NCBI GenBank assembly: GCA_031213475.1
Contig: JARUPZ010000031.1
Coordinates: 250,501-314,500, forward strand
DNA length: 64,000 bases
Direction: 5' to 3'
Origin: Nereocystis luetkeana
Lineage: Eukaryota; Sar; Phaeophyceae; Laminariales; Laminariaceae
Shown: piece after piece, positions 1 to 64,000 of the stretch
Numbering within the stretch: the first letter of the stretch is position 1
Layout of the letters: every line of letters begins with the position of its first letter
Notes under the pieces: model-generated
Databases searched by the model: none
Seen by the model: only the letters and a program-made list of their open reading frames with translations
Told to the model about the DNA's origin: nothing
Program-made: the position numbers and the translations under genes

Positions 1-1224
1 GTGATTTGAATCGCGTACGGCCAGCCGGCTGGGCGTGCGCTTGGTGGACGTGTGATTGCTAGGCATGTTGATTGCTCGGATTGGCTGTGTGGGTCGGTTG
101 GTCGGCCGCGCTTCACCCGTCGGAGGCTCGTTTGTCACGGTGCGCCCGAGGCACGGACACATACAGAAAGTCTATTCGGGGTTTCCACGGAGGAGGACAC
201 GGCGTTGCCTCAATTCCGGCGACGGCAGTGACGGCGGGTGGAGCAGCGGAATAAACGCTCGCCCAACAGACAAATATGCCATCGATAAGAGATCGGTCAT
301 TTTGGGGCGTGTCACTACCTCTTTTGGACTTTTTAATCATATACCCTGGTACCAGTTATGGAGTAGGGGCGCGGTCAGTACAGAGGGTCGAAACGCGTTG
401 ATTCTTCTAGCATCTTTGGCAGCGACTGTACCAGAGTAACGCTGCCCCAATAACACAAGATATATGGTGCTTGTTTGTCGAAAAATTCGTCGCAAGGGGT
501 ATGTTTTATCATCATCCGTGTGTTATTTTATTACCCGTGTGTTATGTTATCACCCGTGTGTTATTTTATCTCCCGTGTCTTATTTTATTACCGGTGTGTT
601 ATCTCATCACCCGTGTCTTATTTTTATCACCCGTGTGTTATCTATCACCCATGTGATATGTCATCACCCGTGTGTTATCTTATCACCCGTGTGTTATCTC
701 ATCACCCGTGTGCTATCTTATCACCCGTGTAATACGGCCACCCTCGTTAGTACTGCACTGTACAGAAACCTAAACATGACTGGAATTCCAAGTAGTTCGT
801 CCCCGCCCATACTTGCTTGTTTTCCCCCCGAGATGCCTTTTTGTTTCAGCCTGTTTTCGTGACTACAGGCAGTATTTCGGGGAAATGATCCAACATGTGA
901 CAACATCGTCGCGAATGGGAGTGTACAACCGTAGAGGCGGTGTCAAAAGGCCAAAAGAAGTCCGGCCTTGACGCGCTATAAAAATATGTACCTGGTGCAA
1001 GAATTAGAAGAAAAAAAAGAAGAAAAAAAACGAGTCTCCTGTCATCTTTTTGTCCACAACTCTCTCGCTTCGAGCATGCTCAACCAGCACAAACCAATCC
1101 AAACGTTTCTCTCTTCCCCGCCCTCTGCGTCTGTCCCTCCCCGCCCTCTGCGTCTGTCCCTCCCTTCTCTTCGCGCTGCCCATTTGGTGTGTCCACTTGA
1201 TGTGTCCCGTTTTGATGGCTGCAG
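1..1224. other. Non-coding stretch upstream of first visible kelch exon
   Basis: I see no convincing exon here. The kelch gene must continue upstream, because its first visible exon begins in mid-blade at phase 0, but no segment in this stretch reads as the missing half-blade. Contents: a short tandem repeat (500-735), a purine run near 1008-1030 and pyrimidine-rich DNA (1100-1180). Confidence 0.5.
500..735. repeat. 17-19 bp minisatellite, CACCCGTGTGTTAT unit
   Basis: About a dozen imperfect tandem units of the form TTATCACCCGTGTG, varying by 1-2 bases in length. There are no spacers, so it is not a CRISPR array. The open frames across it are artefacts of the repeat. Confidence 0.9.
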
Positions 1225-4200
1225 GGAGCACCGTCTGGGCGTTTGGTGGTCCTTGGAGGAAACGAGGTCGCCGCCTCGGTAAGCGCTGCTGTTTTTTTAC
1301 GCCGTAATCGTTTTTTGTTTCACTTTATGCCGCCTTACCCGCGGATAGGGAAACCCTTGGCGGGGCCGGAAGGCGGGGGTGTTGGTAGATTGAGGACTCC
1401 TGCTGAAGTCCAACAGCTCTTTGTACTGTGTTGTTGTACAGTAATTCGACAGTTTTTTTTTTGTAATGCAGCACTTCCCTTTTGTAGCACGGTGGCTCTC
1501 GGCTGCTGTAAATACAACAACAGCGTCTACGACTGCTGTACGAGTTCAGTAGCTCCGATTGCAGCATGACAACAGTTTCTACGGCTGTTCATGTACAAAA
1601 TTGTGTTGTAGTACAGTAATTCCTTCGGTAGTACAACAATCCTGTTGCATAAAATAACTGCCATGGTACAGCAGTTCCTGTTACGTAGTCTACGGTAGTA
1701 CCATACTGGTACACAACAGTTTCTACTACTACCATATTACAGCAGTAGCCCCTACTGCTGTACTACAACAGAGTTCCTGCTACTATAGTCTAGTACAATA
1801 CTGGTACAGTAGTTTCTGCTGCTACCATATTACAGCAGTAGCCCCTACTGCTGTACTACCAACAGTGGGAGCCGCCCCCTGCCGCTCCGTACAACAGTAG
1901 CGTTCTCCAGCAGGCGGGTTTGGATGGGTGTGGGGGTGACTCGGACCCCACCCCACCGCAGTCCTACGCAAGCTCGGGCTCTTCTGCACCAAAGGCGCAT
2001 GCATGTGTGCACACTCCAACTCTAGTGTTTTTCGATCGCACTGGGCTATTGACAGGCGTGCCCCCGACCCCCACCCCCACCTCCTCACCCCCCCCCCTGC
2101 ACCAACCTTTCCCCATGATGACGGTGTGTGCAAACAACTGGTGATTAATTATTTCTCGCCTTCCCGCTGCTTCCTCTGCCCCCCCCCACACCCCACCCCA
2201 CCCCCTAACCACGCGTGTGTACGGTACGGTGCGTACTGTCCGATGTGGTATGCTACGATGCGGCACCATAATACGATGTGTGCAGCAAGCGACGAACAGA
2301 ACGGAGTGCTTCCTCGACGTGCGGTACGGCGAAAGCATCACGTGGAGAACCTTGACCGGGATGGCCGTCCGAAGGTAAAAATTGTGGTGGTGTGGTGGCG
2401 TGACGTGTTGTCTGTCCAGCAAGCGCTAGAAAAGTGCTGTCGCCGCTCTTGGATAGGTGGACGTCGCTCGGTGTGTGGCGACGGCGCCCCATAGGTCTAT
2501 CCTTTGTTCGATCGGTCCGGTTCTGCTCCCCATAGCCGCGCCCCCACCCCGATCCCCCCACCGCAAAACGCTTCGTAGTAGTAAAAAAATAAACGCCTCC
2601 ACCGCCACCGCCGTGTCAGAAACGAAACGAAAACGCAAACGTGACTACTAAAAATAACTCGCAGGAGCGCCGCGGCGGCCGCGGTGGATCGTTTTGGCCG
2701 CCTGCACTCCTTGGGAGGGTGGAACAATGGAGGCGTGAACAGTACGTGCGAGCGCCTCGACATTGCTTCCACCGCCTTCTCCGTGCGTCAGAGGCAGCAG
2801 CACCACCACCACTCGCAGCACCAGCCCTCGCAGCAGCACCAGCACCACCGGCAGCACCGCCCACATCCGACACGATGGCAGCAGGAGCAGCGTCCCCACC
2901 AGACACGATGGCAGCAGCACCAGCACCACCAGCACCAGCACCAGCACCACCAGCACCACCAGCACCAGCACCAGCGTCCCCAGCAGACGCGATCGCGGCA
3001 GCACCAGCACCAGCACCAGCAGCACCAGTCCGTTATCGCCAGCGTTAGCGCCACTGATGACAGCCCCTTCCTCCCCTCGTGTACCGCAAGGGGCACAAGG
3101 GCGTGGTTGAGGTCCATGGCCCGAGATGAGGAGGAGGCATGGCTCGGCAGCGCGGGGGGGTGGGAGGGGACGGGAGGGGGGGGGGGGGAGTGGGGGGAGC
3201 AAAAGAGGGGAAGGCGGGGGGGGGAAGAAAAGGTGGAACAGGAGGGAGGGGAGGAGGAGGAGGGGGAAGGGGGGGGGGGAGGAGAAGGGGGAAGAGGAGG
3301 AGGAGGCGGACGGGGACGGGATGGGGGAGGAGGGATGGAGGGCGCTACCATCGCTGCTGCAAAAGCGCTGTTACCTCGGCGCGTCTTTCGAGCCGCGCGG
3401 GGGCCTGCTCGCCATCGGAGGGGGGACGGGACCTTACAGGAATCACGCCGCGTTCGATTCGGTTGAGGTTTTGCTCCCGGGTAAGCGAGAGAAGGAGAGA
3501 GATGCGATGGGGGGGGGGAGGACGGCTATGCATGATAAGGAGAACACACCCCGCCCCCTCAATTCCCCCGCGTTCCTTGTTCCTTTTGAAGCTTTTGCGC
3601 TTGGAAGCTTCGGCATGTTTTTTTTGTCGCTGTGTTTTGGTTCTCGGAAGAATTAAATGCCCTGTTGAAAAGAAACGAGTACGCGCACGGTGAATGAGTT
3701 GCCGGCAACTGGCAAAACGGCGTGAACAGTTTTTTTGACCGCATCAGCTCTTCTGGTGGGCCCTCTCTTCGGCTGGTAGTGCTACGTGCAGAGCGGGATT
3801 GTCACCCACACATCCCACTCCCGCCCCAACCGCCAACCACCCCACCCGTCCTCCCACCTCCCCCTCCCACTTCACCTTCCCTCTCCCCCGATCTCCCCAC
3901 CCCACCCCAACCCACCTCGCCGCACCCCCCGCCGCTGCCCGGACCCCCATACCCCCGCCCGCCCTCCGTCATATATTTGACCACGCACTATTGCGGGGGA
4001 CCGTAGTAAATAGGACCGGATGCTCTTAGTAAAATGGCGAAATATATAGGTTTCGTGGGTACCGTAGGTTCTACCTGGTATTTAATATGGTCCTTCGCAC
4101 TAGATTATGGCGATGGGTGGATGTGAACACCATAACATGAACAACCCCACCCCCCGTGTTCTAAACAGCATCAGACTTTTTCTACGCGTCCCGCCATCCC

Positions 4201-4793
4201 CGACTGTTCCAGACGCCGATGTATGGACGGCCGGGCCGAGCATGTCTCAAGCCCGCTGCGGCCTCGGGGTGACGGCCATGCCAGATGGGAACGTTTACGC
4301 GGTCGGGGGCTACGGCGGCGACCTGAAGTACCTCAGCTCTGCCGAGGTACGAACACGTTTCATCGGTTACTTCCATTTTCTGTTCGAGGGTTTTTGTAAA
4401 ATGCATCTGCCTGCTACCCGTAATCATGCAATGATGTACCTTTCTCTGTTTTTACATGCTATTTTTCTTTTCATGCTTTTGACGTGCTTTGCTTTTGCAT
4501 GTTACGGCGGTCTTGTCCCAATTTTCATGTTTTATTCTCCATGTTCGTGCTTATGCTCCCATTTATCATGGGCGGGGTTTTCCAACCCGGCGTTTTTTTG
4601 TTTTTTTCCTGCCCTTCCGTTTTCAGTTTTTGTTTTTACCTCGTTTTCTTCTATTACGGGGACCATAGTTAATGGGACCTATGGTATACGTAAAAACTAT
4701 TTTTTCAAACATTTTTACTTACAAAATTTGGTCCTATTAACTATGGTCCCCCGTAATAGTTTCATGTCTTTTCATCGTCTTATATATACCAGG

Positions 4794-4830
<37 letters not shown>

Positions 4831-7218
4831 GTTTGTCGTGATGTTGTAGTTTTAATTTGGCGATGGGGAGGTAGATATGTTTTTTGGAAGGAAGAGGAGG
4901 GGGAGCGGAGCGCGGCGGGGCCTTCCCGGCTGCACTTGACCTTGAATATTTTCGGGGCGCGTGGGCACGCGTGATGCGGCATCGGTACAAGTGGTACGTA
5001 CCGCCTTTTTTCGTGAGGCTCCCTCGCCGCGTGAGAGGCGGAATATAATATTACTGCTGTTACAACTAGTGTTACGAGGGGCCATAGTAACTAGGACCAA
5101 ATATTGTTATTAAAAATAGCGAAATATTTAGGTTTGTGTGCGTACCGTAGGTCCTATTTAATATGGTCCCCCGTAATCGTAGTTCACCCAAGAACCGGCT
5201 TTCGAAGGGTGTTGTGAGCGAAGCCCCGATAATATTCATGGGCTTGCAAATAGTAATACGCAACACACACCGGATGCCAAACCGAGTGGGCTTGCAAATA
5301 TTAGAATATGGAACACACATCGGGTGTCAAACCAAATGGGCTTGCAAATTATAATATGCAACTCACATGGAATGCCAAATCGAATGGGCTTGCAAATAGT
5401 AAAATATGGAACTCACATCGGGCGTCGAACCGACCGAATGGGCTTGCAAATTATGATACGTAACACATCGGATGCCAAACCGAATGGGCTTGTAAATTAT
5501 AGCATGCAACACACATCGGATGCCAAATATATTGGGGTATCTATATATATAGAACTATATACTTAGATATCAATCCCTGAGCGTGCTCGGTTGGTACAAC
5601 CCTGGCCTCTCAGAGCTCCCACTTCCAAACCGCCTCCTTTCATTACTTGCCGGACCTTTCCTACAGTTCTTTGTTTTCTCCATTTCTCCTGGCGCTCTCG
5701 GTCCTTTCTTCCTTTTTTCTTATTTCGTCTCGTGTGCGTGCGTGTACTCCGAGTACGGCACCGCGGGAGAACCCGGCACCGTCGCGGGTGTCAGCGGGTG
5801 CTGGCGGGTAGAGGGGGATTGCAAGGAGCGCGGTCGCCGCTTTCGTGCCTAGGCGTCGCGTGTGCCTCGAGACACGAGGGATGCATGAACGGGCTTTGTC
5901 TGGCCTCCATTTATGATTTTGGATAGAGTATGTACGAGTTGTAAGGGTCGTTCGGGATCGCAAGATAGTATTCAAGCGGTGCTTATTTTTGCGACCACTG
6001 TGAAGTTGAAAGAGGGAGCTGTACAGTGTGAACACCAACGTTATCGAGCTGGCGAACGACGTCCACGGTGATCACCGGGCTTCACGCGAGGCGGGCCACA
6101 GAGCTGACTGTGGCAGAGAGTCATGAAAGCTTTACCTCTACCGAATCGGTGGCGAGGTGGTCACGAGAGGGGCGGGCGGCGTACGAGGCTGAGAGAGAAG
6201 CTTTTCAGTTCGATTTTTTGGTTTTCTTCTTTTTGGCCGGGTGTAAGGTTTGCAATCGTGCAGAAAATTATTGCACGAGAGGGGGCGGGGATTTTTTTTT
6301 CTTTCCGAATTTTCGGTTTCATTTTTCATTGTTTTTGCTGTGCTGCTGTGCCGTGCTGTGCTTTCGCTTTCTTCGTACATACGAGTACAGACATAAAGCA
6401 TATCCAAAGAAGAAAATCAGTAGTACCCTACCTGGAGTATGTACGTACGTACGACATCCGCGACGCGAAGCGTAAGTAGCATCCGAGCTAGCGTGGGAGC
6501 TGTTTTTTCCTGAAGCATGGCGGCAGAACTCTTGGCTTTATCAAGTCGCCGGTTTGCAATTACGATCATGAAAAAAACTAAATTCAATCGTGGGCCTCTG
6601 TCCGCTTCGCATAATAATTTTGATGTACTTTTTCCCCTTCCTGAGCGAGCGTAGCGGGCGGCGTAGGCCTCGCGCGGAGCGAAGCGCCTTGTGGCAGGCA
6701 CTTACAGCTCCTCGGCTCCTCAACTGTAGTTCCATACCTGGTATATGTTTTCCCTTGAACGGGACTGCGTGTCTATAAAGGGGGTGATTAAAGCAATACC
6801 CGCTGACCGCAGCCTCGACCCTAGCACGGCTCTGGGTGCGCGCAAGCAAACTCGGACTGCGTTCTCCCGTCGCGGCGATTTATGAATAGGGCCATTCTTG
6901 TGCTTTGTCGCCGTGGTGACGCTGTAACCTGAAACATTTACTCCGTTGTTGCAGGTTTTCGACCCGATTTCCGAGCGTTGGACAGACCTGGCCCCCATGA
7001 AGGCTCGCCGCACCGGGGTGGCCGTGGCGTCAGGCCCTGAGGGTCGTCTGTACGCGATAGGTGAGCTTTTGCGTCAGAACCCGGTCGGGGTCGCGCCTGC
7101 CAAAACGGCCACTCATCGCCCAGCCATTTCGTCAAGTACTGAGTACGTCCGGAGTATGTACCGGGTGCTGCACTGCTTGGGGTTGGTCTCAGCGTCGAAG
7201 GCTACCGTCGCTGATGTG

Positions 7219-7249
<31 letters not shown>

Positions 7250-8383
7250 CTTGTCTCGCCCTCCTCCCCCCCCCTTTCTCTCCCTCTCTTCCCCCCCCCC
7301 CTTTCTCTCCCTCTCTCTCTTCGTCTCTCTCCCCGGCCCCATTCATCACTTCGAGAAGGAGGTTCCGCAGACGGCTCCCACGGGCACTCGTCGGTGGAGC
7401 GCTTCGATCCTAGGGAGGGGACGTGGGGCGCCTGTCCCCCCATGATATTCGGCCGCGCCTTCTGCTGCGCGTCCTTCGGCGCCTCGGGGTCTCTATACGT
7501 CCTGGGAGGCATGTCGGTACCCACCGGCATCATGAGGTGAGTAGTGATCGTGGAATGGGGGAGGGAGGAGAAGGGGGGGGGGGGGGGGGCGCCTCCTTTA
7601 GTAGAGGGCAGGGGTTTGCCTTGTTCAGGGGGAATATGCCTCCTTATTGGGGGGGAGGGGGTGGAGAGAGGGCGTGCCTTTTTTAGCGGGGCGCGGGGGG
7701 GGGGGGGGGGGGAGCTCCGAAAGTGGCGAGAGGAGGTGCGGAGGGGGGGGGGGGGGGGGGGGGGGCGGGGTCATTCAGGGTGGGTGGGTGGGTGTGGGTG
7801 GGGGGAGGGTTGGGCTGTCCGACCGCACGCACAACCGTGGCGTTCTGTGTTGCTTGCGCTTTTGCTGACGTTGGTGCCAGGCACCGATGCAGGTGCTCGT
7901 GACCTCGGCGGTGCTAACGACGATGTCGGTGACGGCGCCCATCGAGTAGTGTGCAATACGGGTGTGCCATGCCATGCCGTGCCATGCCGTGCCATCCTTA
8001 AAAACGGCACGGATTTCCAAAAATACCGCCCAAGGCGTTTCTTGTTCACTTGCGTTTCCGTCGGCCGATTTATTCTACTGCGGTGGAACTCCAACTCGTC
8101 TCGTCTAAACCCCGCCCGTGACCCTCCCCCCCCCCCCCCACCCCCCCCCCCTCCTCCCTCCCCTACCCCTCTTCCGACATGTCCGTCCGGTCTTGCGTGC
8201 ATATCACTCTTGACGTCTTGGCGTCATTATTGACGGGGTGGACGCCGTTCCATGGTCACTTGTGTGGCGCCTAGGACCGTCGAGGTGTTCGACCCTCGGT
8301 CCGACAGGTGGAGGGTGGAAGACCGCTTCGGCTACGACCGGGGCCGGGCGGTAGCGGACGCCTGTCTCGTGTTTCAGCCTTGA
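1225..8383 (+). CDS. Kelch-repeat beta-propeller protein, 8 exons, 5'-partial
   Basis: Exons: 1225-1278, 2286-2374, 2665-2782, 3333-3480, 4213-4346, 6955-7060, 7359-7536, 8275-8383 (TGA). Together 936 nt, 311 residues, with every junction phase-consistent and GT-AG. Kelch signatures recur in order: LVVLGG (7-12), GRLHSLGG (59-66), LLAIGG (112-117) after W89, VYAVGG (164-169) after W141, EVFDP-W-LAPM-R into YAIGG across the 6/7 junction, VERFDP-W-PPM-R into YVLGG, and a closing VEVFDP. This gives about six blades; each blade has the usual double Gly and downstream Trp. Such propellers are protein-interaction scaffolds, often with BTB or F-box partners, but no partner domain is visible because the N-terminus is missing, so the role is unknown. 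Exon 4 could start at 3330 instead of 3333. Intron 3 holds a CAG/CAC repeat and G-rich DNA; reading through it would give the wrong frame for exon 4, which supports splicing. Confidence 0.9.
1410..1875. repeat. Imperfect repeats of GTACAACAG/CAGCAGTA type in kelch intron 1
   Basis: A cluster of short palindromic words (GTACTGTAC, CAGCAGTAGCCCCTACTG). A ~50 bp block at about 1715-1767 is repeated directly at about 1807-1859. No coding potential. Confidence 0.6.
2798..3035 (+). repeat. (CAC/CAG) trinucleotide tract in kelch intron 3
   Basis: Long imperfect CACCAG / CAGCAC array. It could be misread as a poly-His/Gln protein segment: the frame entering from exon 3 stays open, but exon 4 is in another frame, so an intron is the better reading. 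A G-rich tract follows up to the exon 4 acceptor. Confidence 0.8.
3125..3330 (+). repeat. G-rich (GGGGA)n tract before kelch exon 4
   Basis: About 200 bases almost free of pyrimidines, abutting the exon 4 acceptor. The acceptor therefore lacks a normal polypyrimidine tract. G-quadruplex formation is possible but inferred only from composition. Confidence 0.75.
3991..4099. mobile_element. Family A MITE, copy 1
   Basis: Diverged ends TTGCGGGGGACC / GGTCCTTCGCA. Carries a 7-bp CCTGGTA insertion at the TA at 4072, absent from copy 3. Lies in kelch intron 4. Confidence 0.85.
4654..4756. mobile_element. Family A MITE, copy 2
   Basis: Ends TTACGGGGACC and GGTCCCCCGTAA, flanked on both sides by TA (target duplication). 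No coding capacity. Lies in kelch intron 5. Confidence 0.9.
4787..4825. repeat. TACCAGGTA followed by (TA)n
   Basis: One TACCAGGTA 9-mer directly continued by an AT dinucleotide run. Confidence 0.8.
5072..5174. mobile_element. Family A MITE, copy 3
   Basis: Ends TTACGAGGGGCC and GGTCCCCCGTAA. Useful as the 'empty-site' comparison for the 9-mer insertion in copy 1. Confidence 0.88.
5230..5530. repeat. ~60 bp minisatellite in kelch intron 5
   Basis: About five imperfect units with the core GGGCTTGCAAAT, then ACACAC and CGGATGCCAAACC. Unit length varies from about 55 to 65 bp. Confidence 0.85.
6735..6743. repeat. TACCWGGTA 9-mer
   Basis: Isolated exact copy in kelch intron 5 (see findings). 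Confidence 0.8.
7220..7330 (+). repeat. CT-rich tract in kelch intron 6
   Basis: (CT)n and C-runs ahead of the exon 7 acceptor; probably serves as its polypyrimidine region. Confidence 0.8.
7570..8165. repeat. Poly-G and poly-C tracts in kelch intron 7
   Basis: Several G-runs of 10-23 bases and, near 8128-8150, C-runs. A GCCATGCCGT short tandem lies near 7966-7993. Frames here are compositional artefacts. Confidence 0.8.
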
Positions 8384-8849
8384 AACTGTGACGCAGTTTT
8401 GAACCAACCGCGGGGCTTGCGTGGACGCCGGTTCTCGTTTTTTTTTAGCTCTAGCGTGTGACGCTGTCGTGTAGCCGCAGAGGGGCTGGGGGGTGGGAGT
8501 GGCGGTGGTGGCGGTGGCGGTGTGGTTGGTGATCATGTCGCAGTCGTGGTTCGAAAGTCGTGATTCCGGTGTGGTGGGAGGCGTGGTCGCTGCCGTGTGA
8601 TCTCCGTGGCCTCTTGCCGCCAAAGATGGTATAAATTAGGAGACCGCGGTGTGACCCCTACGCATACTACAACAAGGCCACATATATAGTAGTTCGTACA
8701 GTAGTGCATTAAGACGAAAAATAGACGCGCCCGAAAAAACTGTTTTCCTCGAAGTTTGTTTGTCGCATTAGATATGTATGCCCCCTAACGGCTTGCTGCG
8801 TGGTGGTGGTGGTGGTAGTGGCGGTGATGATGATTACCTTCTCCTATTA
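8384..8849. other. Kelch 3' flank, no gene seen
   Basis: Region after the kelch stop codon. GGTGGTGGT-type simple sequence at 8500-8530 and 8800-8830. No exon recognised and no clear polyadenylation signal identified. Confidence 0.5.
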
Positions 8850-8955
8850 TTACGGGGGACCATATTAAATAGGACCTACGGTGCACACAAAAACCTATGT
8901 ATTTCGCTATGTTTACTAACAATATTTTGGTCCTATTTACTATGGTACCCCGTAA
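8850..8955. mobile_element. Family A MITE, copy 4
   Basis: Near-consensus copy: TTACGGGGGACCATATTAAA at the left and GGTACCCCGTAA at the right, with TA flanks. Good reference copy without 9-mer insertions. Confidence 0.92.
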
Positions 8956-9114
8956 TAATAGGCTTCTTGTCTTCGCCGAGGCGTAGCCGCGGTAAACATT
9001 TCATTGTGTGAGCTCCCGTTCCAAAGTCGATGAGAATGGTCGCTCCATGTCGGAGCCCGGGATCGGGGCGACCGGAGCATCGCCCTAGAGCAGTGTGTAG
9101 GAGCGCTTCGGCCG

Positions 9115-9480
9115 AACTCTCACCTTGCGGTAACCTTTGAGAATACCTTGAGGTAATTTTGCGCTAACCTTCCGGTAACTTTAAGGATACCTTGAGGTAA
9201 TTTTGCGGTAGCCTTGCGGTGACTTTGCGGTGCGATAATTTTGAGGATGCCTTGTGGTTTTTGCGGTAGCCTGTAGGTAGCCTTGCGGTAACTTTGATCA
9301 AAAACCTTGCGTCAATAATTGAGGAAACCTAGCGGTATGTTTTTGCGGCAGCCGTGGGGTAGGGTCGCGGTAAAAACTTGAGGGAAGCTTGGGATATCTA
9401 TGAGGAACCGTTGGGGTAACCGTGCGGTAGCCTTGCGGTAACTTTGAGTAACCTTGGGTCAACCTTGCAGTATCGTTGGC
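9115..9480. repeat. Degenerate minisatellite CCTTGCGGTAACTTTGAG
   Basis: Roughly 18-20 bp units (CCTTGCGGTAAC, TTTGAGGATA, CCTTGAGGTAATTTT) repeated with drift. Not coding. Confidence 0.8.
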
Positions 9481-9599
9481 GGATTTGGTGAGCATATTAT
9501 TCGATTGTTCAGCCCCGCGTTGAGTGCGGACATGGCCAGGCGCTGCTCACGCAAGTATTTTTATGGGGGGTGTATTGTACTGCAAGCTACTGGTATTAT

Positions 9600-9815
9600 T
9601 GGTGCTTGTAGGGGTGTACGGGCATGTATGTGCATGGGTACACACTTCATGTGAGTGTTTGCGTGTGCAGGTGCAGGACACGGGCGGATGGGCGTGGATG
9701 CGCATGTATGGGCATGGATGTGCGTGGATGCGCATTTCATGTAAGTGTTTGCGCATGTAAGTGCAATGGATACTCATTTTTGTGTATGTGTATGCGCGTG
9801 TGTGCGTGTGTAAAA
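9600..9815. repeat. GTGCATG/GGGCATGGATG short tandem repeats
   Basis: Alternating GCATGTATGGGCATGGATGT-like units ending in a (GTGT) run. Simple sequence, no gene. Confidence 0.7.
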
Positions 9816-9984
9816 GGGAGGTCCGTTGCGGAAGACGACGCTGCCGATGTCAGAGGTTTTTCTCTGTTGCCGGGTCCTAACGAGGAAAAAAAATGAAAGA
9901 AAAAAACAACGTAAACGAATGGACTTTCGTTTTTTCTTAAAAAGCAACAGTTTGAGTTCGAACGAGGAAGAAACCATGAAACAT

Positions 9985-10260
9985 ACAGAAATAACCCAAG
10001 TCGATTTTATACTCGGTGCAAATTTTCATAATTGACTCAACCGCCACAGCAGGTGATTCCCGGCGATAGCACTCAACAACTCCGGTGACGAGGAACAACT
10101 CGCATACGTGAGGCACTCCTTGCGGCAGGCCGTTCTCGTGGTCCAACGCGCTCCCTCCGAAGTGCTCTAGAAGTTGCGTCTCGGCCATCGCTGTTCGGTG
10201 CCAGACGTTTGAATGTTGAGTGGCACTCTCGTCAAAAAAAATACCGCCACAGCCACTTCC
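9985..10260 (-). pseudogene. Possible gene fragment, unidentified
   Basis: On the minus strand a ~90-residue segment (around AETQLLEHFGGSALDHE, then GVPHVCELFLVTGVVECYRR) has protein-like composition, unlike the surrounding simple repeats. Family not recognised. It opens after an AG that could be an acceptor but has no start, no partner exons and no donor that I can place. It may be a relic or a chance open frame. Confidence 0.25.
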
Positions 10261-10603
10261 TGAACCCCCCGGTTCCTTGCGATGGTCATCCTTGGTCAAA
10301 CCCTAGTAGGTGCTCGCGCCGTTTTAGCAGACAAGCCGCTTTGCAGCCACAGGCATTTCCTTCGCCACCGTGCGCTTGCCAACCGGTCGTGAACTATTTC
10401 GCGGAACGCTATCCCAACGCCCCGAGCTCCTCTAGTGTTCCTCTTCACCCTCGGGTAATCCATATTTCGTAAATAGCACACCCATTTCGTAAACATTGTG
10501 GTCTGCGACGTGAAAAAAATGGAAAGCGAAAACGGAGGTTTCGATGTCCCTGCTTCTATCAATAGTTTATAGGATTTGACCTATTAATAATACTCACTTG
10601 CTA

Positions 10604-10714
10604 TTACGGGGGACCATAGTTAATAGGACCAAATATTGTTAGTAAAAATGGGTAAATCTACAGATTTTTATGTATAGCATAGGTCCTACCGGTATTGACT
10701 ATGGTCCCCCGTAA
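10604..10714. mobile_element. Family A MITE, copy 5
   Basis: Consensus ends with TA at the left flank. Contains a CCGGTA insertion at a TA near 10687, a shorter variant of the CCWGGTA insertions. Confidence 0.9.
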
Positions 10715-12145
10715 TGCGTAATTGGTTCTGCCCTTCGTTTTTCTAGTTCGTGTTTTTCCGCTCGTGAAACGAACGAACTATTGTGAGGAAAAATTGAAGG
10801 GCTCTAAGGACTGCTTTTTCGCTGAAAACCCGCGATTTACTCGGCGGGACGGTCAAATATACCGGTAGACTCCTCAAGATGCTCCCCTTAGTTTTCCGAA
10901 AGCTTTCTTGAGCGCTTTTCGGCTTCTCCAGGGTCGTAGTTTGACGGTTCGTCCATATTGCCAGTTCTTAGGGTATTCTGATTTTTTCACCAAAAAACTT
11001 CGCAAGATCCTTTATTTCTGGCCCCAATTCTGACAAGCAATCTTATTTTGACCCTCCAGAGAAAACTGATTGGCTGCGCCGAAAAATTACAAGACTCTGG
11101 AAAAACGTAAATAAACTGTTCGAGAAAGCTCTCGGGAATTCCGGCGGGGGGGGCATCCTGAGGCGTCTATCGGCGTTTTTCACTACCCCCGCCGAGTGTA
11201 ACGCACATATTCGGCCTAAAAACTCAGTTCCTGAAGCCCAAAAAAATATAGTTCGTCTTAGGACCGGCGATCAGTCGGGCGAGTCCTCTCGCCGTGCAGG
11301 TCTACGGCGAAGTGGTGTGTACTGTCTGCAGTATTCGGTGGGGTTTTTTTTGTGCTCTTTCCGGATCACAGCCGCCGCCGTGGCCTGTGCAGACGAGAAC
11401 CCGAGAGTAAAAGAAATGTGGGGAGCATGCGGGCGAGGCTGCGCGCTCATTTGTTGGGTCATTGGCAGGGGAGGCTGCCGAAATGCTCGGGATGCCAGGG
11501 AAAGGGGGTGCCACAGGGCGTCTCGACAGTCGCGGGAGAGAGCTGCCTGCAGACAGGCACACTTCCTACTTGACCGGGGGTAGAAGAGGGGGGGAGGGGG
11601 TGGCGGGATGGGGGGGGGGGGGGGTGTACTCGATAGGAGAGATGTACTCGATATCATCCATGGCCGTAGTCGTACGACCATAGATCCTCGCATCCCTACA
11701 AGGCCGGGACGGAGCACGTCGGGTTTTCACCGATCAGGCCGACACTGCTTGCACCAAGCGCGAAGCGCCGTGAGGTGTTGGGCGAGTCGCATGAAGGGTG
11801 AGCTGCATCCTGCTAAGAACCGCTTTAGAGACGGATTTTCTTGCATATGGAGGACAGCCTCAATACATTGATTTATTTCTGGTGTGGCCAGTTTCCAGAG
11901 ACAGCAATGGGTGTGCTATGTAACTGCCTCGTGGGTGCCTCACCATATACACACTACGTGATACGATTATCCCCCTTGTGCGGAGTAAAGGTTTTCCCCG
12001 CACAAAATTATCTAACTTGACCGCCAGCCGGGGTAACCGCCAAAAAAAAAACGATACCCTGGCTATCTAGCTCACGCAGTGAGAGGCGTGTTTTAAAGCG
12101 TCGTCGCCAACCGACGCCAACCCAACCTATATTTTTATATATATA
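10715..12145. other. Intergenic, no gene identified
   Basis: 10800-11260 is AT-rich with no coding signal. 11270-11870 is GC-richer with overlapping open frames on both strands, none recognised. Near 11605-11665 a G-run is followed by GTACTCGATA and GTACTCGATATCAT, a motif seen again beside the poly-G tract at 40741. Confidence 0.5.
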
Positions 12146-12154
12146 TACCAGGTA
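12146..12154. repeat. TACCWGGTA 9-mer
   Basis: Exact copy inside an AT-rich run. Confidence 0.8.
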
Positions 12155-12159
12155 TATAA

Positions 12160-14215
12160 TATAGGAGGAGGGGGGGGGGGTGGTAAGAGGCACCGATTCA
12201 CCTGGAGGCACGGCAGTTGTTAAGATCAGGACATGCGGAAGACTCTGTATCCCTGGACAGGTCTGTTCATTAAGTCGGTACTCGTTGGTACTCACGTTGT
12301 TGTTTGCTTAGAGATAGAAGAGCAGTTGTATTCCTTTCGTGCACGACGGAAACTGAGGCCACGCTCATGCCTCTCTAGAAACCCCTGGTTTTCCTCCTAA
12401 TATACGCCTTCCAAGTACTACAAATACGATCCCAGAGCCAGTACCCAGGTAATTACCGGGCTTCCAACCTCATGCAAAGCAGTATCACAACACAGGGCAG
12501 GGATGGTTAGTTCGCTCTTCGTTTTTGGCGAAATATTACCTCTTTCATTGCCCCCGGAATGATTCTATACCATTTCCAAGTATTTTCCTCCAAAACCGTG
12601 GATGCAAAGAGCACTAAAAGCGGTTAACAACATATGCTGGGGTTTTCGAATGACCAGAGTATGTTCCTGTGAATAGAATCCACGCGTAACATACATACGC
12701 TCTTTTGGGCTGTTTCGAGGAAGCCTCGCGCCGAGCATCGAATGTGCTGTATGGAAAGAAAAAGAAACGGAACTCGCAGTAAAGCACGTGTTCGGGTACA
12801 TTCTCCTTTTTCTTCGTGCAGGGGAGTCACATCGACAACCAACCGTACGCGCGAAGGAGCGGCGCGTCCCCTCCGCGATGACAGTTTTGTCGTCGTGGTA
12901 TATACATCCATCCTAAATACCCGGTACGTTAAAACCTTTTCTGGACGGTTTTCGCATGTATGTACATCCCTCGTATACCGTTACCGTGGTGCACTGACCG
13001 TCAGACAGATTAAAAAGGAACCGCTTGCACTTGCAACTTGCAACACGCATCGTTTTTCATACCGGGGTACTTCTGGTCGCTGAAAGTTGGTATCCTGGTA
13101 TTGTAACGACCGTCCAGCGCAAATATTCAGGCCGTACACTGGGGAACGGCACGGCAACGCATATCGTTGGCGCTGCACTTCAGTTCGTACTCACTTTTGT
13201 TTGCCCTGTAGCTTGTTCGGCACACGGCTCCCTTTCGACTTATCCGTGTCGCCTATCTTGCTTGTCGTGCTCGCATTGTCTGTGACCTACCCCACGCCGC
13301 AAATTAGTGTGTACTGCATGTAAGGCAGCACTCCATTCTTGTCCGATACGTGAGACTTAGATTTTTTCACTCAAAGTATATCTCCCCAAAAAACATTATT
13401 TTGTACGTCACGGACGATGTTCTGTTGTCTGTCTAAGGTCTGTTTTCTCTCACTCAAATTTTGCCTCCCAGGCGTGACTGCCCTTTGTTTCCGATTGTGT
13501 GATGTGAGTGACGTACTCATGGGCTATAGATATAGATAACATAGTCTGCAGTTTTGTAGCCTTAGGAACACGAGAATAATCCAAAGAATGGATTATCCCG
13601 GCGATATTCCGTTAGTCGAGAGTAACGTTCTTTAGGAATCTTCTCTAGGACGGATTGCCCGTTAGACGGGAGTAATGCTCCTTGATGGAGATAGGACCAT
13701 AAATTGATAAGTTATTAGGCTAGCAGAAGAGCGATCGGTAGCCATAGGAAAGTTCTGTAGGAGTACATCAGATAAGAGGAATTTACGAAAGCTTGCGGCG
13801 TGGGGTGGGACGAGTATATCTGGGTGTCGAGCCACTCCCCCCTACCTCTCACTTCTCTACCAGAGCACCTCCTCAGCTCTCGCCATCAACAAAGAAGATC
13901 TAAATCAGAAGAAGCGAAGCACCGCTTCCCAGCTCCCAGATACTTCGTACACTTGCGTCCCTTACCCCTACCCTTACCCTCACCTCGACCATCGCTTCAC
14001 AATTGTTTGTGTTATGTCCGATGGTCTCGAACGATTGACCCCCGTCCGGCCAAGGGCATCGATCGCCGGAACACAAACGGTCGGTCTGCGCCAATTTCAA
14101 CCTTCTGGGAGGCAGTGTGCGTTGAGCACCACCACGATTTGCCTGAAAGCCGACGCGGCCAGTGTTCCCCCAAGCCCTTTCACAAAAAAAACACATCTTA
14201 TCGCCTCTCTCACCG
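12160..14215. other. Intergenic, no gene identified
   Basis: Scattered open frames shorter than 115 codons, with no family signatures. At 13555-13700 there are two imperfect copies of a GGATTATCCCGGCGATATTC / GACGGATTGCCCGTTAGACG block. Confidence 0.45.
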
Positions 14216-14219
14216 TAGC

Positions 14220-14400
14220 GCCAGGCAGTGTAAGGGTCTTACCTACCGAGGAATTGAGGTAAAAGATTGGTCTACTGTATTACCCAGCCCAGGGCAATGC
14301 TTATAACACTATCTCCCCCTCTGGACGGGGGGATCTTTGGGGCGTCGGTACCCCATACGACGGCCGTACGCTGACGTTTCGTTTCAATACCTGGGGAACC
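14220..14400 (-). repeat. Family F repeat, copy 1
   Basis: Shares, at roughly 75% by eye, the order TTACCTAC, TTACCCAGC(C/T)CAGGG, CCCCCTCTG, TTTGGGGCGTCGGTACC and CGTTTCAATACC with 35225-35400. Tentatively tRNA-derived (see the next entry). Confidence 0.6.
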
Positions 14401-14454
14401 AGGGAGATGTGCTTTTAGGGACGCACGCGCAATGCAAGCGTTTCTGCAAAAGAA

Positions 14455-14550
14455 AAGTTCGAAGTGAGATTCGAACCCGTGTCCTGACGCCAAATGTGAG
14501 GTGTGAGCTATAGAGGTAATCCAGTACCCAGCCCAGGGTTATCCTTGTAA
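14455..14550 (-). repeat. tRNA-like SINE piece (box A and box B)
   Basis: On the minus strand there is TATAGCTCAC (box A-like) and then CGGGTTCGAATCTCAC (strong box B / T-loop consensus), followed by TTCGAAC and TTTTC like a Pol III terminator. The D-arm region is too short and the acceptor halves do not pair, so this is not a working tRNA gene. The adjacent ACCCAGCCCAGGG core links it to family F. Confidence 0.45.
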
Positions 14551-14559
14551 TAGCGGCCA

Positions 14560-16350
14560 CTTCAACAAGCACAGCCGTCCCGTTGGCGGCGTCGAACGCC
14601 TTGGAGCAGCCAGCTATATCCATCCCGTTGTCAGCCTCGCGTGGTGCGCTTCCCCTCAAGGGCACCCGCCCCACTCCCCCGGGCGCAGCATCGCCAAACG
14701 TCCGCACCTCGCGGCCGACCCCCTCTACCCGCGGTCGCTACTTTCGCATTGCCCTTGCAACATTAAGCCGCCTCCACTTTCCCCCCCCATCAGCAGCGCA
14801 GTAAGGGTAGACCGTGAGCTGCTCAACCCCCGACGGGAACGCGTTGTTAGGAATGTCGGCAATTCTACGCCAGAGAAGATTACCATGCCCTGCTGTACCT
14901 CCAGTCGCACGCGGTGTTGTTGTTGTGGATGATGGATGTGGGGGTGTTCGAGGCATTGACCGTCGAAGCCAGGGCCAAAGGGACGACTGCGGAAGCTGAT
15001 AGTGCCGAAAAGGGTAGGTGTACTCGTCGTCTGGGCGCCACTGGGGGGGCACTTATTTCCTCGGCCTCGGTGGTACTCGCCACTGCCGCCGACGCCGTAT
15101 CCGGGGGGAAATTTGACGACCAGCGTGGCCCATCTCTCCTTGTTTCCGACCGAGCGCAACGCCGCGATAAGGGGGCCTTCAAAAACTTAACCGCGTGGGG
15201 GCACGCAAACAACGCACGGTCGCGCTTTAGCCTCCTTCGAAGTTTTTTTGGGTGGATTTTTTCGGCCTTGTGTCCTCCCCTCGCCTGGAGCACCCAATCA
15301 GCCACGGGAGCAGGAGGACTATTTCACCGCTCCCGACGAGCTCGATCCTCTTTCTTTCGCCTCTTGATGCGGCCGTCTGGCGAGTGCAGCGGTGCCGACG
15401 AAATGTGTACCTCAGCTTGATCGCCCGCCGGAGCGAGTCCAGCGTCGCCTATACTCCCGGTTCAGCCGGTAGTCTTCCTACAAAGTATATTCTGGTAGCC
15501 GTCATTGATGTTGCCTAGCACCTGGACGCTCAGACGCGCGCGTGCACCCGCCAGCTGCGGCTGGCTACTCTTCTCGGCCGTGAAGCGTTGCTGCTTGCTA
15601 CAGATGTTCCCGGGAAACGTCGTGGAATGGTGACCCCACCATCAAAGTAACATGGTCCCATCTGTACCCAAAACCCCCCGTCTGCGCAGGTCTGCGTCAG
15701 CTTTGACCCCCCCCTCCCATCCACGCGGCCCGACTGCGTCCCGTCTCCTGTGCTGAACCCCGCTGCCGGCTGTCGGGCAGCGACCCGTTGCTGGTCCTGC
15801 GCCGTTCGGGAGGGCCCCCGACAGGAAGGCGCGCGTAATACACGTGGCGATACAGCGCGCGTGTAGCATGTGGCGCCCGCTTCCACATGATAAACCCACC
15901 GCCCGACAGCCTCGTTGGAGCGTCACAAGATAAACCCCGCACGCTCTAATACGTCGATCCGGCTGTCGCCGAGCAAAACACCCGGGCGCGTCGCGTTCCC
16001 GGACGCCCCGCCCAACGTCCTGGGGATCCTCCAGCTTGTGCCGCACCGGTCGGTAACTTAGTAGGCCCTCCGCCGTTCCTTAGGAGTCCCCTCCCATCGC
16101 GTCTCTGGCTCTCTGTCCTTTCTAGCCCGCCCACTCCGCCGGTCCGCGGCGCACCGGGGTTGACTGCAACCCTTGGCGACGCCACTTGCCTTGCTTCTTC
16201 CTCCTTCCTTTCCTCCATGCAGGATTGGCCCTCTCCACTGCCGCCCTCCCATTGTCTACTCCATTTATTCGCTGTAGATGTACACACGGTCGCTCCTGCG
16301 TTAATATCGTGCTTCCTTTTTGCCATTTCCAATGATCTCTGCGCAGCATA
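14560..16350. other. GC-rich island, genes not resolved
   Basis: A clearly GC-richer block between AT-rich flanks, with open frames up to 168 codons on both strands. Minus-strand segments such as RTFGDAAPGGVGRVPLRG and IADIPNNAFPSGVEQLTV look protein-like, but I could not connect them by splice sites or recognise a family. It may be a diverged gene or a decayed element. Confidence 0.3.
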
Positions 16351-17600
16351 ATGTAATTAAGCGTCTATCTAGTATATAGGGGAGCCCAGAAAAAAATCCA
16401 TGACCAACACTCCGTTTTTTCAGATTCGGCCCTCTGTGGGCGGGAAGAGGACGTCACAGCCACACTAACACCAAGTGGCATTCTGAGTAGGGGGTTATTA
16501 GTTTACATCCCCTCCCTCAGGGGCATCTCACGGTTCCTGTTGAACATGACCGTGCATATATTCTCTTTCAGCCGTTGGAGAGCCAAAAAATACCGCACCG
16601 CAGATGAGACCGGTGGTCGGAAACTTGCAGACATATGTTTCGTTGTGCATGTCAGACGGGGCAGTGTACCACCGACATTAATTTGCGTCTGTGGAAGCTT
16701 GTATGGCGACATACTATGTTGAACATATTTAACCGGCCCTCGGAGGGCAAGGGGGGGGTACAGCAGTAGTAAAGCTAGCTGTGTTATATCTATTGTGCAC
16801 ACCAGGTATCTATCATCTACTACTGCAGCAGTACGTAGTAGATCCTACATAATAACCTGACGTTCGTTGTGATATGACCTCGTATCGCGCAGAACCTGTC
16901 TGTGTAGACTACGTACAGATCCAGCCCAACACATGGCATACTGTAAATAAGTGTAGATCCTGCTGGTTTTATTTTTTATGGCTCCCACGCGGCAACATAA
17001 TGAGCTACGATCGATAACAACATAGATAGATCACGCAGATGAATGAAATACTGGTATATATATATATGTATGCCCTCACATGTCTACTAGATCTTGAAGT
17101 CGGAACCGATGATATGTCCAAGGTGTGTGCACACTTTTCCACAGCAGTAGTAATAATGCGAGATCCAAAACCTGGGCCGGATTCCCGTTGATGATATGAA
17201 ACACATCGTACATAATATATATATATATGTTGTTGTGTGCGTAAAGTATAAAGTAGTACATGCAATAGGCACCACAGAAGCTGTTGTTCGTTGTCGCAGA
17301 GGAGGGCGCGCCGCCGGTCTTCCTCCGCTCTTCTTCTGACTATCTATCTACCTGGTACTCGTACAACAGTACGCAGAGTTAAACGCTGAAGTAATAGCCA
17401 GTCACACTCAGTCAGTCAGTTCAGCCATCAGCCCAGCCAGTCAGGCACAGGTATACTAAACTGTAGTACTACTACCAGGTACAGTACTACTGCACTCCGA
17501 CAACCCTTCCTCCTCCTCTTCTTCTGTTTTTTTACATTCAATTCTCAATTCTGGATCGGTTTTTCTTCTCGATTGCAGTACGTGTAAAATATACTCCGAG

Positions 17601-17623
17601 TACCAGGTACCTGGTACCTGGTA
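17601..17623. repeat. Three overlapping TACCWGGTA units
   Basis: TACCAGGTA, TACCTGGTA and TACCTGGTA in series, each sharing its terminal TA with the next. This is what repeated insertion of a 7-bp unit at the same TA would leave. Confidence 0.9.
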
Positions 17624-18391
17624 ATACAATAATAATAATGTTCATGTTGGTGTTCTTCTCTTTTGCAAATTTACCAGTGATATTAAATACCAGTACTGCT
17701 GCTGTAGTACAAGTACAAGTATATACGATATACGAGCAACAACAGCTGAACTACTACTCGCACTATATATTGTACTGTTGTTGTGCAGACTTCAGAGTTC
17801 AGACATGACGAACGTTCAGTTCTCACCAAAGATGTCGGGAGACAGGACCTTTCAACCCTTGACAGACAGCGGCTTTGCCTTGACAAGCCGTGACTGACAC
17901 CAACACGCTAGATTTTAGTGTGTAACACTTCGGCCCTACACCCTTCACAGCGCATGTTTTGCCTTGCTTGACGTGTCTCCCGACATATATATTTGGTTAA
18001 ATAAGGTTTATCACTTCACAGGAGTACAGGTATTCGTTCATTCTTAATTTCTCACCCATACGTAAACCGGTACCTCTCTACGGGTACCGGTATCTACAGC
18101 AGTAGTATCTCGTTTCTCTTCTTCTTGTTGTTGTCTGCGTCGCTCTCCCACGCTCACTCACTGCTGACCGTCTCGGATTTATCAACTAGTCAGTCATCAT
18201 GGGCATGGACGCGATGATGGGGGGGGCGCGACACAGAAGAATGGGCACAGAGCAGTAGGATAATAACCAATAACACCACCTACTACTACCTAAAACAGTT
18301 CCTGCAGGTACATACATATTCGCATGATATCGAAGGAAAACCCAAAAAAAGCCAAACCATTATTTATGTACGTGCCAGGTGTATACATTTG

Positions 18392-18407
18392 TACCAGGTA
18401 CCTGGTA
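18392..18407. repeat. Two overlapping TACCWGGTA units
   Basis: TACCAGGTACCTGGTA, a perfect 16-bp palindrome. The same arrangement occurs at 52737. Confidence 0.9.
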
Positions 18408-19878
18408 TAGTGCAACAGCCTTCGCGAAAAATGTGGACATCCGCAGGAAAATTCTGCACAGAAAGAGGTAAGCAAAATTAATCGTTCGCAATATTTTCTT
18501 CGCGGTCCCCATCTCTCAGCAACTGCGACGACTACCTAGCTACAGAGTACACTACGCTCGGAAAAGTAGAAGTATACTCCTCCTAGTCGTGTGCACGTAG
18601 CCCAATCCTCCCCGCTGGCTCGAGAGCCCTAGCTACGAGTGACTGTTATCATGCACGTCCCAACAAGACACAGAGCCCCACGCAGGCACACAGCAGCATG
18701 AATGATGTGTACCAGGTCGCGCGCAAAACGCGAACACTTTTTTCCCCTTGATTGTTCACGAAATCGTTTGTCTGTGTCGTACAGAAACACCCCCCTGCCA
18801 GATTGGTAGATTGTATTTTTTTTATATGGGTTCATGTTCTCCATTTATTTGGATTTTTAGATCTAATATTTTCAAGATTATTTCAACATTTTTATTTAAC
18901 TATTCTTTTCTGTTTCTCGGTGTGCAATTTGTCTGAGATTTGTGTTCCGGCTTGTGTGCACGAAAATGTGTCACGGGTCACGGGGGGTCGTGGTGGGGGG
19001 TGCCCTGCCCCGTTCATATGTAGTACCCAATGTATGCTTGGCATACACAAATGCATGCCGTGCATACCTCTGCTTATCTCGCACAGTACCTATAAGCAGA
19101 GCTGTAGTTAGGTTGAAGGAAATCAGGTTGGCGCTACGGATGATGTCGGTTGTCGACTATCGATGGGTGGAACAAGGCAGAAGGGTACACAGAAGAAGGT
19201 AGAAAACGTGCTGCTGTAACTGTAAAAAAAAAAACTGTTCCTCCGAAGAGCCCGATGTCGACCAATAAAGAACCGCTATTTTTGTTCCAAATTGAACAAA
19301 TTATAAACGTGCTTTATTATTATGACCAATAATGAAACCGCCAAAATTATGACCCGGATGACGTCATGCATCCGCTAGATCGCCAGATTTTAATTTTGAA
19401 TTTTCGGCAAGACCAATTTTCCCGCCCGATAAATCTCACGATCTACGAGAGGGTGTCATCAGCAGCAGAGATATACTCGTACACAGACCAGCAGGCGCAG
19501 CGCAGCCAGAAGCAGTCAGTCCAACACCTCAAAGCTCCATCACCTCTTCTTCTCGTAGTTTCGGGTTTCCTCTCTCTTCTACCCCTCCGGAAACACACCC
19601 CGCGAGCGCCAGCCGTTCACCAACGCCACCTCTCCCTCCCCCCGCTGCTGGCCTGGCTGGAAACTTGAAGAGTCTCTTCCCACCTACTCCTTCCCCCAGC
19701 CCAGCTCGTCGTCCGTACCTAGCCAGACAGAGAGAGATCAAACTACTGCTTCGTACTACAAACTACGACGTATTTTGTGTTTTTTTCGACGTACGATCTA
19801 TCTGGGACAGAGTTGCACAACAACTGCATACAACCACACAGCTTGTTTGTAGATACCGGGCACGAAAACAAGGCCAAG

Positions 19879-22800
19879 ATGGACTCCGAGCAGCAGCAGC
19901 AACTCCAGAGCCTCACCGACTTCTGGAAGGAGCCTTGGACTGCCTCTACCTGGGAAACTTGGAGCAACCAGAACCCAGCCTACCAGGGCCTCCAGCCATC
20001 TTCCTGGATGTACACAAGTGAGAGGAGAGAAGATGATATTGATGTACAGCAGTACAGCAGCAGCAGTAGCAACAACAACCACCCTCCCACATTAATATCA
20101 ATACAGTAGTAGTAGTAGATCAGATGTCTCTGCATGCCGCTTATGTGAGGGTTTTTTCAGGAAGAAATTTGCTCCGTCGCAAGTAGTCTCTCTCCCCATC
20201 ATCGGGGTCTCAAAGCTGGTGCTTGTAAGCTCGTCGTTCATGCCCTCGGCACACATACTACGTGCCCGTCATCGCCGAGTGTTGTATGCTCTCTCTGTGT
20301 ACAAGCACGGACTCCGACCGCTGCTGGGGCGTGCGTGCGTGCGTGCGTGCGTGCGAGCGTGCGTGCGAGCGTGCGAGCGTCCGTGCGTGCGCCAGGACCG
20401 ACATGCGAGCGAGTACAAAATAGTCACGACGAAGGATGCCTGCTGCGGGCGGGACTTAAATATATATATCTTTGAGAGAGAGGGATTTGCCGATTTCCAA
20501 AAATTCGGAACACGCGCGTTTTTTGTTGTTTCTCAGGTTTTCTTTTGTCTTGTCGAGAAACGAGCTCGAGTGTACGTCGTGCGGCGCAAGAGACACGTCC
20601 TACAGTACCCCGCGTTCGCGAACGCAGGATACCGAATGCGACTGACTGATCGGTGTACATGGAGGCATCATCTGTGGCAGAGTTTTTTCGCCGAGAGCTT
20701 TTTTTTTTCACTAGGAAAGTTACCGCCGGGCATTGTCACAGTCTGCGGTGGCATATTTCCGGCCACGGCTGTATGCGTCGTAACGTGCTATTAATACCGT
20801 AGGCTTGAGCCGTACACATTGTACGCGCAGAGCAAGTACCGCTAGTAGTACGTACTACTACTGCTGCTGCGGCTGTTTGCTCTGGCTTTCTGTCTGTAGT
20901 CGAAACCCGTGCATGATGTCAACAATGGAGGTACGTCAGCAAGCACTTTCGGGAAGCGGGGGGGGGGGGGGGGGGCGTCCCTGGCGTACAACCATAAAAA
21001 CAACCAACCAACCAAGTAGTCCCTGCCATGATATTTCTCATACGAATTCACGTTCCACCTACCGAGATATATATGCCGAGTCCCTCTCGTTTCAAATAAA
21101 AAAGTACTGTTCTGAATACCTTCCCCTGCCTCTCAGCTCTGCAGCAGTATATACCTGGTACCTGGTATACCTCAACAACCTCGTACTGAGCCCACCGCTT
21201 GCTGCAAGGACGGCATACATACACATAAATAGCACGCACACAAACATTATGCGACACATGCACAAAAGTATACGAAAACGTGGTAAGAAGATTAGAACGT
21301 TGAACCAGCGAAGTCTCCCGCCCCCACCCGCCCCCCGTTGTCCGCAGGTCACGCGCCTAAGCACGCCAACAACGACAGCCTAGACTTCGACTTCGGTTCA
21401 TTTTCCAGCGACGGCACCTCCGTCTCCGCTTCGTCCAGCATCCCTTCCCCAGAGACGCCTCCGCCCGAGCAGCGCCACCAGCAGCAACAGTGGGCTAACA
21501 GCAACACCACCTACACAAGTAATGGCCGACTCGTCGAGCACCACCATCACCACCACCACCACCACGGCTCCATGGGATCAGTGTCTCCCTCTTCCGGTCT
21601 GACCCCAATAGCGTCCCCGCCGGGCCTCCCCTCGCAGCAGCAGCAGCAGCAGCAGCAGTTCGGGCAGCCCACTACCAGCGGGGGAGTGGGAAACCACTCC
21701 CACCACCCGCACGCCATGCACTCGGTTCGCGCGATAGGCGGCGGTGGCGGTGGGGGGGGGCGCGTCAACACTAGCCGTTCATCGAGCATCGACTCCGACT
21801 CGTCTGCGCTCGGCCTGTTCGGGGGCGGGGGCGGGCCTTGCGCCTTTCAGATCCCAGGCTACCGCACGGTAGAGCTGATGCCGACGGCGCAGCAGCGCCA
21901 GACACTTCAGAAGGTAGAGGGTAGCCTACGATTTGTTTCTTGCGGATGGTTTAATCTTGGCTTTTGCTCTTTTTTTTTAGAACGAGGAAGACGTTTTTTT
22001 TTTTTTTTACGTAGTCTCTGCGCTGTACCACATGACATGGGGGGCGGGGGCGGGACTTGGGCGCGACGGGTTGACAAATTTCCACCCGACAATTTCCAAA
22101 AAAAATATTTTTGTGGGGGAGAACGGGAGGATGGGGGGAGGGGTGGAAATAATGGCCGGCTGCGCGTGGTTGTTGTGTGTTTGTTCACGATTGTTCGCAA
22201 GAGTTTTATCCGCCTGCAGGACTCCCTTCTTCGTTACGCTGCCCGCTGTACCCCCCTCCGTCTCTTGCCGCCGCCGAGCCTCGGTTGTGATAGTTCCGAT
22301 TTGTCGGAAGTGTTCTCATTTTTTTTTTTATCGACCTGATGATGATTTCAATTTTTTTTTCATTTTTTGTTTTGCTCGCGGTCCGAGACCGCACGCTATA
22401 TACGTAGATGCCGTTAAGTGCTTGAGCTCTTGCAACGCCGACTGGTCGACCTGCCACTGCACTCGCTGACGAAGCTAGAAGCAGCGTTGCCCCATACCCG
22501 ACACACACCAGCCTGATTCCGTCACCCGCAAGCACCACGTACCGACGGGTTGAGACTGGGTATGATTCGGGGTCACGTTAATTACCGGTATCTCCGTTCT
22601 CCATCCCCCCTCCGTCCCCACCCCCCCGCCCGCAAATACACCCCCCTAGAAACAGTGTCACACTGCTGCTGCTGCTGCTGTATCGAGTGAACTGCAACCG
22701 GTATACCGTGTGCTATTAGTAGTGATTCGTAGGGATTGTTGGGGCAGGACTGCCGATGCCAGCATACCTGACGCACGATACATTTATACCTACCTGGTAG

Positions 22801-25722
22801 TATCTGGAGTGTCTGCGAACGGCCTATTTTTAGAGAACTACTCGTACTTCTCGGAAACGCCGGAGGCGGGAACTGAGACAAACGTTTTTGTTCAACTTGT
22901 TATGCGTAGCAGGTTATACAATACCGGTATACTCACAACCATACACCAGGTACCAACTCCTACTCCACATATATATGCACTTCTGTACTCGTAAAAATAA
23001 ATAAATAAAAAACACACACACACACATAATCTTGTTCGCCCTCCCCCCCCCCCTCCCCGCTTCGTCTCGAAATGGCTTTATGGTCAATGGTGACATGGCT
23101 ATCGCAAGCAACACACGAGTTGAGTACGCCCCCCCCCCCCACCCCCCCCACCCCCCTCCCCCCCCCCCCCTCCCCCCTCTGCCCCTTCCGAAAAAAACCA
23201 ACGAAACAGTGGTTTGGCGTCGTTCGGTGGACCCACAATCGCGCGGTAGACGCCCTCCGCATCGATCCCAGCGCATCGGCTACGTCTCTCCGCGAGGCGG
23301 TCGCCGAATCGGAAGCGGAGCACGAGTGGGCGGCGGCGGTGCCGCTCGCCATTCGAGACGCCACCGTCGCCCAGCTCGTGGGAGCCCTCCACCTGGCCAA
23401 GAGGTCGGCGGAGGTGGCCGCGGCGGCTACGGGTGAGGTTGTGGTCGCGGAGCCTGTCGGGACGGCGGCTCAAAACAAGGCGCTCAAGTACCGAACGAGA
23501 AAAGACCGGCTAGAGCAGGTTGTGCTTCGAGCGGACGGGTGAGTCTGAGCTGGGTTAGGTTGGGTTGAGTTGGGTTGATCCGAGGGGGGTGGGGGTGTGG
23601 TGAAGTTGAGGTGGGGGTGGGGGTGGGGGTGTGGTGTGGTGTGGTGTGAGCTGTTGGTGATGTCGTGCCACGACGCCATTTGTTTTTTTGAGGTATTAGT
23701 GTGTCGGGCTGCTGGTTTAACCCCTTTAGAACCGCAGTCCCGTTTTGGGGACAAACCACTCAAATATCAAGTAGTGTGTCCCCAAAACGGGACAGCGGTT
23801 CTAAAAGGGTTAAGGTTGTCCAATTGTCTACCCAAACGAAGCCTTGTAGATAGCGGTTGGTGGTGGTGGTGGGTGGGTGGTGGTGGTGATTTTGTTGTTG
23901 TGGTTTGTGGTGGTGGTGTAGCTGTTCCCGTTCTTGCGTTATAATAGCTCATCGCCTGAACTCAATTAGTCCGTACGTAGTCACGAAGAAAAGAAAACCA
24001 TTGTGTGAGTGGTGCTGGTCACACAGCGAAGCTTTTGTTTTAGACTGAAAGACACGAAACTTGAAAGCACTGAGGGTCAGGCTACCCGCGGGTGATTTAT
24101 TTACGGATAAAAGTCAGCTCAAACCTGAAGCTTTTTCCCACCCCTCGTTTCATCATGACGTGTAACTGTTGTTGTTGCGTTCTTTGGATTGTATCTGGTA
24201 CACAGCAGTATCCCCACAGCTGCTGCGCGGCGCTGCTGGCCTTTTGATTGCCTCGTATCTGCTTTGAATGTGCTTCGCTTTGCTCCAAAAGCAGCGGTAC
24301 TTATCATGACGCGTGATGTGGGGGTCGGTTCTCGCGATGGTTGGCGGGGAGTAACTATTAATATGTTCGTAGAGCGGTGGAGTGCTATCCTATAGCCCCT
24401 CGCTTGCGGTGGAAGGGGCGGGAAGGAGGCATGGAACAACATACATAAATAAGTGTGTGCGATATAAAAAATCGCGACGATTCTAGCTCTCCCCGGCTCC
24501 TTTCTGTGCGATGGTTGATATCACTGGATGAACAAGCTATATAAGTCGCTGCAAGTCCTGCCGCTTTCGCTGCTGTTCGTAGGCACCGAACCTCCGAGGT
24601 GGTACGCAACATCCATATACCCTTCTCTCACCTCTTGCGAGAGTCCTTTCGGTGTGTGCATCCGCTTCGCAGAGTCTCGGGCCACGCCGGTGTGTGTATA
24701 TATATATAATATATCATGACACCGCGCAACGTTCGCGAACGCCGCTTGCCCATAATTTTCCACCCTGCTGCCCTCGGATGCTCTCGGCGAGTTGACCGCC
24801 TCAAGCAGCCCCTTTAGGACCTCACTCCCATCCATTTTTGGGATGCATCGCTCGGAAATTTTACTATTAGAGTCGAATCTTAGGCTTGCGTACAGCAGCA
24901 GTGCACCCCTTAAAGGGTTGTACGCCCACCGCGGTTAGCGTACCGCTTGTCGAACGATCACCCCGCCCCTCCACCCCCACCGCTGCGCTATAACTTTGTT
25001 TGGCCTGATCTGCCGCACGGAAGTCGATCCCCGTTGATTGTGATATTTTAACCAAAAAAAAAAAAAACGTTTCGTGGTCGATTTTGTTCGTTTTACTGTC
25101 TGTCGCAGAAAGCGGCACGGCACCTATAATATTTCAAAAGTTACAATATATCGCACCGACCGTTACGCTTGTTTGTACGCACGTATTTTCGTGGCGTTTT
25201 ATTTTATTCCACTGGTCACATGAGCATCGTTTTTCGGCAGATTGTGAAACCGTCACGATTTTTTCTTTGTTGAGGTTGTGGGGTAAGGGCAGCACAAAGG
25301 TCGAAAAGTTGGACGCGTCGATTGGAAAGCACACATTTTCGTTTGTTCCGGGTCGGGGCCGACAGCTGGACACTCATTCATTCCATTTTTTTTTTAACCC
25401 CGCGAACAACCGACCAGCCAAGCTCTATTTTTCCCCCGGTAAGCTCATCAATCACCCTCACCCTCCCGTCCTCCCTCTCTTCATGCTTCTCTCTCTCTCT
25501 CCCCCCCCCCGCCCGCCTCCCCGGTCACGCTCTTTTTTTTTTTTTCCTTCCACCCTTTCCTCTTCGGCGCGGGGCAGGTTCCAGTACGGAATTCCTTACC
25601 CGGACTACTTCGGATACGCGCCGCTCGCCACCTCAGCGCCTATCCCGGACCGCCTGCAGACGGACGCCATCCTCGTCCGCAGCACGGAGAGGTTCTACCT
25701 TTGCATCCCGGAGTCTCGCTAA
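19879..25722 (+). CDS. TnpB/Fanzor-like protein lacking the RuvC nuclease half, 4 exons
   Basis: Exons: 19879-20017, 21348-21913, 23210-23538, 25578-25722 (TAA). Total 1179 nt, 392 residues, phases 1/0/2 consistent and all GT-AG. The ATG at 19879 has a good context (GCCAAGATGG). Residues 1-210 are low-complexity: Q-rich start, SPETPPPE, nine His (111-119), eight Gln, poly-Gly. Residues 211-251 match the N-terminal fold of TnpB/Fanzor (IS605 OrfB-type): YRTVELMPTAQQRQTL, then WFGVVRWTHNRAVDAL. Downstream, VPLAIRDATVAQLVGAL (279-295) fits the family's 'PYDIRD-AV-DL-KA' segment, KYRTRKD (328-334) its 'FRSKKD', and LVRSTERFYLCIP (377-389) the strand just before the DPG of RuvC-I. The protein ends three residues later, so the RuvC acidic residues and the zinc ribbon are absent. 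Family members are RNA-guided nucleases; this product could at most bind nucleic acid. It is either a decayed gene or a domesticated nuclease-less derivative. Domain matches are from memory of the family, not an alignment. Confidence 0.72.
20018..21347 (+). other. Intron 1 of the Fanzor-like gene
   Basis: No exon recognised inside. Holds a GTGC(G) short tandem (20330-20395), a G-run (20958-20976) and paired TACCWGGTA units at 21152-21167. Confidence 0.6.
21152..21167. repeat. Two overlapping TACCWGGTA units
   Basis: TACCTGGTACCTGGTA: two same-orientation units sharing a TA, in an intron of the Fanzor-like gene. Confidence 0.88.
22427..22512 (+). other. Leucine-rich open stretch inside intron 2, status unclear
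   Basis: After a possible acceptor at 22425-22426 the frame reads LLQRRLVDLPLHSLTKLEAAL, helix-like, and then stops. There is no in-frame donor, and skipping it joins exon 2 to exon 3 perfectly within the HTH motif, so I do not include it in the gene. Confidence 0.2.
23040..23190. repeat. Poly-C-bounded ~75 bp repeat, copy 1
   Basis: Between two long C-rich runs lies CTTCGTCTCGAAATGGC, TGGTCAATGGT, GCAAGCAACA and GAGTACG. The same order between poly-C runs recurs at 43723-43822. It ends close to the acceptor of exon 3 (23210). Confidence 0.75.
23717..23813. mobile_element. Family B hairpin, copy 1
   Basis: Near-perfect inverted repeat: AACCCCTTTAGAACCGCAG, TCCCGTTTTGGGGACAAA, a short AT loop, and the complement back to AAGGGTT. 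About 97 bp, non-coding, in intron 3 of the Fanzor-like gene. Confidence 0.9.
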
Positions 25723-26079
25723 GTGTTGATGGGCGAATAAATTTTGAGGCTGTACCAGTTTTTTGTTTTATTAGACTGCCGACGTGGTTGAGACTGTGCT
25801 TGCAGCGCAGCGTATCGCATCGTGGTGTGGCGTGTCGTGGTGTGGCGTGTCGTGGCGTGGCGTGTCGTGTCGTGCGGTGTCGACACGCGGCGCTAAGTTT
25901 GATGGCCGACCTTCTTTTTCAAGGGCTGACATGAGCAGCTCTCTTAAAGGCCTCCGCTCGCACGTAGCGTCGTCGCTCGTACCGTGCATATACATACATC
26001 GCGCTGCCGTTTGCGGCGAGCTCTCGCCAACTTTTTTTTCGAAGGCTTTCGTCCACTTTTTTTTTTTTAGGCTGCTCGG

Positions 26080-26157
26080 AACCGCATCGTATGGTGCGCC
26101 TCTGTAGTCAGCTCAACGAGTCGATGAAAAGGCGGCCTTGTCGACGGTTTTGACCCA
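26080..26157 (+). pseudogene. Possible orphan RuvC-region exon of Fanzor-like gene
   Basis: After a strong acceptor (T-run then TTTAG) one frame reads HRMVRLCSQLNESMKRR and then stops. This resembles the helix 'IYRLC-ALD---S---RR' that follows RuvC-I in Fanzor proteins. No RuvC-I exon (DPG motif) is visible between 25722 and here, and the frame is not phase-compatible with the stop-terminated exon 4. Weak evidence. Confidence 0.25.
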
Positions 26158-26394
26158 CCTTAAACACTGCACCCACCCCCGTTTTTTGGAGAAAAAAAAA
26201 TGCTTGGAATTAGTGTGGGATGATTATTATTTTTTGCAGTTGTACGACTTTCAAGAGGGTTAAAATCGTCTTCTTTTTTTGTCTTTCTTTCTCTGGACTG
26301 GGCTGGACTGGACTATACGGGAATTTGTGGGCGTCGCGCACCGTGTCGAAAAACAAAAGCACACGGGAGGCAGTCTAGCGTGAATCGTAGCACG

Positions 26395-26481
26395 AACCAC
26401 TCTGCGGGCGGAAATGTAAGAACATTTTGGTGTTCATATTTACACTCCAACGGTCCTTACATTTTCACCCGGCGTGGTACC
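26395..26481. mobile_element. Family E hairpin, copy 1
   Basis: Left ACCACTCTGCGGGCGGAAAT, internal AAGAACATT and AACGGTCCTTAC arms, right CACCCGGCGTGGTAC. Non-coding foldback. A related diverged copy follows at about 26504-26600. Confidence 0.6.
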
Positions 26482-28374
26482 GGGTATATATTCATACCCG
26501 GCGTGTACCATTCTCTTGTACGTGCAAGGACCATTTTGTGTATTCATTTGAATACCTCAAACGGTTCTTACATCGCACAGGCTGATGTCACAGGAGGTAT
26601 ACTAGGTGTCTCTCCCCCCCCTCCGCCACCGCCCATCGCCCATCGCCCTTATAGTGGTCCCTCTATAGTGCCGGCTGCCCTCTATATATATAGTGCCTGT
26701 GGAATCGCTCGGCACATATGGGAATAACCAGTGTGGGAGGCAGTGTGCTACTACTAGTGCCGGTTGCCGGTACATATAGTGCCGGCATCGTTGGCTGGCG
26801 CACACACACCAGCAAGGTAGAGGGGCCACTACTGCTGTAGAATGGTGTCAGGGTGGTTCCAGGTATATCGCGCGTCCTGCGCTGCCTTGCCGCGCCTCAC
26901 AGTACAGCGTAGCGTAGCGTAGCGTAGCGTAGCGGTAGCGTAGCGTAGCATAGCGCAGCGCAGCGGCTGCTTAGTTTTCTTCTTCTTCTTCTTCTTCTTC
27001 TCCTTCTCGTTCGATGTCAAGTGTCGAAGGTGAACGGTGATTTTTAGACCTAGAATTTTGTAGGCTCCCGGTAAAATTTCGCGTGAGCGAGCGCGGTTTC
27101 ATACAGTAGTTGCCGCTCTTTTTTCTTTCGTCCTGTCTGTCTGCCTCCCTTTCTCTCTCTCCCTCCCTCTCAATTTTTCGTCTTTCGTGTTTTGAGGCAT
27201 GCCTGATGTGGCGCGCGCCTTCTCACGTGTTCGGTCGAAGTTTCGTATAGAGGATGGGATTTTCTGGGGGGGGGGGGGGGGAGGGGGGGGTCCAGCATGC
27301 GTATTTTTTTTGCTTTTTTTCCGTGTTTTTTTTTTCGATGATGCAGCGATGATAAAAATCAAGATTGCGATTCCGCCTTTTATGGAGAGGGGCGGTCGTA
27401 CGTACGTTAGATAAAATAAACATATTTAAAATATCCCAGTCGTAGTTTTTTAGGGGATTATTCTTTCTCTTTCTGTGTATTTGTTTGTTTGTTTTTTCGG
27501 CCGAAAGAAGCTTCTGTCTCGAGGAACACATTTGCTCGTTCCTGGCGTCCTTCCCTTGACGGATTCCTTCGACAGGTATGCTTAACGGCTGTCCTTGACG
27601 TCTGTCCTTGATGGCTGCCCGTCAACTGACATATTTGCTTTCCGTTTTTGCTGTCGTTTGGTCTGGGAAAAACAAATATCCCCATAGATAATCCCAATGT
27701 TTCCCCCCTGAGTTTTCTACTGAATTCTGGAGGCCTTGGAGGGGGTGGGGGGGGGGAGGGGTACGAAATCGAGGCGTTTGTTATGTTCGAGGCAATAACT
27801 GAGAGCAGGAGTAGGGAGCGAGAGGCTTAGCAGTTTTCGGGAGCGCTGCGGCACCTTTCGGTCTGAGATATTATCGTGAAAATGTGCGTGGGTATTTCTA
27901 TTAATATTGAATAAATAGTCCACTAAGATTGCTGCGAGCCCCTTCCCCTATTCTCGGGGGGGGGTTTTGTTAATTGTTTTTCGTTCCTAGTAGACGATTT
28001 TTTTTTTCTATAGTTTTTCGAAACGCCTGCCTTCTCGTCGTCGTCTGAAGGCCGGCCAAGAAGAAGGTACCTCCCGTGCTTGTGCTCTTGTTTGGGGGCT
28101 AAGTACAAAACTATTTCTTTTATTTTTAATAGCAAAGGGTGGTTTGCATTGCATGATTTCTTTTACGCTGAGCCGCATCATCGACGCGGCTTCTTCGGGG
28201 GGGGGGGGTGGGGGGACGCCGGTGTTTTGCGCTCTTCGCGAGCGTTGGCGGTGTACTTGCTTGCTGTACTTTTGCTACTTGTTTCAAGGGTTTCCAGTGC
28301 GGGCCGTGTTTGTTTTTCGAGGGTTTTCAGCGCGGATATGATTGACGCCCTCTCGCTGCTTTTCTCTTAGAGGG

Positions 28375-28655
28375 AACGGCAGCAAAAGAGGCGGTTTTCA
28401 GTTCTGCCGCTTCGAAGTGTAACGGCACGATGTGTAGTTGTGCCGCTTCGAAGTGTAACGTCAGGGTGTGTTGTTGCGCCGCGTCGAATTGTAACAGCAT
28501 GATGCGTAGTTGTGCGGCTTCGAAGTGCAGCGGCATCCTTTGTGGTTGTGCCGCTTCGAAGTATGATGTCACCCTTTGCGGTTGTGCCGCTTCGAAGTAA
28601 TAACCGGTTTCACGTGCAGTTGTGCCGCTTCGAAATGTAACGGCATGGTAGCACG
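28375..28655. repeat. ~42 bp minisatellite GTTGTGCCGCTTCGAAGTGTAAC
   Basis: About six to seven tandem units. Each contains GCCGCTTCGAA and a GTAACGGCA-type half, with drift between units. The frames across it are repeat artefacts. Confidence 0.9.
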
Positions 28656-29316
28656 GACGATGTGATCTCCCGGCCATATGGGTAACCATGGAACGGGAGG
28701 TAAATGCCCTTAATTGGTGCATGGCGGGAAGGGGAGTCGTCAAAGAGGGAGAGTGTGTAGGCGTTTGCAGAGAGAAGGGGGGAGGGAGGGTCAGAGAGGG
28801 AAACACGTGGGTGCTCGACGGAGGTTGTCAGAGAAGAGGCGGGAGGGAGAGAGGGAGAGAGAGAGAGTTGGCGTGTTGACACGGGGGTGGTAACGCAAAC
28901 GGTATGATTGGGGGGGGGGGGAGGTCGTAATTTTGGTTGCAAGTCGCGTATATCGATTAATTTCTTGGTTCTGTAGACGCGCGGCTGCTGCACCGTCATA
29001 ACATAGCGAGGTGAAAACTGCGATGCGTTCTTTTTTTTTTGTAGCCATCCCTTCCTTTTGCGTCTGCTCTTTCTGCCCATGAAATTGCAATTGACACTGA
29101 AATGGAGACGGGGGGGGGGGGGGGGAGAAAAAGTTTGATAGCTGGCGCTAGGGTATGATAACAGCTGGGTGAAAACTTCAAACGGAGGTTGCTTTTTCTG
29201 CTCATCATGCTTTACGTTTTTTGCTCGGTTGGGATGGCGTCGGGGAACGGAGAGGCGGGAGGGGGGGGGGGGGGGGGGGGGGCGTATTTTTGCCCCTGTT
29301 CGTGTTTTTTGACATT

Positions 29317-29416
29317 NNNNNNNNNNNNNNNNNNNNNNNNNNNNNNNNNNNNNNNNNNNNNNNNNNNNNNNNNNNNNNNNNNNNNNNNNNNNNNNNNNNN
29401 NNNNNNNNNNNNNNNN
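29317..29416. other. Assembly gap (100 N)
   Basis: Exactly 100 Ns, the usual placeholder length, so the true gap size is unknown. It is flanked by a G-run on the left and a TACCTGGTA on the right. Confidence 0.99.
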
Positions 29417-30595
29417 TACCTGGTACGTGGGTATATAGGGGTTCGTGCGGCTTTTCTCCCCCCCCCCCCCCCCCCCTCTAGGCGTTTCTTGCGGGGAAAA
29501 TTACAGGGGATAGGGGAGAGCGCCCGGGGCAAGGGGTGCAGACAGCCGAGCGAGGTCTAACATACTAGGTGACGGTGATTTAGAAACAACACCACTCGCT
29601 CGCTCGCTTTGTTTTTTGTCACGTACCCGGTACATACTACTGTATGTATACATGTATGTATGTACAGTACAGTACAGTATTTTTTTGTTCCCGTGGTTTC
29701 ACGCCTCTCACGCGCATGTCGATTTTTTTTTTTTGTGTTTTGTTTTTGCACCGTAAGGAGTATACGTATGATACGCAAAACAATTTTTACGTTTTTTTTT
29801 ACTTAGAAAACCGAAATCGGGGGCCCAGTTTTCATTTCGTGTTCCGGCTTTTTGTTTCGTTTTTTCGCATGGTGGGTTTTTTTATAGTTTGGTCGTGCTG
29901 GTGCGCATCGCTATTCTGGCGGTTTCAAGTCGTCGGTTTTAAGTGTCGAACCGCCTCGGTTTTTTTACGCTCAAGATCGTCTCTTTTTTTGCTTGCCGAG
30001 TACAAATATTGTCACCAATCAGTTTTTAAAAGCTGTGAATGACTGGTTGATTGAGGACGGGGGTCATCTTGTACGTGTTCTTCTATCGTACGTCGAGCTA
30101 TATAACTTGTTGTAGTTTGTGCTGTGTGTGTGGGGAAGGCAAACTCGTTACGGCAGCAGTAGCAGTTGTAGTTGTTGTAGCAGGTTCTCCACTCTCTATT
30201 TTTTTTGCTCTTCAGTTTTTCTTTCGTTCGTTCGGCTCTCTTGTGTGAGCTTATAGTAAATAAAGCGTGTTTTAAGTTGTTGCTGGACGCGTAGGGTATA
30301 TCAATCCGCGTGGCGATTGTGCGCTTTTTGCCGGGAGGTGGGACTACTATACAGTAGTAGAGTAGTGGTGGTATAGTGGTGGTAGAAGGTGGACGATGTA
30401 GTATGTGACATATGCATGCATGTGTCATGCTTGTTGCTTTTGGTGTCGTCGGTACATCTATCTGTCAGTATCATGCATCATCATTATTGGTCGAGTCGGC
30501 CATGCACCACCGCCGAGTGCGTGCATGCATGTGATCGAGAGCTTCTATGGATAGACTCGAAAAAAAATTAAAAATGATATTCTGGTAAATATTAT
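29417..30595. other. Intergenic, no gene identified
   Basis: Begins with a TACCTGGTA copy at the gap edge. T-rich with short runs. No exon signatures. Confidence 0.5.
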
Positions 30596-30596
30596 T

Positions 30597-30672
30597 TCCC
30601 TTCCTTGCCATCCGACACAATGTGCAGCATGATCTTCAACATTGATCGCTCATAACTTTCCTGTTCTGGTAA
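30597..30672 (-). repeat. Family D retroposon-like piece, copy 1
   Basis: CCATCCGACACAATGTGCAG, CATGATCTTCAACATTGATC and ATAACTTTCC. Preceded by an ATTATTT stretch, as in the other copies. On the minus strand it would end in an AAT-type tail. Confidence 0.7.
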
Positions 30673-30872
30673 TTATTGTTAGTGCCTCGTCTATCTGTAC
30701 ACGATGTCTATACTGTGATATCGGCGGAGGATGTGTGTGTGCGCCTTGGGAAAGTGTGCCTAAAAAGAGAAAACATTCACTGAAAAAAAAAACACACACA
30801 CACGAGCTGCGATGGGTTTGAACGGGCTAGGCCGAGAGGTGAGAACGTCATATATATATATATCTATGGTCA

Positions 30873-31107
<235 letters not shown>

Positions 31108-31604
31108 CCGCGCGTTGAGCCAACCTGCATCTACCTCATAATAATAGGAATGAAATGTGCGACAGACTGACACCATCAGATGATGCATTTCTCTATATAT
31201 ATGTACGAGTAGACGATTTAGATTGCAACAGTTTTCTTTGTGATGAAAACACGATGATATTGATTACCCCCCGCCCCCGAGACGCAGTGCGACCCGGCCC
31301 AGGCTGCCCTCTCGGCCGGGCCGGGAGGGGCGAGAGCAAGGTGAGGCCCGTCCAGCGCACACCGAGAGGTGGGCCTCATCTCTCTGGAGTTAGGCCTTTG
31401 AGTGCACAGTATTTGGGCCTCACCTCTCCGGTGGTAGGTTTGAAGCTGTAGTGGGATCATCATCATCAACAGACGTGCGCACGCACGCACGTTTTGAATA
31501 ATAATGAAAAGGTGATGCATTTTTCAGGCTAAGCCCTCGAAAGGAATTCATTCGTTTTTCATCTGTCAATTCACACTCACGACCACTATACTATAACTCT
31601 GCTA

Positions 31605-31714
31605 ATACGGGGGACCATAGTAAATAGGACCCACGGTACACACAAATATACCTATATATTTTCTCATGTTTACTAACAATAGTTGGTCCTATATACTATG
31701 ATGGTCCCCCGTAA
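31605..31714. mobile_element. Family A MITE, copy 7
   Basis: ATACGGGGGACCATAGTAAA to TGGTCCCCCGTAA. The right arm carries a short ATG duplication. Confidence 0.9.
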
Positions 31715-31877
31715 TATTAATAGCAGCTCATCACTACCTGGTATGTACTTACCTGGTACTCACTAATTTCCACGCATTCAGCGACCGAGCGAAGATACAC
31801 ACACGCTCTCGCGCTTTCAGCGGCAGGAACGAAAATTGTTGATGGAAATCTATCATGATCACCCACCTATACTGCTA

Positions 31878-31982
31878 TTACGGGGGACCATAGTAAATAG
31901 GACCTACGGCGCACACAAAACCCTATATGTATTCCTATTTTTACTGACAATATTCGGACCTAGTTACTGTGGTCCGCCGCAA
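31878..31982. mobile_element. Family A MITE, copy 8
   Basis: TTACGGGGGACCATAGTAAA left end, TGTGGTCCGCCGCAA right end, TA flanks. Confidence 0.9.
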
Positions 31983-32146
31983 TACTATACTTCAGTATAT
32001 AGTACTTGCTTCCTTATCGTGCCTCCACCACTCTGCAGCAGTGATGCGGTGTGTTCGAAAAGGCTCGAACGTTCGGATCCTTTTCAGAGCTTAACCCAGC
32101 AAGGGCGCGACACATATACGTCGCTATATTATTATTATTTCTCTTA

Positions 32147-32275
32147 CCATCCGACAATGTGCAGCATAATATGTGATCTTCAACATGGATCACTGATAAC
32201 TTTCCCGAAAGAAGAAAGCCTCAGGACAAACAAAAGGAAACCCACATGCACCAAGTCTACCTCCCTCCCTTCTGT
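32147..32275 (-). repeat. Family D retroposon-like piece, copy 2
   Basis: Longest copy with 34272-34390: CCATCCGACAATGTGCAGCA, CTTCAACATGGATCACTGAT, AACTTTCCCGAAAGAAGAAA and the AAACCCA(CA)TGCACC block. Preceded by TATTATTATTATTT. Confidence 0.75.
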
Positions 32276-32393
32276 GACAACTTTCGGCTTGTCTACTCCC
32301 TTTTTGCTGTCATTGCTCCTTCCTTCTGATTACGTTATATTCTTAAATCCTGCATCGCCATATAGTCTTCTTCTTCTGGGCTATTACGGGGGG

Positions 32394-32488
32394 CCATATT
32401 AAATAGGACCTAAGGTACACACAAACAGCTATATGTTCCGCTATTTTTGCTAACCAGATTTGGTCCTATTAACTATGGCCCCCCGTAA
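32394..32488. mobile_element. Family A MITE, copy 9
   Basis: TTACGGGGGGCCATATTAAA to ATGGCCCCCCGTAA, flanked by TA. Confidence 0.9.
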
Positions 32489-33106
32489 TACTATTAATAA
32501 TATCATTGCTGGTGAAATGTACGATTGACCACAACAAAAAACTACCCAAACTACACTAACACCCTTGTAACACCCCCCCCCTACCCCCCACCCCCCGTCT
32601 CTGAACAGCGGGGTAGTTAATTTGTGAACCTCGCGTGGAGCCGTTCGAGCCTATACCAGGTAGTTCGAAGTTCTTAGCAGTCTCTGGAGACCCAGGGACC
32701 AGGGGGGAGGAGGGTGTTTACCAGGTTCTGACACGAGGAAAATGTATTTTTTTTCTTGAAAAGTGTTTTCGTTCATGGTCGTCGTAATGCTGGAACTCAC
32801 GACCAACTGTTATGGCTCACTGATTTTTGATTGAATGAGGCCGAAAGGCCGGTAATCACCTGGGTTCAGGTATTGGGATTGTATTTGTAGTACTTGGGAG
32901 GCGTATCTTAGATGGAAAACCAGGGGGGTTTCCCCAGCGAGGCACGAACCTTGCTCTCAGTCTCTCAGCGTGCTCGAAAGAAATACTTAACCATCCAACA
33001 CACGTGAGTTCCATCGAGTACCTGCTCAATAGGCAAACCTACAGTAACCCTACAGTAACAAGGGATACAAAAGGCCCCGACCTTGAACTTAACAAGTGGC
33101 GTCCAC

Positions 33107-33208
33107 TTAACCCTTTTAGGATCGCACTCCCATATATATGTGGGGACGAAAAACTCTATTTGCAAGTAGTTTGTCCCCAAAACGGGACTGGGGTCCTAAA
33201 AGGGTTAA
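33107..33208. mobile_element. Family B hairpin, copy 2
   Basis: TTAACCCTTTTAGGATCGCA at the left, GTCCTAAAAGGGTTAA at the right. The left inner arm is diverged (ATATATATGTGGGGACGAA). Confidence 0.88.
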
Positions 33209-33937
33209 CACAATAACCCCAAGTCCCGCCGTCGACGCCATTCGAACCTTAGTTTGGGTACGAAGGCGATCGCGTGTACATTCACCTTTTTTATTACTGT
33301 AGTACGTCGCCCAATAGATTGGCACGTTCTTAATGTACCAGGTAGTAAAATGGTGATCCAATCAATAGGCTCAAAAAATGGCACAAATGATGGAACCATC
33401 GATGATATCGAAATGTCTCGGAATTTGTATCGCAACGAGGTCAGTTCTTCTTTTCGCCCCCGTAACGTCGGGAGTAGAGTGGGTCGCAACATTTCTTGAG
33501 ACTACCCCTCCCACCCGGCAGCAGGATTAGTATTCTTACGCTTGTATGCCTAGATATCATCGACAGGTCCTAACCCGGCGAAGAGTACGCGATACGCTAG
33601 TCTACTCAGCGCGGGGGGAAATACCAGACGAGACGTCCCGGCCGGCGCAGGAGGCCTCATCGAACCCAATTCTTGTATTTAATTATTCACGGTAGAGAGA
33701 CAATTCTTGTATTTAATTATTACAACAACATTGTTACAGTAGTAATAGCATATTTCATCGGTGAGGCTATATACCCCAAGATCCATCTATCTACCTCCTC
33801 TATACCACTCACTCTGTGGACGAAAATATACAGATAGTACGAGTGTACAAGGGATGTTACAGTAGGTCTTCGTAGGTACATCCCGACGGCCCTTAAACCT
33901 CCGATCAGAGTGTGGTGCCAGGTGTATTATTATGATG

Positions 33938-33975
33938 CTTGCCATCCGACAATGTGTAGTGTTGCTCTTGAAAAA
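33938..33975 (-). repeat. Family D piece, copy 3 (short)
   Basis: GCCATCCGACAATGTGTAGT followed by diverged sequence. Preceded by GTATTATTATGATG. Confidence 0.55.
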
Positions 33976-34204
33976 AAAAGACTAACATAAAAAGTGAAGA
34001 CAAGACTCTCCAGAACAAAAGCGCGGCGGTACCATACGACAAAAATCAAAACTGATGTGACGCTCATGAAGACTACTACAAACAAACATCCCTCCATATC
34101 ATCCGCCAAGAAACGGCCTCTCCCCCCTCCTCAAGCACCCCTTAAGGAGCAGCTACCAAAAAAAAACGCTGTCCATAAAAATGGCTGGTTTATACCTGCC
34201 AGGT

Positions 34205-34205
34205 A

Positions 34206-34266
<61 letters not shown>
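34205..34266. repeat. (ATT)n microsatellite
   Basis: About 20 ATT units immediately before family D copy 4. Read on the minus strand, it looks like the AAT tail of that element. Confidence 0.95.
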
Positions 34267-34269
34267 TAT

Positions 34270-34392
34270 CTTGCCATCCGACAATGTGCAGCATGATCTT
34301 CAACATTGGATCACTCATAACTTTCCCGAAAGAAGAAAACCTCGGAAACAAAAGGAAACCCATGCACCAAGTCTATATTTTACCTTTGCGTC
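34270..34392 (-). repeat. Family D retroposon-like piece, copy 4
   Basis: GCCATCCGACAATGTGCAGC, CATTGGATCACTCATAACTT, TCCCGAAAGAAGAAAACCTC and the CCATGCACCAAGTCTA block. About 90% like copy 2 by eye. Confidence 0.75.
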
Positions 34393-34556
34393 GTGAGTGC
34401 ATCGATATTTTCATTTCGAGGGGCAAAAACTGTTTTGGATTAGTTCGTCTCTTGGTTTCGTTAGATTTTACTGGTAAGGCGTGTATAATAAGCAAATAAA
34501 TGTAAACCCTTCCAGATTTGATTGGTGTGAAATGTCTACTACCTGGGTGGTGTTAT

Positions 34557-34772
34557 TTTGCGGGGGGTCACATTAAATAGGATCTACAGCACAGACCAAA
34601 ACCTATATATTTCTCTACTTTTACTATTACGGGGGGGGGCATAGTTAACAGGACCAAATATTGTTAGTAAAAATGGTTAAATATATAGGTTTTTATCTAC
34701 ACCATAGGTCCTGTTAACTAGGGTCCCCCGTAATAACAATATTTGGTCCTATTTACTATGGTCCCCCGTGAT
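34557..34772. mobile_element. Family A MITE, copy 10 (outer, interrupted)
   Basis: Left half 34557-34626, right half 34734-34772. Split by a second family A copy inserted at the TA of its ...TTTTACTA / ACAATATTTGG core. Confidence 0.88.
34627..34733. mobile_element. Family A MITE, copy 11 (nested)
   Basis: TTACGGGGGG to GTCCCCCGTAA, flanked by TA on both sides inside the outer copy. This proves a TA target-site duplication for the family. Confidence 0.92.
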
Positions 34773-35090
34773 AGGAGTTAGGAGTCAGTAGAAGAGATAT
34801 TCGTGAAGGGACGGCATTGTGTTGGTATAATCTTGTCGAGTACTGGTATTCAGGTCTGATTCGTGATACAATCACCTTCCACGTTTTCAAGTCATTGGAT
34901 TCTTCAGCAATAATTTCATTTGGTGTGCGCCTATACTTTGTCTCATTCATGTGTGTGTGTTTTAGGTGGGAAGCGTCCTGCCTTCCAGCCGAATTTTGTT
35001 TCCCTCAAAATGGGTTTTTCGGATATTTTTCCTCGTAGGGCTCCAGAACCTTACTGAGTGTGACCACGGACTCCTTCATTTGATGAGAGC

Positions 35091-35184
35091 TAACCCTTTT
35101 AGGACCGCAGTCCCGTTTCGGGGACAAACTACTTGAAATGTGAATGGTTCGTCCCCAAAATGGGACTGCAGTACTAAAAGGATT
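35091..35184. mobile_element. Family B hairpin, copy 3
   Basis: TAACCCTTTTAGGACCGCAG, TCCCGTTTCGGGGACAAACT, loop, and the complementary arm to CTAAAAGGATT. Confidence 0.92.
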
Positions 35185-35224
35185 CATGTGAGAACGACTC
35201 CAACAACAGCTATACTACTGTGAA

Positions 35225-35460
35225 GGTGTTACCTACTGAGCTATATAGGGGTGTAAAAGATCGACCAATTACCCAGCTCAGGGTAAAATCCTTACAGAAC
35301 ACACCATCCCCCTCTGAAGGGCGGGATATTTGGGGCGTCGGTACCGCATACGGCCGTATACGCTGACCTACCCGCTTCGTTTCAATACCCCTGAGCTATA
35401 GGGGTAAAATATCGATCAATTACCCAGCCCAGGGTAGGTAATCCTTGTAACACTATATGT
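35225..35460 (-). repeat. Family F repeat, copy 2, with tRNA-like box A
   Basis: Minus strand reads TATAGCTCAGTAGGTAACAC near 35227-35247, a good box A, and TATAGCTCAGGGG near 35392-35405. Shares TTTGGGGCGTCGGTACCG and the ACCCAGC(C/T)CAGGG core with 14220-14550. A third partial core lies at 35650-35700. Likely a tRNA-derived SINE family. Confidence 0.5.
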
Positions 35461-36100
35461 ATACATACCCGTTCATGTTAGGATGGTATGACTGGAGTAA
35501 GCGCTGCACCACCTACCGCCGCCATGTGGTTGCTGGTTGACGCACCGACCGGTGGGCTATTGACGACATAGGGGGGGGGGGGTACAAAACAAACAAAAGG
35601 GGTGCGTGGTGTTGCGAACCAAGGTGTGCTGCCTATACTGCTACTACTCGGCTATACCTGGGTAAAATATCGATCAACTGTACCCAGCCCAGAGGGCACA
35701 CGCCTCATGAAACACTTTCCCCGGCTGGGAGCAACCCGGTCATGAAGGAGACTGCGCCAGAGGGGTGATGATATAATTATCACCCTGAGCCCCTGATTCC
35801 CATCTAGAACACGCCCCCCAAGCAATACAAACATGCTCCTAGTATCTGAACTCTCCCCCTCCCTCTTAAAGGAGACTCAAAAAACCAAAAAGCTGCTCGG
35901 AAAACCCTCACCCTGAACCCCTGTTTTCCCATCTAGGACACGCCTCCCAAGTAACACTAAAATACAGTCGTGACCATTATTACCTAAAAATTCCCGTAAT
36001 AATTACCGATAATTAGACAAGGTATTTCAAGGCAATGCCATAACATGGTGGTGGTGAGTGTTGTGGCATCGCCCTGCATGATAATGAGTGTCTCGGTTAT
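35460..36100. other. Intergenic, no gene
   Basis: G-run at 35571-35581; a direct repeat of CCCCTGATTCCCATCTAGAA / CCCCTGTTTTCCCATCTAGG and CACGCC(T/C)CCCAAG between 35790 and 35950. No exons. Confidence 0.5.
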
Positions 36101-36102
36101 TT

Positions 36103-36168
36103 ACGTTATAACCATGAGTGATCCATGTTGAAGATCATGCTGCACATTGTCGGATGGCAAAAGAAATC
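36103..36168 (+). repeat. Family D piece, copy 5 (reverse orientation)
   Basis: CATGAGTGATCCATGTTGAA, GATCATGCTGCACATTGTCG and GATGGCAAAA, then ATCATAATAATTATAA. Opposite orientation to the other four copies, with the AAT-rich tail on the right. Confidence 0.75.
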
Positions 36169-36199
36169 ATAATAATTATAACCCTCTCTTGTCACTTCG

Positions 36200-36400
36200 T
36201 TAAAGGATAGCCCTCGCTCTTTCTTGGGACTGGCTGAGCTATAATAGTCTCCGTTGTGACATGATTACAAGTACAGCCCCTGTTGTGGCTTGATTATATA
36301 TATAGTGTAGCCTATGATGTTACTTAATCATAGTTATAACCCCGCGTTGTGACTGGATTACTACAGTATATCCCCCTGCTGTGACTTGATTATAGAATAG
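36200..36400. repeat. ~48 bp minisatellite with GTTGTGACTTGATTA
   Basis: Four to five drifted units of (CC)TGTTGTGGCTTGATTAT...TATAGCC. Confidence 0.75.
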
Positions 36401-36433
36401 CCACCACGAGACGCGTGCTACGATGGAGTTACT

Positions 36434-37204
36434 ATGTGGAGTACGTACGTATATAGCGCTTTGGCTGAAGGGTGGCTCCTTATCCGCGGAACTATCCAAT
36501 GTCGTCGGGATCCCATTCATCATGTGCAACCGGTTGTACACTTCGGAGGTCATGGGATTGCTCGTCTTATTAGTTTGATCGCCGTCGGTTATTCGATGAA
36601 GATCGTAAGAGAGTACCTCAAGCGAGAAGCCTCAAGACATTCTACCAATAAAATAAGAGCTACTGCCCCTATAGAAGGCAAGCACACACGTCCACCAAAA
36701 AAAGCGAGAAATAAATAAAGTATTTCGTACACGTATAAGAGTATAGGGATCAGTACTTCACACGTAATATCACAAGAAGCGTCATCGTGTCGCTCGTCTT
36801 TGTTTCTACGGGAAAAAAACGCCGGGCATTGCTGTGTGGTATATAGAGAGTGTGTCGGGGATCTGGGACAGAATGAGGGTTGTTGTTGTTGTTCTTAATT
36901 TAACTCACAATTCAATGCAGTCCGTTGTCGCAGGACAGGCTCCAATAACTCTGGAGTGGAAGAAATACCTCAAGTAAAAACAGAGGCAAAAACAAAAAAC
37001 AAGCATACGCACTCCACCACTGCGGACACCAGGGAAGCAAAAAGGAGACTATTAATAGCAGACAAAAACCTGGAAAAGAAGATGAAGCTCTGCAAAAAAA
37101 AACAAAAAAAAAACAAAACAGAAGCAGATAGCAAAACGCAAAAAAAGGCAAAACGGGCCATACTAACAAAGACACAAAGAGGTTATACGAGTTTGAGTAT
37201 ATAG
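36434..37204 (+). other. Two short open frames, unidentified
   Basis: Frames at 36434-36718 (94 codons, basic C-terminus) and 36956-37204 (82 codons, Lys/Gln-rich coiled-coil-like). Neither has a recognised domain or a supporting splice context. The second is A-rich, which inflates the Lys content. Coding status doubtful. Confidence 0.2.
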
Positions 37205-37655
37205 AAAAGGAGGGCAATCATTTTTTTTTCGTTCTTTATTATTATTATTATTATTATTTTAAATATTTTTTTATCCTCCGGCGGATTGGTGAAATAAAGC
37301 TCAATCTCAGTACGTACACTTCCTCCACGTTAGAACGTTCAGAACACGCGTGTCGTGTATCAATTTTGGCATGTCGCTCGCGTTGCAGCAGCACAGAACC
37401 GAGCTGCTGCCACGCGCTTCGGTCGCAATCACGTGTCGTCGTGTGTCAATTTAACCCGTCGCTCTCCAGTTTTGCAACCTAACAGCAGGACCGAGAGCTG
37501 CTATTACCACACTCTGTCGCGTGAGCATGTCGACCCGACCCCCGTCTGTCAGGCCTACCTCGATGGAGTCTCCGAGATCATACATTCGCGAAAAAAAAAA
37601 TGTGAAAAAAACGGCAAAATACTGCATGTTCATGTAACCCTATATATGTACATGT

Positions 37656-37750
37656 AAAACCTTTTGGAACTACGAGTACAGACCCACATTTTCATTTTTG
37701 GGGACAACCTACTTGAAATGTGAATGGGCTGCCCCCAAAAGGAGACTGAT
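37656..37750. mobile_element. Family B hairpin, copy 4 (degenerate)
   Basis: AAAACCTTTTGGAACTACGA, then TTTGGGGACAACCTACTTGA and GCCCCCAAAAGGAGACTG. The outer arms are eroded. Confidence 0.6.
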
Positions 37751-37903
37751 GCATGTTTTGCTGTCCCCTCTTCCCTGTTGCGGCACTATGGTTTGTAGTA
37801 ATCGTCCCCTAATCATACTTGGCAGGCGTTATCGCCTGCCTTTCTGATGAGCGCCTTGCACCCCTTCGTTCAGAAGACATCTGGCGAGGCAAGCATCAAC
37901 TAT

Positions 37904-38015
37904 TTACGGGGGACCACAGTTAATAGGACCTATGGTATACCAGGTACATGAAAACCTATATATTTACCCATTTTTACTAACACTATTTGGTCCTATTAAC
38001 TATGGCCCCCCGTAA
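37904..38015. mobile_element. Family A MITE, copy 12
   Basis: TTACGGGGGACCACAGTTAA to GGCCCCCCGTAA. Contains TACCAGGTA at 37938-37946, where copy 24 (57395) has only TA: GGTATA[CCAGGTA]CAT versus GGTATACAT. Confidence 0.92.
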
Positions 38016-38332
38016 ATAATACAAGAGATTAGGAACATCTAACATCGTCAAGCACCTTGCGTGAGAGACCAGGTGAGCAGAGCCAAAGGCATCACCCTGC
38101 TACCAGTATAGTCGGTCCCCAAGTCCATACTGCCTTACAATCAACACGGGCGTCGCTTGCCGTACCCTTACCATGCAGTCCTACATACAGTAAAAGGGGT
38201 TGAAACGAAGAACGAGGGATGACCACGACCAGCCGTCATCTGTACCGCATGCATGTGTGTGGCTTGAAAACCTCGTTCATTTTCTTCGCGAGTCTCCTCG
38301 AAAACTGTTAAAAGGTACAAGTGTCGTGAGCT

Positions 38333-38475
38333 TAACTATCCCCTTTTGGACCTCCGTCTCGTTTTGGGGACAATAGAGGACAAACTGCTTGGAATTGGAC
38401 TGGTGTGTCCCCAAAACGGGACTGGAGTTCTTAAAAGGGTTGAGAGCTTTATTTTTACCAATCCGCCGGGGGATT
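38333..38475. mobile_element. Family B hairpin, copy 5, with tail
   Basis: Hairpin to 38442, followed by TTTTTACCAATCCGCCGGGG. The same tail follows the copy at 63792-63888, so the hairpin belongs to a slightly longer element. An inverted CCTCCGGCGGATTGGT sits alone at 37275-37290. Confidence 0.82.
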
Positions 38476-38479
38476 TAAA

Positions 38480-40436
38480 AAAAAAAAGAAAAAAGGTTAA
38501 GGCATCACCTCTCTTTCGTCAGCGCACACCGGGCGAGACTCTCCGCAGATGATATTCATCTCTCTTTCGTAAAAGCACTCTGCGTTATTGCAATTTTGAT
38601 TTCGAGCCATCATTGTTTATGGACTGCGTTGCAACACCTCTTGACTTTTGAGCCCTTTTGCTTCCGGATTTCGTTTTATTGAAACGGTTTTTGAACCCTT
38701 TTTTTTTTTTTGGCCGGGGGTATACGCTTTTGCTTGCTCTCTTTCTCCTTTTTTTCTACCCACAATTTTGTTCGAAAAGGCTTCCACCACCGAAACCAAC
38801 GAACGGTGCGCGTGAGGTACGGCCGCATTGATTGCATTGCTTTGCTTTGCTTGCTTGCGTCCCCCCTCTGCGGCGGTGCAACAAACATATCAGAAAATCC
38901 GCGCATACACGTAACCGCCAGACGAACGACCAGCCACAGCTCTATGTAAACAACCGATAAAGGAAGAAAATCAGTCGAAAGCCCCCCTATACCTCGAAAC
39001 CCCGCACCCGAAAGGAAATAAAGAGAAGAACACGCCTATACCTCGAAACCCCGCCGCCGAAAACAAGGAAAGAAGACGACCCCCCCCCCCCCCCATACCT
39101 CGAAACCTCGCGAATGCTAAAAGCAAAAACACCAACTAACAAACCGAGGCGGCATAAGGGACTCCAACACAAATATCTGGCGACTGGCGACTGCCGGCGC
39201 CTGTCGCGGCAAAGGGGCAAACGCCCCGGAGAGCCAAGCCAACAATCCAGCCTCCTTCCGGACGCCAGCACACCATTTGCATCCACGCCATGAATCGAGA
39301 CAGGAAGTGCCCCACCTCCCCCAACCATGGGCAACCACCTCGTGATCAACCGCCGTACCCCTCCCGGCTTGATGCCATGTCGGTAGAATCAACTCAATGT
39401 TGCCGACAAGCGCCGTGGCACACGCTTCCTTCAGAGCTAATCTCTAATGCCGACGAGACCTTCAACTAAATGCAGGCGGTGGCGGGGAGGGGGTGGGGGG
39501 AGCACCGGCGCATGAAGAGCAAGGACAAAAGCACGCACGGCGGCCCTAAAAAAAGGGGAGAGAGGACGACAAATAAACCGCCCCTACATCGCCCCCCCCA
39601 CATCGCCATGTACAAGCCCACGAAAGACATGGGTATTTTGGGCGCGGGTCAACTAGCGCCGGTTCGGTTATATCTGTGTACTCTCTCCCCACAACGCTCA
39701 AACCACGGCTACCCCCCCCCGCCTCCCCCCCCCGCCGCCCTCCTCCCAACCCTCTCGGCACCCCCCACCTTCCGCAAGCAACTCCGAAAGTCATAATTTT
39801 CGCCGGTTACAGGTAACATATGCCCAGCACACAACAGCACAACTCCTATTTTCGGGCAGCATGCAGTAAAAAACCACCCTGCAGCCGCCCCACATTCCTT
39901 TCCCTCCTTTTTCGGTCACTCCATCCAACGTTCCGCACCGCACCGCATACACAAGCACGAAACCGCCTGCCGCGGCGGGGGAAACCCTCATACTTGCGAG
40001 CGAATTCTGCGCGCAAGAATTTCGGACCCTCAGCACGAAAAAGAAAAAAAAAAAAAAAAAAAATCCTCCTCCTCCTCGGACTGCCCATTTTTTCTCTTCT
40101 TTTTTGCTTGTCTTCCTTGCAGTTGTGTCGTCAAAATTCCGGCATTACGATGCGATGCTATGCGATAGGTGGCGCGGTGCGATGCAAAGCAACACAAAAG
40201 CTGGGCGGCACCGAGCCGAGCTAAGCCGGGCCAGAGAGAGAGAGGAACTGTGGCAACAAAAAACAAAAACAAACGTCACAAACAAGAAAAGAAAAGAAAA
40301 AGCACGAGCGCGCGTGCGCGCCCCGTCTGCAAGTAACGGTACGAAGGCGGTCTAACATGTGCCGGTTCGGGTCGAACCGAAACCGAAAACCGAAGTCAAA
40401 ACGGCACGGCGCGCTAGGCGGAACAAAAGGGCTGTT
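38480..40436. other. Downstream of ACP gene, no gene identified
   Basis: Includes a tandem CCTATACCTCGAAACCCCGC block (38985-39110, three units), C-rich DNA (39715-39765) and a poly-A run (40040-40063). The part just below 40437 should be the ACP 3' UTR. No other exon signatures. Confidence 0.45.
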
Positions 40437-40675
40437 CTACTTGTTCGCTGTGATGTAGTCCACTGCGTCTTTAACGCACACCATCTTTTGCGCCTCCTCT
40501 TCCGCGATTTCCACCTGTTCGTGGGCGGCGTTATTCCGTTGGAGGGTGGGGAAGGAGGGGCCGAAAGGACAAGAGCTATTAGAGAGGATGGCGAACAGCT
40601 GAGGGGGAAGGGAGGAAGCGGAGGAGGGGGGATGATAGGATGAGGGATACTGTCGGGGAATCATAACAATAACAA

Positions 40676-40742
<67 letters not shown>

Positions 40743-43700
40743 ACTCGATATCGTAGCATGGCCGGTTGGGGGGGGGGTCGTATGGAGTCTAAGACGAGCC
40801 CAGGCCCTCGGGGGGGGGGGGGGGGGGGGGAATTCATTGCCATGGTGAGGGCGGGGGTGTACTCATCCCATGCATGATCGTAATCTTGGGGGTGGGGGGG
40901 GAGCAAGGGAAGCAAAAAGGCAGGGTTGAAGAGGACGGGGGGTGCGACAGGGTGGTCGTGATAATCGGTACCGGCACGAAAAGGGGGGGGAAAGGAGGGG
41001 TGGGGCTCCTGAAAATCGCAACCGACCACCACGTAGCAACCCCCCATGTGTGTGCGTGTTCTTCACATTGGACCCTTATTTCTTATTTCTACATGTTGAC
41101 ATCCCGCACACCCTGTGTCCGTGGCGATTCTTCAATCCTAGAGATGTACGAGCTCTGTGGTCACACGCTAAGACACAAACATACTACATTGGAACGCAGT
41201 GAGCATAGTAGACGGGGCAATAATACCATGTCATCGTACTGGACGCGACCGGAACGACGTACACATTCTAGCATGCGATCACAGAGAGGAAATTCGAAAG
41301 AAATAAACAAGATGAAAACCGGGGGGAAAACAACACAAAAAAGGTGTCGCGCCCCCCCCCCCCCCCCCCCCCCTACCTGGAGGTGTGACAACCTACATGA
41401 AAGAAAGAAAAAAAGCAATGTAACATAGTACATGAACAGAGTTAAGACTGTGAACCTATTACGGGGGACCATAGTAAATAGGACCTACGGTACACTCAAA
41501 AATGAATATATTTACCTATTTTTACTAACAATATTTGGTCCTACTTACTGTGGTCCCCCGTAATAGTCATACATACAGCTTCCACCATTGAAGGGCCGAC
41601 AAGTGCTTCACTCGTCAAACGGGCACCCATGACACGCCATCCCACCCTCTTCCCTTATCGAGGGTAGCGTATTACACCACTTATTCCCGAAAATTGATGG
41701 TACACACCGTATGTACCAGACGAACAGGACTAAGCCCGACCCTTGAGCCAATCAGACCCAACCAATCAACCAACCAACCAACCAGCCTTGAGGGCCAACC
41801 CTATCGGTCTCGCAAATAGAATACGTCAACCATTCCAGCAAAAATTGTACCATTCAGAACGGGGATATAAGAACCATTCCATGTCAACATCAGAGTCTAT
41901 ACGTACATGGATTATATTCCCGTCCAGAGTGGTGTATACGCTCTACCGCCCTCCTATTCCCTAGGTTGTACCGCCTCATTACATGTCACCATATTTCTTC
42001 AAGGCCATCCATCCCCCTCGGCAGCGTCACTCTGAAACCACTTTCGTCGTTGACCATCGAGAGTGAAGTAACCACGCCCCACGACCCACCTGGGCGTGCC
42101 TTCCCACCCAAACCTGCTACGCGATTACCGTCCCACATCTGCATTTGGCGTCTCGGCTGGGAGCTCTATTTTGGGAGCAACCCTTGCTTATGCGTATGTT
42201 GGAGCGGGTGGTTTTTTAAATCCTTGTCCTTTTCCAATGACACTATGCGTCAACCCTACTACCGATACCACCCACGGCTTTCTCGTTCGCCTCCAAGATA
42301 AGACGAGTAGCCAGGAACTTGATACATCGAACGGACTCCTATCCTACCCTCCATTCATTTTTTCTAAGCACCGCGCCTTAACTCCGAACTCCTCCTCGAG
42401 CGACATCTTTGGACCCCACCTTCCTCTCCCTTTTCGTCCCTTCCCGTTCCGAAAAACGCCTCCTCCCTGTCCCTGTAACCCAGATCGCCTCCTTTGCAAC
42501 CCACCTTCTCCGTTGTCCTTCTTTCCTTCCTTCCTTCCTTCCTTCCCATGCACACCTACTAATCACGTATGTCCCTCAAAACAACGCGGCTTACCCTCCA
42601 AACTGCTTCTTTTTCACACGCCACCCTCCTGCCCTGTGCACCCTTCCTGCCTGTCCCTAAACACCTCCTGCCTGTCCCTGGCCCCAAAACACTACTCCTT
42701 TGCGCGCCACCTTTCTCCCTTGTCACTCCATTGTTTCCCTGAAGACGTTCCATCTGTCGCCTGAACAGCGCGGCTGACCCCGGACACCTTCATTGCACCC
42801 CACCCTCCTCCGCAACCCTTCCTCTTTTTTCACCCGAAACACCTCCTGTCTGCGTCTTCCAACCAACGCGGCGAGCCCCGCACTCGTCATCTGCACCCCC
42901 CACCCTCTGGAGTATCCTTCCTTCCTTCCCTTCCCTTCCAACACTTCTCCCGTCTGCCCCCAAAACAACGCGGCTTACCCCCCAAACTGCTCCTTCCCAC
43001 CCCACCCCACCCCACCCCACCCCACCCCACCCCACCGCTTGTTCGCGCGTGCGAGGATAACCCTAGCTCTTTTCGGCCAACGCATTTCTGGCTCGCGGAG
43101 CTTGTCATCTGAGGAACTAACGGCCCAATACTCATCCTCCTTTTCCCCTTCCCTAAACACCCCTTTCGTCTTCCCCAACCACTCCGGCCTTAGCGATGCA
43201 CAGGATCTCCGGCTCGGCTTCACCCAGCTTGAAAGGGTAACGCACGCCCTATCCCCAATACTTCAGGTGACCGTGACGACTACTATTAATATACCAGGTA
43301 GCATCTCCGTTCCTTTCCACGAAAAAAACAAAAAAATAAACACACGCCGATATATCCCAGACCCCTCCACGAGCGACGCGATGAGCGCTGTCGTGTCCAG
43401 AGAATCGGCACACGCCTACTATTCCGTGGGAACATATGGCGGGGGGGCATAGTAAATAGGACCCACGGTACACATAAAAACCTACATATTTGGCTATTTT
43501 TACTAAAAATATTCGGTCCTATTTACTACGGTCCCCCAAAATATTACGGGGGACCATAGTAAACAGGACCGTACACATAAAAACCTACCAGTATATGTTT
43601 TGCTATCTTTACCGAGAATATTTGGTCCTATTCAGTATGGTCCCCCGTAATAGTAATATAGTAAACATAGGGGGATACATTGTTTCGGGGTCCATCGTGA

Positions 43701-46367
43701 GTCCTGATTACTGTTAATATGCCCCCCCCCCCCCCCCGTGCTTGCTCCGTCTCGAAAGGGATGCGTGGTCAATGGTCAAATGACTAAGGCAAGCAACAAA
43801 TGAGTACGCCCCCCCCCCCCCCCTTTTCAGTGCTGGAGAAACAAAAGCCCGCGCGTCTCCCGTACCACACTCGGCCGAGAATATATCCCACGTTTGGACT
43901 CGGATACGAATATCAAACATGGTTTCAATTACCAGCCAAGGTGGTACAGCGTTTTTCAATCCCAGCCTCTCCTTGATCCTCCCAAATTTTCCCTATTAAA
44001 AAACCGCGGCTCACGCGAATGGTCTCCCACAACAGCACATTCGCATCCCACCCCCTCTCCCTTGTCCTCCCCCCCAATCCTTTTCCCTAACTAACGAGCA
44101 CGCCAACTTACCCCGAACTCCTCCTCGAGCGACATCATGAGCTCGATCGTGTCCAGAGAGTCGGCGTCGAGGTCGTCGATGAAGTTCGAGTCGATCATCA
44201 CGGAACCCTTCTTTCCCAGCTGCTCTCCCACAACGTCGATAACCTTCTCGCGCACGAGTCATACCACACCATACCATACCATATCATACCATACGGGCAG
44301 GGCAGATGGGGTGGGGTGGGGTTGGGGTTGGAGGCGGGGGCAGGGGTAGGGGGTAGGAGAGGGGTAAAACTACCACTATACACTTCTCTTCATTAACCCT
44401 TTTAGGACCCCAGTCCCGTTTTGGGGACAAACTACTTACAGTTAGAGTGCGTTGTCCCCGACACATGGGAGTGCGGTGCTATAAGGGTTAAACGTACAAA
44501 AAAGCTACAAACCGATGCTACTATAACAGCAATGTATGCAACGAAAAACCGATCCCACCAGCGTACCAAACAAAGATGCTACAGCAGCATTACGGGGGAC
44601 CACAGAACACGATCTACGGTACATACAAAAACCTACCGTATGTACTTCGCTATTTCTACTATTACGGGGGACCATAGTTAATAGGAACTGTTGTACACAT
44701 AAAATCCTATATATTTGAACATTTCTACTAACAATATTTGGTCCTATTAACTATGGTCCCCCATAATAATAACATTTGGTCCTACTTACCATGGTCCCCC
44801 GTAAATAGACTTAGCCCACCCCGAAAATAGTACCACCCTGGCCGGAGATTTAAGGACCATTTAGATAGTAATATCAATATCAAGCGGTCCTTATATTGAC
44901 AGACACCCGGAGTGTTATCAGGGATTAGTATGTATTGATGGTGGCCCAGTGTGGATTTCTTGCTGTTCGAGTTTAGGGGATGCTCGTGTATGTTGTGCGT
45001 TGTGTGTTTTTTCTTAGACGCGCGTCGAAGAGGGGGGAAAGGGCTGGAGTATTTTCGCGTTGAAAAATGCCTCCCAAGGCACGGACCGCAGTAGGGAGGG
45101 GGGAGGAGAGCCTCTACTATTTCGGGGGATCACTAGTAAATAGGACCAAATATTGCTAAAATAGGGAAATATATACCTGGTAGGTTTTTGTGTGCACCGT
45201 AGGTCCTATTTACTTTGGCCCCCCGTAAATACCTACCACTCTGTCCCGAAATATGAGAACCGTTTTATTTGATTTTAACATGAAAGCGGTCATTATTGTT
45301 TCGGAACAGAGTGGTATGTCACTCCGGATCTGAGTTATGACTATTACGGCGGATCATAGTAAACAGGACCGTACGGTAACACAAAAACCCATATATTCCC
45401 CTATTTTTACGAACAACATTTGGTCCTATTTACTATGGTCCCCCGTAATAGGATGGAGAGAGAAATGGGCGAATATATTGAATGGGAAGAAGAAAAAGAA
45501 AACAAAAACTGCTGGTAGACTGCAGAATTAGGACTACAACACCATCATCTCTTGTGTACACCTCACTTCAGATTGTCAACATCAACTGGGCCGTTACTAT
45601 TAATAGATAGACCCTGGCAAGGTCTGAATCGAAACTATTACGGGGGACCCTATTAAATAGGACCTACGGTAAACACAAAAACCTACCTGGTGTATATTTA
45701 TCTATTTTTAATAACAATATTTGGTCCTGTTTACTACGGTCCCCTGTAATAGACCGTTACTACGCCCGTGGCAATGTCTCAACAGAAACTGGACTAGTTT
45801 TATACCGCGGCAATGTCCGGCCAACAGCGTGTGGCAACCGATACGGTGCGGGTCTGCAGAGGGCCGAGGGTGCCTTCTGTGCTGTACGGTGCGAGAAGTA
45901 TGGTACCATTCACCACCGTCTGTCGCATACCGTACCATGCTGCAACGTCACCTACTACGGGGGACCATACAATAGTAAATAGGACCAAAAATTGTTAGTA
46001 AAAAATCCTAAATGATACCAGGGCACAGGCTTTTGTGTGAACCGTAGTTCCTATTTAATATGGTCCCCCGTAATAGTACCATACTGACTGTACCTACTGT
46101 TAGAATACCGCATCATATATTACATGCCATACCATGCTGCTCGTACCATACCGCACCATACCCTACTGTACCTACCTACCAGGTATACCATACCGCGCCA
46201 TATATTACGTACCATACCATACTGCTGTATGTACCATCACACGCACACCCACCTTCTGCTCGAGCGTCTCTTCCGCCATGCGCACGGCCGTCACCGAAGA
46301 CGACCTTGCCGCTACCCTCTGTCCCGTGATGAGCGAGGTGGGAGATACAGGGGCGAAAAACGCAACG
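40437..46367 (-). CDS. Plastid-type acyl carrier protein, 5'-partial
   Basis: Exons in transcript order: 46367-46253, 44243-44112, 40514-40437 (TAG), all phase 0 at the joins; 107 visible residues. ACP carries growing acyl chains as thioesters on 4'-phosphopantetheine for type II fatty acid synthesis in the plastid. The carrier motif DDLDADSLDTIELMMSLEEEFG is split only for quoting here: DDLDADSLD, then TIELMMSLEEEFG; the modified Ser is residue 67. The C-terminus VEIAEEEAQKMVCVKDAVDYI matches the usual helix 4 region. The first visible exon reads VAFFAPVSPTSLITG before MAEETLEQKVIDVV; AFFAP resembles the heterokont ASAFAP plastid-import motif, so a signal-peptide exon (ending at phase 2) should lie upstream but I could not place it. 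Intron 2 (3.6 kb) contains two decayed partial copies of the DSLD exon. Confidence 0.93.
40675..40741. repeat. Poly-G tract of about 65 bases
   Basis: Uninterrupted G from about 40676 to 40741 in intron 2 of the ACP gene. Followed by GTACTCGATATCGTAGCATG and a second G-run at 40811-40830. Length is likely unreliable in the assembly. Confidence 0.95.
41459..41563. mobile_element. Family A MITE, copy 13
   Basis: TTACGGGGGACCATAGTAAA to GTGGTCCCCCGTAA, with TA flanks. In ACP intron 2. Confidence 0.93.
42370..42412 (-). pseudogene. Partial copy of ACP exon (SLEEEFG end)
   Basis: The minus strand repeats GATGTCGCTCGAGGAGGAGT TCGG, i.e. MSLEEEFG, about 1.7 kb downstream of the true exon end at 44112, with a similar flank. 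It lacks the DSLD part and the GTAAGT donor. An exon fragment duplicated inside its own intron. Confidence 0.75.
42540..43040. repeat. C-rich degenerate ~100 bp repeats
   Basis: Recurring (A)CAACGCGGCTTACCC / AACGCGGCGAGCCCC and ACACCTCCTGCCTGTC blocks at about 42575, 42650, 42760, 42850 and 42955, ending in a CCCAC array (42995-43035). Open frames are compositional. Confidence 0.6.
43292..43300. repeat. TACCWGGTA 9-mer
   Basis: Exact copy in ACP intron 2, next to the second decayed exon copy. Confidence 0.8.
43368..43420 (-). pseudogene. Decayed copy of ACP DSLD exon
   Basis: The minus strand reads CADSLDTTALIASLVE, aligned with DADSLDTIELMMSLEE of the true exon. About 80% nucleotide match over ~45 bp around GTGTCCAGAGA(A/G)TCGGC. 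It keeps the Ser codon but no flanking splice sites. Confidence 0.75.
43436..43540. mobile_element. Family A MITE, copy 14
   Basis: Diverged left end (ATGGCGGGGGGGCATAGTAA), right GGTCCCCCAAA. Directly abuts the next copy. Confidence 0.85.
43544..43650. mobile_element. Family A MITE, copy 15
   Basis: TTACGGGGGACCATAGTAAA to GGTCCCCCGTAA. Contains CCTACCAGTATAT, a shortened variant of the CCAGGTA insertion. Confidence 0.92.
43723..43822. repeat. Poly-C-bounded ~75 bp repeat, copy 2
   Basis: CCGTCTCGAAAGGGATGCG, TGGTCAATGGT, GGCAAGCAACA and GAGTACG between two poly-C runs. Same arrangement as 23040-23190. Confidence 0.75.
44393..44491. mobile_element. Family B hairpin, copy 6
   Basis: TTAACCCTTTTAGGACCCCA, TCCCGTTTTGGGGACAAACT, and right arm TTGTCCCCGACACATGGGAG to AAGGGTTAA. 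In ACP intron 1. Confidence 0.9.
44590..44804. mobile_element. Family A MITE, copy 16 (outer, interrupted)
   Basis: Left part 44590-44661, right part 44767-44804. Split at the same TTTCTACTA / AACA core position as the outer copy at 34557. Confidence 0.88.
44662..44766. mobile_element. Family A MITE, copy 17 (nested)
   Basis: TTACGGGGGACCATAGTTAA to GGTCCCCCATAA, TA on both sides. Second case of nesting at the same internal TA. Confidence 0.92.
44831..44919. mobile_element. Family E hairpin, copy 2
   Basis: TACCACCCTGGCCGGAGATT, inner arms AAGGACCATTTAGATA / CAAGCGGTCCTTATATT, right CACCCGGAGTGTTA. Diverged ends. Confidence 0.65.
45121..45228. mobile_element. Family A MITE, copy 18 (reverse core)
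   Basis: TTCGGGGGATCACTAGTAAA to GGCCCCCCGTAAA. Contains TACCTGGTA at 45174-45182: AAATATATA[CCTGGTA]GGTTTTT, against AAATATATAGGTTTTT in copy 11. Confidence 0.9.
45234..45316. mobile_element. Family E hairpin, copy 3 (best preserved)
   Basis: Ends TACCACTCTGTCCCGAAA and TTTCGGAACAGAGTGGTA are near-perfect inverted repeats, with a second inner pair AACCG / CGGTC. 83 bp, non-coding. Confidence 0.85.
45344..45448. mobile_element. Family A MITE, copy 19
   Basis: TTACGGCGGATCATAGTAAA to GGTCCCCCGTAA, TA flanks. Confidence 0.92.
45638..45749. mobile_element. Family A MITE, copy 20
   Basis: TTACGGGGGACCCTATTAAA to GGTCCCCTGTAA. Contains CCTACCTGGTGTATATT, an imperfect form of the TACCTGGTA insertion. 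Confidence 0.9.
45955..46073. mobile_element. Family A MITE, copy 21
   Basis: CTACGGGGGACCATACAATA to GGTCCCCCGTAA. Carries a GATACCAGGGCACAGG stretch in the core, possibly a mutated 9-mer insertion. Confidence 0.88.
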
Positions 46368-46813
46368 CTGATGCCACGACCACACGACAAACAAACAAAA
46401 CAGCCAAGAGGTGTTATCACAAGGGGGGGGGGGTAGGAGGAGGGGAAGGGGCAGGAAGGGATAGGGGAACGAGCGGTGAGGGAAGAAGAGGGACGGAGAG
46501 GGGAGGGGAGGGGAGGTACAAAAATCCAAGCTTATTTTTTATTCAAGTGACGACCCACGGGCCGGATCCGCGAGTCGAACCCGCGGGTCAAAACAAGTGG
46601 TCTCGTGGGTTGAGGTGACCTAACCCTCGACACTACCCGTATCTCGCGGGTCAATCGCAATCTGGCGGGTCGGGTCGGGTCAGGGAGTGTTCAAAATCTC
46701 ACGGGTCAGGTCGGATTGGGTCAAGAGTCAATCAAGATGCTTCCAAATCTCGCGTGTCGGGTCGGGTCGGGTCAAGAGGGTTTTAAATCTCACGGGTCGG
46801 GTCAAGAGGCTTT

Positions 46814-46908
46814 TTAACCCTTTTAGGACTGCAGTTCCGTTTTGAGGACAAATTACTTGGAATTTGACTGGTTTGTCCCCAAAATGGGACTGCAGTCCTA
46901 AAAAGGTG
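46814..46908. mobile_element. Family B hairpin, copy 7
   Basis: TTAACCCTTTTAGGACTGCA, TTCCGTTTTGAGGACAAATT, right arm TTTGTCCCCAAAATGGGACT and GCAGTCCTAAAAAGGT. Embedded within the GGGTCGGGTC repeat block. Confidence 0.92.
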
Positions 46909-47267
46909 AAGTCTCGAGGGTCGGGTTGGGTCAGCTGAGCTGTGTGTGAAAACTGCCACGGGGTGTGTACAGCAGATACCTGTTAGATTATAGGGTGGTC
47001 CACAAAATCTGACGGTTTTCGTACAGGGATATCGTCTTGTGGATTACGGCAGATTCGAGTGCCAAGCTGAACAGCAAGCAGTGCTGTACGTACGAGCCCC
47101 GGAACAAATAAAGCAAAATGAGAATGAGCAGTGAGAACCGAGAACCACACCCAACAACCGTTACCACCGCGAAAACTTGCTGTATACCTGGTACCAAGTA
47201 TATGGGATGGACCGCTCTCATCCTCACGGGAGAATAGGATCGCTGACTTCACCCCTCTCAAATCTAC

Positions 47268-47269
<2 letters not shown>

Positions 47270-47317
<48 letters not shown>

Positions 47318-47356
47318 CAAGGCACGCCCTATCCAGTAGTAGTAGTAGTAGTAGTA
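47270..47356. repeat. (AGT)n microsatellite with AAGGCACGCCCTATCC duplication
   Basis: Two AGT arrays separated and followed by the same GCAAGGCACGCCCTATCC sequence, showing a local tandem duplication. Confidence 0.92.
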
Positions 47357-47439
47357 GCAAGGCACGCCCTATCCCCTATACGTACAAGGCACGATACTAT
47401 TAACAGTACCTGTACACTATTAATTATTAATATTAATAG

Positions 47440-47535
47440 TACCACTCAGGCTCAAAATACAGGGACCGTTTGGTACTACATTCGTCAATAATGGCAAAAA
47501 AAGCGGTCCTTTTCTTTCGAGTGAAGGATGGTGCC
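47440..47535. mobile_element. Family E hairpin, copy 4
   Basis: TACCACTCAGGCTCAAAATA, GGGACCGTTTGG / AAGCGGTCCTTT arms, right TCGAGTGAAGGATGGTGCCA. Diverged. Confidence 0.55.
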
Positions 47536-47589
47536 AGGTTCGTACCAGTACATCATTTCAGGCGGCCGTTTTTTAATCACCACTGCGAA

Positions 47590-48230
47590 TTAGGGCTTGA
47601 AATTTGTGGGCACTGACCCTCCTGACATACCAGTGCATGTGCAAGAAAAGAGGGATGTAAAAAATATGACCATGTTCATAATTCGACTCGTAAGTCGACG
47701 AGATATCGGCGAAAACTCAAAAACACCAACGTTTTGCACTAAATTCCAGCCAAATTCAGCACTAAAATCGTCGTTCCCGATCAAGGCGAAATCTGGTGGA
47801 GACGTTACTGGGGGTACAAGAAGAAGATCGATATCAGTTTCATCGCCCAATTCGTTGCCCATCACGAGATATTTTTATAGTTTACCTGGATATAGGCAGA
47901 TTACCGGATAACAAAAGGGGCAGTATGGGGCAGGCCCAACTACTACAGTAATGCAGGTCGGCCTAGACGTGTGTACTCACTCACAGAGGTTGATGTCTTA
48001 TCATCTTGATATTGATATCCACTTTCCTGGCTCTCAGAGAGTTCTGAGACCAGGGGGGTTTTATACAAATTATCTGTTTGGCACGTTTCATCAGAAACAC
48101 GCCTCCTCGACAATAGAGGGGAAACGGGGTCATGAACACCAAGACACAAGCCCACCTTGAAAGGCTGTATGTGCGTGCGCATGCATATAAATCAGGAGAG
48201 GACAAAATCCATGCAGTCTCTCTTGATGGC
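47590..48230. other. Intergenic, unidentified open frames
   Basis: A ~100-codon frame on each strand at 47590-47911. Neither has a recognisable domain. No splice context or repeats identified. Confidence 0.4.
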
Positions 48231-48239
48231 CCCCCGCTT

Positions 48240-49357
48240 CTAAAGTCTAGGCTTCGGTGGGCTCGCGCCCTCCAGCCACAGCGGGGAGCGTGGTATCCGT
48301 GCCGACAAGTTCTTGGCTTGAGGGTGCGTGACGGGCAGGCGCGAATGAAACTTCGCTGTTTTCACGCCCCGAGGGTGGAGCGGTCCGGTCACGTCACGCA
48401 GCGCCCAGGAACTGTGTGGACTGTCCGCAGGACGTATACCAGGGCGTGAGCTGCTGAAGTCAGCTCTTGGCGACGCGGGCGCCGTATCGACATGGAGGAA
48501 CACCAGTCGGAGGGTTGCCCCCGGAAAACTCTCGAAGGTATCCAACAGTGCTTGGGCTGCCGTCCTGATGTCGGACTTGCTGGTGGCGCCGAGGTCGTGG
48601 TGCTCAGGAGAGGTGAAGTCATCCAGGCGGACGTCCATGAACGCGGAGTCGACGGCGCGGCACTTGTATGAAGGGCGGAGAGCATCACCAGGGGGCCGGG
48701 GCGAGGGGGAAGAGAAATCCCGCTCAGGGGAGGACGGTGAAGTTTCTCGACGAGGGGCAGGGCCAGCCTGCCGGGTCGGCGCCGGCTGGCCGCGAGGGAC
48801 CGTGCAGATTTCTCCGCCGCCGCCAATGCCCGGTCCGAAGACTCGGTGCAGGAGAGGGCTTGCGCCAAGTCTCGGTCGGCGGCCGCCAGCTGCTGGCGGA
48901 GCTTGGCCTTTGTCGTTTCCAGGGTCGCCGTCCTCACCCGGCTCTGGGCGCGGCGAGACGTGGCGGCGGTGATAGCTTCGCGAGAAGCGTCGTCCTCCAG
49001 GCGTTGCTGAAGCATGCGTGCCTCCTCGTCCATGGCGTGGACTTTCTGTACGGTTAAAGGGGCCTTCATGATCATGCCTCCGTGTATCAGCAGCGTTGAT
49101 GCCGGGCGGGCGTCAACGCTGCTGATACGCGAATACATGACCACCAACGCCCCTGTAACCGTACAGAAAAGTCCACGCCATGGACGAGGAGGCACGCACG
49201 CTTCATTCAGCAACGCCTGGAGGACGACGCTTCTCGCGACCCTGGAAGCGACAAAGGCCAAGTTCCGGGCGTCAACGCTGCCGATACGCGGAGACATGAT
49301 CATGGAGGCCCCTTTAACCGTACAGAAAGTCCACGCCATGGACGAGGAGGCACGCAT
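48240..49357 (-). pseudogene. Coiled-coil open region, unidentified, part of an inverted duplication
   Basis: The minus strand is open for 322 codons (49357-48389), including VHAMDEEARMLQQRLEDDAS and a long Ala/Arg/Leu coiled-coil stretch. From about 48638 the better protein-like frame changes to the one reading MDVRLDDFTSPEHHDLGATS and LLDTFESFPGATLRLVFLHV. Two frames in succession suggest an intron or decay. Family not recognised. The upstream part is repeated in inverted order at 49107-49480. Confidence 0.4.
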
Positions 49358-49480
49358 GCTTCAGCAACGCCTGGAGGACGACGCTTCTCGCGAAGCTATC
49401 ACCGCCGCCACGTCTCGCCGCGCCCAGAGCCGGGCGAGGACGGCGACCCTGGAAGCGATATAGGCCAAGCTCCGCCAGCT
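48880..49480. repeat. Inverted duplication of coiled-coil gene fragment
   Basis: 48880-49105 (minus-strand coding) reappears on the plus strand at 49262-49480, including CATGGACGAGGAGGCACGCA and GCGTCTCGCCG-type blocks. A third partial inverted copy lies at 49107-49250. The turn point is at about 49105, giving a large foldback. Confidence 0.85.
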
Positions 49481-49484
49481 ACCG

Positions 49485-50393
49485 TGACAATATGGTCAAA
49501 AATAGTATTTTATACCGTACTTGCATCAATTGCAACGAGAAAAAAGTATTTGCCGCGATGCAGCGCTCAATTTTGCGATTTTCGATCTGGAATTCTAACG
49601 CCGTATTTGTGACGCCCGTGCAAAATTAAGTCGTTCCTGGCTTTTGGATGTTTCGTTTTTTTAGAGGAGTTTCAGTCGTGTTTCTATTTTTTTGGGTTTA
49701 TTTTCGAGCACATACTGTAATATATCCGAATGAAAAAAAACAAAAACAAAAAAGCCCGGCACGACACGTTTCGGTTGGTGCATGGACAACATCGTGTCAA
49801 AGTTGCATGCCCGACTGCGTAAAAGTGGGCGCTGCATGGCCGATCTTCTGAATAGACGGCGTCTTGGCTGGCCCAGGTCGTAATCGTACGTGGCTCTTCA
49901 GAGGTTTCGTCGAACGCTGTGTTTTCGAAATTTGAAGTTGTAGAGGTCTACCACTAAGGGTCCTTCTTACCGGAGAGTTTTTTTTCCAAATTTTCGACAT
50001 TTTTTTCGCGCAATTTTTTAATCTTCCAAATTTTCCTGGGTTTTTTTTCCAAATATTGGAATGTTAACGAACTTGATATTTTTGCTTCTGGAGAATTTCA
50101 CGAATAGTGACAGAACGCCTCCGTATATCGATACATATCTCCAATTATTTCCAAACTTTGGAAATTTTGGAAAAAAAGCTCTCCGATAATAATGAGCCTA
50201 AGTCGAAGTTGTAGAGGTTTACCACTAAGTCAAATGCGAAGGTAGTCATTGATTGGGCAAACAAATTCATGCGATGGGAGGAGGGACGTTTCCTCTCCTA
50301 CGAGTAGCGAGTGCTCGTCGATATAGCAGTACTGCTGTACTTGGTACCAGAACAGGTACACGACAAGAACGTACCCGGTACGTACGTGTCGTG
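49485..50393. other. T-rich non-coding region
   Basis: No gene. GAAGTTGTAGAGGT(C/T)TACCACTAAG occurs twice (about 49932 and 50208), and GTTTTTTTTCCAAAT-type phrases repeat in between, suggesting an internal duplication of about 275 bp. Confidence 0.5.
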
Positions 50394-51395
50394 AAATAAA
50401 GCAGTGATGTCGGTTACCGCGGTTAGGATGAATTACTTACGGGTAATTGCCTATTTGGGGCATTTTGAGTTATTACCTATGGCAGTTACGGCAACACCGG
50501 GGGCTCCGAAACACCGGGGGGGGGGCGTAACGCCAGTATCCTCAAGAAAGCGGCCGGAAGAGCTCAAATAAAGCCCAACACAGCCCCCAACACTTCAAAA
50601 CTGACCGGTGTCTCGTCGCCTGTGCGTGTCACAACCATTTGGTGTGGCGACTGTTGTCCGGTGTCTTCTTGCCCCCCAGAGCTCGGGTTGGCGCGAACCG
50701 CCGCCACAAAGTCCTTGAAGTAGATGTTGTGGCCGGTTGCGGAGACAAAGAGGGAATACGCCGCGTCCGTATCGAGCTTGCCTTTGGCGTCGAATATCCG
50801 GCGAATGTCCGCTTGCGTGGCGTCCACCGTGTCGCTGGCGATCTTTTATGCCTCTTGTTGTCGTTGCGCGGAACTCTGAATCTCCGCAAGTTTTTTTTCG
50901 CCAAGAGCGGCGGACTCGCTACAGGGGTTGGGGCAGCGGTCTACACCATATTATGGTTCGCTGCACCGGCGAAGTGAGCTGCCAGCCGTCCTTTGGTGGC
51001 CGTGAACTTTTCGCTGCACGCCTTGCATCTGACAGGCGTACTCGCCTCGGGTGCGTTGGGAGTGAGCACCTCTACAAACGTCAGCAGACCTGCGCGACCC
51101 CCTTTTATCCCCCGCTGTCTGAGCCACGAGCGATCCCCAGGAGGAGGAACCGCCGTCCTCCATGTGTGTGAGCTGTGCTGCCGCTGGGACTTCTGTGTGT
51201 GTTGTGCTGTGCTGTGTGTGCTGTGCTGTGAGCTGTGACGTGTTCTTTGACAGCGGGCCCCCCTAAAGTAGGGGGGGGTTCATGATTCTGCGGAACCCCC
51301 ATCAAATTACGGCGGGAAAAAAAGTTACCGACGGCCTGATATAGTTACGCGCAATTACGGTAGGTAGCGCGGTAACCGACATCACTGAAAAAAAG
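50394..51395. mobile_element. Non-autonomous hAT transposon with target duplications
   Basis: Element 50402-51387. Ends CAGTGATGTCGGTTACCGCG and its exact complement CGCGGTAACCGACATCACTG, flanked by AAATAAAG (50394-50401) and AAAAAAAG (51388-51395), an 8-bp target duplication with one mismatch. CAGTG-like ends and 8-bp duplications are typical of hAT. The 986-bp interior carries remnants of a transposase N-terminus but no catalytic core, so it depends on an autonomous relative. Confidence 0.9.
50564..51098 (-). pseudogene. hAT transposase N-terminal remnant with BED zinc finger
   Basis: Minus strand, 51098-50944: TPVRCKACSEKFTATKGRLA followed by AHFAGAANHN, with the Cys-x2-Cys and His spacing of a BED finger (DNA binding in hAT transposases). 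It is interrupted by a stop; further along, AEIQSSAQRQQEA (another in-frame stop follows) and then DTVDATQADIRRIFDAKGKLDT and AAYSLFVSATGHNIYFKDFV continue the N-terminal hAT pattern to 50564. The DDE core is missing. Confidence 0.7.
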
Positions 51396-52690
51396 GGCTG
51401 GGATTTGGAATATTTTCGTTATCGTATCATTCATCGTTCTCATGACGCTTGCGGAGAGCGATCGAGGTTGGAGGTTGCAAACGCTTGCTTTCTTTCGTGA
51501 CCGAACGCGTTCTCGAACGTGAAGCTCAGCACGACGGTAACGAGAACAAGGGCCAACATGGGCCACAAGTTGCCGCGCAGGAGGAGGATTGCTCCGTCGT
51601 TGTCTTGCCAAGTCGCATCGGCATGCATCAAATCACCCCACCACCAAACAACCTCCCTCTACCTCTAGTATGGCATCAGGACGGCCTGGCAAAAACAGCG
51701 AACACACAGCTTATCGCAGACCACTTGCGGAAAACGGACGGCAGACAGACAACCAAGCACCGAACGCCAAGCCCTCAAGCGGGCCTTCTCGCAGCTAACC
51801 CCATCGAAGAAGACAGGATCAAGTGTACCCGCCGCCATCGCAGGCAACCACGATGCATCTGCCTCATGAACGAGAGTATATGGACCATCTGCTGCCTCGC
51901 AAAAAAGACAACGCACGCGGCTATTTCTTTCTCTCTCTCTCTTGTGTGCAATCCCACGCGCATCCACCGCCGAAACCCACCTGGGAGCAGCCATGAGAGC
52001 GGCGGCGATAAACTGCATGACCTTCATATTTGCTAACGGGTGGGGTAGAGGATGGGAGAGAGGGTAGGAGACGTATGCAGCAGGGAAGAAGTCTATGCCC
52101 GATGTGCGGTGCCGATGGCTTCGATCTACTACACCACGATCAAGATTACGTTGATTGGCTGCCGAAAACGAAAAAACTGTGAATAACGCCGTACGCTGGA
52201 AACCCCTGATAAACGTTGTTTCGATCTGTAACTGCCTGTGTAACGGTGACGGCTAGTCACGTGTAACCTGTTGCTGCTGTTGTCGTTTCTCGTTGTAGCT
52301 GTTGTTGCTGCTGCTGGGTGTTTGTTGTTGCTGATGATGATGGCCTTCTTATGTTTGTCGTTTGTCGACGTTGCTCTGTTGCTGTGCGTCGGGCATTTTG
52401 TCATGAAACACGTATAATAGCGACGGCCGCCGACATTTTTTCGCCGATAGCCCGGGTTCGCCGACAACATGCACTCATCGCTCGCTGCATGGACGATCCT
52501 GCCAGTGGGCCTTGCCGTAGCCCGTGGTCCGGAGCCAAAAAGGAACCACGCCCTACCCCTCAAGAACTACTCATGACGGGACACGCAGGGCATTAACATG
52601 CAATACGTGCAGAGAATCCTCAGTGGGGCAGAGTTCCAGAGAGCAAAAACAAACTCTCTGTACTCGTACGTAACCAGCAGTAGACCACTA
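51396..52690. other. Intergenic, no gene identified
   Basis: Mixed open frames, the longest 195 codons (51449-52036 plus strand), without domain signatures. GTTGTTGCTG simple sequence at 52270-52340. Confidence 0.4.
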
Positions 52691-52809
52691 TTACGGGGGA
52701 CCATATTGAATGGGACCTACGGTACAGACAAAAACCTACCAGGTACCTGGTATATATTTTGCTCTAATAATATTTGGTCCTACCAGGTATTTACTATGGT
52801 CCCCCGTAA
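52691..52809. mobile_element. Family A MITE, copy 22 (two 9-mer insertions)
   Basis: TTACGGGGGACCATATTGAA to GGTCCCCCGTAA. Carries CCTA[CCAGGTACCTGGTA]TATAT at 52737-52752 and GGTCCTA[CCAGGTA]TTTACTATGG at 52781-52789. Removing the bracketed bases restores the family consensus. Confidence 0.93.
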
Positions 52810-52858
52810 TACTATACAGTTACTATTAATACTACTGCATATTAATACTGCTACTACT

Positions 52859-52972
52859 ATCACGGGGGACCCTATTAACTAGGACCCACGGTCGCCACAA
52901 ACAGCTACATATTTCGCTATTTTTACTACTAATAACAATATATTTGGCCTTATTCATTGTGGTCCCCCGTAA
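52859..52972. mobile_element. Family A MITE, copy 23
   Basis: ATCACGGGGGACCCTATTAA to GTGGTCCCCCGTAA. The core is slightly expanded (ACTACTAATAACAATATATT). Confidence 0.88.
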
Positions 52973-53089
52973 TTATACTATTAATACTCGTACTACGGTA
53001 TGTGCCAGGTACACAACATAATAATCTGATGTACGTACACGTTTGTTCGTATATCTTGTCGATAGTCTTTATTTTCAGATAGTACGGCA

Positions 53090-54560
53090 ATCAAGGGTGG
53101 AAACCCCCCCCGTTGTCACAGTGCTACCACCCCTCCCTTACTTTCAACAGTCATTTCGTACTATGGATGGATTCGTGTGGCTACTTCGTCTATTGTACGG
53201 ACACAATGTGGCCGTTTTATCATATACTTCACTTTCCCCCTCGGTGGCTATTAATAGTCGACTCCCAAGTACCTCTTTTCCACCATTCGTAGGCGCGTGT
53301 TTCCGAGCGCCACCTCCTACGATTTCCTTCGTTCCTTTAACGGAAATTATTCGATCTTCCTGTACTGCTCATCCGTGAGCCCTTCGACATTATTAGTGTG
53401 TCCTGTCGTTCCTGGTGAAAGTACATCAGCTAGCCTCATGTACCTCCATGCCATTTTTGGGGGTGTTCTTCCCGAATGTTCTATGCATCACAACCGTTGC
53501 CACATCCTCCCCTGTGAACATGCTCGCGAAACTGCCCCTCCTGACCTGAACGAGTGCATGGAGAAGCGTTGCTCCTCGTTTGCTGTCAATGCTGCTTAAT
53601 ACGTAAAACCGTCATTTGTGGAGCTGTTAGGAACAAAGATCCTACCTGGTATATCTGGTACTCTGTCTGCCCCCGCTGATATATATGGGAACAGGTAACT
53701 CTGAGTCATGCCCCATCCCGCTTGTGTTCCTACCGCTATACCCACTGTTCTACTGCCTTGACCGGACACGTCGCCACGCAAACCTCTTCGTACGGGCTAG
53801 CTATCAAGTGATCCGCCCCGTCCCTCATTGTTTTACCCCGTTCGCAGTTGAACGTGAATCCGCTACGATTTTGCAGCGTGAGAATGCGCTGTATGAGTGT
53901 GCGCGTCAACTCGTCTCCACGCTCCATCGTACTGAGAACGCTACCACCATGAACAGTGCAATACTTCCTGCCGGTATCACCACCTTTTGGACCTGGTTCG
54001 TCGTGGCCCTCAGTTCCTGCTGCATCGGCCGCGCTATTGACTCTAGGTGACTGCGTCGTAGTGCTGGAGCTTGTTTCACGAACACACGCGCTCGCGTTTG
54101 TTCTGACCTCGTGAACGCCATGTATTGCGTCGTCACCAAATCACTCCTTAGGGGGTTGTCTGCCCTCAGCTTGTCGCACCAACTCGTTGGCGTTCCGAAA
54201 CTCGTACGCTACCGCTAACTATGATACATGGTTCGATATCAGGGAGTCGTGTGCGTTTATTTTTCCAGCCTCTGTTTCTTTGGATCACGCGAACAAACCC
54301 TTAGTCTCTACCGCCGTGAAGTGAAGAGTCCGTGTACTCTCATTGTGCGTTGGTCTTTACCGTGAGGCTCCCTCGACGTCCCGAATAGTTGAAAAAAAAT
54401 GGTTTCGGGCCGCAAATCGCCGAAAGCTACGGAAAGGAGACAGAACCAAGGCCCAGGTCTGCGCTCGGGTCTGGCACAGGGTTTATGGAGGGCGTACGAC
54501 TGAACAGTTCCGACTCTTCTTGCTTCTTAATTTGTTTTAAGAACAAGTAAGGCTTGCTGA
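53090..54560 (+). other. Open-frame cluster, unidentified, possibly decayed coding DNA
   Basis: Frames at 53043-53378, 53297-53599, 53685-54050 and 54343-54540 on the plus strand have mixed amino-acid composition rather than simple-repeat composition. I recognise no family and find no consistent exon chain. Confidence 0.2.
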
Positions 54561-54706
54561 ATGACCTTGTCAGAGCTATAATAGGTTCGTCTACGATGAG
54601 GCGGTTCTCGAAACGGGGATCGCGAATTGTTTTGAAACTCTTTTCGATCTCCCTCCTCCGAGGATCTTGGTAGATTTAGCGTGCAGGATGGTTAACCGTA
54701 GTGTAA

Positions 54707-54715
54707 TACCTGGTA
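54707..54715. repeat. TACCWGGTA 9-mer
   Basis: Exact copy TACCTGGTA in intergenic DNA. Confidence 0.8.
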
Positions 54716-54719
54716 AGTG

Positions 54720-55693
54720 TCGCTAGGAACTCGCGCAGCAGGATATTTGCAACTGTCGACTTGTGTGCGTGCGGACGGCGTGTATGTCGTACTCGTATAT
54801 ACGTCGGCCGCTTCATTCAGTGAGCTCGAAAGGAGTCCAAATTTTGTAGGCGCCGCCAAAACTAAAGACTCACATGGGCTCTTTCTCTTAAATCGATATG
54901 TTCTGTTCCCATGTTGTGCCTAATGTATGCTCGGTTGTGTTTAGACTTTGTTGTTATTCTATGCAACGACATCCAACACATAAACCCCCGTGGCGTGGTG
55001 CTCTTTCCTACAATAAGAAGATAATACTGGTGCAAAACAACTACGAATACTCACACAACCACTGGCATTTATTTTGATGATTGCCTTAAGGCAGCAGTTG
55101 CGTCGTGCTGTAGTTCTTCTGTACTGAGCAGGTAGACTGGGTGGATTTAAAAGGTTGATGCTGCAGTCAGCGAGCAAACACGTACAATATGACAGAAACC
55201 ACACCAAAAGTCTAAAGGCGTCGACACCATTGCTACTCCTTCTGAATTACGATCATCGGATCACATTTCACGCCGTCCCTGTTCGCTCTCTTCCAAACAA
55301 CGGAAGCCAGTCAGCACCTCCACCCAACCCCCCCCCCTCGAATAAAAACGCCTCCCACCGCCACCCCTCCAACACCGCAGCGGCGATGAAAGAGTCGTCG
55401 CACGTACGAAGCAACACTCACGAGCGACTAGCACGCCGTACTATGAAGGAAGCGCTGTAAAAATAATACAACCGACCTCGGAGTCAACTACGTAACTGAA
55501 CAATGTGTTTATCCCGGACGATCAGCCGCAACAAAAAAAAACACACCACCAGGTGATCCTGACGTAACAAAAGCAAGCAGCCGTCTACCGTGTGCAGCCA
55601 CCACCAGCTCCTGATTATAGCAAAAGCAACTGTGTACTCCCTGTGCGACTGCAGCCGCCCGGGTGAAGTGCAGGCAGCGCTGTCAATAGGCTA
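54720..55693. other. 3' flank of PAPS reductase gene
   Basis: No gene recognised. The part adjoining 55694 should hold the 3' UTR of the minus-strand PAPS reductase. Confidence 0.45.
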
Positions 55694-58600
55694 TTACTTG
55701 CTGTGGATGCCGCACTCGGTCTTCTCGGAGCCGTCCTTGTTCTTCATGCCCTCGAATCGGCCGGACCGTTCCCCGCCGTAGCTGAACCAGTTCTCCAGAG
55801 GCACCTGGCGAAAATAAAAAACGACAGCAAAACGAGCGAACGAGTTAATTCACAAAAACGAAAAGGACGAAACAACTACAATTTCATGGAAATAACAACA
55901 ATAAATATGGAAAGAAAGAACAAACTACCTGGTACAGGGGAAAAAAAGCATACCAGGTACCATATTATGATGGAACGAAAACCGAAACAAATACGGAATA
56001 AACTGAGCAAGATGCGACCAAGACGAACAACGAAAAGCAACCTTTCACATACCGGTAATCGCCCGATAGAGCCGAAACCCTAACCCAACTACCCCCCCCC
56101 CCCCGCCCTGCCCGATCCCCGGGCACGAACGCCTACATACCTTGCGGGTGCTCTGCATGTCGCCAAGCGAGGAGAATCCGACGTCGTGGAGGGGGTGGTA
56201 AGGTACGTTGTGCTTGCGTAGGTAAGTCCAGCAGTCCTCGAAGCCCCAGAAGGCAAGCGGGTTGAACTGCGACCATCGTGACAAATAAGTGGCATGGCGG
56301 TGGTGGTACGGTATGTACCGCACGACGAAGCACGGGAGAGTCAATCAGACGGCGCGGTAATATTTCTAGAAACAAACGAGCAACAAAAGAGACCCGCGTC
56401 CGTGTCGGCGACAAATACCAAAGAGAGTTCTCGACTAGCCCATCTCCGATACCTCTCCCCGCGAACAGTTGGGCCCATCATGGGTCCCCCGTCCTCCCAC
56501 AAGGAGGCCCTCCAACGCAACGCCATCATAGTTGGAGTGCACATTCGCGATGACATCAAACAAGAAAGATGAACGCAAGCCTCCCCCCCGCCTCCCCCTC
56601 CAACCCCCCCTCCCCCCCCGGAGCACAAATATCCGTCTGACCTTGCCACCCTCCCAGATCGGCAACGCAGCGCGCTCGAAGCCGTGGTCCCTGCGGCGGC
56701 CGTTGATCCACGCCTCCGTGTCAGCTTCCTTAAGGGCGCGCATGAGCGGCTCCACCTTGCACTTCTTGTCGTACTCGTCGATGTCCTCCATCCAGTAGTC
56801 CTCGCCGTACCTTTTTATATTTTCGAAAGTACGGCGGCGGGGGGGGGGGGTTACAGTAACCGATCAAGCTGACGTCGAATGGTAGGCGGCATCCGAACAT
56901 AATTGTTTTGGATGGAAAAAAAAAAAACACACACACACACACACCTCAGCTGTACCGTCGATACGCATCCTAGCAAGCTGCGGGTGATAAATCGATTGCG
57001 CGTATAAAACTACGTTTTGTACTACCTCATGCAGGATATACAGTTCCTATATGAGGAAGGCAAAATCTGAAGCTGCAGAGATCAAGGAGTGGGTGGGTGT
57101 CTATGCTTGGGGAAATATATATATATCTATATAATATATTATATATTATATATATATACTTCGAAGTATAATTAATCGGAGGTTCACGTAGATTGCCACG
57201 AGTGGGAAATCCCCTCCCCTCCTCCGGATGTGTATTTCATACCGGCACCTGTTATTCCATACCGGTACATGATATTACATACTACAAAAACAAAACATGC
57301 ACTCGTACTTGCACGAGTTAAAAAAAAAAAAACAACAGCGAAACTAAGTATTTCGCCGAAACTCACACCAGGCACCAGGGTAGATGGACTACTAATACGG
57401 GGGACCGTAGTTAATAGGACCTATGGTATACATAAAAACCTATATATTTAACGATTTTTACTAACAATATTTGCTCCTATTAACTGTGGTCCCCCGTAAT
57501 AAGAGGCTGCACGTATGACAGTGGGAGGAAGTGCGCGCAGAGCGAAATCAGGTATTTACGTCTTCGTTCGCCCTTATAGATTGCACCCCTTTGGGGGCCA
57601 CAGCCACGTTCTCGAGAACAACTTACACTCGCAAGTAGTGTACGGTCAAGATTGCGGGGGTGGGAGGGGTGGCAAAATTGCACCCACACGTAGGACACAA
57701 ACTACAGTACTTCGAAGAAGAGTTGGATCATTTACTGCAGTACACAGCAGAAATGGACCCGGCAAGAAGAAACGCCTACTCGTAATCTGAGCGGGCCACA
57801 CCATCCTTGGACAACCTTGAGCAATATAGCCCATTACATTGGACTAAGCGTAGCGCTCAACGCTGAGTGCAACTTATTAATCCGAAATTCATACGTAACA
57901 TCCGCCAAAAAATGAGCCATATGTTATTGTCTGGTTATTTCTTGTTCGCGGGCCGGTACTGCTGTATAGGGTAAAATAGTGTATCGGAACGTCAACGATT
58001 GCCTGGTTCTTTCAAATTCGCGGGCCGATACTGCTGTATACGGCGAAGCAGTAAATAGGCCCTTCAATAAAGCCTTCCTGGTTCTTTCTCAGTCGCGGGT
58101 CGGTACTGCTGTATACGGTAAAAGAGTGAATAGGCCCGTCAACAACATATCCCTGGTTATTTCTTATTCGCGGGCCGGTACTGCTGTATATGGTAAAAAT
58201 AGTAAGTAGGCCCCGTCAATGTCTTCGAGTGCTACTCGCGGCAACGCCACCCCACGGATGGAAAACCACTGTCCTCACTTGTCGTAGAACGACTGTTGAG
58301 TGTCGCAGTCGACGCAGTGGTACACCTTCGCCTTGAAGCCGTAGTGCTCTTCGACCTTTCCAGGGGGGAAAAAAACAAAACAAACAAAAAGGGCACGGGA
58401 CAGGAGGAGTGAAACAAAAGTAGGAAAATACCGTTGGCGAAACCCCTAACGGCTCGCAACGTTCGAGGGAACAGGCAAAAAAAGAGGGGGGCACGGGGTA
58501 CGGGGAAGAAGACACGAGACAAAAGAGGCATATGAATCCGTCGGCGCAACAAGTGACGGTTCACAACGACCAAGGTCGGACAAAAACACCAACCATCCCC

Positions 58601-61600
58601 CTTTTACCCTTACGATGGGGGGAGGGCTCTCGTGCATCACGAAGGAAGGCGGCAACTGGATACCGATTCGCGTAGTGGGTCAAACGTCTAGGCACGCCTT
58701 CTCTCTCTCATCGAAACCTCTCCTCCCCCTTCTCACCTCGTGCAGGAAGTCGACGCTCTCGGGGAAGAGGAAGTAGGTGTCGACGAAGACCACCTGGATC
58801 TTGTCGAGGAGTCCGGCCTTGGCGATGGCGTCGAGGATGACGCAGTCGCCGGCGATCAGGGCCGTGGTGAACAGAGGGCTTTTCTTGTTCTGCCGCGACG
58901 CGTCGTTGAATGGTTGGCACGAGGAACACGTTAAGGGTGGGGGGAGGGGGGGGGAGAGGACGGTTAAAATAACCAACAAAAACATGACGTACTTGTACTA
59001 AAAAGGACAAAAAAAATCGAGAACAAAACTACCAGACGAATGAAAAAATGACGTCAGTACCGTAGACGGGCAAAGGAAGGAGAAGAAGCGAGGTGTATCT
59101 CTTGCACGACCACACACGAAAGGCTTGCCACCCAAAGCGAGCGACCGAACGCGAAGATGAAAAAAAAAACGCATGGAGTGCCTGCGGTAGCATACTATAT
59201 AATATTATCCGCAAGAAATTCTCGCTCTAGAACCAAAGACTCTATTACGGGGGAGCCATAGTAAATAGGATCTACGGTACAGGCAAACACCTATATATTT
59301 CCCTGTTTTTTCTAACAATATCTGGTCCTACTTACTACGGTCCCTCGTGATAGTATAGGAGACCGCCGTTTGATCTCTTGGCTCAAAACTCCGTGCACAA
59401 AACATACTATATGACAGCCAGGCCGTTACACCTAGCTCGTACAAAGCTGCGGCGACATCGTGGAGTTGCACCCCCCCCACTACAGCCGTGCATGACACGA
59501 GAACACCCCCCACACACACACACCGATGACTACACCCCGCTTCCCCTCCTGGGCACTCAACCGGTATTAATAGTGCACGTGAGAAACCGTGTGACAACTG
59601 CACTGCCGCGCGTTTTGAGCGGCGGCCCGGGATTTTCATCTACCAAGTATATATCAAGCACGGGTTGTGGCCTACCCCAGCGAGCAGGTAAAAATGGGCG
59701 CGTACGTCACAACCTGACCCTGGCTCTACCGCGGTCCCTGCCTCCTCCCGCCCGACGAGAATCTGGCGGGGGACGACGCTCCTCCGCCCCTTGGGCGACA
59801 GGCTTAACCCGATTTAGGACCGCAGTCCCGTGTAAGGGACGAATTACTTGTAATTTTAGGAGGTTTGCTCTCAAAACGGGACTGAAAACTCTAAAAGGGT
59901 TATTACCCCTATCCCACGCCTTGAGAAGCACACGCACGATTAAGGCGGCCAAACAAGTTCACACCTCGTGCAGATCATGTACAGATCATTCCTACGTCAT
60001 CCTTTACACAGATTCTTCAGGGCAGACATAACGTAGCAATGATCTAGCCTGTGTTGCCGGGTGGGAGCCGAAACATCTGCATGATCTGAACGATCTCGCA
60101 CACGTCCCCTAGGTTAGATGTGTACCATGTACTATGCAGATTCTGCACAGCATCTCACAACGGTTAGGAACTAGGTTATCTACTGTAGATAGATCAGATA
60201 GATCATGCTCTGTTCCAGATGTGAACTACCGTGGTTGAAATTACGGTATACTTAACTTTTCAGCACGTAGTAAAAGGGTTTTACAACTGCGCCCACGGCT
60301 TTGGGGACACCTACGCTCAGAGTTGGAGTTGGATCGTTTCGGGGCACTACAGAATATGACCAAAACAACCAGGTTTGGTACCCGCGTACCCCAGAACATG
60401 ACCGAAACAACCAGGTTTGGTACCCGCGTACCCCAGAACATGACCAAAACAACCAGGTTTGGCCCCCGTTTACCTACCCGACTATGACCAAAACAACCAG
60501 CTTTGGTACCCGCGTACCCCAGAATATATATACCCTGTGTACTGTTAGTAGACACACCCTTGAAAGAGTAAACTCACCGCTACCACCGCCTTAAGGGACT
60601 CCATCAGCTGGCCCTCCAGGTACACCATTCGTGCCTCTTCGATTTCCTGTTCATGTACACCATCCACCCCATCCAAGAGCAAGCGGAGAAGCCGAAGGTA
60701 ATAGGGAACCACGGGTTGACAAAAAAAAAAAAGAGGCGCAAGGGGGAGGTAAGGAGGGACCAAAAGGAGGCGTCATTGTTGCTGTTGGCCTGGGACGGAG
60801 GGGGGGTGCTCGTGCACCACTATCTTCTTTTCGCGCCGTCTGAGACACTTTCTACACATCAGTACAGATCACCGATTCCCACAGAATGATAAATTAGTTC
60901 AGGGCAGATATATAGACATATGATCATTATGATCGGTACGATCTAGCTCATGTTGCCGGGCGGGAGCCGTATAATCTGCGTGATCTAGCCCATGCTCCCT
61001 GGGTTTAATCTGTACTATCCATACACAGATCCCGTGCAACATTTGATGACGGGAGATCAGGATCTAGACGATCTACTGCAGATCTTGATCTGTCATGCGT
61101 GTAAGTATACGCTCATTGCACAATGTTTTGGCAAGAAAAAAACGTACAAGCGAACACTATGTTGGACATGATCCAATTCCAATAACTATCCTGTTGACCT
61201 TTTGGCCCCCTGGATCCCGGGGAGTTCCTTGCTACCAGGTATGAAGGCATGTTATGTGGTGGTATTTCTGTTGGTACTGCTATTGTGGATGAGCGGCAGA
61301 AAAAGCTTCTGGCAGATGGCTAAATAACTGTCATTTGGTGGTACATAGTATTACCAGCGACAATGGTGATCAGGACCCAAAACATATACCAGGGTACGAA
61401 GCATTACACTATAAACTCTACCTGGTATATTCCAGTATTTTTATCAAAGCATCTTTGGTCCTCATTACTATGTTCCCCTGTAATGCAGTATTATTATCGG
61501 TAAACCTATGGTAGGCAAGATTTCCCGACTATTAACAATATCTAATCGGTAGGTGTCGTTAGCAACTAATGGACTTCGGTCGGCACGTCGGCTGGCGAAG

Positions 61601-63139
61601 CAAGCTGATGGCCAGCTAACGTGCCGACTCAAGTCAAGCGGAAGCAAGCCAAATCAGCCCTCTCCGACCGAGGGCGCCCCGCCTAGAAAGAAAAGGTGTC
61701 CCGCACTGAACAACCCTTCCTACATGTATCAAAACCCAAGGAGTCGGAAAGTCGGCTCATCCAGGAAACGAAAAACTACTATTTACAGTAGTCCGACTAA
61801 GAAGTTAGTTGGTGATCTAGGGCGGGCCGCCTCACAGCTCTTTTTATTGGTATGTATGCCTCAAGTATATTTTTTGCTTCGAAGGAGAAGCGGAAAAAAC
61901 TCCAGTCAAAAACTACAGCAGTACTTGTCATCATCTGGTCGTACAACAAGAGAGGGTAGCTTAACCCTTTTAGGACGGTAGTTCCGTTTCGGGGACAAAA
62001 CATCCAAATTCTAAGTAATTTGTCCCCAAAACGGAACTACCGTCCTGAAAGGGTCAACAAATATTCGAGCAAAAGGTTGACAAACCCTGTACACGGGACG
62101 AAAAGAGAACCTACTCGAACCCCAAGTCGATCAGACCCAGTCAACCAATGGTTGGCGCCAGTCCCTTTGTCTCGTACACAAGAGTGCGTCAACCATTTTT
62201 CGCTCTACTGAAAATATACCAGGTATACCCCATTAATAGGTATGTTTTTATTGAGGAAGGTTGTTAGACAACCTGGTGTTTGGAACGGCAACGGGTGGAA
62301 AGATAAAAAGGAACAGCGGTAAAAAAATCGAAGGTGGGGGTTTCACACGGAATCAGAGGGATGTTAAGTACGGGGGTAACACTCGAAAGACAAAGAGGAC
62401 ACTCGTAGCAGAATCAATCGCACTTCAAGAGAGGAAGAGACTACAGCAGCGGGGGCAGCGAGATAGCCAGAGTCGATAGGTATCGGGAGAAGCCCAGCAC
62501 GAGCAGCGGAGAGTCAGGCGCCGAGCAGGGAGCGGCGTAGATCCATCAGGCGTTGTTTTTTTGGGGGTTTCGGGTTTGGGTCTGTGTTTTTTGTTTTCTT
62601 GTTTTTTTTCGGAGGCAGGATGGTACATCTCGGAAACCTTCCGTATATTTTTATTGGTACTTTTTTAGCGTATATATGAGCGGCGGGAAAAGCTCCAGTC
62701 AATATCACTACTGCTGTAACTTCATTCACGTCGTGAGCTGATATTACTCGTTATCATACGTTTCCACATCAGCATTCCATGGCCAACAGGAAAAAAAAAT
62801 GGATTATGTGCATATATATGCCACGAAGCACGGAAGAATTTCCACACGGTGTACGCCGGGGGCGAGCCCGGAAGCGACTTTTTGTGAGCTGAAATCTTTC
62901 AGAAGTGCACTGAACCAAAAAATAAATCGAACCCCATCAGGAATGTACCCGCGTTTTTGGCGACAGACTCCTTGGAAATAGCGTGGGCTCATTATGACAG
63001 AGGTTCACTACATGGCCGGAGGCATTTGGCGGGGGGGACGGGGGAGGGGGGAGGGGGGAGACAAAAAACACATAAAATGGCAGCTCACCTGGTTGAGCTC
63101 GGCATCCTTCCCCTCTCCGTAGTCGGTGCCCTTAGGAAT
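55694..63139 (-). CDS. PAPS reductase (CysH type), 7 exons, 5'-partial
   Basis: Exons in transcript order: 63139-63089, 60646-60578, 58889-58737, 58355-58279, 56810-56642, 56266-56141, 55804-55694 (TAA). Total 756 nt, 251 visible residues, with phases agreeing at all six joins. The enzyme reduces 3'-phosphoadenylyl sulfate to sulfite, using thioredoxin, in assimilatory sulfate reduction. Signatures: LFTTALIAGDCVILDAIAKA (nucleotide-binding P-loop-like region), VVFVDTYFLFPESVDFL, KVEPLMRAL (135-143), WINGRRRDHG (151-160), FNPLAFW, YHPLHDVGFSSLGDMQSTRK and the C-terminal catalytic ECGIHSK (Cys 246). The Fe-S cluster cysteine pairs of APS reductases are absent (KKCKVEP and GDMQSTR in their places), favouring PAPS as substrate or a cluster-free APS reductase. 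The donor after WEGGK is an unusual GTCAGA. The first two visible exons are only 51 and 69 nt. The upstream targeting region was not found in the last 860 bases. Confidence 0.93.
55926..55959. repeat. Inverted pair of TACCWGGTA 9-mers
   Basis: TACCTGGTA at 55926 and TACCAGGTA at 55951, 16 bp apart, in the last intron of PAPS reductase. A very short candidate for an element with CCTGG ends, although the interior looks like ordinary intron. Confidence 0.6.
57395..57499. mobile_element. Family A MITE, copy 24
   Basis: ATACGGGGGACCGTAGTTAA to GTGGTCCCCCGTAA. Serves as the empty-site reference for the insertion in the 37904 copy. In a PAPS reductase intron. Confidence 0.92.
57940..58215. repeat. 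~62 bp minisatellite in PAPS reductase intron
   Basis: About four units containing TCGCGGGCCG(G/A)TACTGC, TGTATACGG and AGTAAATAGGCCC(G/T)TCAA. The last unit ends about 60 bp before exon 58279-58355. Confidence 0.9.
59245..59350. mobile_element. Family A MITE, copy 25
   Basis: TTACGGGGGAGCCATAGTAA to ACGGTCCCTCGTGA. In a PAPS reductase intron. Confidence 0.9.
59804..59903. mobile_element. Family B hairpin, copy 8
   Basis: TTAACCCGATTTAGGACCGC, AGTCCCGTGTAAGGGACGAA, right arm TCAAAACGGGACT and CTCTAAAAGGGTTA. Moderately diverged. Confidence 0.85.
60350..60530. repeat. ~42 bp minisatellite in PAPS reductase intron 1
   Basis: Four units of AAACAACCAGGTTTGGTACC, then CGCGTACCCCAGAACATGAC, ending just upstream (in + coordinates) of the exon at 60578. 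Confidence 0.93.
60890..61400. other. Inside PAPS reductase intron 1: repeated GATCT words
   Basis: ATGATC..GATCTAGC(C/T)C/ATGTTGCCGGG(C/T)GGGAGCC and CAGATC words occur at 60040-60200 and again at 60910-61090, a diverged direct repeat of about 150 bp. No coding potential. Confidence 0.6.
61403..61483. mobile_element. Family A MITE, degenerate copy
   Basis: Right half is recognisable (CTTTGGTCCTCATTACTATG, TTCCCCTGTAA); left half is eroded. Contains TACCTGGTA at 61419. Confidence 0.55.
61553..61981 (+). other. Open frame of 142 codons, unidentified
   Basis: Ser/Arg/Lys-rich, low complexity, and the frame runs into family B copy 9. It lies on the opposite strand within PAPS reductase intron 1. 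No domain recognised; probably not a gene. Confidence 0.15.
61961..62057. mobile_element. Family B hairpin, copy 9
   Basis: TTAACCCTTTTAGGACGGTA, GTTCCGTTTCGGGGACAAAA, loop, TTTGTCCCCAAAACGGAACT and ACCGTCCTGAAAGGGT. The stem shows paired changes (GGTAG/CTACC), so both arms changed together. Confidence 0.92.
62060..63088. other. Remainder of PAPS reductase intron 1
   Basis: TACCAGGTA at 62217; T-rich runs and a GGGGGACGGGGGAGG tract at 63031-63060 close to the exon. No exon recognised. Confidence 0.5.
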
Positions 63140-63791
63140 CTGGAAGGATGGAATGGTACACACAGCAGTAGTGGAAACATAGCGGGCGAATGGAACATAA
63201 CAAGCAAAAGGCGGCGAGAAGCGGCGCGGGGGGTGGGGGGGGGGGTCAAATCGAGGGTAAGAAAGCGACATCGTCACTATAAAGAGGGCGTGCATCTCAA
63301 ACGAGATTTACTGCAGTATACAGTCAAGCAATTTGATGATATATGGAGTTTGTGAAAGAGGCATTCCAACAAATTAAGGGGATAGGTGATACAACACGTA
63401 TGTAGTTGTAGGAGAATTAATGTTGGAGGGTGCGGCATGGTAAAAACAGAGCCTGAGCAACGATGGTCGATGACTACCGAGCGAGCGCCGACAAAAAAGC
63501 AGACCGCAAGGAAGGGCTCGGCAAGGAAAAGCCGCGGCACTCCAGGCTCTGATCGTTTTTTTATGACAGGCGTACGTACGATAGGGCTAGGCTGCAGTCG
63601 CGGGGGGTTATCCCTTTTCCGGGGTATCTTATCTTCACCGCACCAGGTCCTCTCGGGGATCAGGTCGGGTCAACATGCTCACGCGCCTGAAGCATGTGGC
63701 GGCAGCCGGTTCTGCTGTTGCAACGGGAACGGCGGGTTAAATTCACACACGACAGGTACTCTAAAATGTGGAAGTGTGGTGAGCTCAAATA
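63140..63791. other. Upstream of visible PAPS reductase exons
   Basis: The N-terminal and targeting exon(s) should be here or beyond the window. A minus-strand frame starting MPRLFLAEPFLAVCFFVGAR (63540) looks like a signal peptide, but no donor in the right phase was found, so it is not joined. Confidence 0.35.
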
Positions 63792-63921
63792 TTTTAGGAC
63801 TGTTAAGACCGCAGTCTCGTTTTGGGGACAAACCACTCGAACTCAACGTATTTTGTCCCCGAAATGGGACTGGAGTTCTTAAAGGGTTGCGCTATCGTTT
63901 TTACCAATCCGCCGGAGGATC
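63792..63921. mobile_element. Family B hairpin, copy 10, with tail
   Basis: TTTTAGGACTGTTAAGACCG, GTCTCGTTTTGGGGACAAAC, and right arm to AAGGGTT. Then TTTTTACCAATCCGCCGGAG, the same tail as after the copy at 38333. Confidence 0.85.
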
Positions 63922-63938
63922 ATAACTGGAGTAAAATA

Positions 63939-63947
63939 TACCTGGTA
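63939..63947. repeat. TACCWGGTA 9-mer
   Basis: Exact copy TACCTGGTA near the window end. Confidence 0.8.
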
Positions 63948-64000
63948 TGCTTTCACTGCTGCAAAAGATGATCACAGCAGTCTTGCTGCTGCAAGTTTGG

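Follow-up and report, generated by a model that had tools for sequence, protein, structure and literature searches.

Short CCWGG insertions at TA dinucleotides in Nereocystis luetkeana: probable excision footprints of a Tc1/mariner-like transposon

Transposon excision scars as such are already known. A palindromic AT-rich preference around the target TA is typical of the Tc1/mariner group, and the ends of the mariner Mos1 start with CCAGG, continue as CCAGGT and leave 3-nt footprints. According to the passages cited here, the footprint length of Tc1/mariner elements is 2-4 bp (PMC7913693), the consensus excision footprints of Sleeping Beauty are TACAGTA and TACTGTA (PMC4378557), and excision of Stowaway and Osmar5 leaves TA plus short TIR fragments (1-4 bp) in several lengths (PMC1925063). 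A study in rice counted 8 perfect excisions out of 94, the rest carrying deletions or filler (PMC4423477). Ciliate IESs are TA-bounded elements that are removed in very large numbers (PMC9942856); further work is cited as PMC12477816 and PMC9976928.

We analyzed a window, a stretch of 64,000 nucleotides (G000:C31:250501-314500) within the 465-Mb genome, for which a preliminary description had claimed that copies of MITE family A differ by an insertion at TA that consists of CCWGG and one TA and duplicates the TA. All four of its filled and empty cases (copy 52693-52807, 4072-4080, 37938-37946 and 45174-45182) aligned as clean 7-bp gaps at TA, with only a part, 5110-5174, of the second member of the 4072-4080 pair being aligned, and both the form and the direction of the insertion were right. 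The copy 52693-52807 carries a double insert at 52737-52752 in addition to the claimed one at 52781-52789. The 7-bp CCWGGTA insertion at TA is confirmed as an observation. The inserts in these MITE copies, called footprints below, are the following (strand is given where one was assigned):

52693..52807, plus strand: MITE family A copy of 115 bp with three 7-bp footprints at two TAs
52781..52789: TACCAGGTA, the claimed footprint, at a site found empty 10,908 times in the genome
52737..52752: double footprint TACCAGGTACCTGGTA at the second TA of MITE 52693..52807
4072..4080: TACCTGGTA in a MITE; empty in copy 5074-5174
37938..37946: TACCAGGTA in a MITE; empty in copy 57397-57497
45174..45182: TACCTGGTA in a MITE; empty in the copy within 34600-34760

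In the genome as a whole, MITE family A is very common: the empty site GGTCCTATTTACTATGG, a 17-base piece of it, has 10,908 exact matches, a number that refers to sites, not copies, as one MITE can carry GGTCCTATTTACTATGG at both ends. The same site was filled with CCAGGTA at 113 places and with CCTGGTA at 76, whereas the reversed controls gave 0 each. The preliminary description had named two findings that would speak against it, an ancestral 9-mer and indels of this type being no commoner than other 7-bp indels. With 10,908 sites empty and 113 + 76 filled, the empty state is by a wide margin the ancestral one at the GGTCCTA site, where the 9-mer is therefore derived. The 113:76 split deviates from even (p 0.009), and the occurrence of both W states in one fixed orientation argues for more than one event; some of the filled sites may be descendants of one another. 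Insertions of 1-16 bp between GGTCCTA and TTTACTATGG numbered 608 genome-wide, of which 189 were CCWGGTA. Among the first 100 of these 608, all on C1-C5, we counted 24 CCWGGTA, 9 CCAGGGTA or CCCTGGTA and 17 single T; 37 were 7 bp long, and with 24 of these 37 CCWGGTA was much commoner than other 7-bp insertions. The predicted dominance of the CCWGGTA class therefore holds at GGTCCTA, the one site counted genome-wide, for insertions, the kind of indel tallied. Other palindromic TA-flanked inserts recurred at low frequency among the same 100, namely CTCCGGAG (2/100), which resembles a Stowaway end pair, and one starting CTTCGAAG (1/100).

MITE family A is simply the place where the insertion is easily seen. 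A motif test found no MITE motif within about 110 bp at 95 of 111 sampled footprint sites. In a LINE-like repeat, so labeled from a GDFN-like stretch spotted by eye, one copy (L029) has GACGTACCAGGTAG and three copies (L030-L032) have GACGTAG. Two copies of this repeat also contain a ~330-bp repeat (L030 about 1763-2089, L031 about 2009-2342), at different insertion places and in opposite orientation.

The word TACCWGGTA was found 35 times in the window, compared with a mean of 0.49 and a maximum of 3 in 100 shuffles, and 182,395 times in the 465-Mb genome, compared with 1,744 for the reversed-word control. A 264-kb sample, composed of the window and 20 stretches of 10 kb from 20 contigs, contained 112 (2.5 expected from trinucleotides), and ~0.77% of its TA sites carry the footprint. 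TA is present on both sides of 35 of the 149 CCWGG in the window. A tRNA scan and an Rfam scan of the window gave no matches, and a regular-expression search for the EsV-1-7 motif known from brown algae likewise gave 0. The tandem word TACCWGGTACCWGGTA occurred in 9 stretches across the whole collection, viral contigs included, and was taken as background. The word scan of the window gave the following further footprints:

4787..4795: TACCAGGTA
6735..6743: TACCTGGTA
12146..12154: TACCAGGTA
17349..17357: TACCTGGTA
17473..17481: TACCAGGTA
17601..17623: three footprints in tandem, with W = A, T and T
18392..18407: two footprints in tandem, with W = A and T
21152..21167: two footprints in tandem, both with W = T
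22791..22799: TACCTGGTA
29417..29425: TACCTGGTA, adjoining a preceding run of N
31735..31743: TACCTGGTA
31750..31758: TACCTGGTA
32654..32662: TACCAGGTA
33336..33344: TACCAGGTA
43292..43300: TACCAGGTA
46177..46185: TACCAGGTA
47185..47193: TACCTGGTA
53643..53651: TACCTGGTA
54707..54715: TACCTGGTA
55926..55934: TACCTGGTA
55951..55959: TACCAGGTA
61233..61241: TACCAGGTA
61419..61427: TACCTGGTA
62217..62225: TACCAGGTA
63939..63947: TACCTGGTA

Head-to-tail footprints at 7-bp spacing, with mixed W, lie at 17601-17623, 18392-18407, 21152-21167 and 52737-52752. Neighboring tandem pairs numbered 9 among the 112 sites of the 264-kb sample and 8 among 100 in another count, and W differed within 4 of the 9 and 3 of the 8 pairs, indicating that the tandems are not simple duplications. 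Tandem footprints imply that scarred TAs were hit again. Such neighbors are, however, several times commoner than the mean filling of 0.77% per TA gives, which is a point against a reading of the words as excision products. One-mismatch variants of TACCWGGTA were also in excess (135 against 57 expected, with the 15 TACCSGGTA places counted on both strands), most of the excess falling on transitions and on the central base. In age, the scars are mixed or moderate.

The 5-nt form is accompanied by shorter and longer words, of which the window contains these examples:

342..351, minus strand: 6-nt ladder word CCAGGG; the plus strand reads TACCCTGGTA
61387..61396, plus strand: 6-nt ladder word TACCAGGGTA
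10687..10694: TACCGGTA, a 4-nt word, in a further MITE copy at its GGTCCTA site; the window has 7 of these words
43586..43593, plus strand: 4-nt ladder word TACCAGTA within a MITE copy

The window holds 10 TACCAGTA/TACTGGTA, some of which are expected by chance. In the 264-kb sample, the CCAG form TACCAGTA was found 32 times (8.8 expected) and its mirror TACCTGTA 13 times (11.5 expected), while the CCAGGG form TACCAGGGTA was found 10 times and its mirror TACCTGGGTA twice (0.77 expected for each). Genome-wide, TACCWGGGTA has 13,000 matches and the reversed word 771. The first 100 of the TACCWGGGTA matches, all on C1, have A in 93 and T in 7, and eight of the 93 belong to one tandem array. This array (G000:C1:1304145-1308362) contains TACCAGGGTA eight times, mostly at 528-bp spacing, apparently as copies of a single footprint. 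Among the 100 listed insertions at the MITE site, the 6-nt form was represented by 9 CCAGGG/CCCTGG and 0 CCTGGG/CCCAGG. CCAGGGV at GGTCCTA gave 7 matches genome-wide (control 3), six of them reading CCAGGGG followed by TA and the MITE and the seventh CCAGGGCA followed by the MITE. AACCTACCAGGGG gave 11 matches genome-wide (control 3), with TA next in 9, of which 7 run on as MITE as judged by eye. Neither of the other two has MITE sequence around it, and one is a short hairpin (L067 208-260, CAGGGGCGTT...AACGCCCCCTG), which may be a small inverted-repeat element of a different type. Slippage in the CC/GG runs of CCWGG was considered as a source of the length forms and rejected, as it should give both mirror forms equally, whereas the ladder is polar. 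This polarity points to an element end reading 5'-CCAGGGG.

Other words in the 264-kb sample were counted as well. TACCGGTA was found at 17 places against 4.25 expected and TACCSGGTA at 15 against 2.6. The 3-nt form TACCATA showed only a slight excess (52 against 36) and no target signature, which is a further point against excision. The words TACAGCAGTA/TACTGCTGTA (35 against 0.7 expected; TACTGCTGTA 10 times and TACAGCAGTA 6 times in the window) lack the target preference of CCWGG; they may be related to microsatellites or form a second footprint family. TACWGTA, the Sleeping Beauty-type footprint word, occurred 111 times against 40 expected, with a different flank profile.

Alignment of 92 single footprints, with both sides pooled, revealed a preference, reading outward from the TA, for T at +1, A at +2, T at +3, T at +6 and A/T at +7, with position chi-square values of up to 71 at 3 d.f. 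The left and right flanks, kept apart, look alike. The palindromic AT-rich preference around TA that marks Tc1/mariner elements is present at the CCWGG footprints. A weight matrix made from 62 sites outside the window ranked the 18 clean window sites above the 2,816 window TAs (AUC 0.715, p 0.0008). A second matrix, made from all 80 clean CCWGG sites, was used to rank other words against background TAs, the p values being uncorrected for the number of words. It placed CCAG (AUC 0.77, p 6e-8, 32 sites), CCAGGG (0.82, p 3e-4, 10 sites) and CCGG (0.74, p 3e-4, 17 sites) above the background, and CCSGG also ranked above it (0.64, p 0.03, 15 sites). For CCA (0.53), CCT, CCTG, CCTGGG (2 sites only), CCC, CWG and CAGCAG, the same matrix gave AUC values of 0.36-0.54 with p >0.2. 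TACGTA reached 0.547 (p 0.048), CTAG 0.58 (p 0.2) and CGAG 0.55 (p 0.15). The value of 0.88 for TAGGWCCTA is not meaningful, such words recurring within the MITE with the same flanks. The ranking of CCAG, CCAGGG and CCGG above background TAs indicates that one and the same TA-selecting enzyme most likely produced both these words and CCWGG. Taking the polar ladder and the common target preference together, the 5 bp CCWGG are probably not themselves the inserted unit; a series of this kind is expected of the end of a transposon that has been excised. The interpretation given in the preliminary description is thus supported in part: it stands as to form, direction and dominance at the tested site, and leaves out the mechanism.

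We propose, with a probability of roughly 0.85, that most TACCWGGTA words were left behind on excision of a Tc1/mariner-like cut-and-paste transposon that targeted TA and had ends starting with 5'-CCAGGGG. Insertion at TA with TA duplication, the ladder with its polarity and the palindromic target preference common to its members are what was observed. The transposon would insert at TA, duplicating it, and later leave. If both ends start with 5'-CCAGGGG, the excising transposase could cut one strand at the boundary between element and TA and the second strand some 5 nt further into the element, and this 5-nt stagger would leave 3' overhangs 5'-CCAGG on both flanks. The overhangs could then anneal through four G:C pairs flanking a central A:A mismatch, the repair of which would yield CCAGG or CCTGG with TA on each side. 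Cuts or processing 1-2 bases longer or shorter might produce CCAG, CCAGGG and CCAGGGG. From the words left behind we thus infer a former longer element, the length of its overhangs, the annealing step and the likeness to Tc1/mariner.

Searches for the parent element covered its ends, its insertion sites and its transposase. A scan of 288 kb for inverted pairs starting CCAGG/CCTGG (14 bp with no more than 1 mismatch, at distances of 60-6,000 bp) found none besides pairs of footprints followed by TA; one such footprint-made pair lies 231 bp apart in L008. At the GGTCCTA site, none of the 7 CCAGGGV matches genome-wide was an intact element, compared with 189 five-base footprints there; this search is blind to ends with T as the seventh base, and the end searches assume near-perfect CCAGGGG. 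Among the 11 genome-wide matches of the AACCTACCAGGGG MITE site, no element with CCAG ends was found. TACCWGG without a following TA gave 124 ends, and the few recurring extensions have a common left flank as judged by eye, indicating that they lie inside repeats. Of 2,959 self-similar repeat boundaries, TACCAG was present in 2, TACCTG in 9 and the MITE end TACGGGGG in 124. A second frequent boundary in the sample, TAACCCTT/TAACCCCT (counted 92 and 34 times), points to a further TA-flanked repeat family.

The word TACCAGGGG has 3,023 matches genome-wide, for which the 38,591 matches of the reversed control are no yardstick, since the MITE end itself contains the reversed word. In the first 100 matches, which span 21.0 of the 21.9 Mb of C1, about 21 continue with TA, as expected of 7-nt footprints. 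The recurring TACCAGGGG words among the matches listed included one repeat in four copies at 3.2 kb and nine groups made up of 19 pieces of 401 bp; they were rejected as element ends, the left flank being common, at least partly, in 10 of 10 groups among the first 100 of the 3,023. Facing TACCAGGGG pairs within 20 kb numbered 2 among the matches listed (9,561 and 18,926 bp), compared with 2.3 by chance, and their ends do not match by eye. Profile searches of the genome gave 0 matches for PF13358 (its control was found in 3/14), 0 for PF01359, with the control silent as well, and 28 places for PF03184, where no CCAG inverted ends were present at the 6 loci examined. MITE family A itself was rejected as the source of the scars, as its own ends are CGGGGG/CCCCCG. 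Each genome search scores the best candidates only, so a parent may have escaped them; from its not being found, it would be extinct, very rare or without recognizable ends in the assembly.

An enzyme might instead add a 5-bp CCAGG directly, in either orientation, at a TA that it duplicates, no longer element ever having existed. This would agree with the failure of the searches made to find a parent and with 5 bp being by far the commonest size in the series, but a fixed unit predicts neither the polar ladder CCAG/CCAGGG/CCAGGGG nor a target preference common to CCAG, CCAGGG and CCWGG, and we regard it as unlikely. Somewhat less likely still is a programmed elimination resembling that of ciliate IESs, in which TA-bounded segments with CCAGGGG ends persist at a different life stage or in a different cell type and had been cut out, leaving a 5-bp scar, from the DNA that was sequenced. 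The very large number of scars, the lack of a resident element in the searches and the TA bounds, as described for many ciliate IESs (PMC9942856), would fit; however, the one-base variants are in excess (135 against 57), as with ordinary mutations of mixed age, and nothing in the data, which come from one assembly, is stage-specific. It would be surprising if the CCAGGGG-ended elements were not extinct and a dedicated excisase cleared them from the sequenced stage, leaving some 180,000 five-base scars and no element, which would make this an IES-like system with a scar outside the ciliates.

Inheritance of the 9-mer from ancestral MITE subfamilies, with multiplication by MITE amplification, could draw on three CTAGG variants, located in a stretch of about 0.11 Mb on C2, that are maybe copies of each other, and on the tandem array that seems to have copied TACCAGGGTA. 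It is largely contradicted by the counts of 10,908 empty and 189 filled at the same site, and further by the presence of W = A as well as W = T in a single orientation (113 and 76 sites; p 0.009), by the 95 of 111 sampled sites not near a MITE and by the insertion carried by a LINE-like repeat, so that it appears highly improbable. CCWGG is also a palindromic recognition word, that of Dcm/EcoRII, and a selected binding or methylation motif would have to be considered on this account. The enrichment, however, needs the flanking TAs (both present at 35 of the 149 window CCWGG), the word arises by insertion into MITEs and the LINE-like repeat, and the flank preference is common to CCAG and CCAGGG; we give such a motif hardly any credence.

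If excision by a cut-and-paste transposon is the correct explanation, one transposon lineage left scars on the order of 180,000, a part of which was multiplied later by the repeats carrying them, and then vanished or became rare; counts of resident copies would then badly understate past transposon activity. The scars would record the place where the transposase cut, the distance between the strand cuts and the end joining of the host. At 7 bp per scar they amount to about 1.3 Mb in total, and each would shift the frame of any exon that it hit. A word count with a mirror-word control could be used to look for ghost transposons in any genome.

In the portions of the open-licence literature available to us, we found no report of the TACCWGGTA word or of footprints of such length and scale with a missing parent. 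Compared with the mostly imperfect excisions of rice, the uniform scar described here is notable, but a word search is blind to scars with deletions. Excision of ciliate IESs is developmental, and precise in Paramecium, whereas here a scar is left and nothing shows a developmental programme. The end proposed here starts with CCAGG like that of Mos1 but reads CCAGGGG, and the footprint is 5 nt long. Of the Tc1/mariner traits, TA target-site duplication is seen in the filled and empty pairs, as read from the footprints alone, whereas a footprint of 2-4 bp is exceeded by the dominant 5 bp and by minor forms of up to 7 bp. We do not claim membership of the group, only that the transposon worked like one of its members, since its footprint is of a different length and the searches found no resident element with such ends or with a transposase. 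In contrast to the 3 nt of Sleeping Beauty, 5 nt are dominant here, at about 180,000 sites and with no resident element found; the TA duplication, the putative terminal bases between two TAs and the alternation of A and T at the center are the same. As with Stowaway and Osmar5, TA is accompanied by short putative end remnants in several lengths, which here are mostly 5 nt, also 4, 6 and 7 nt, and start with CCAG; the passages of PMC1925063 cited concern single loci, and here the footprints are found genome-wide.
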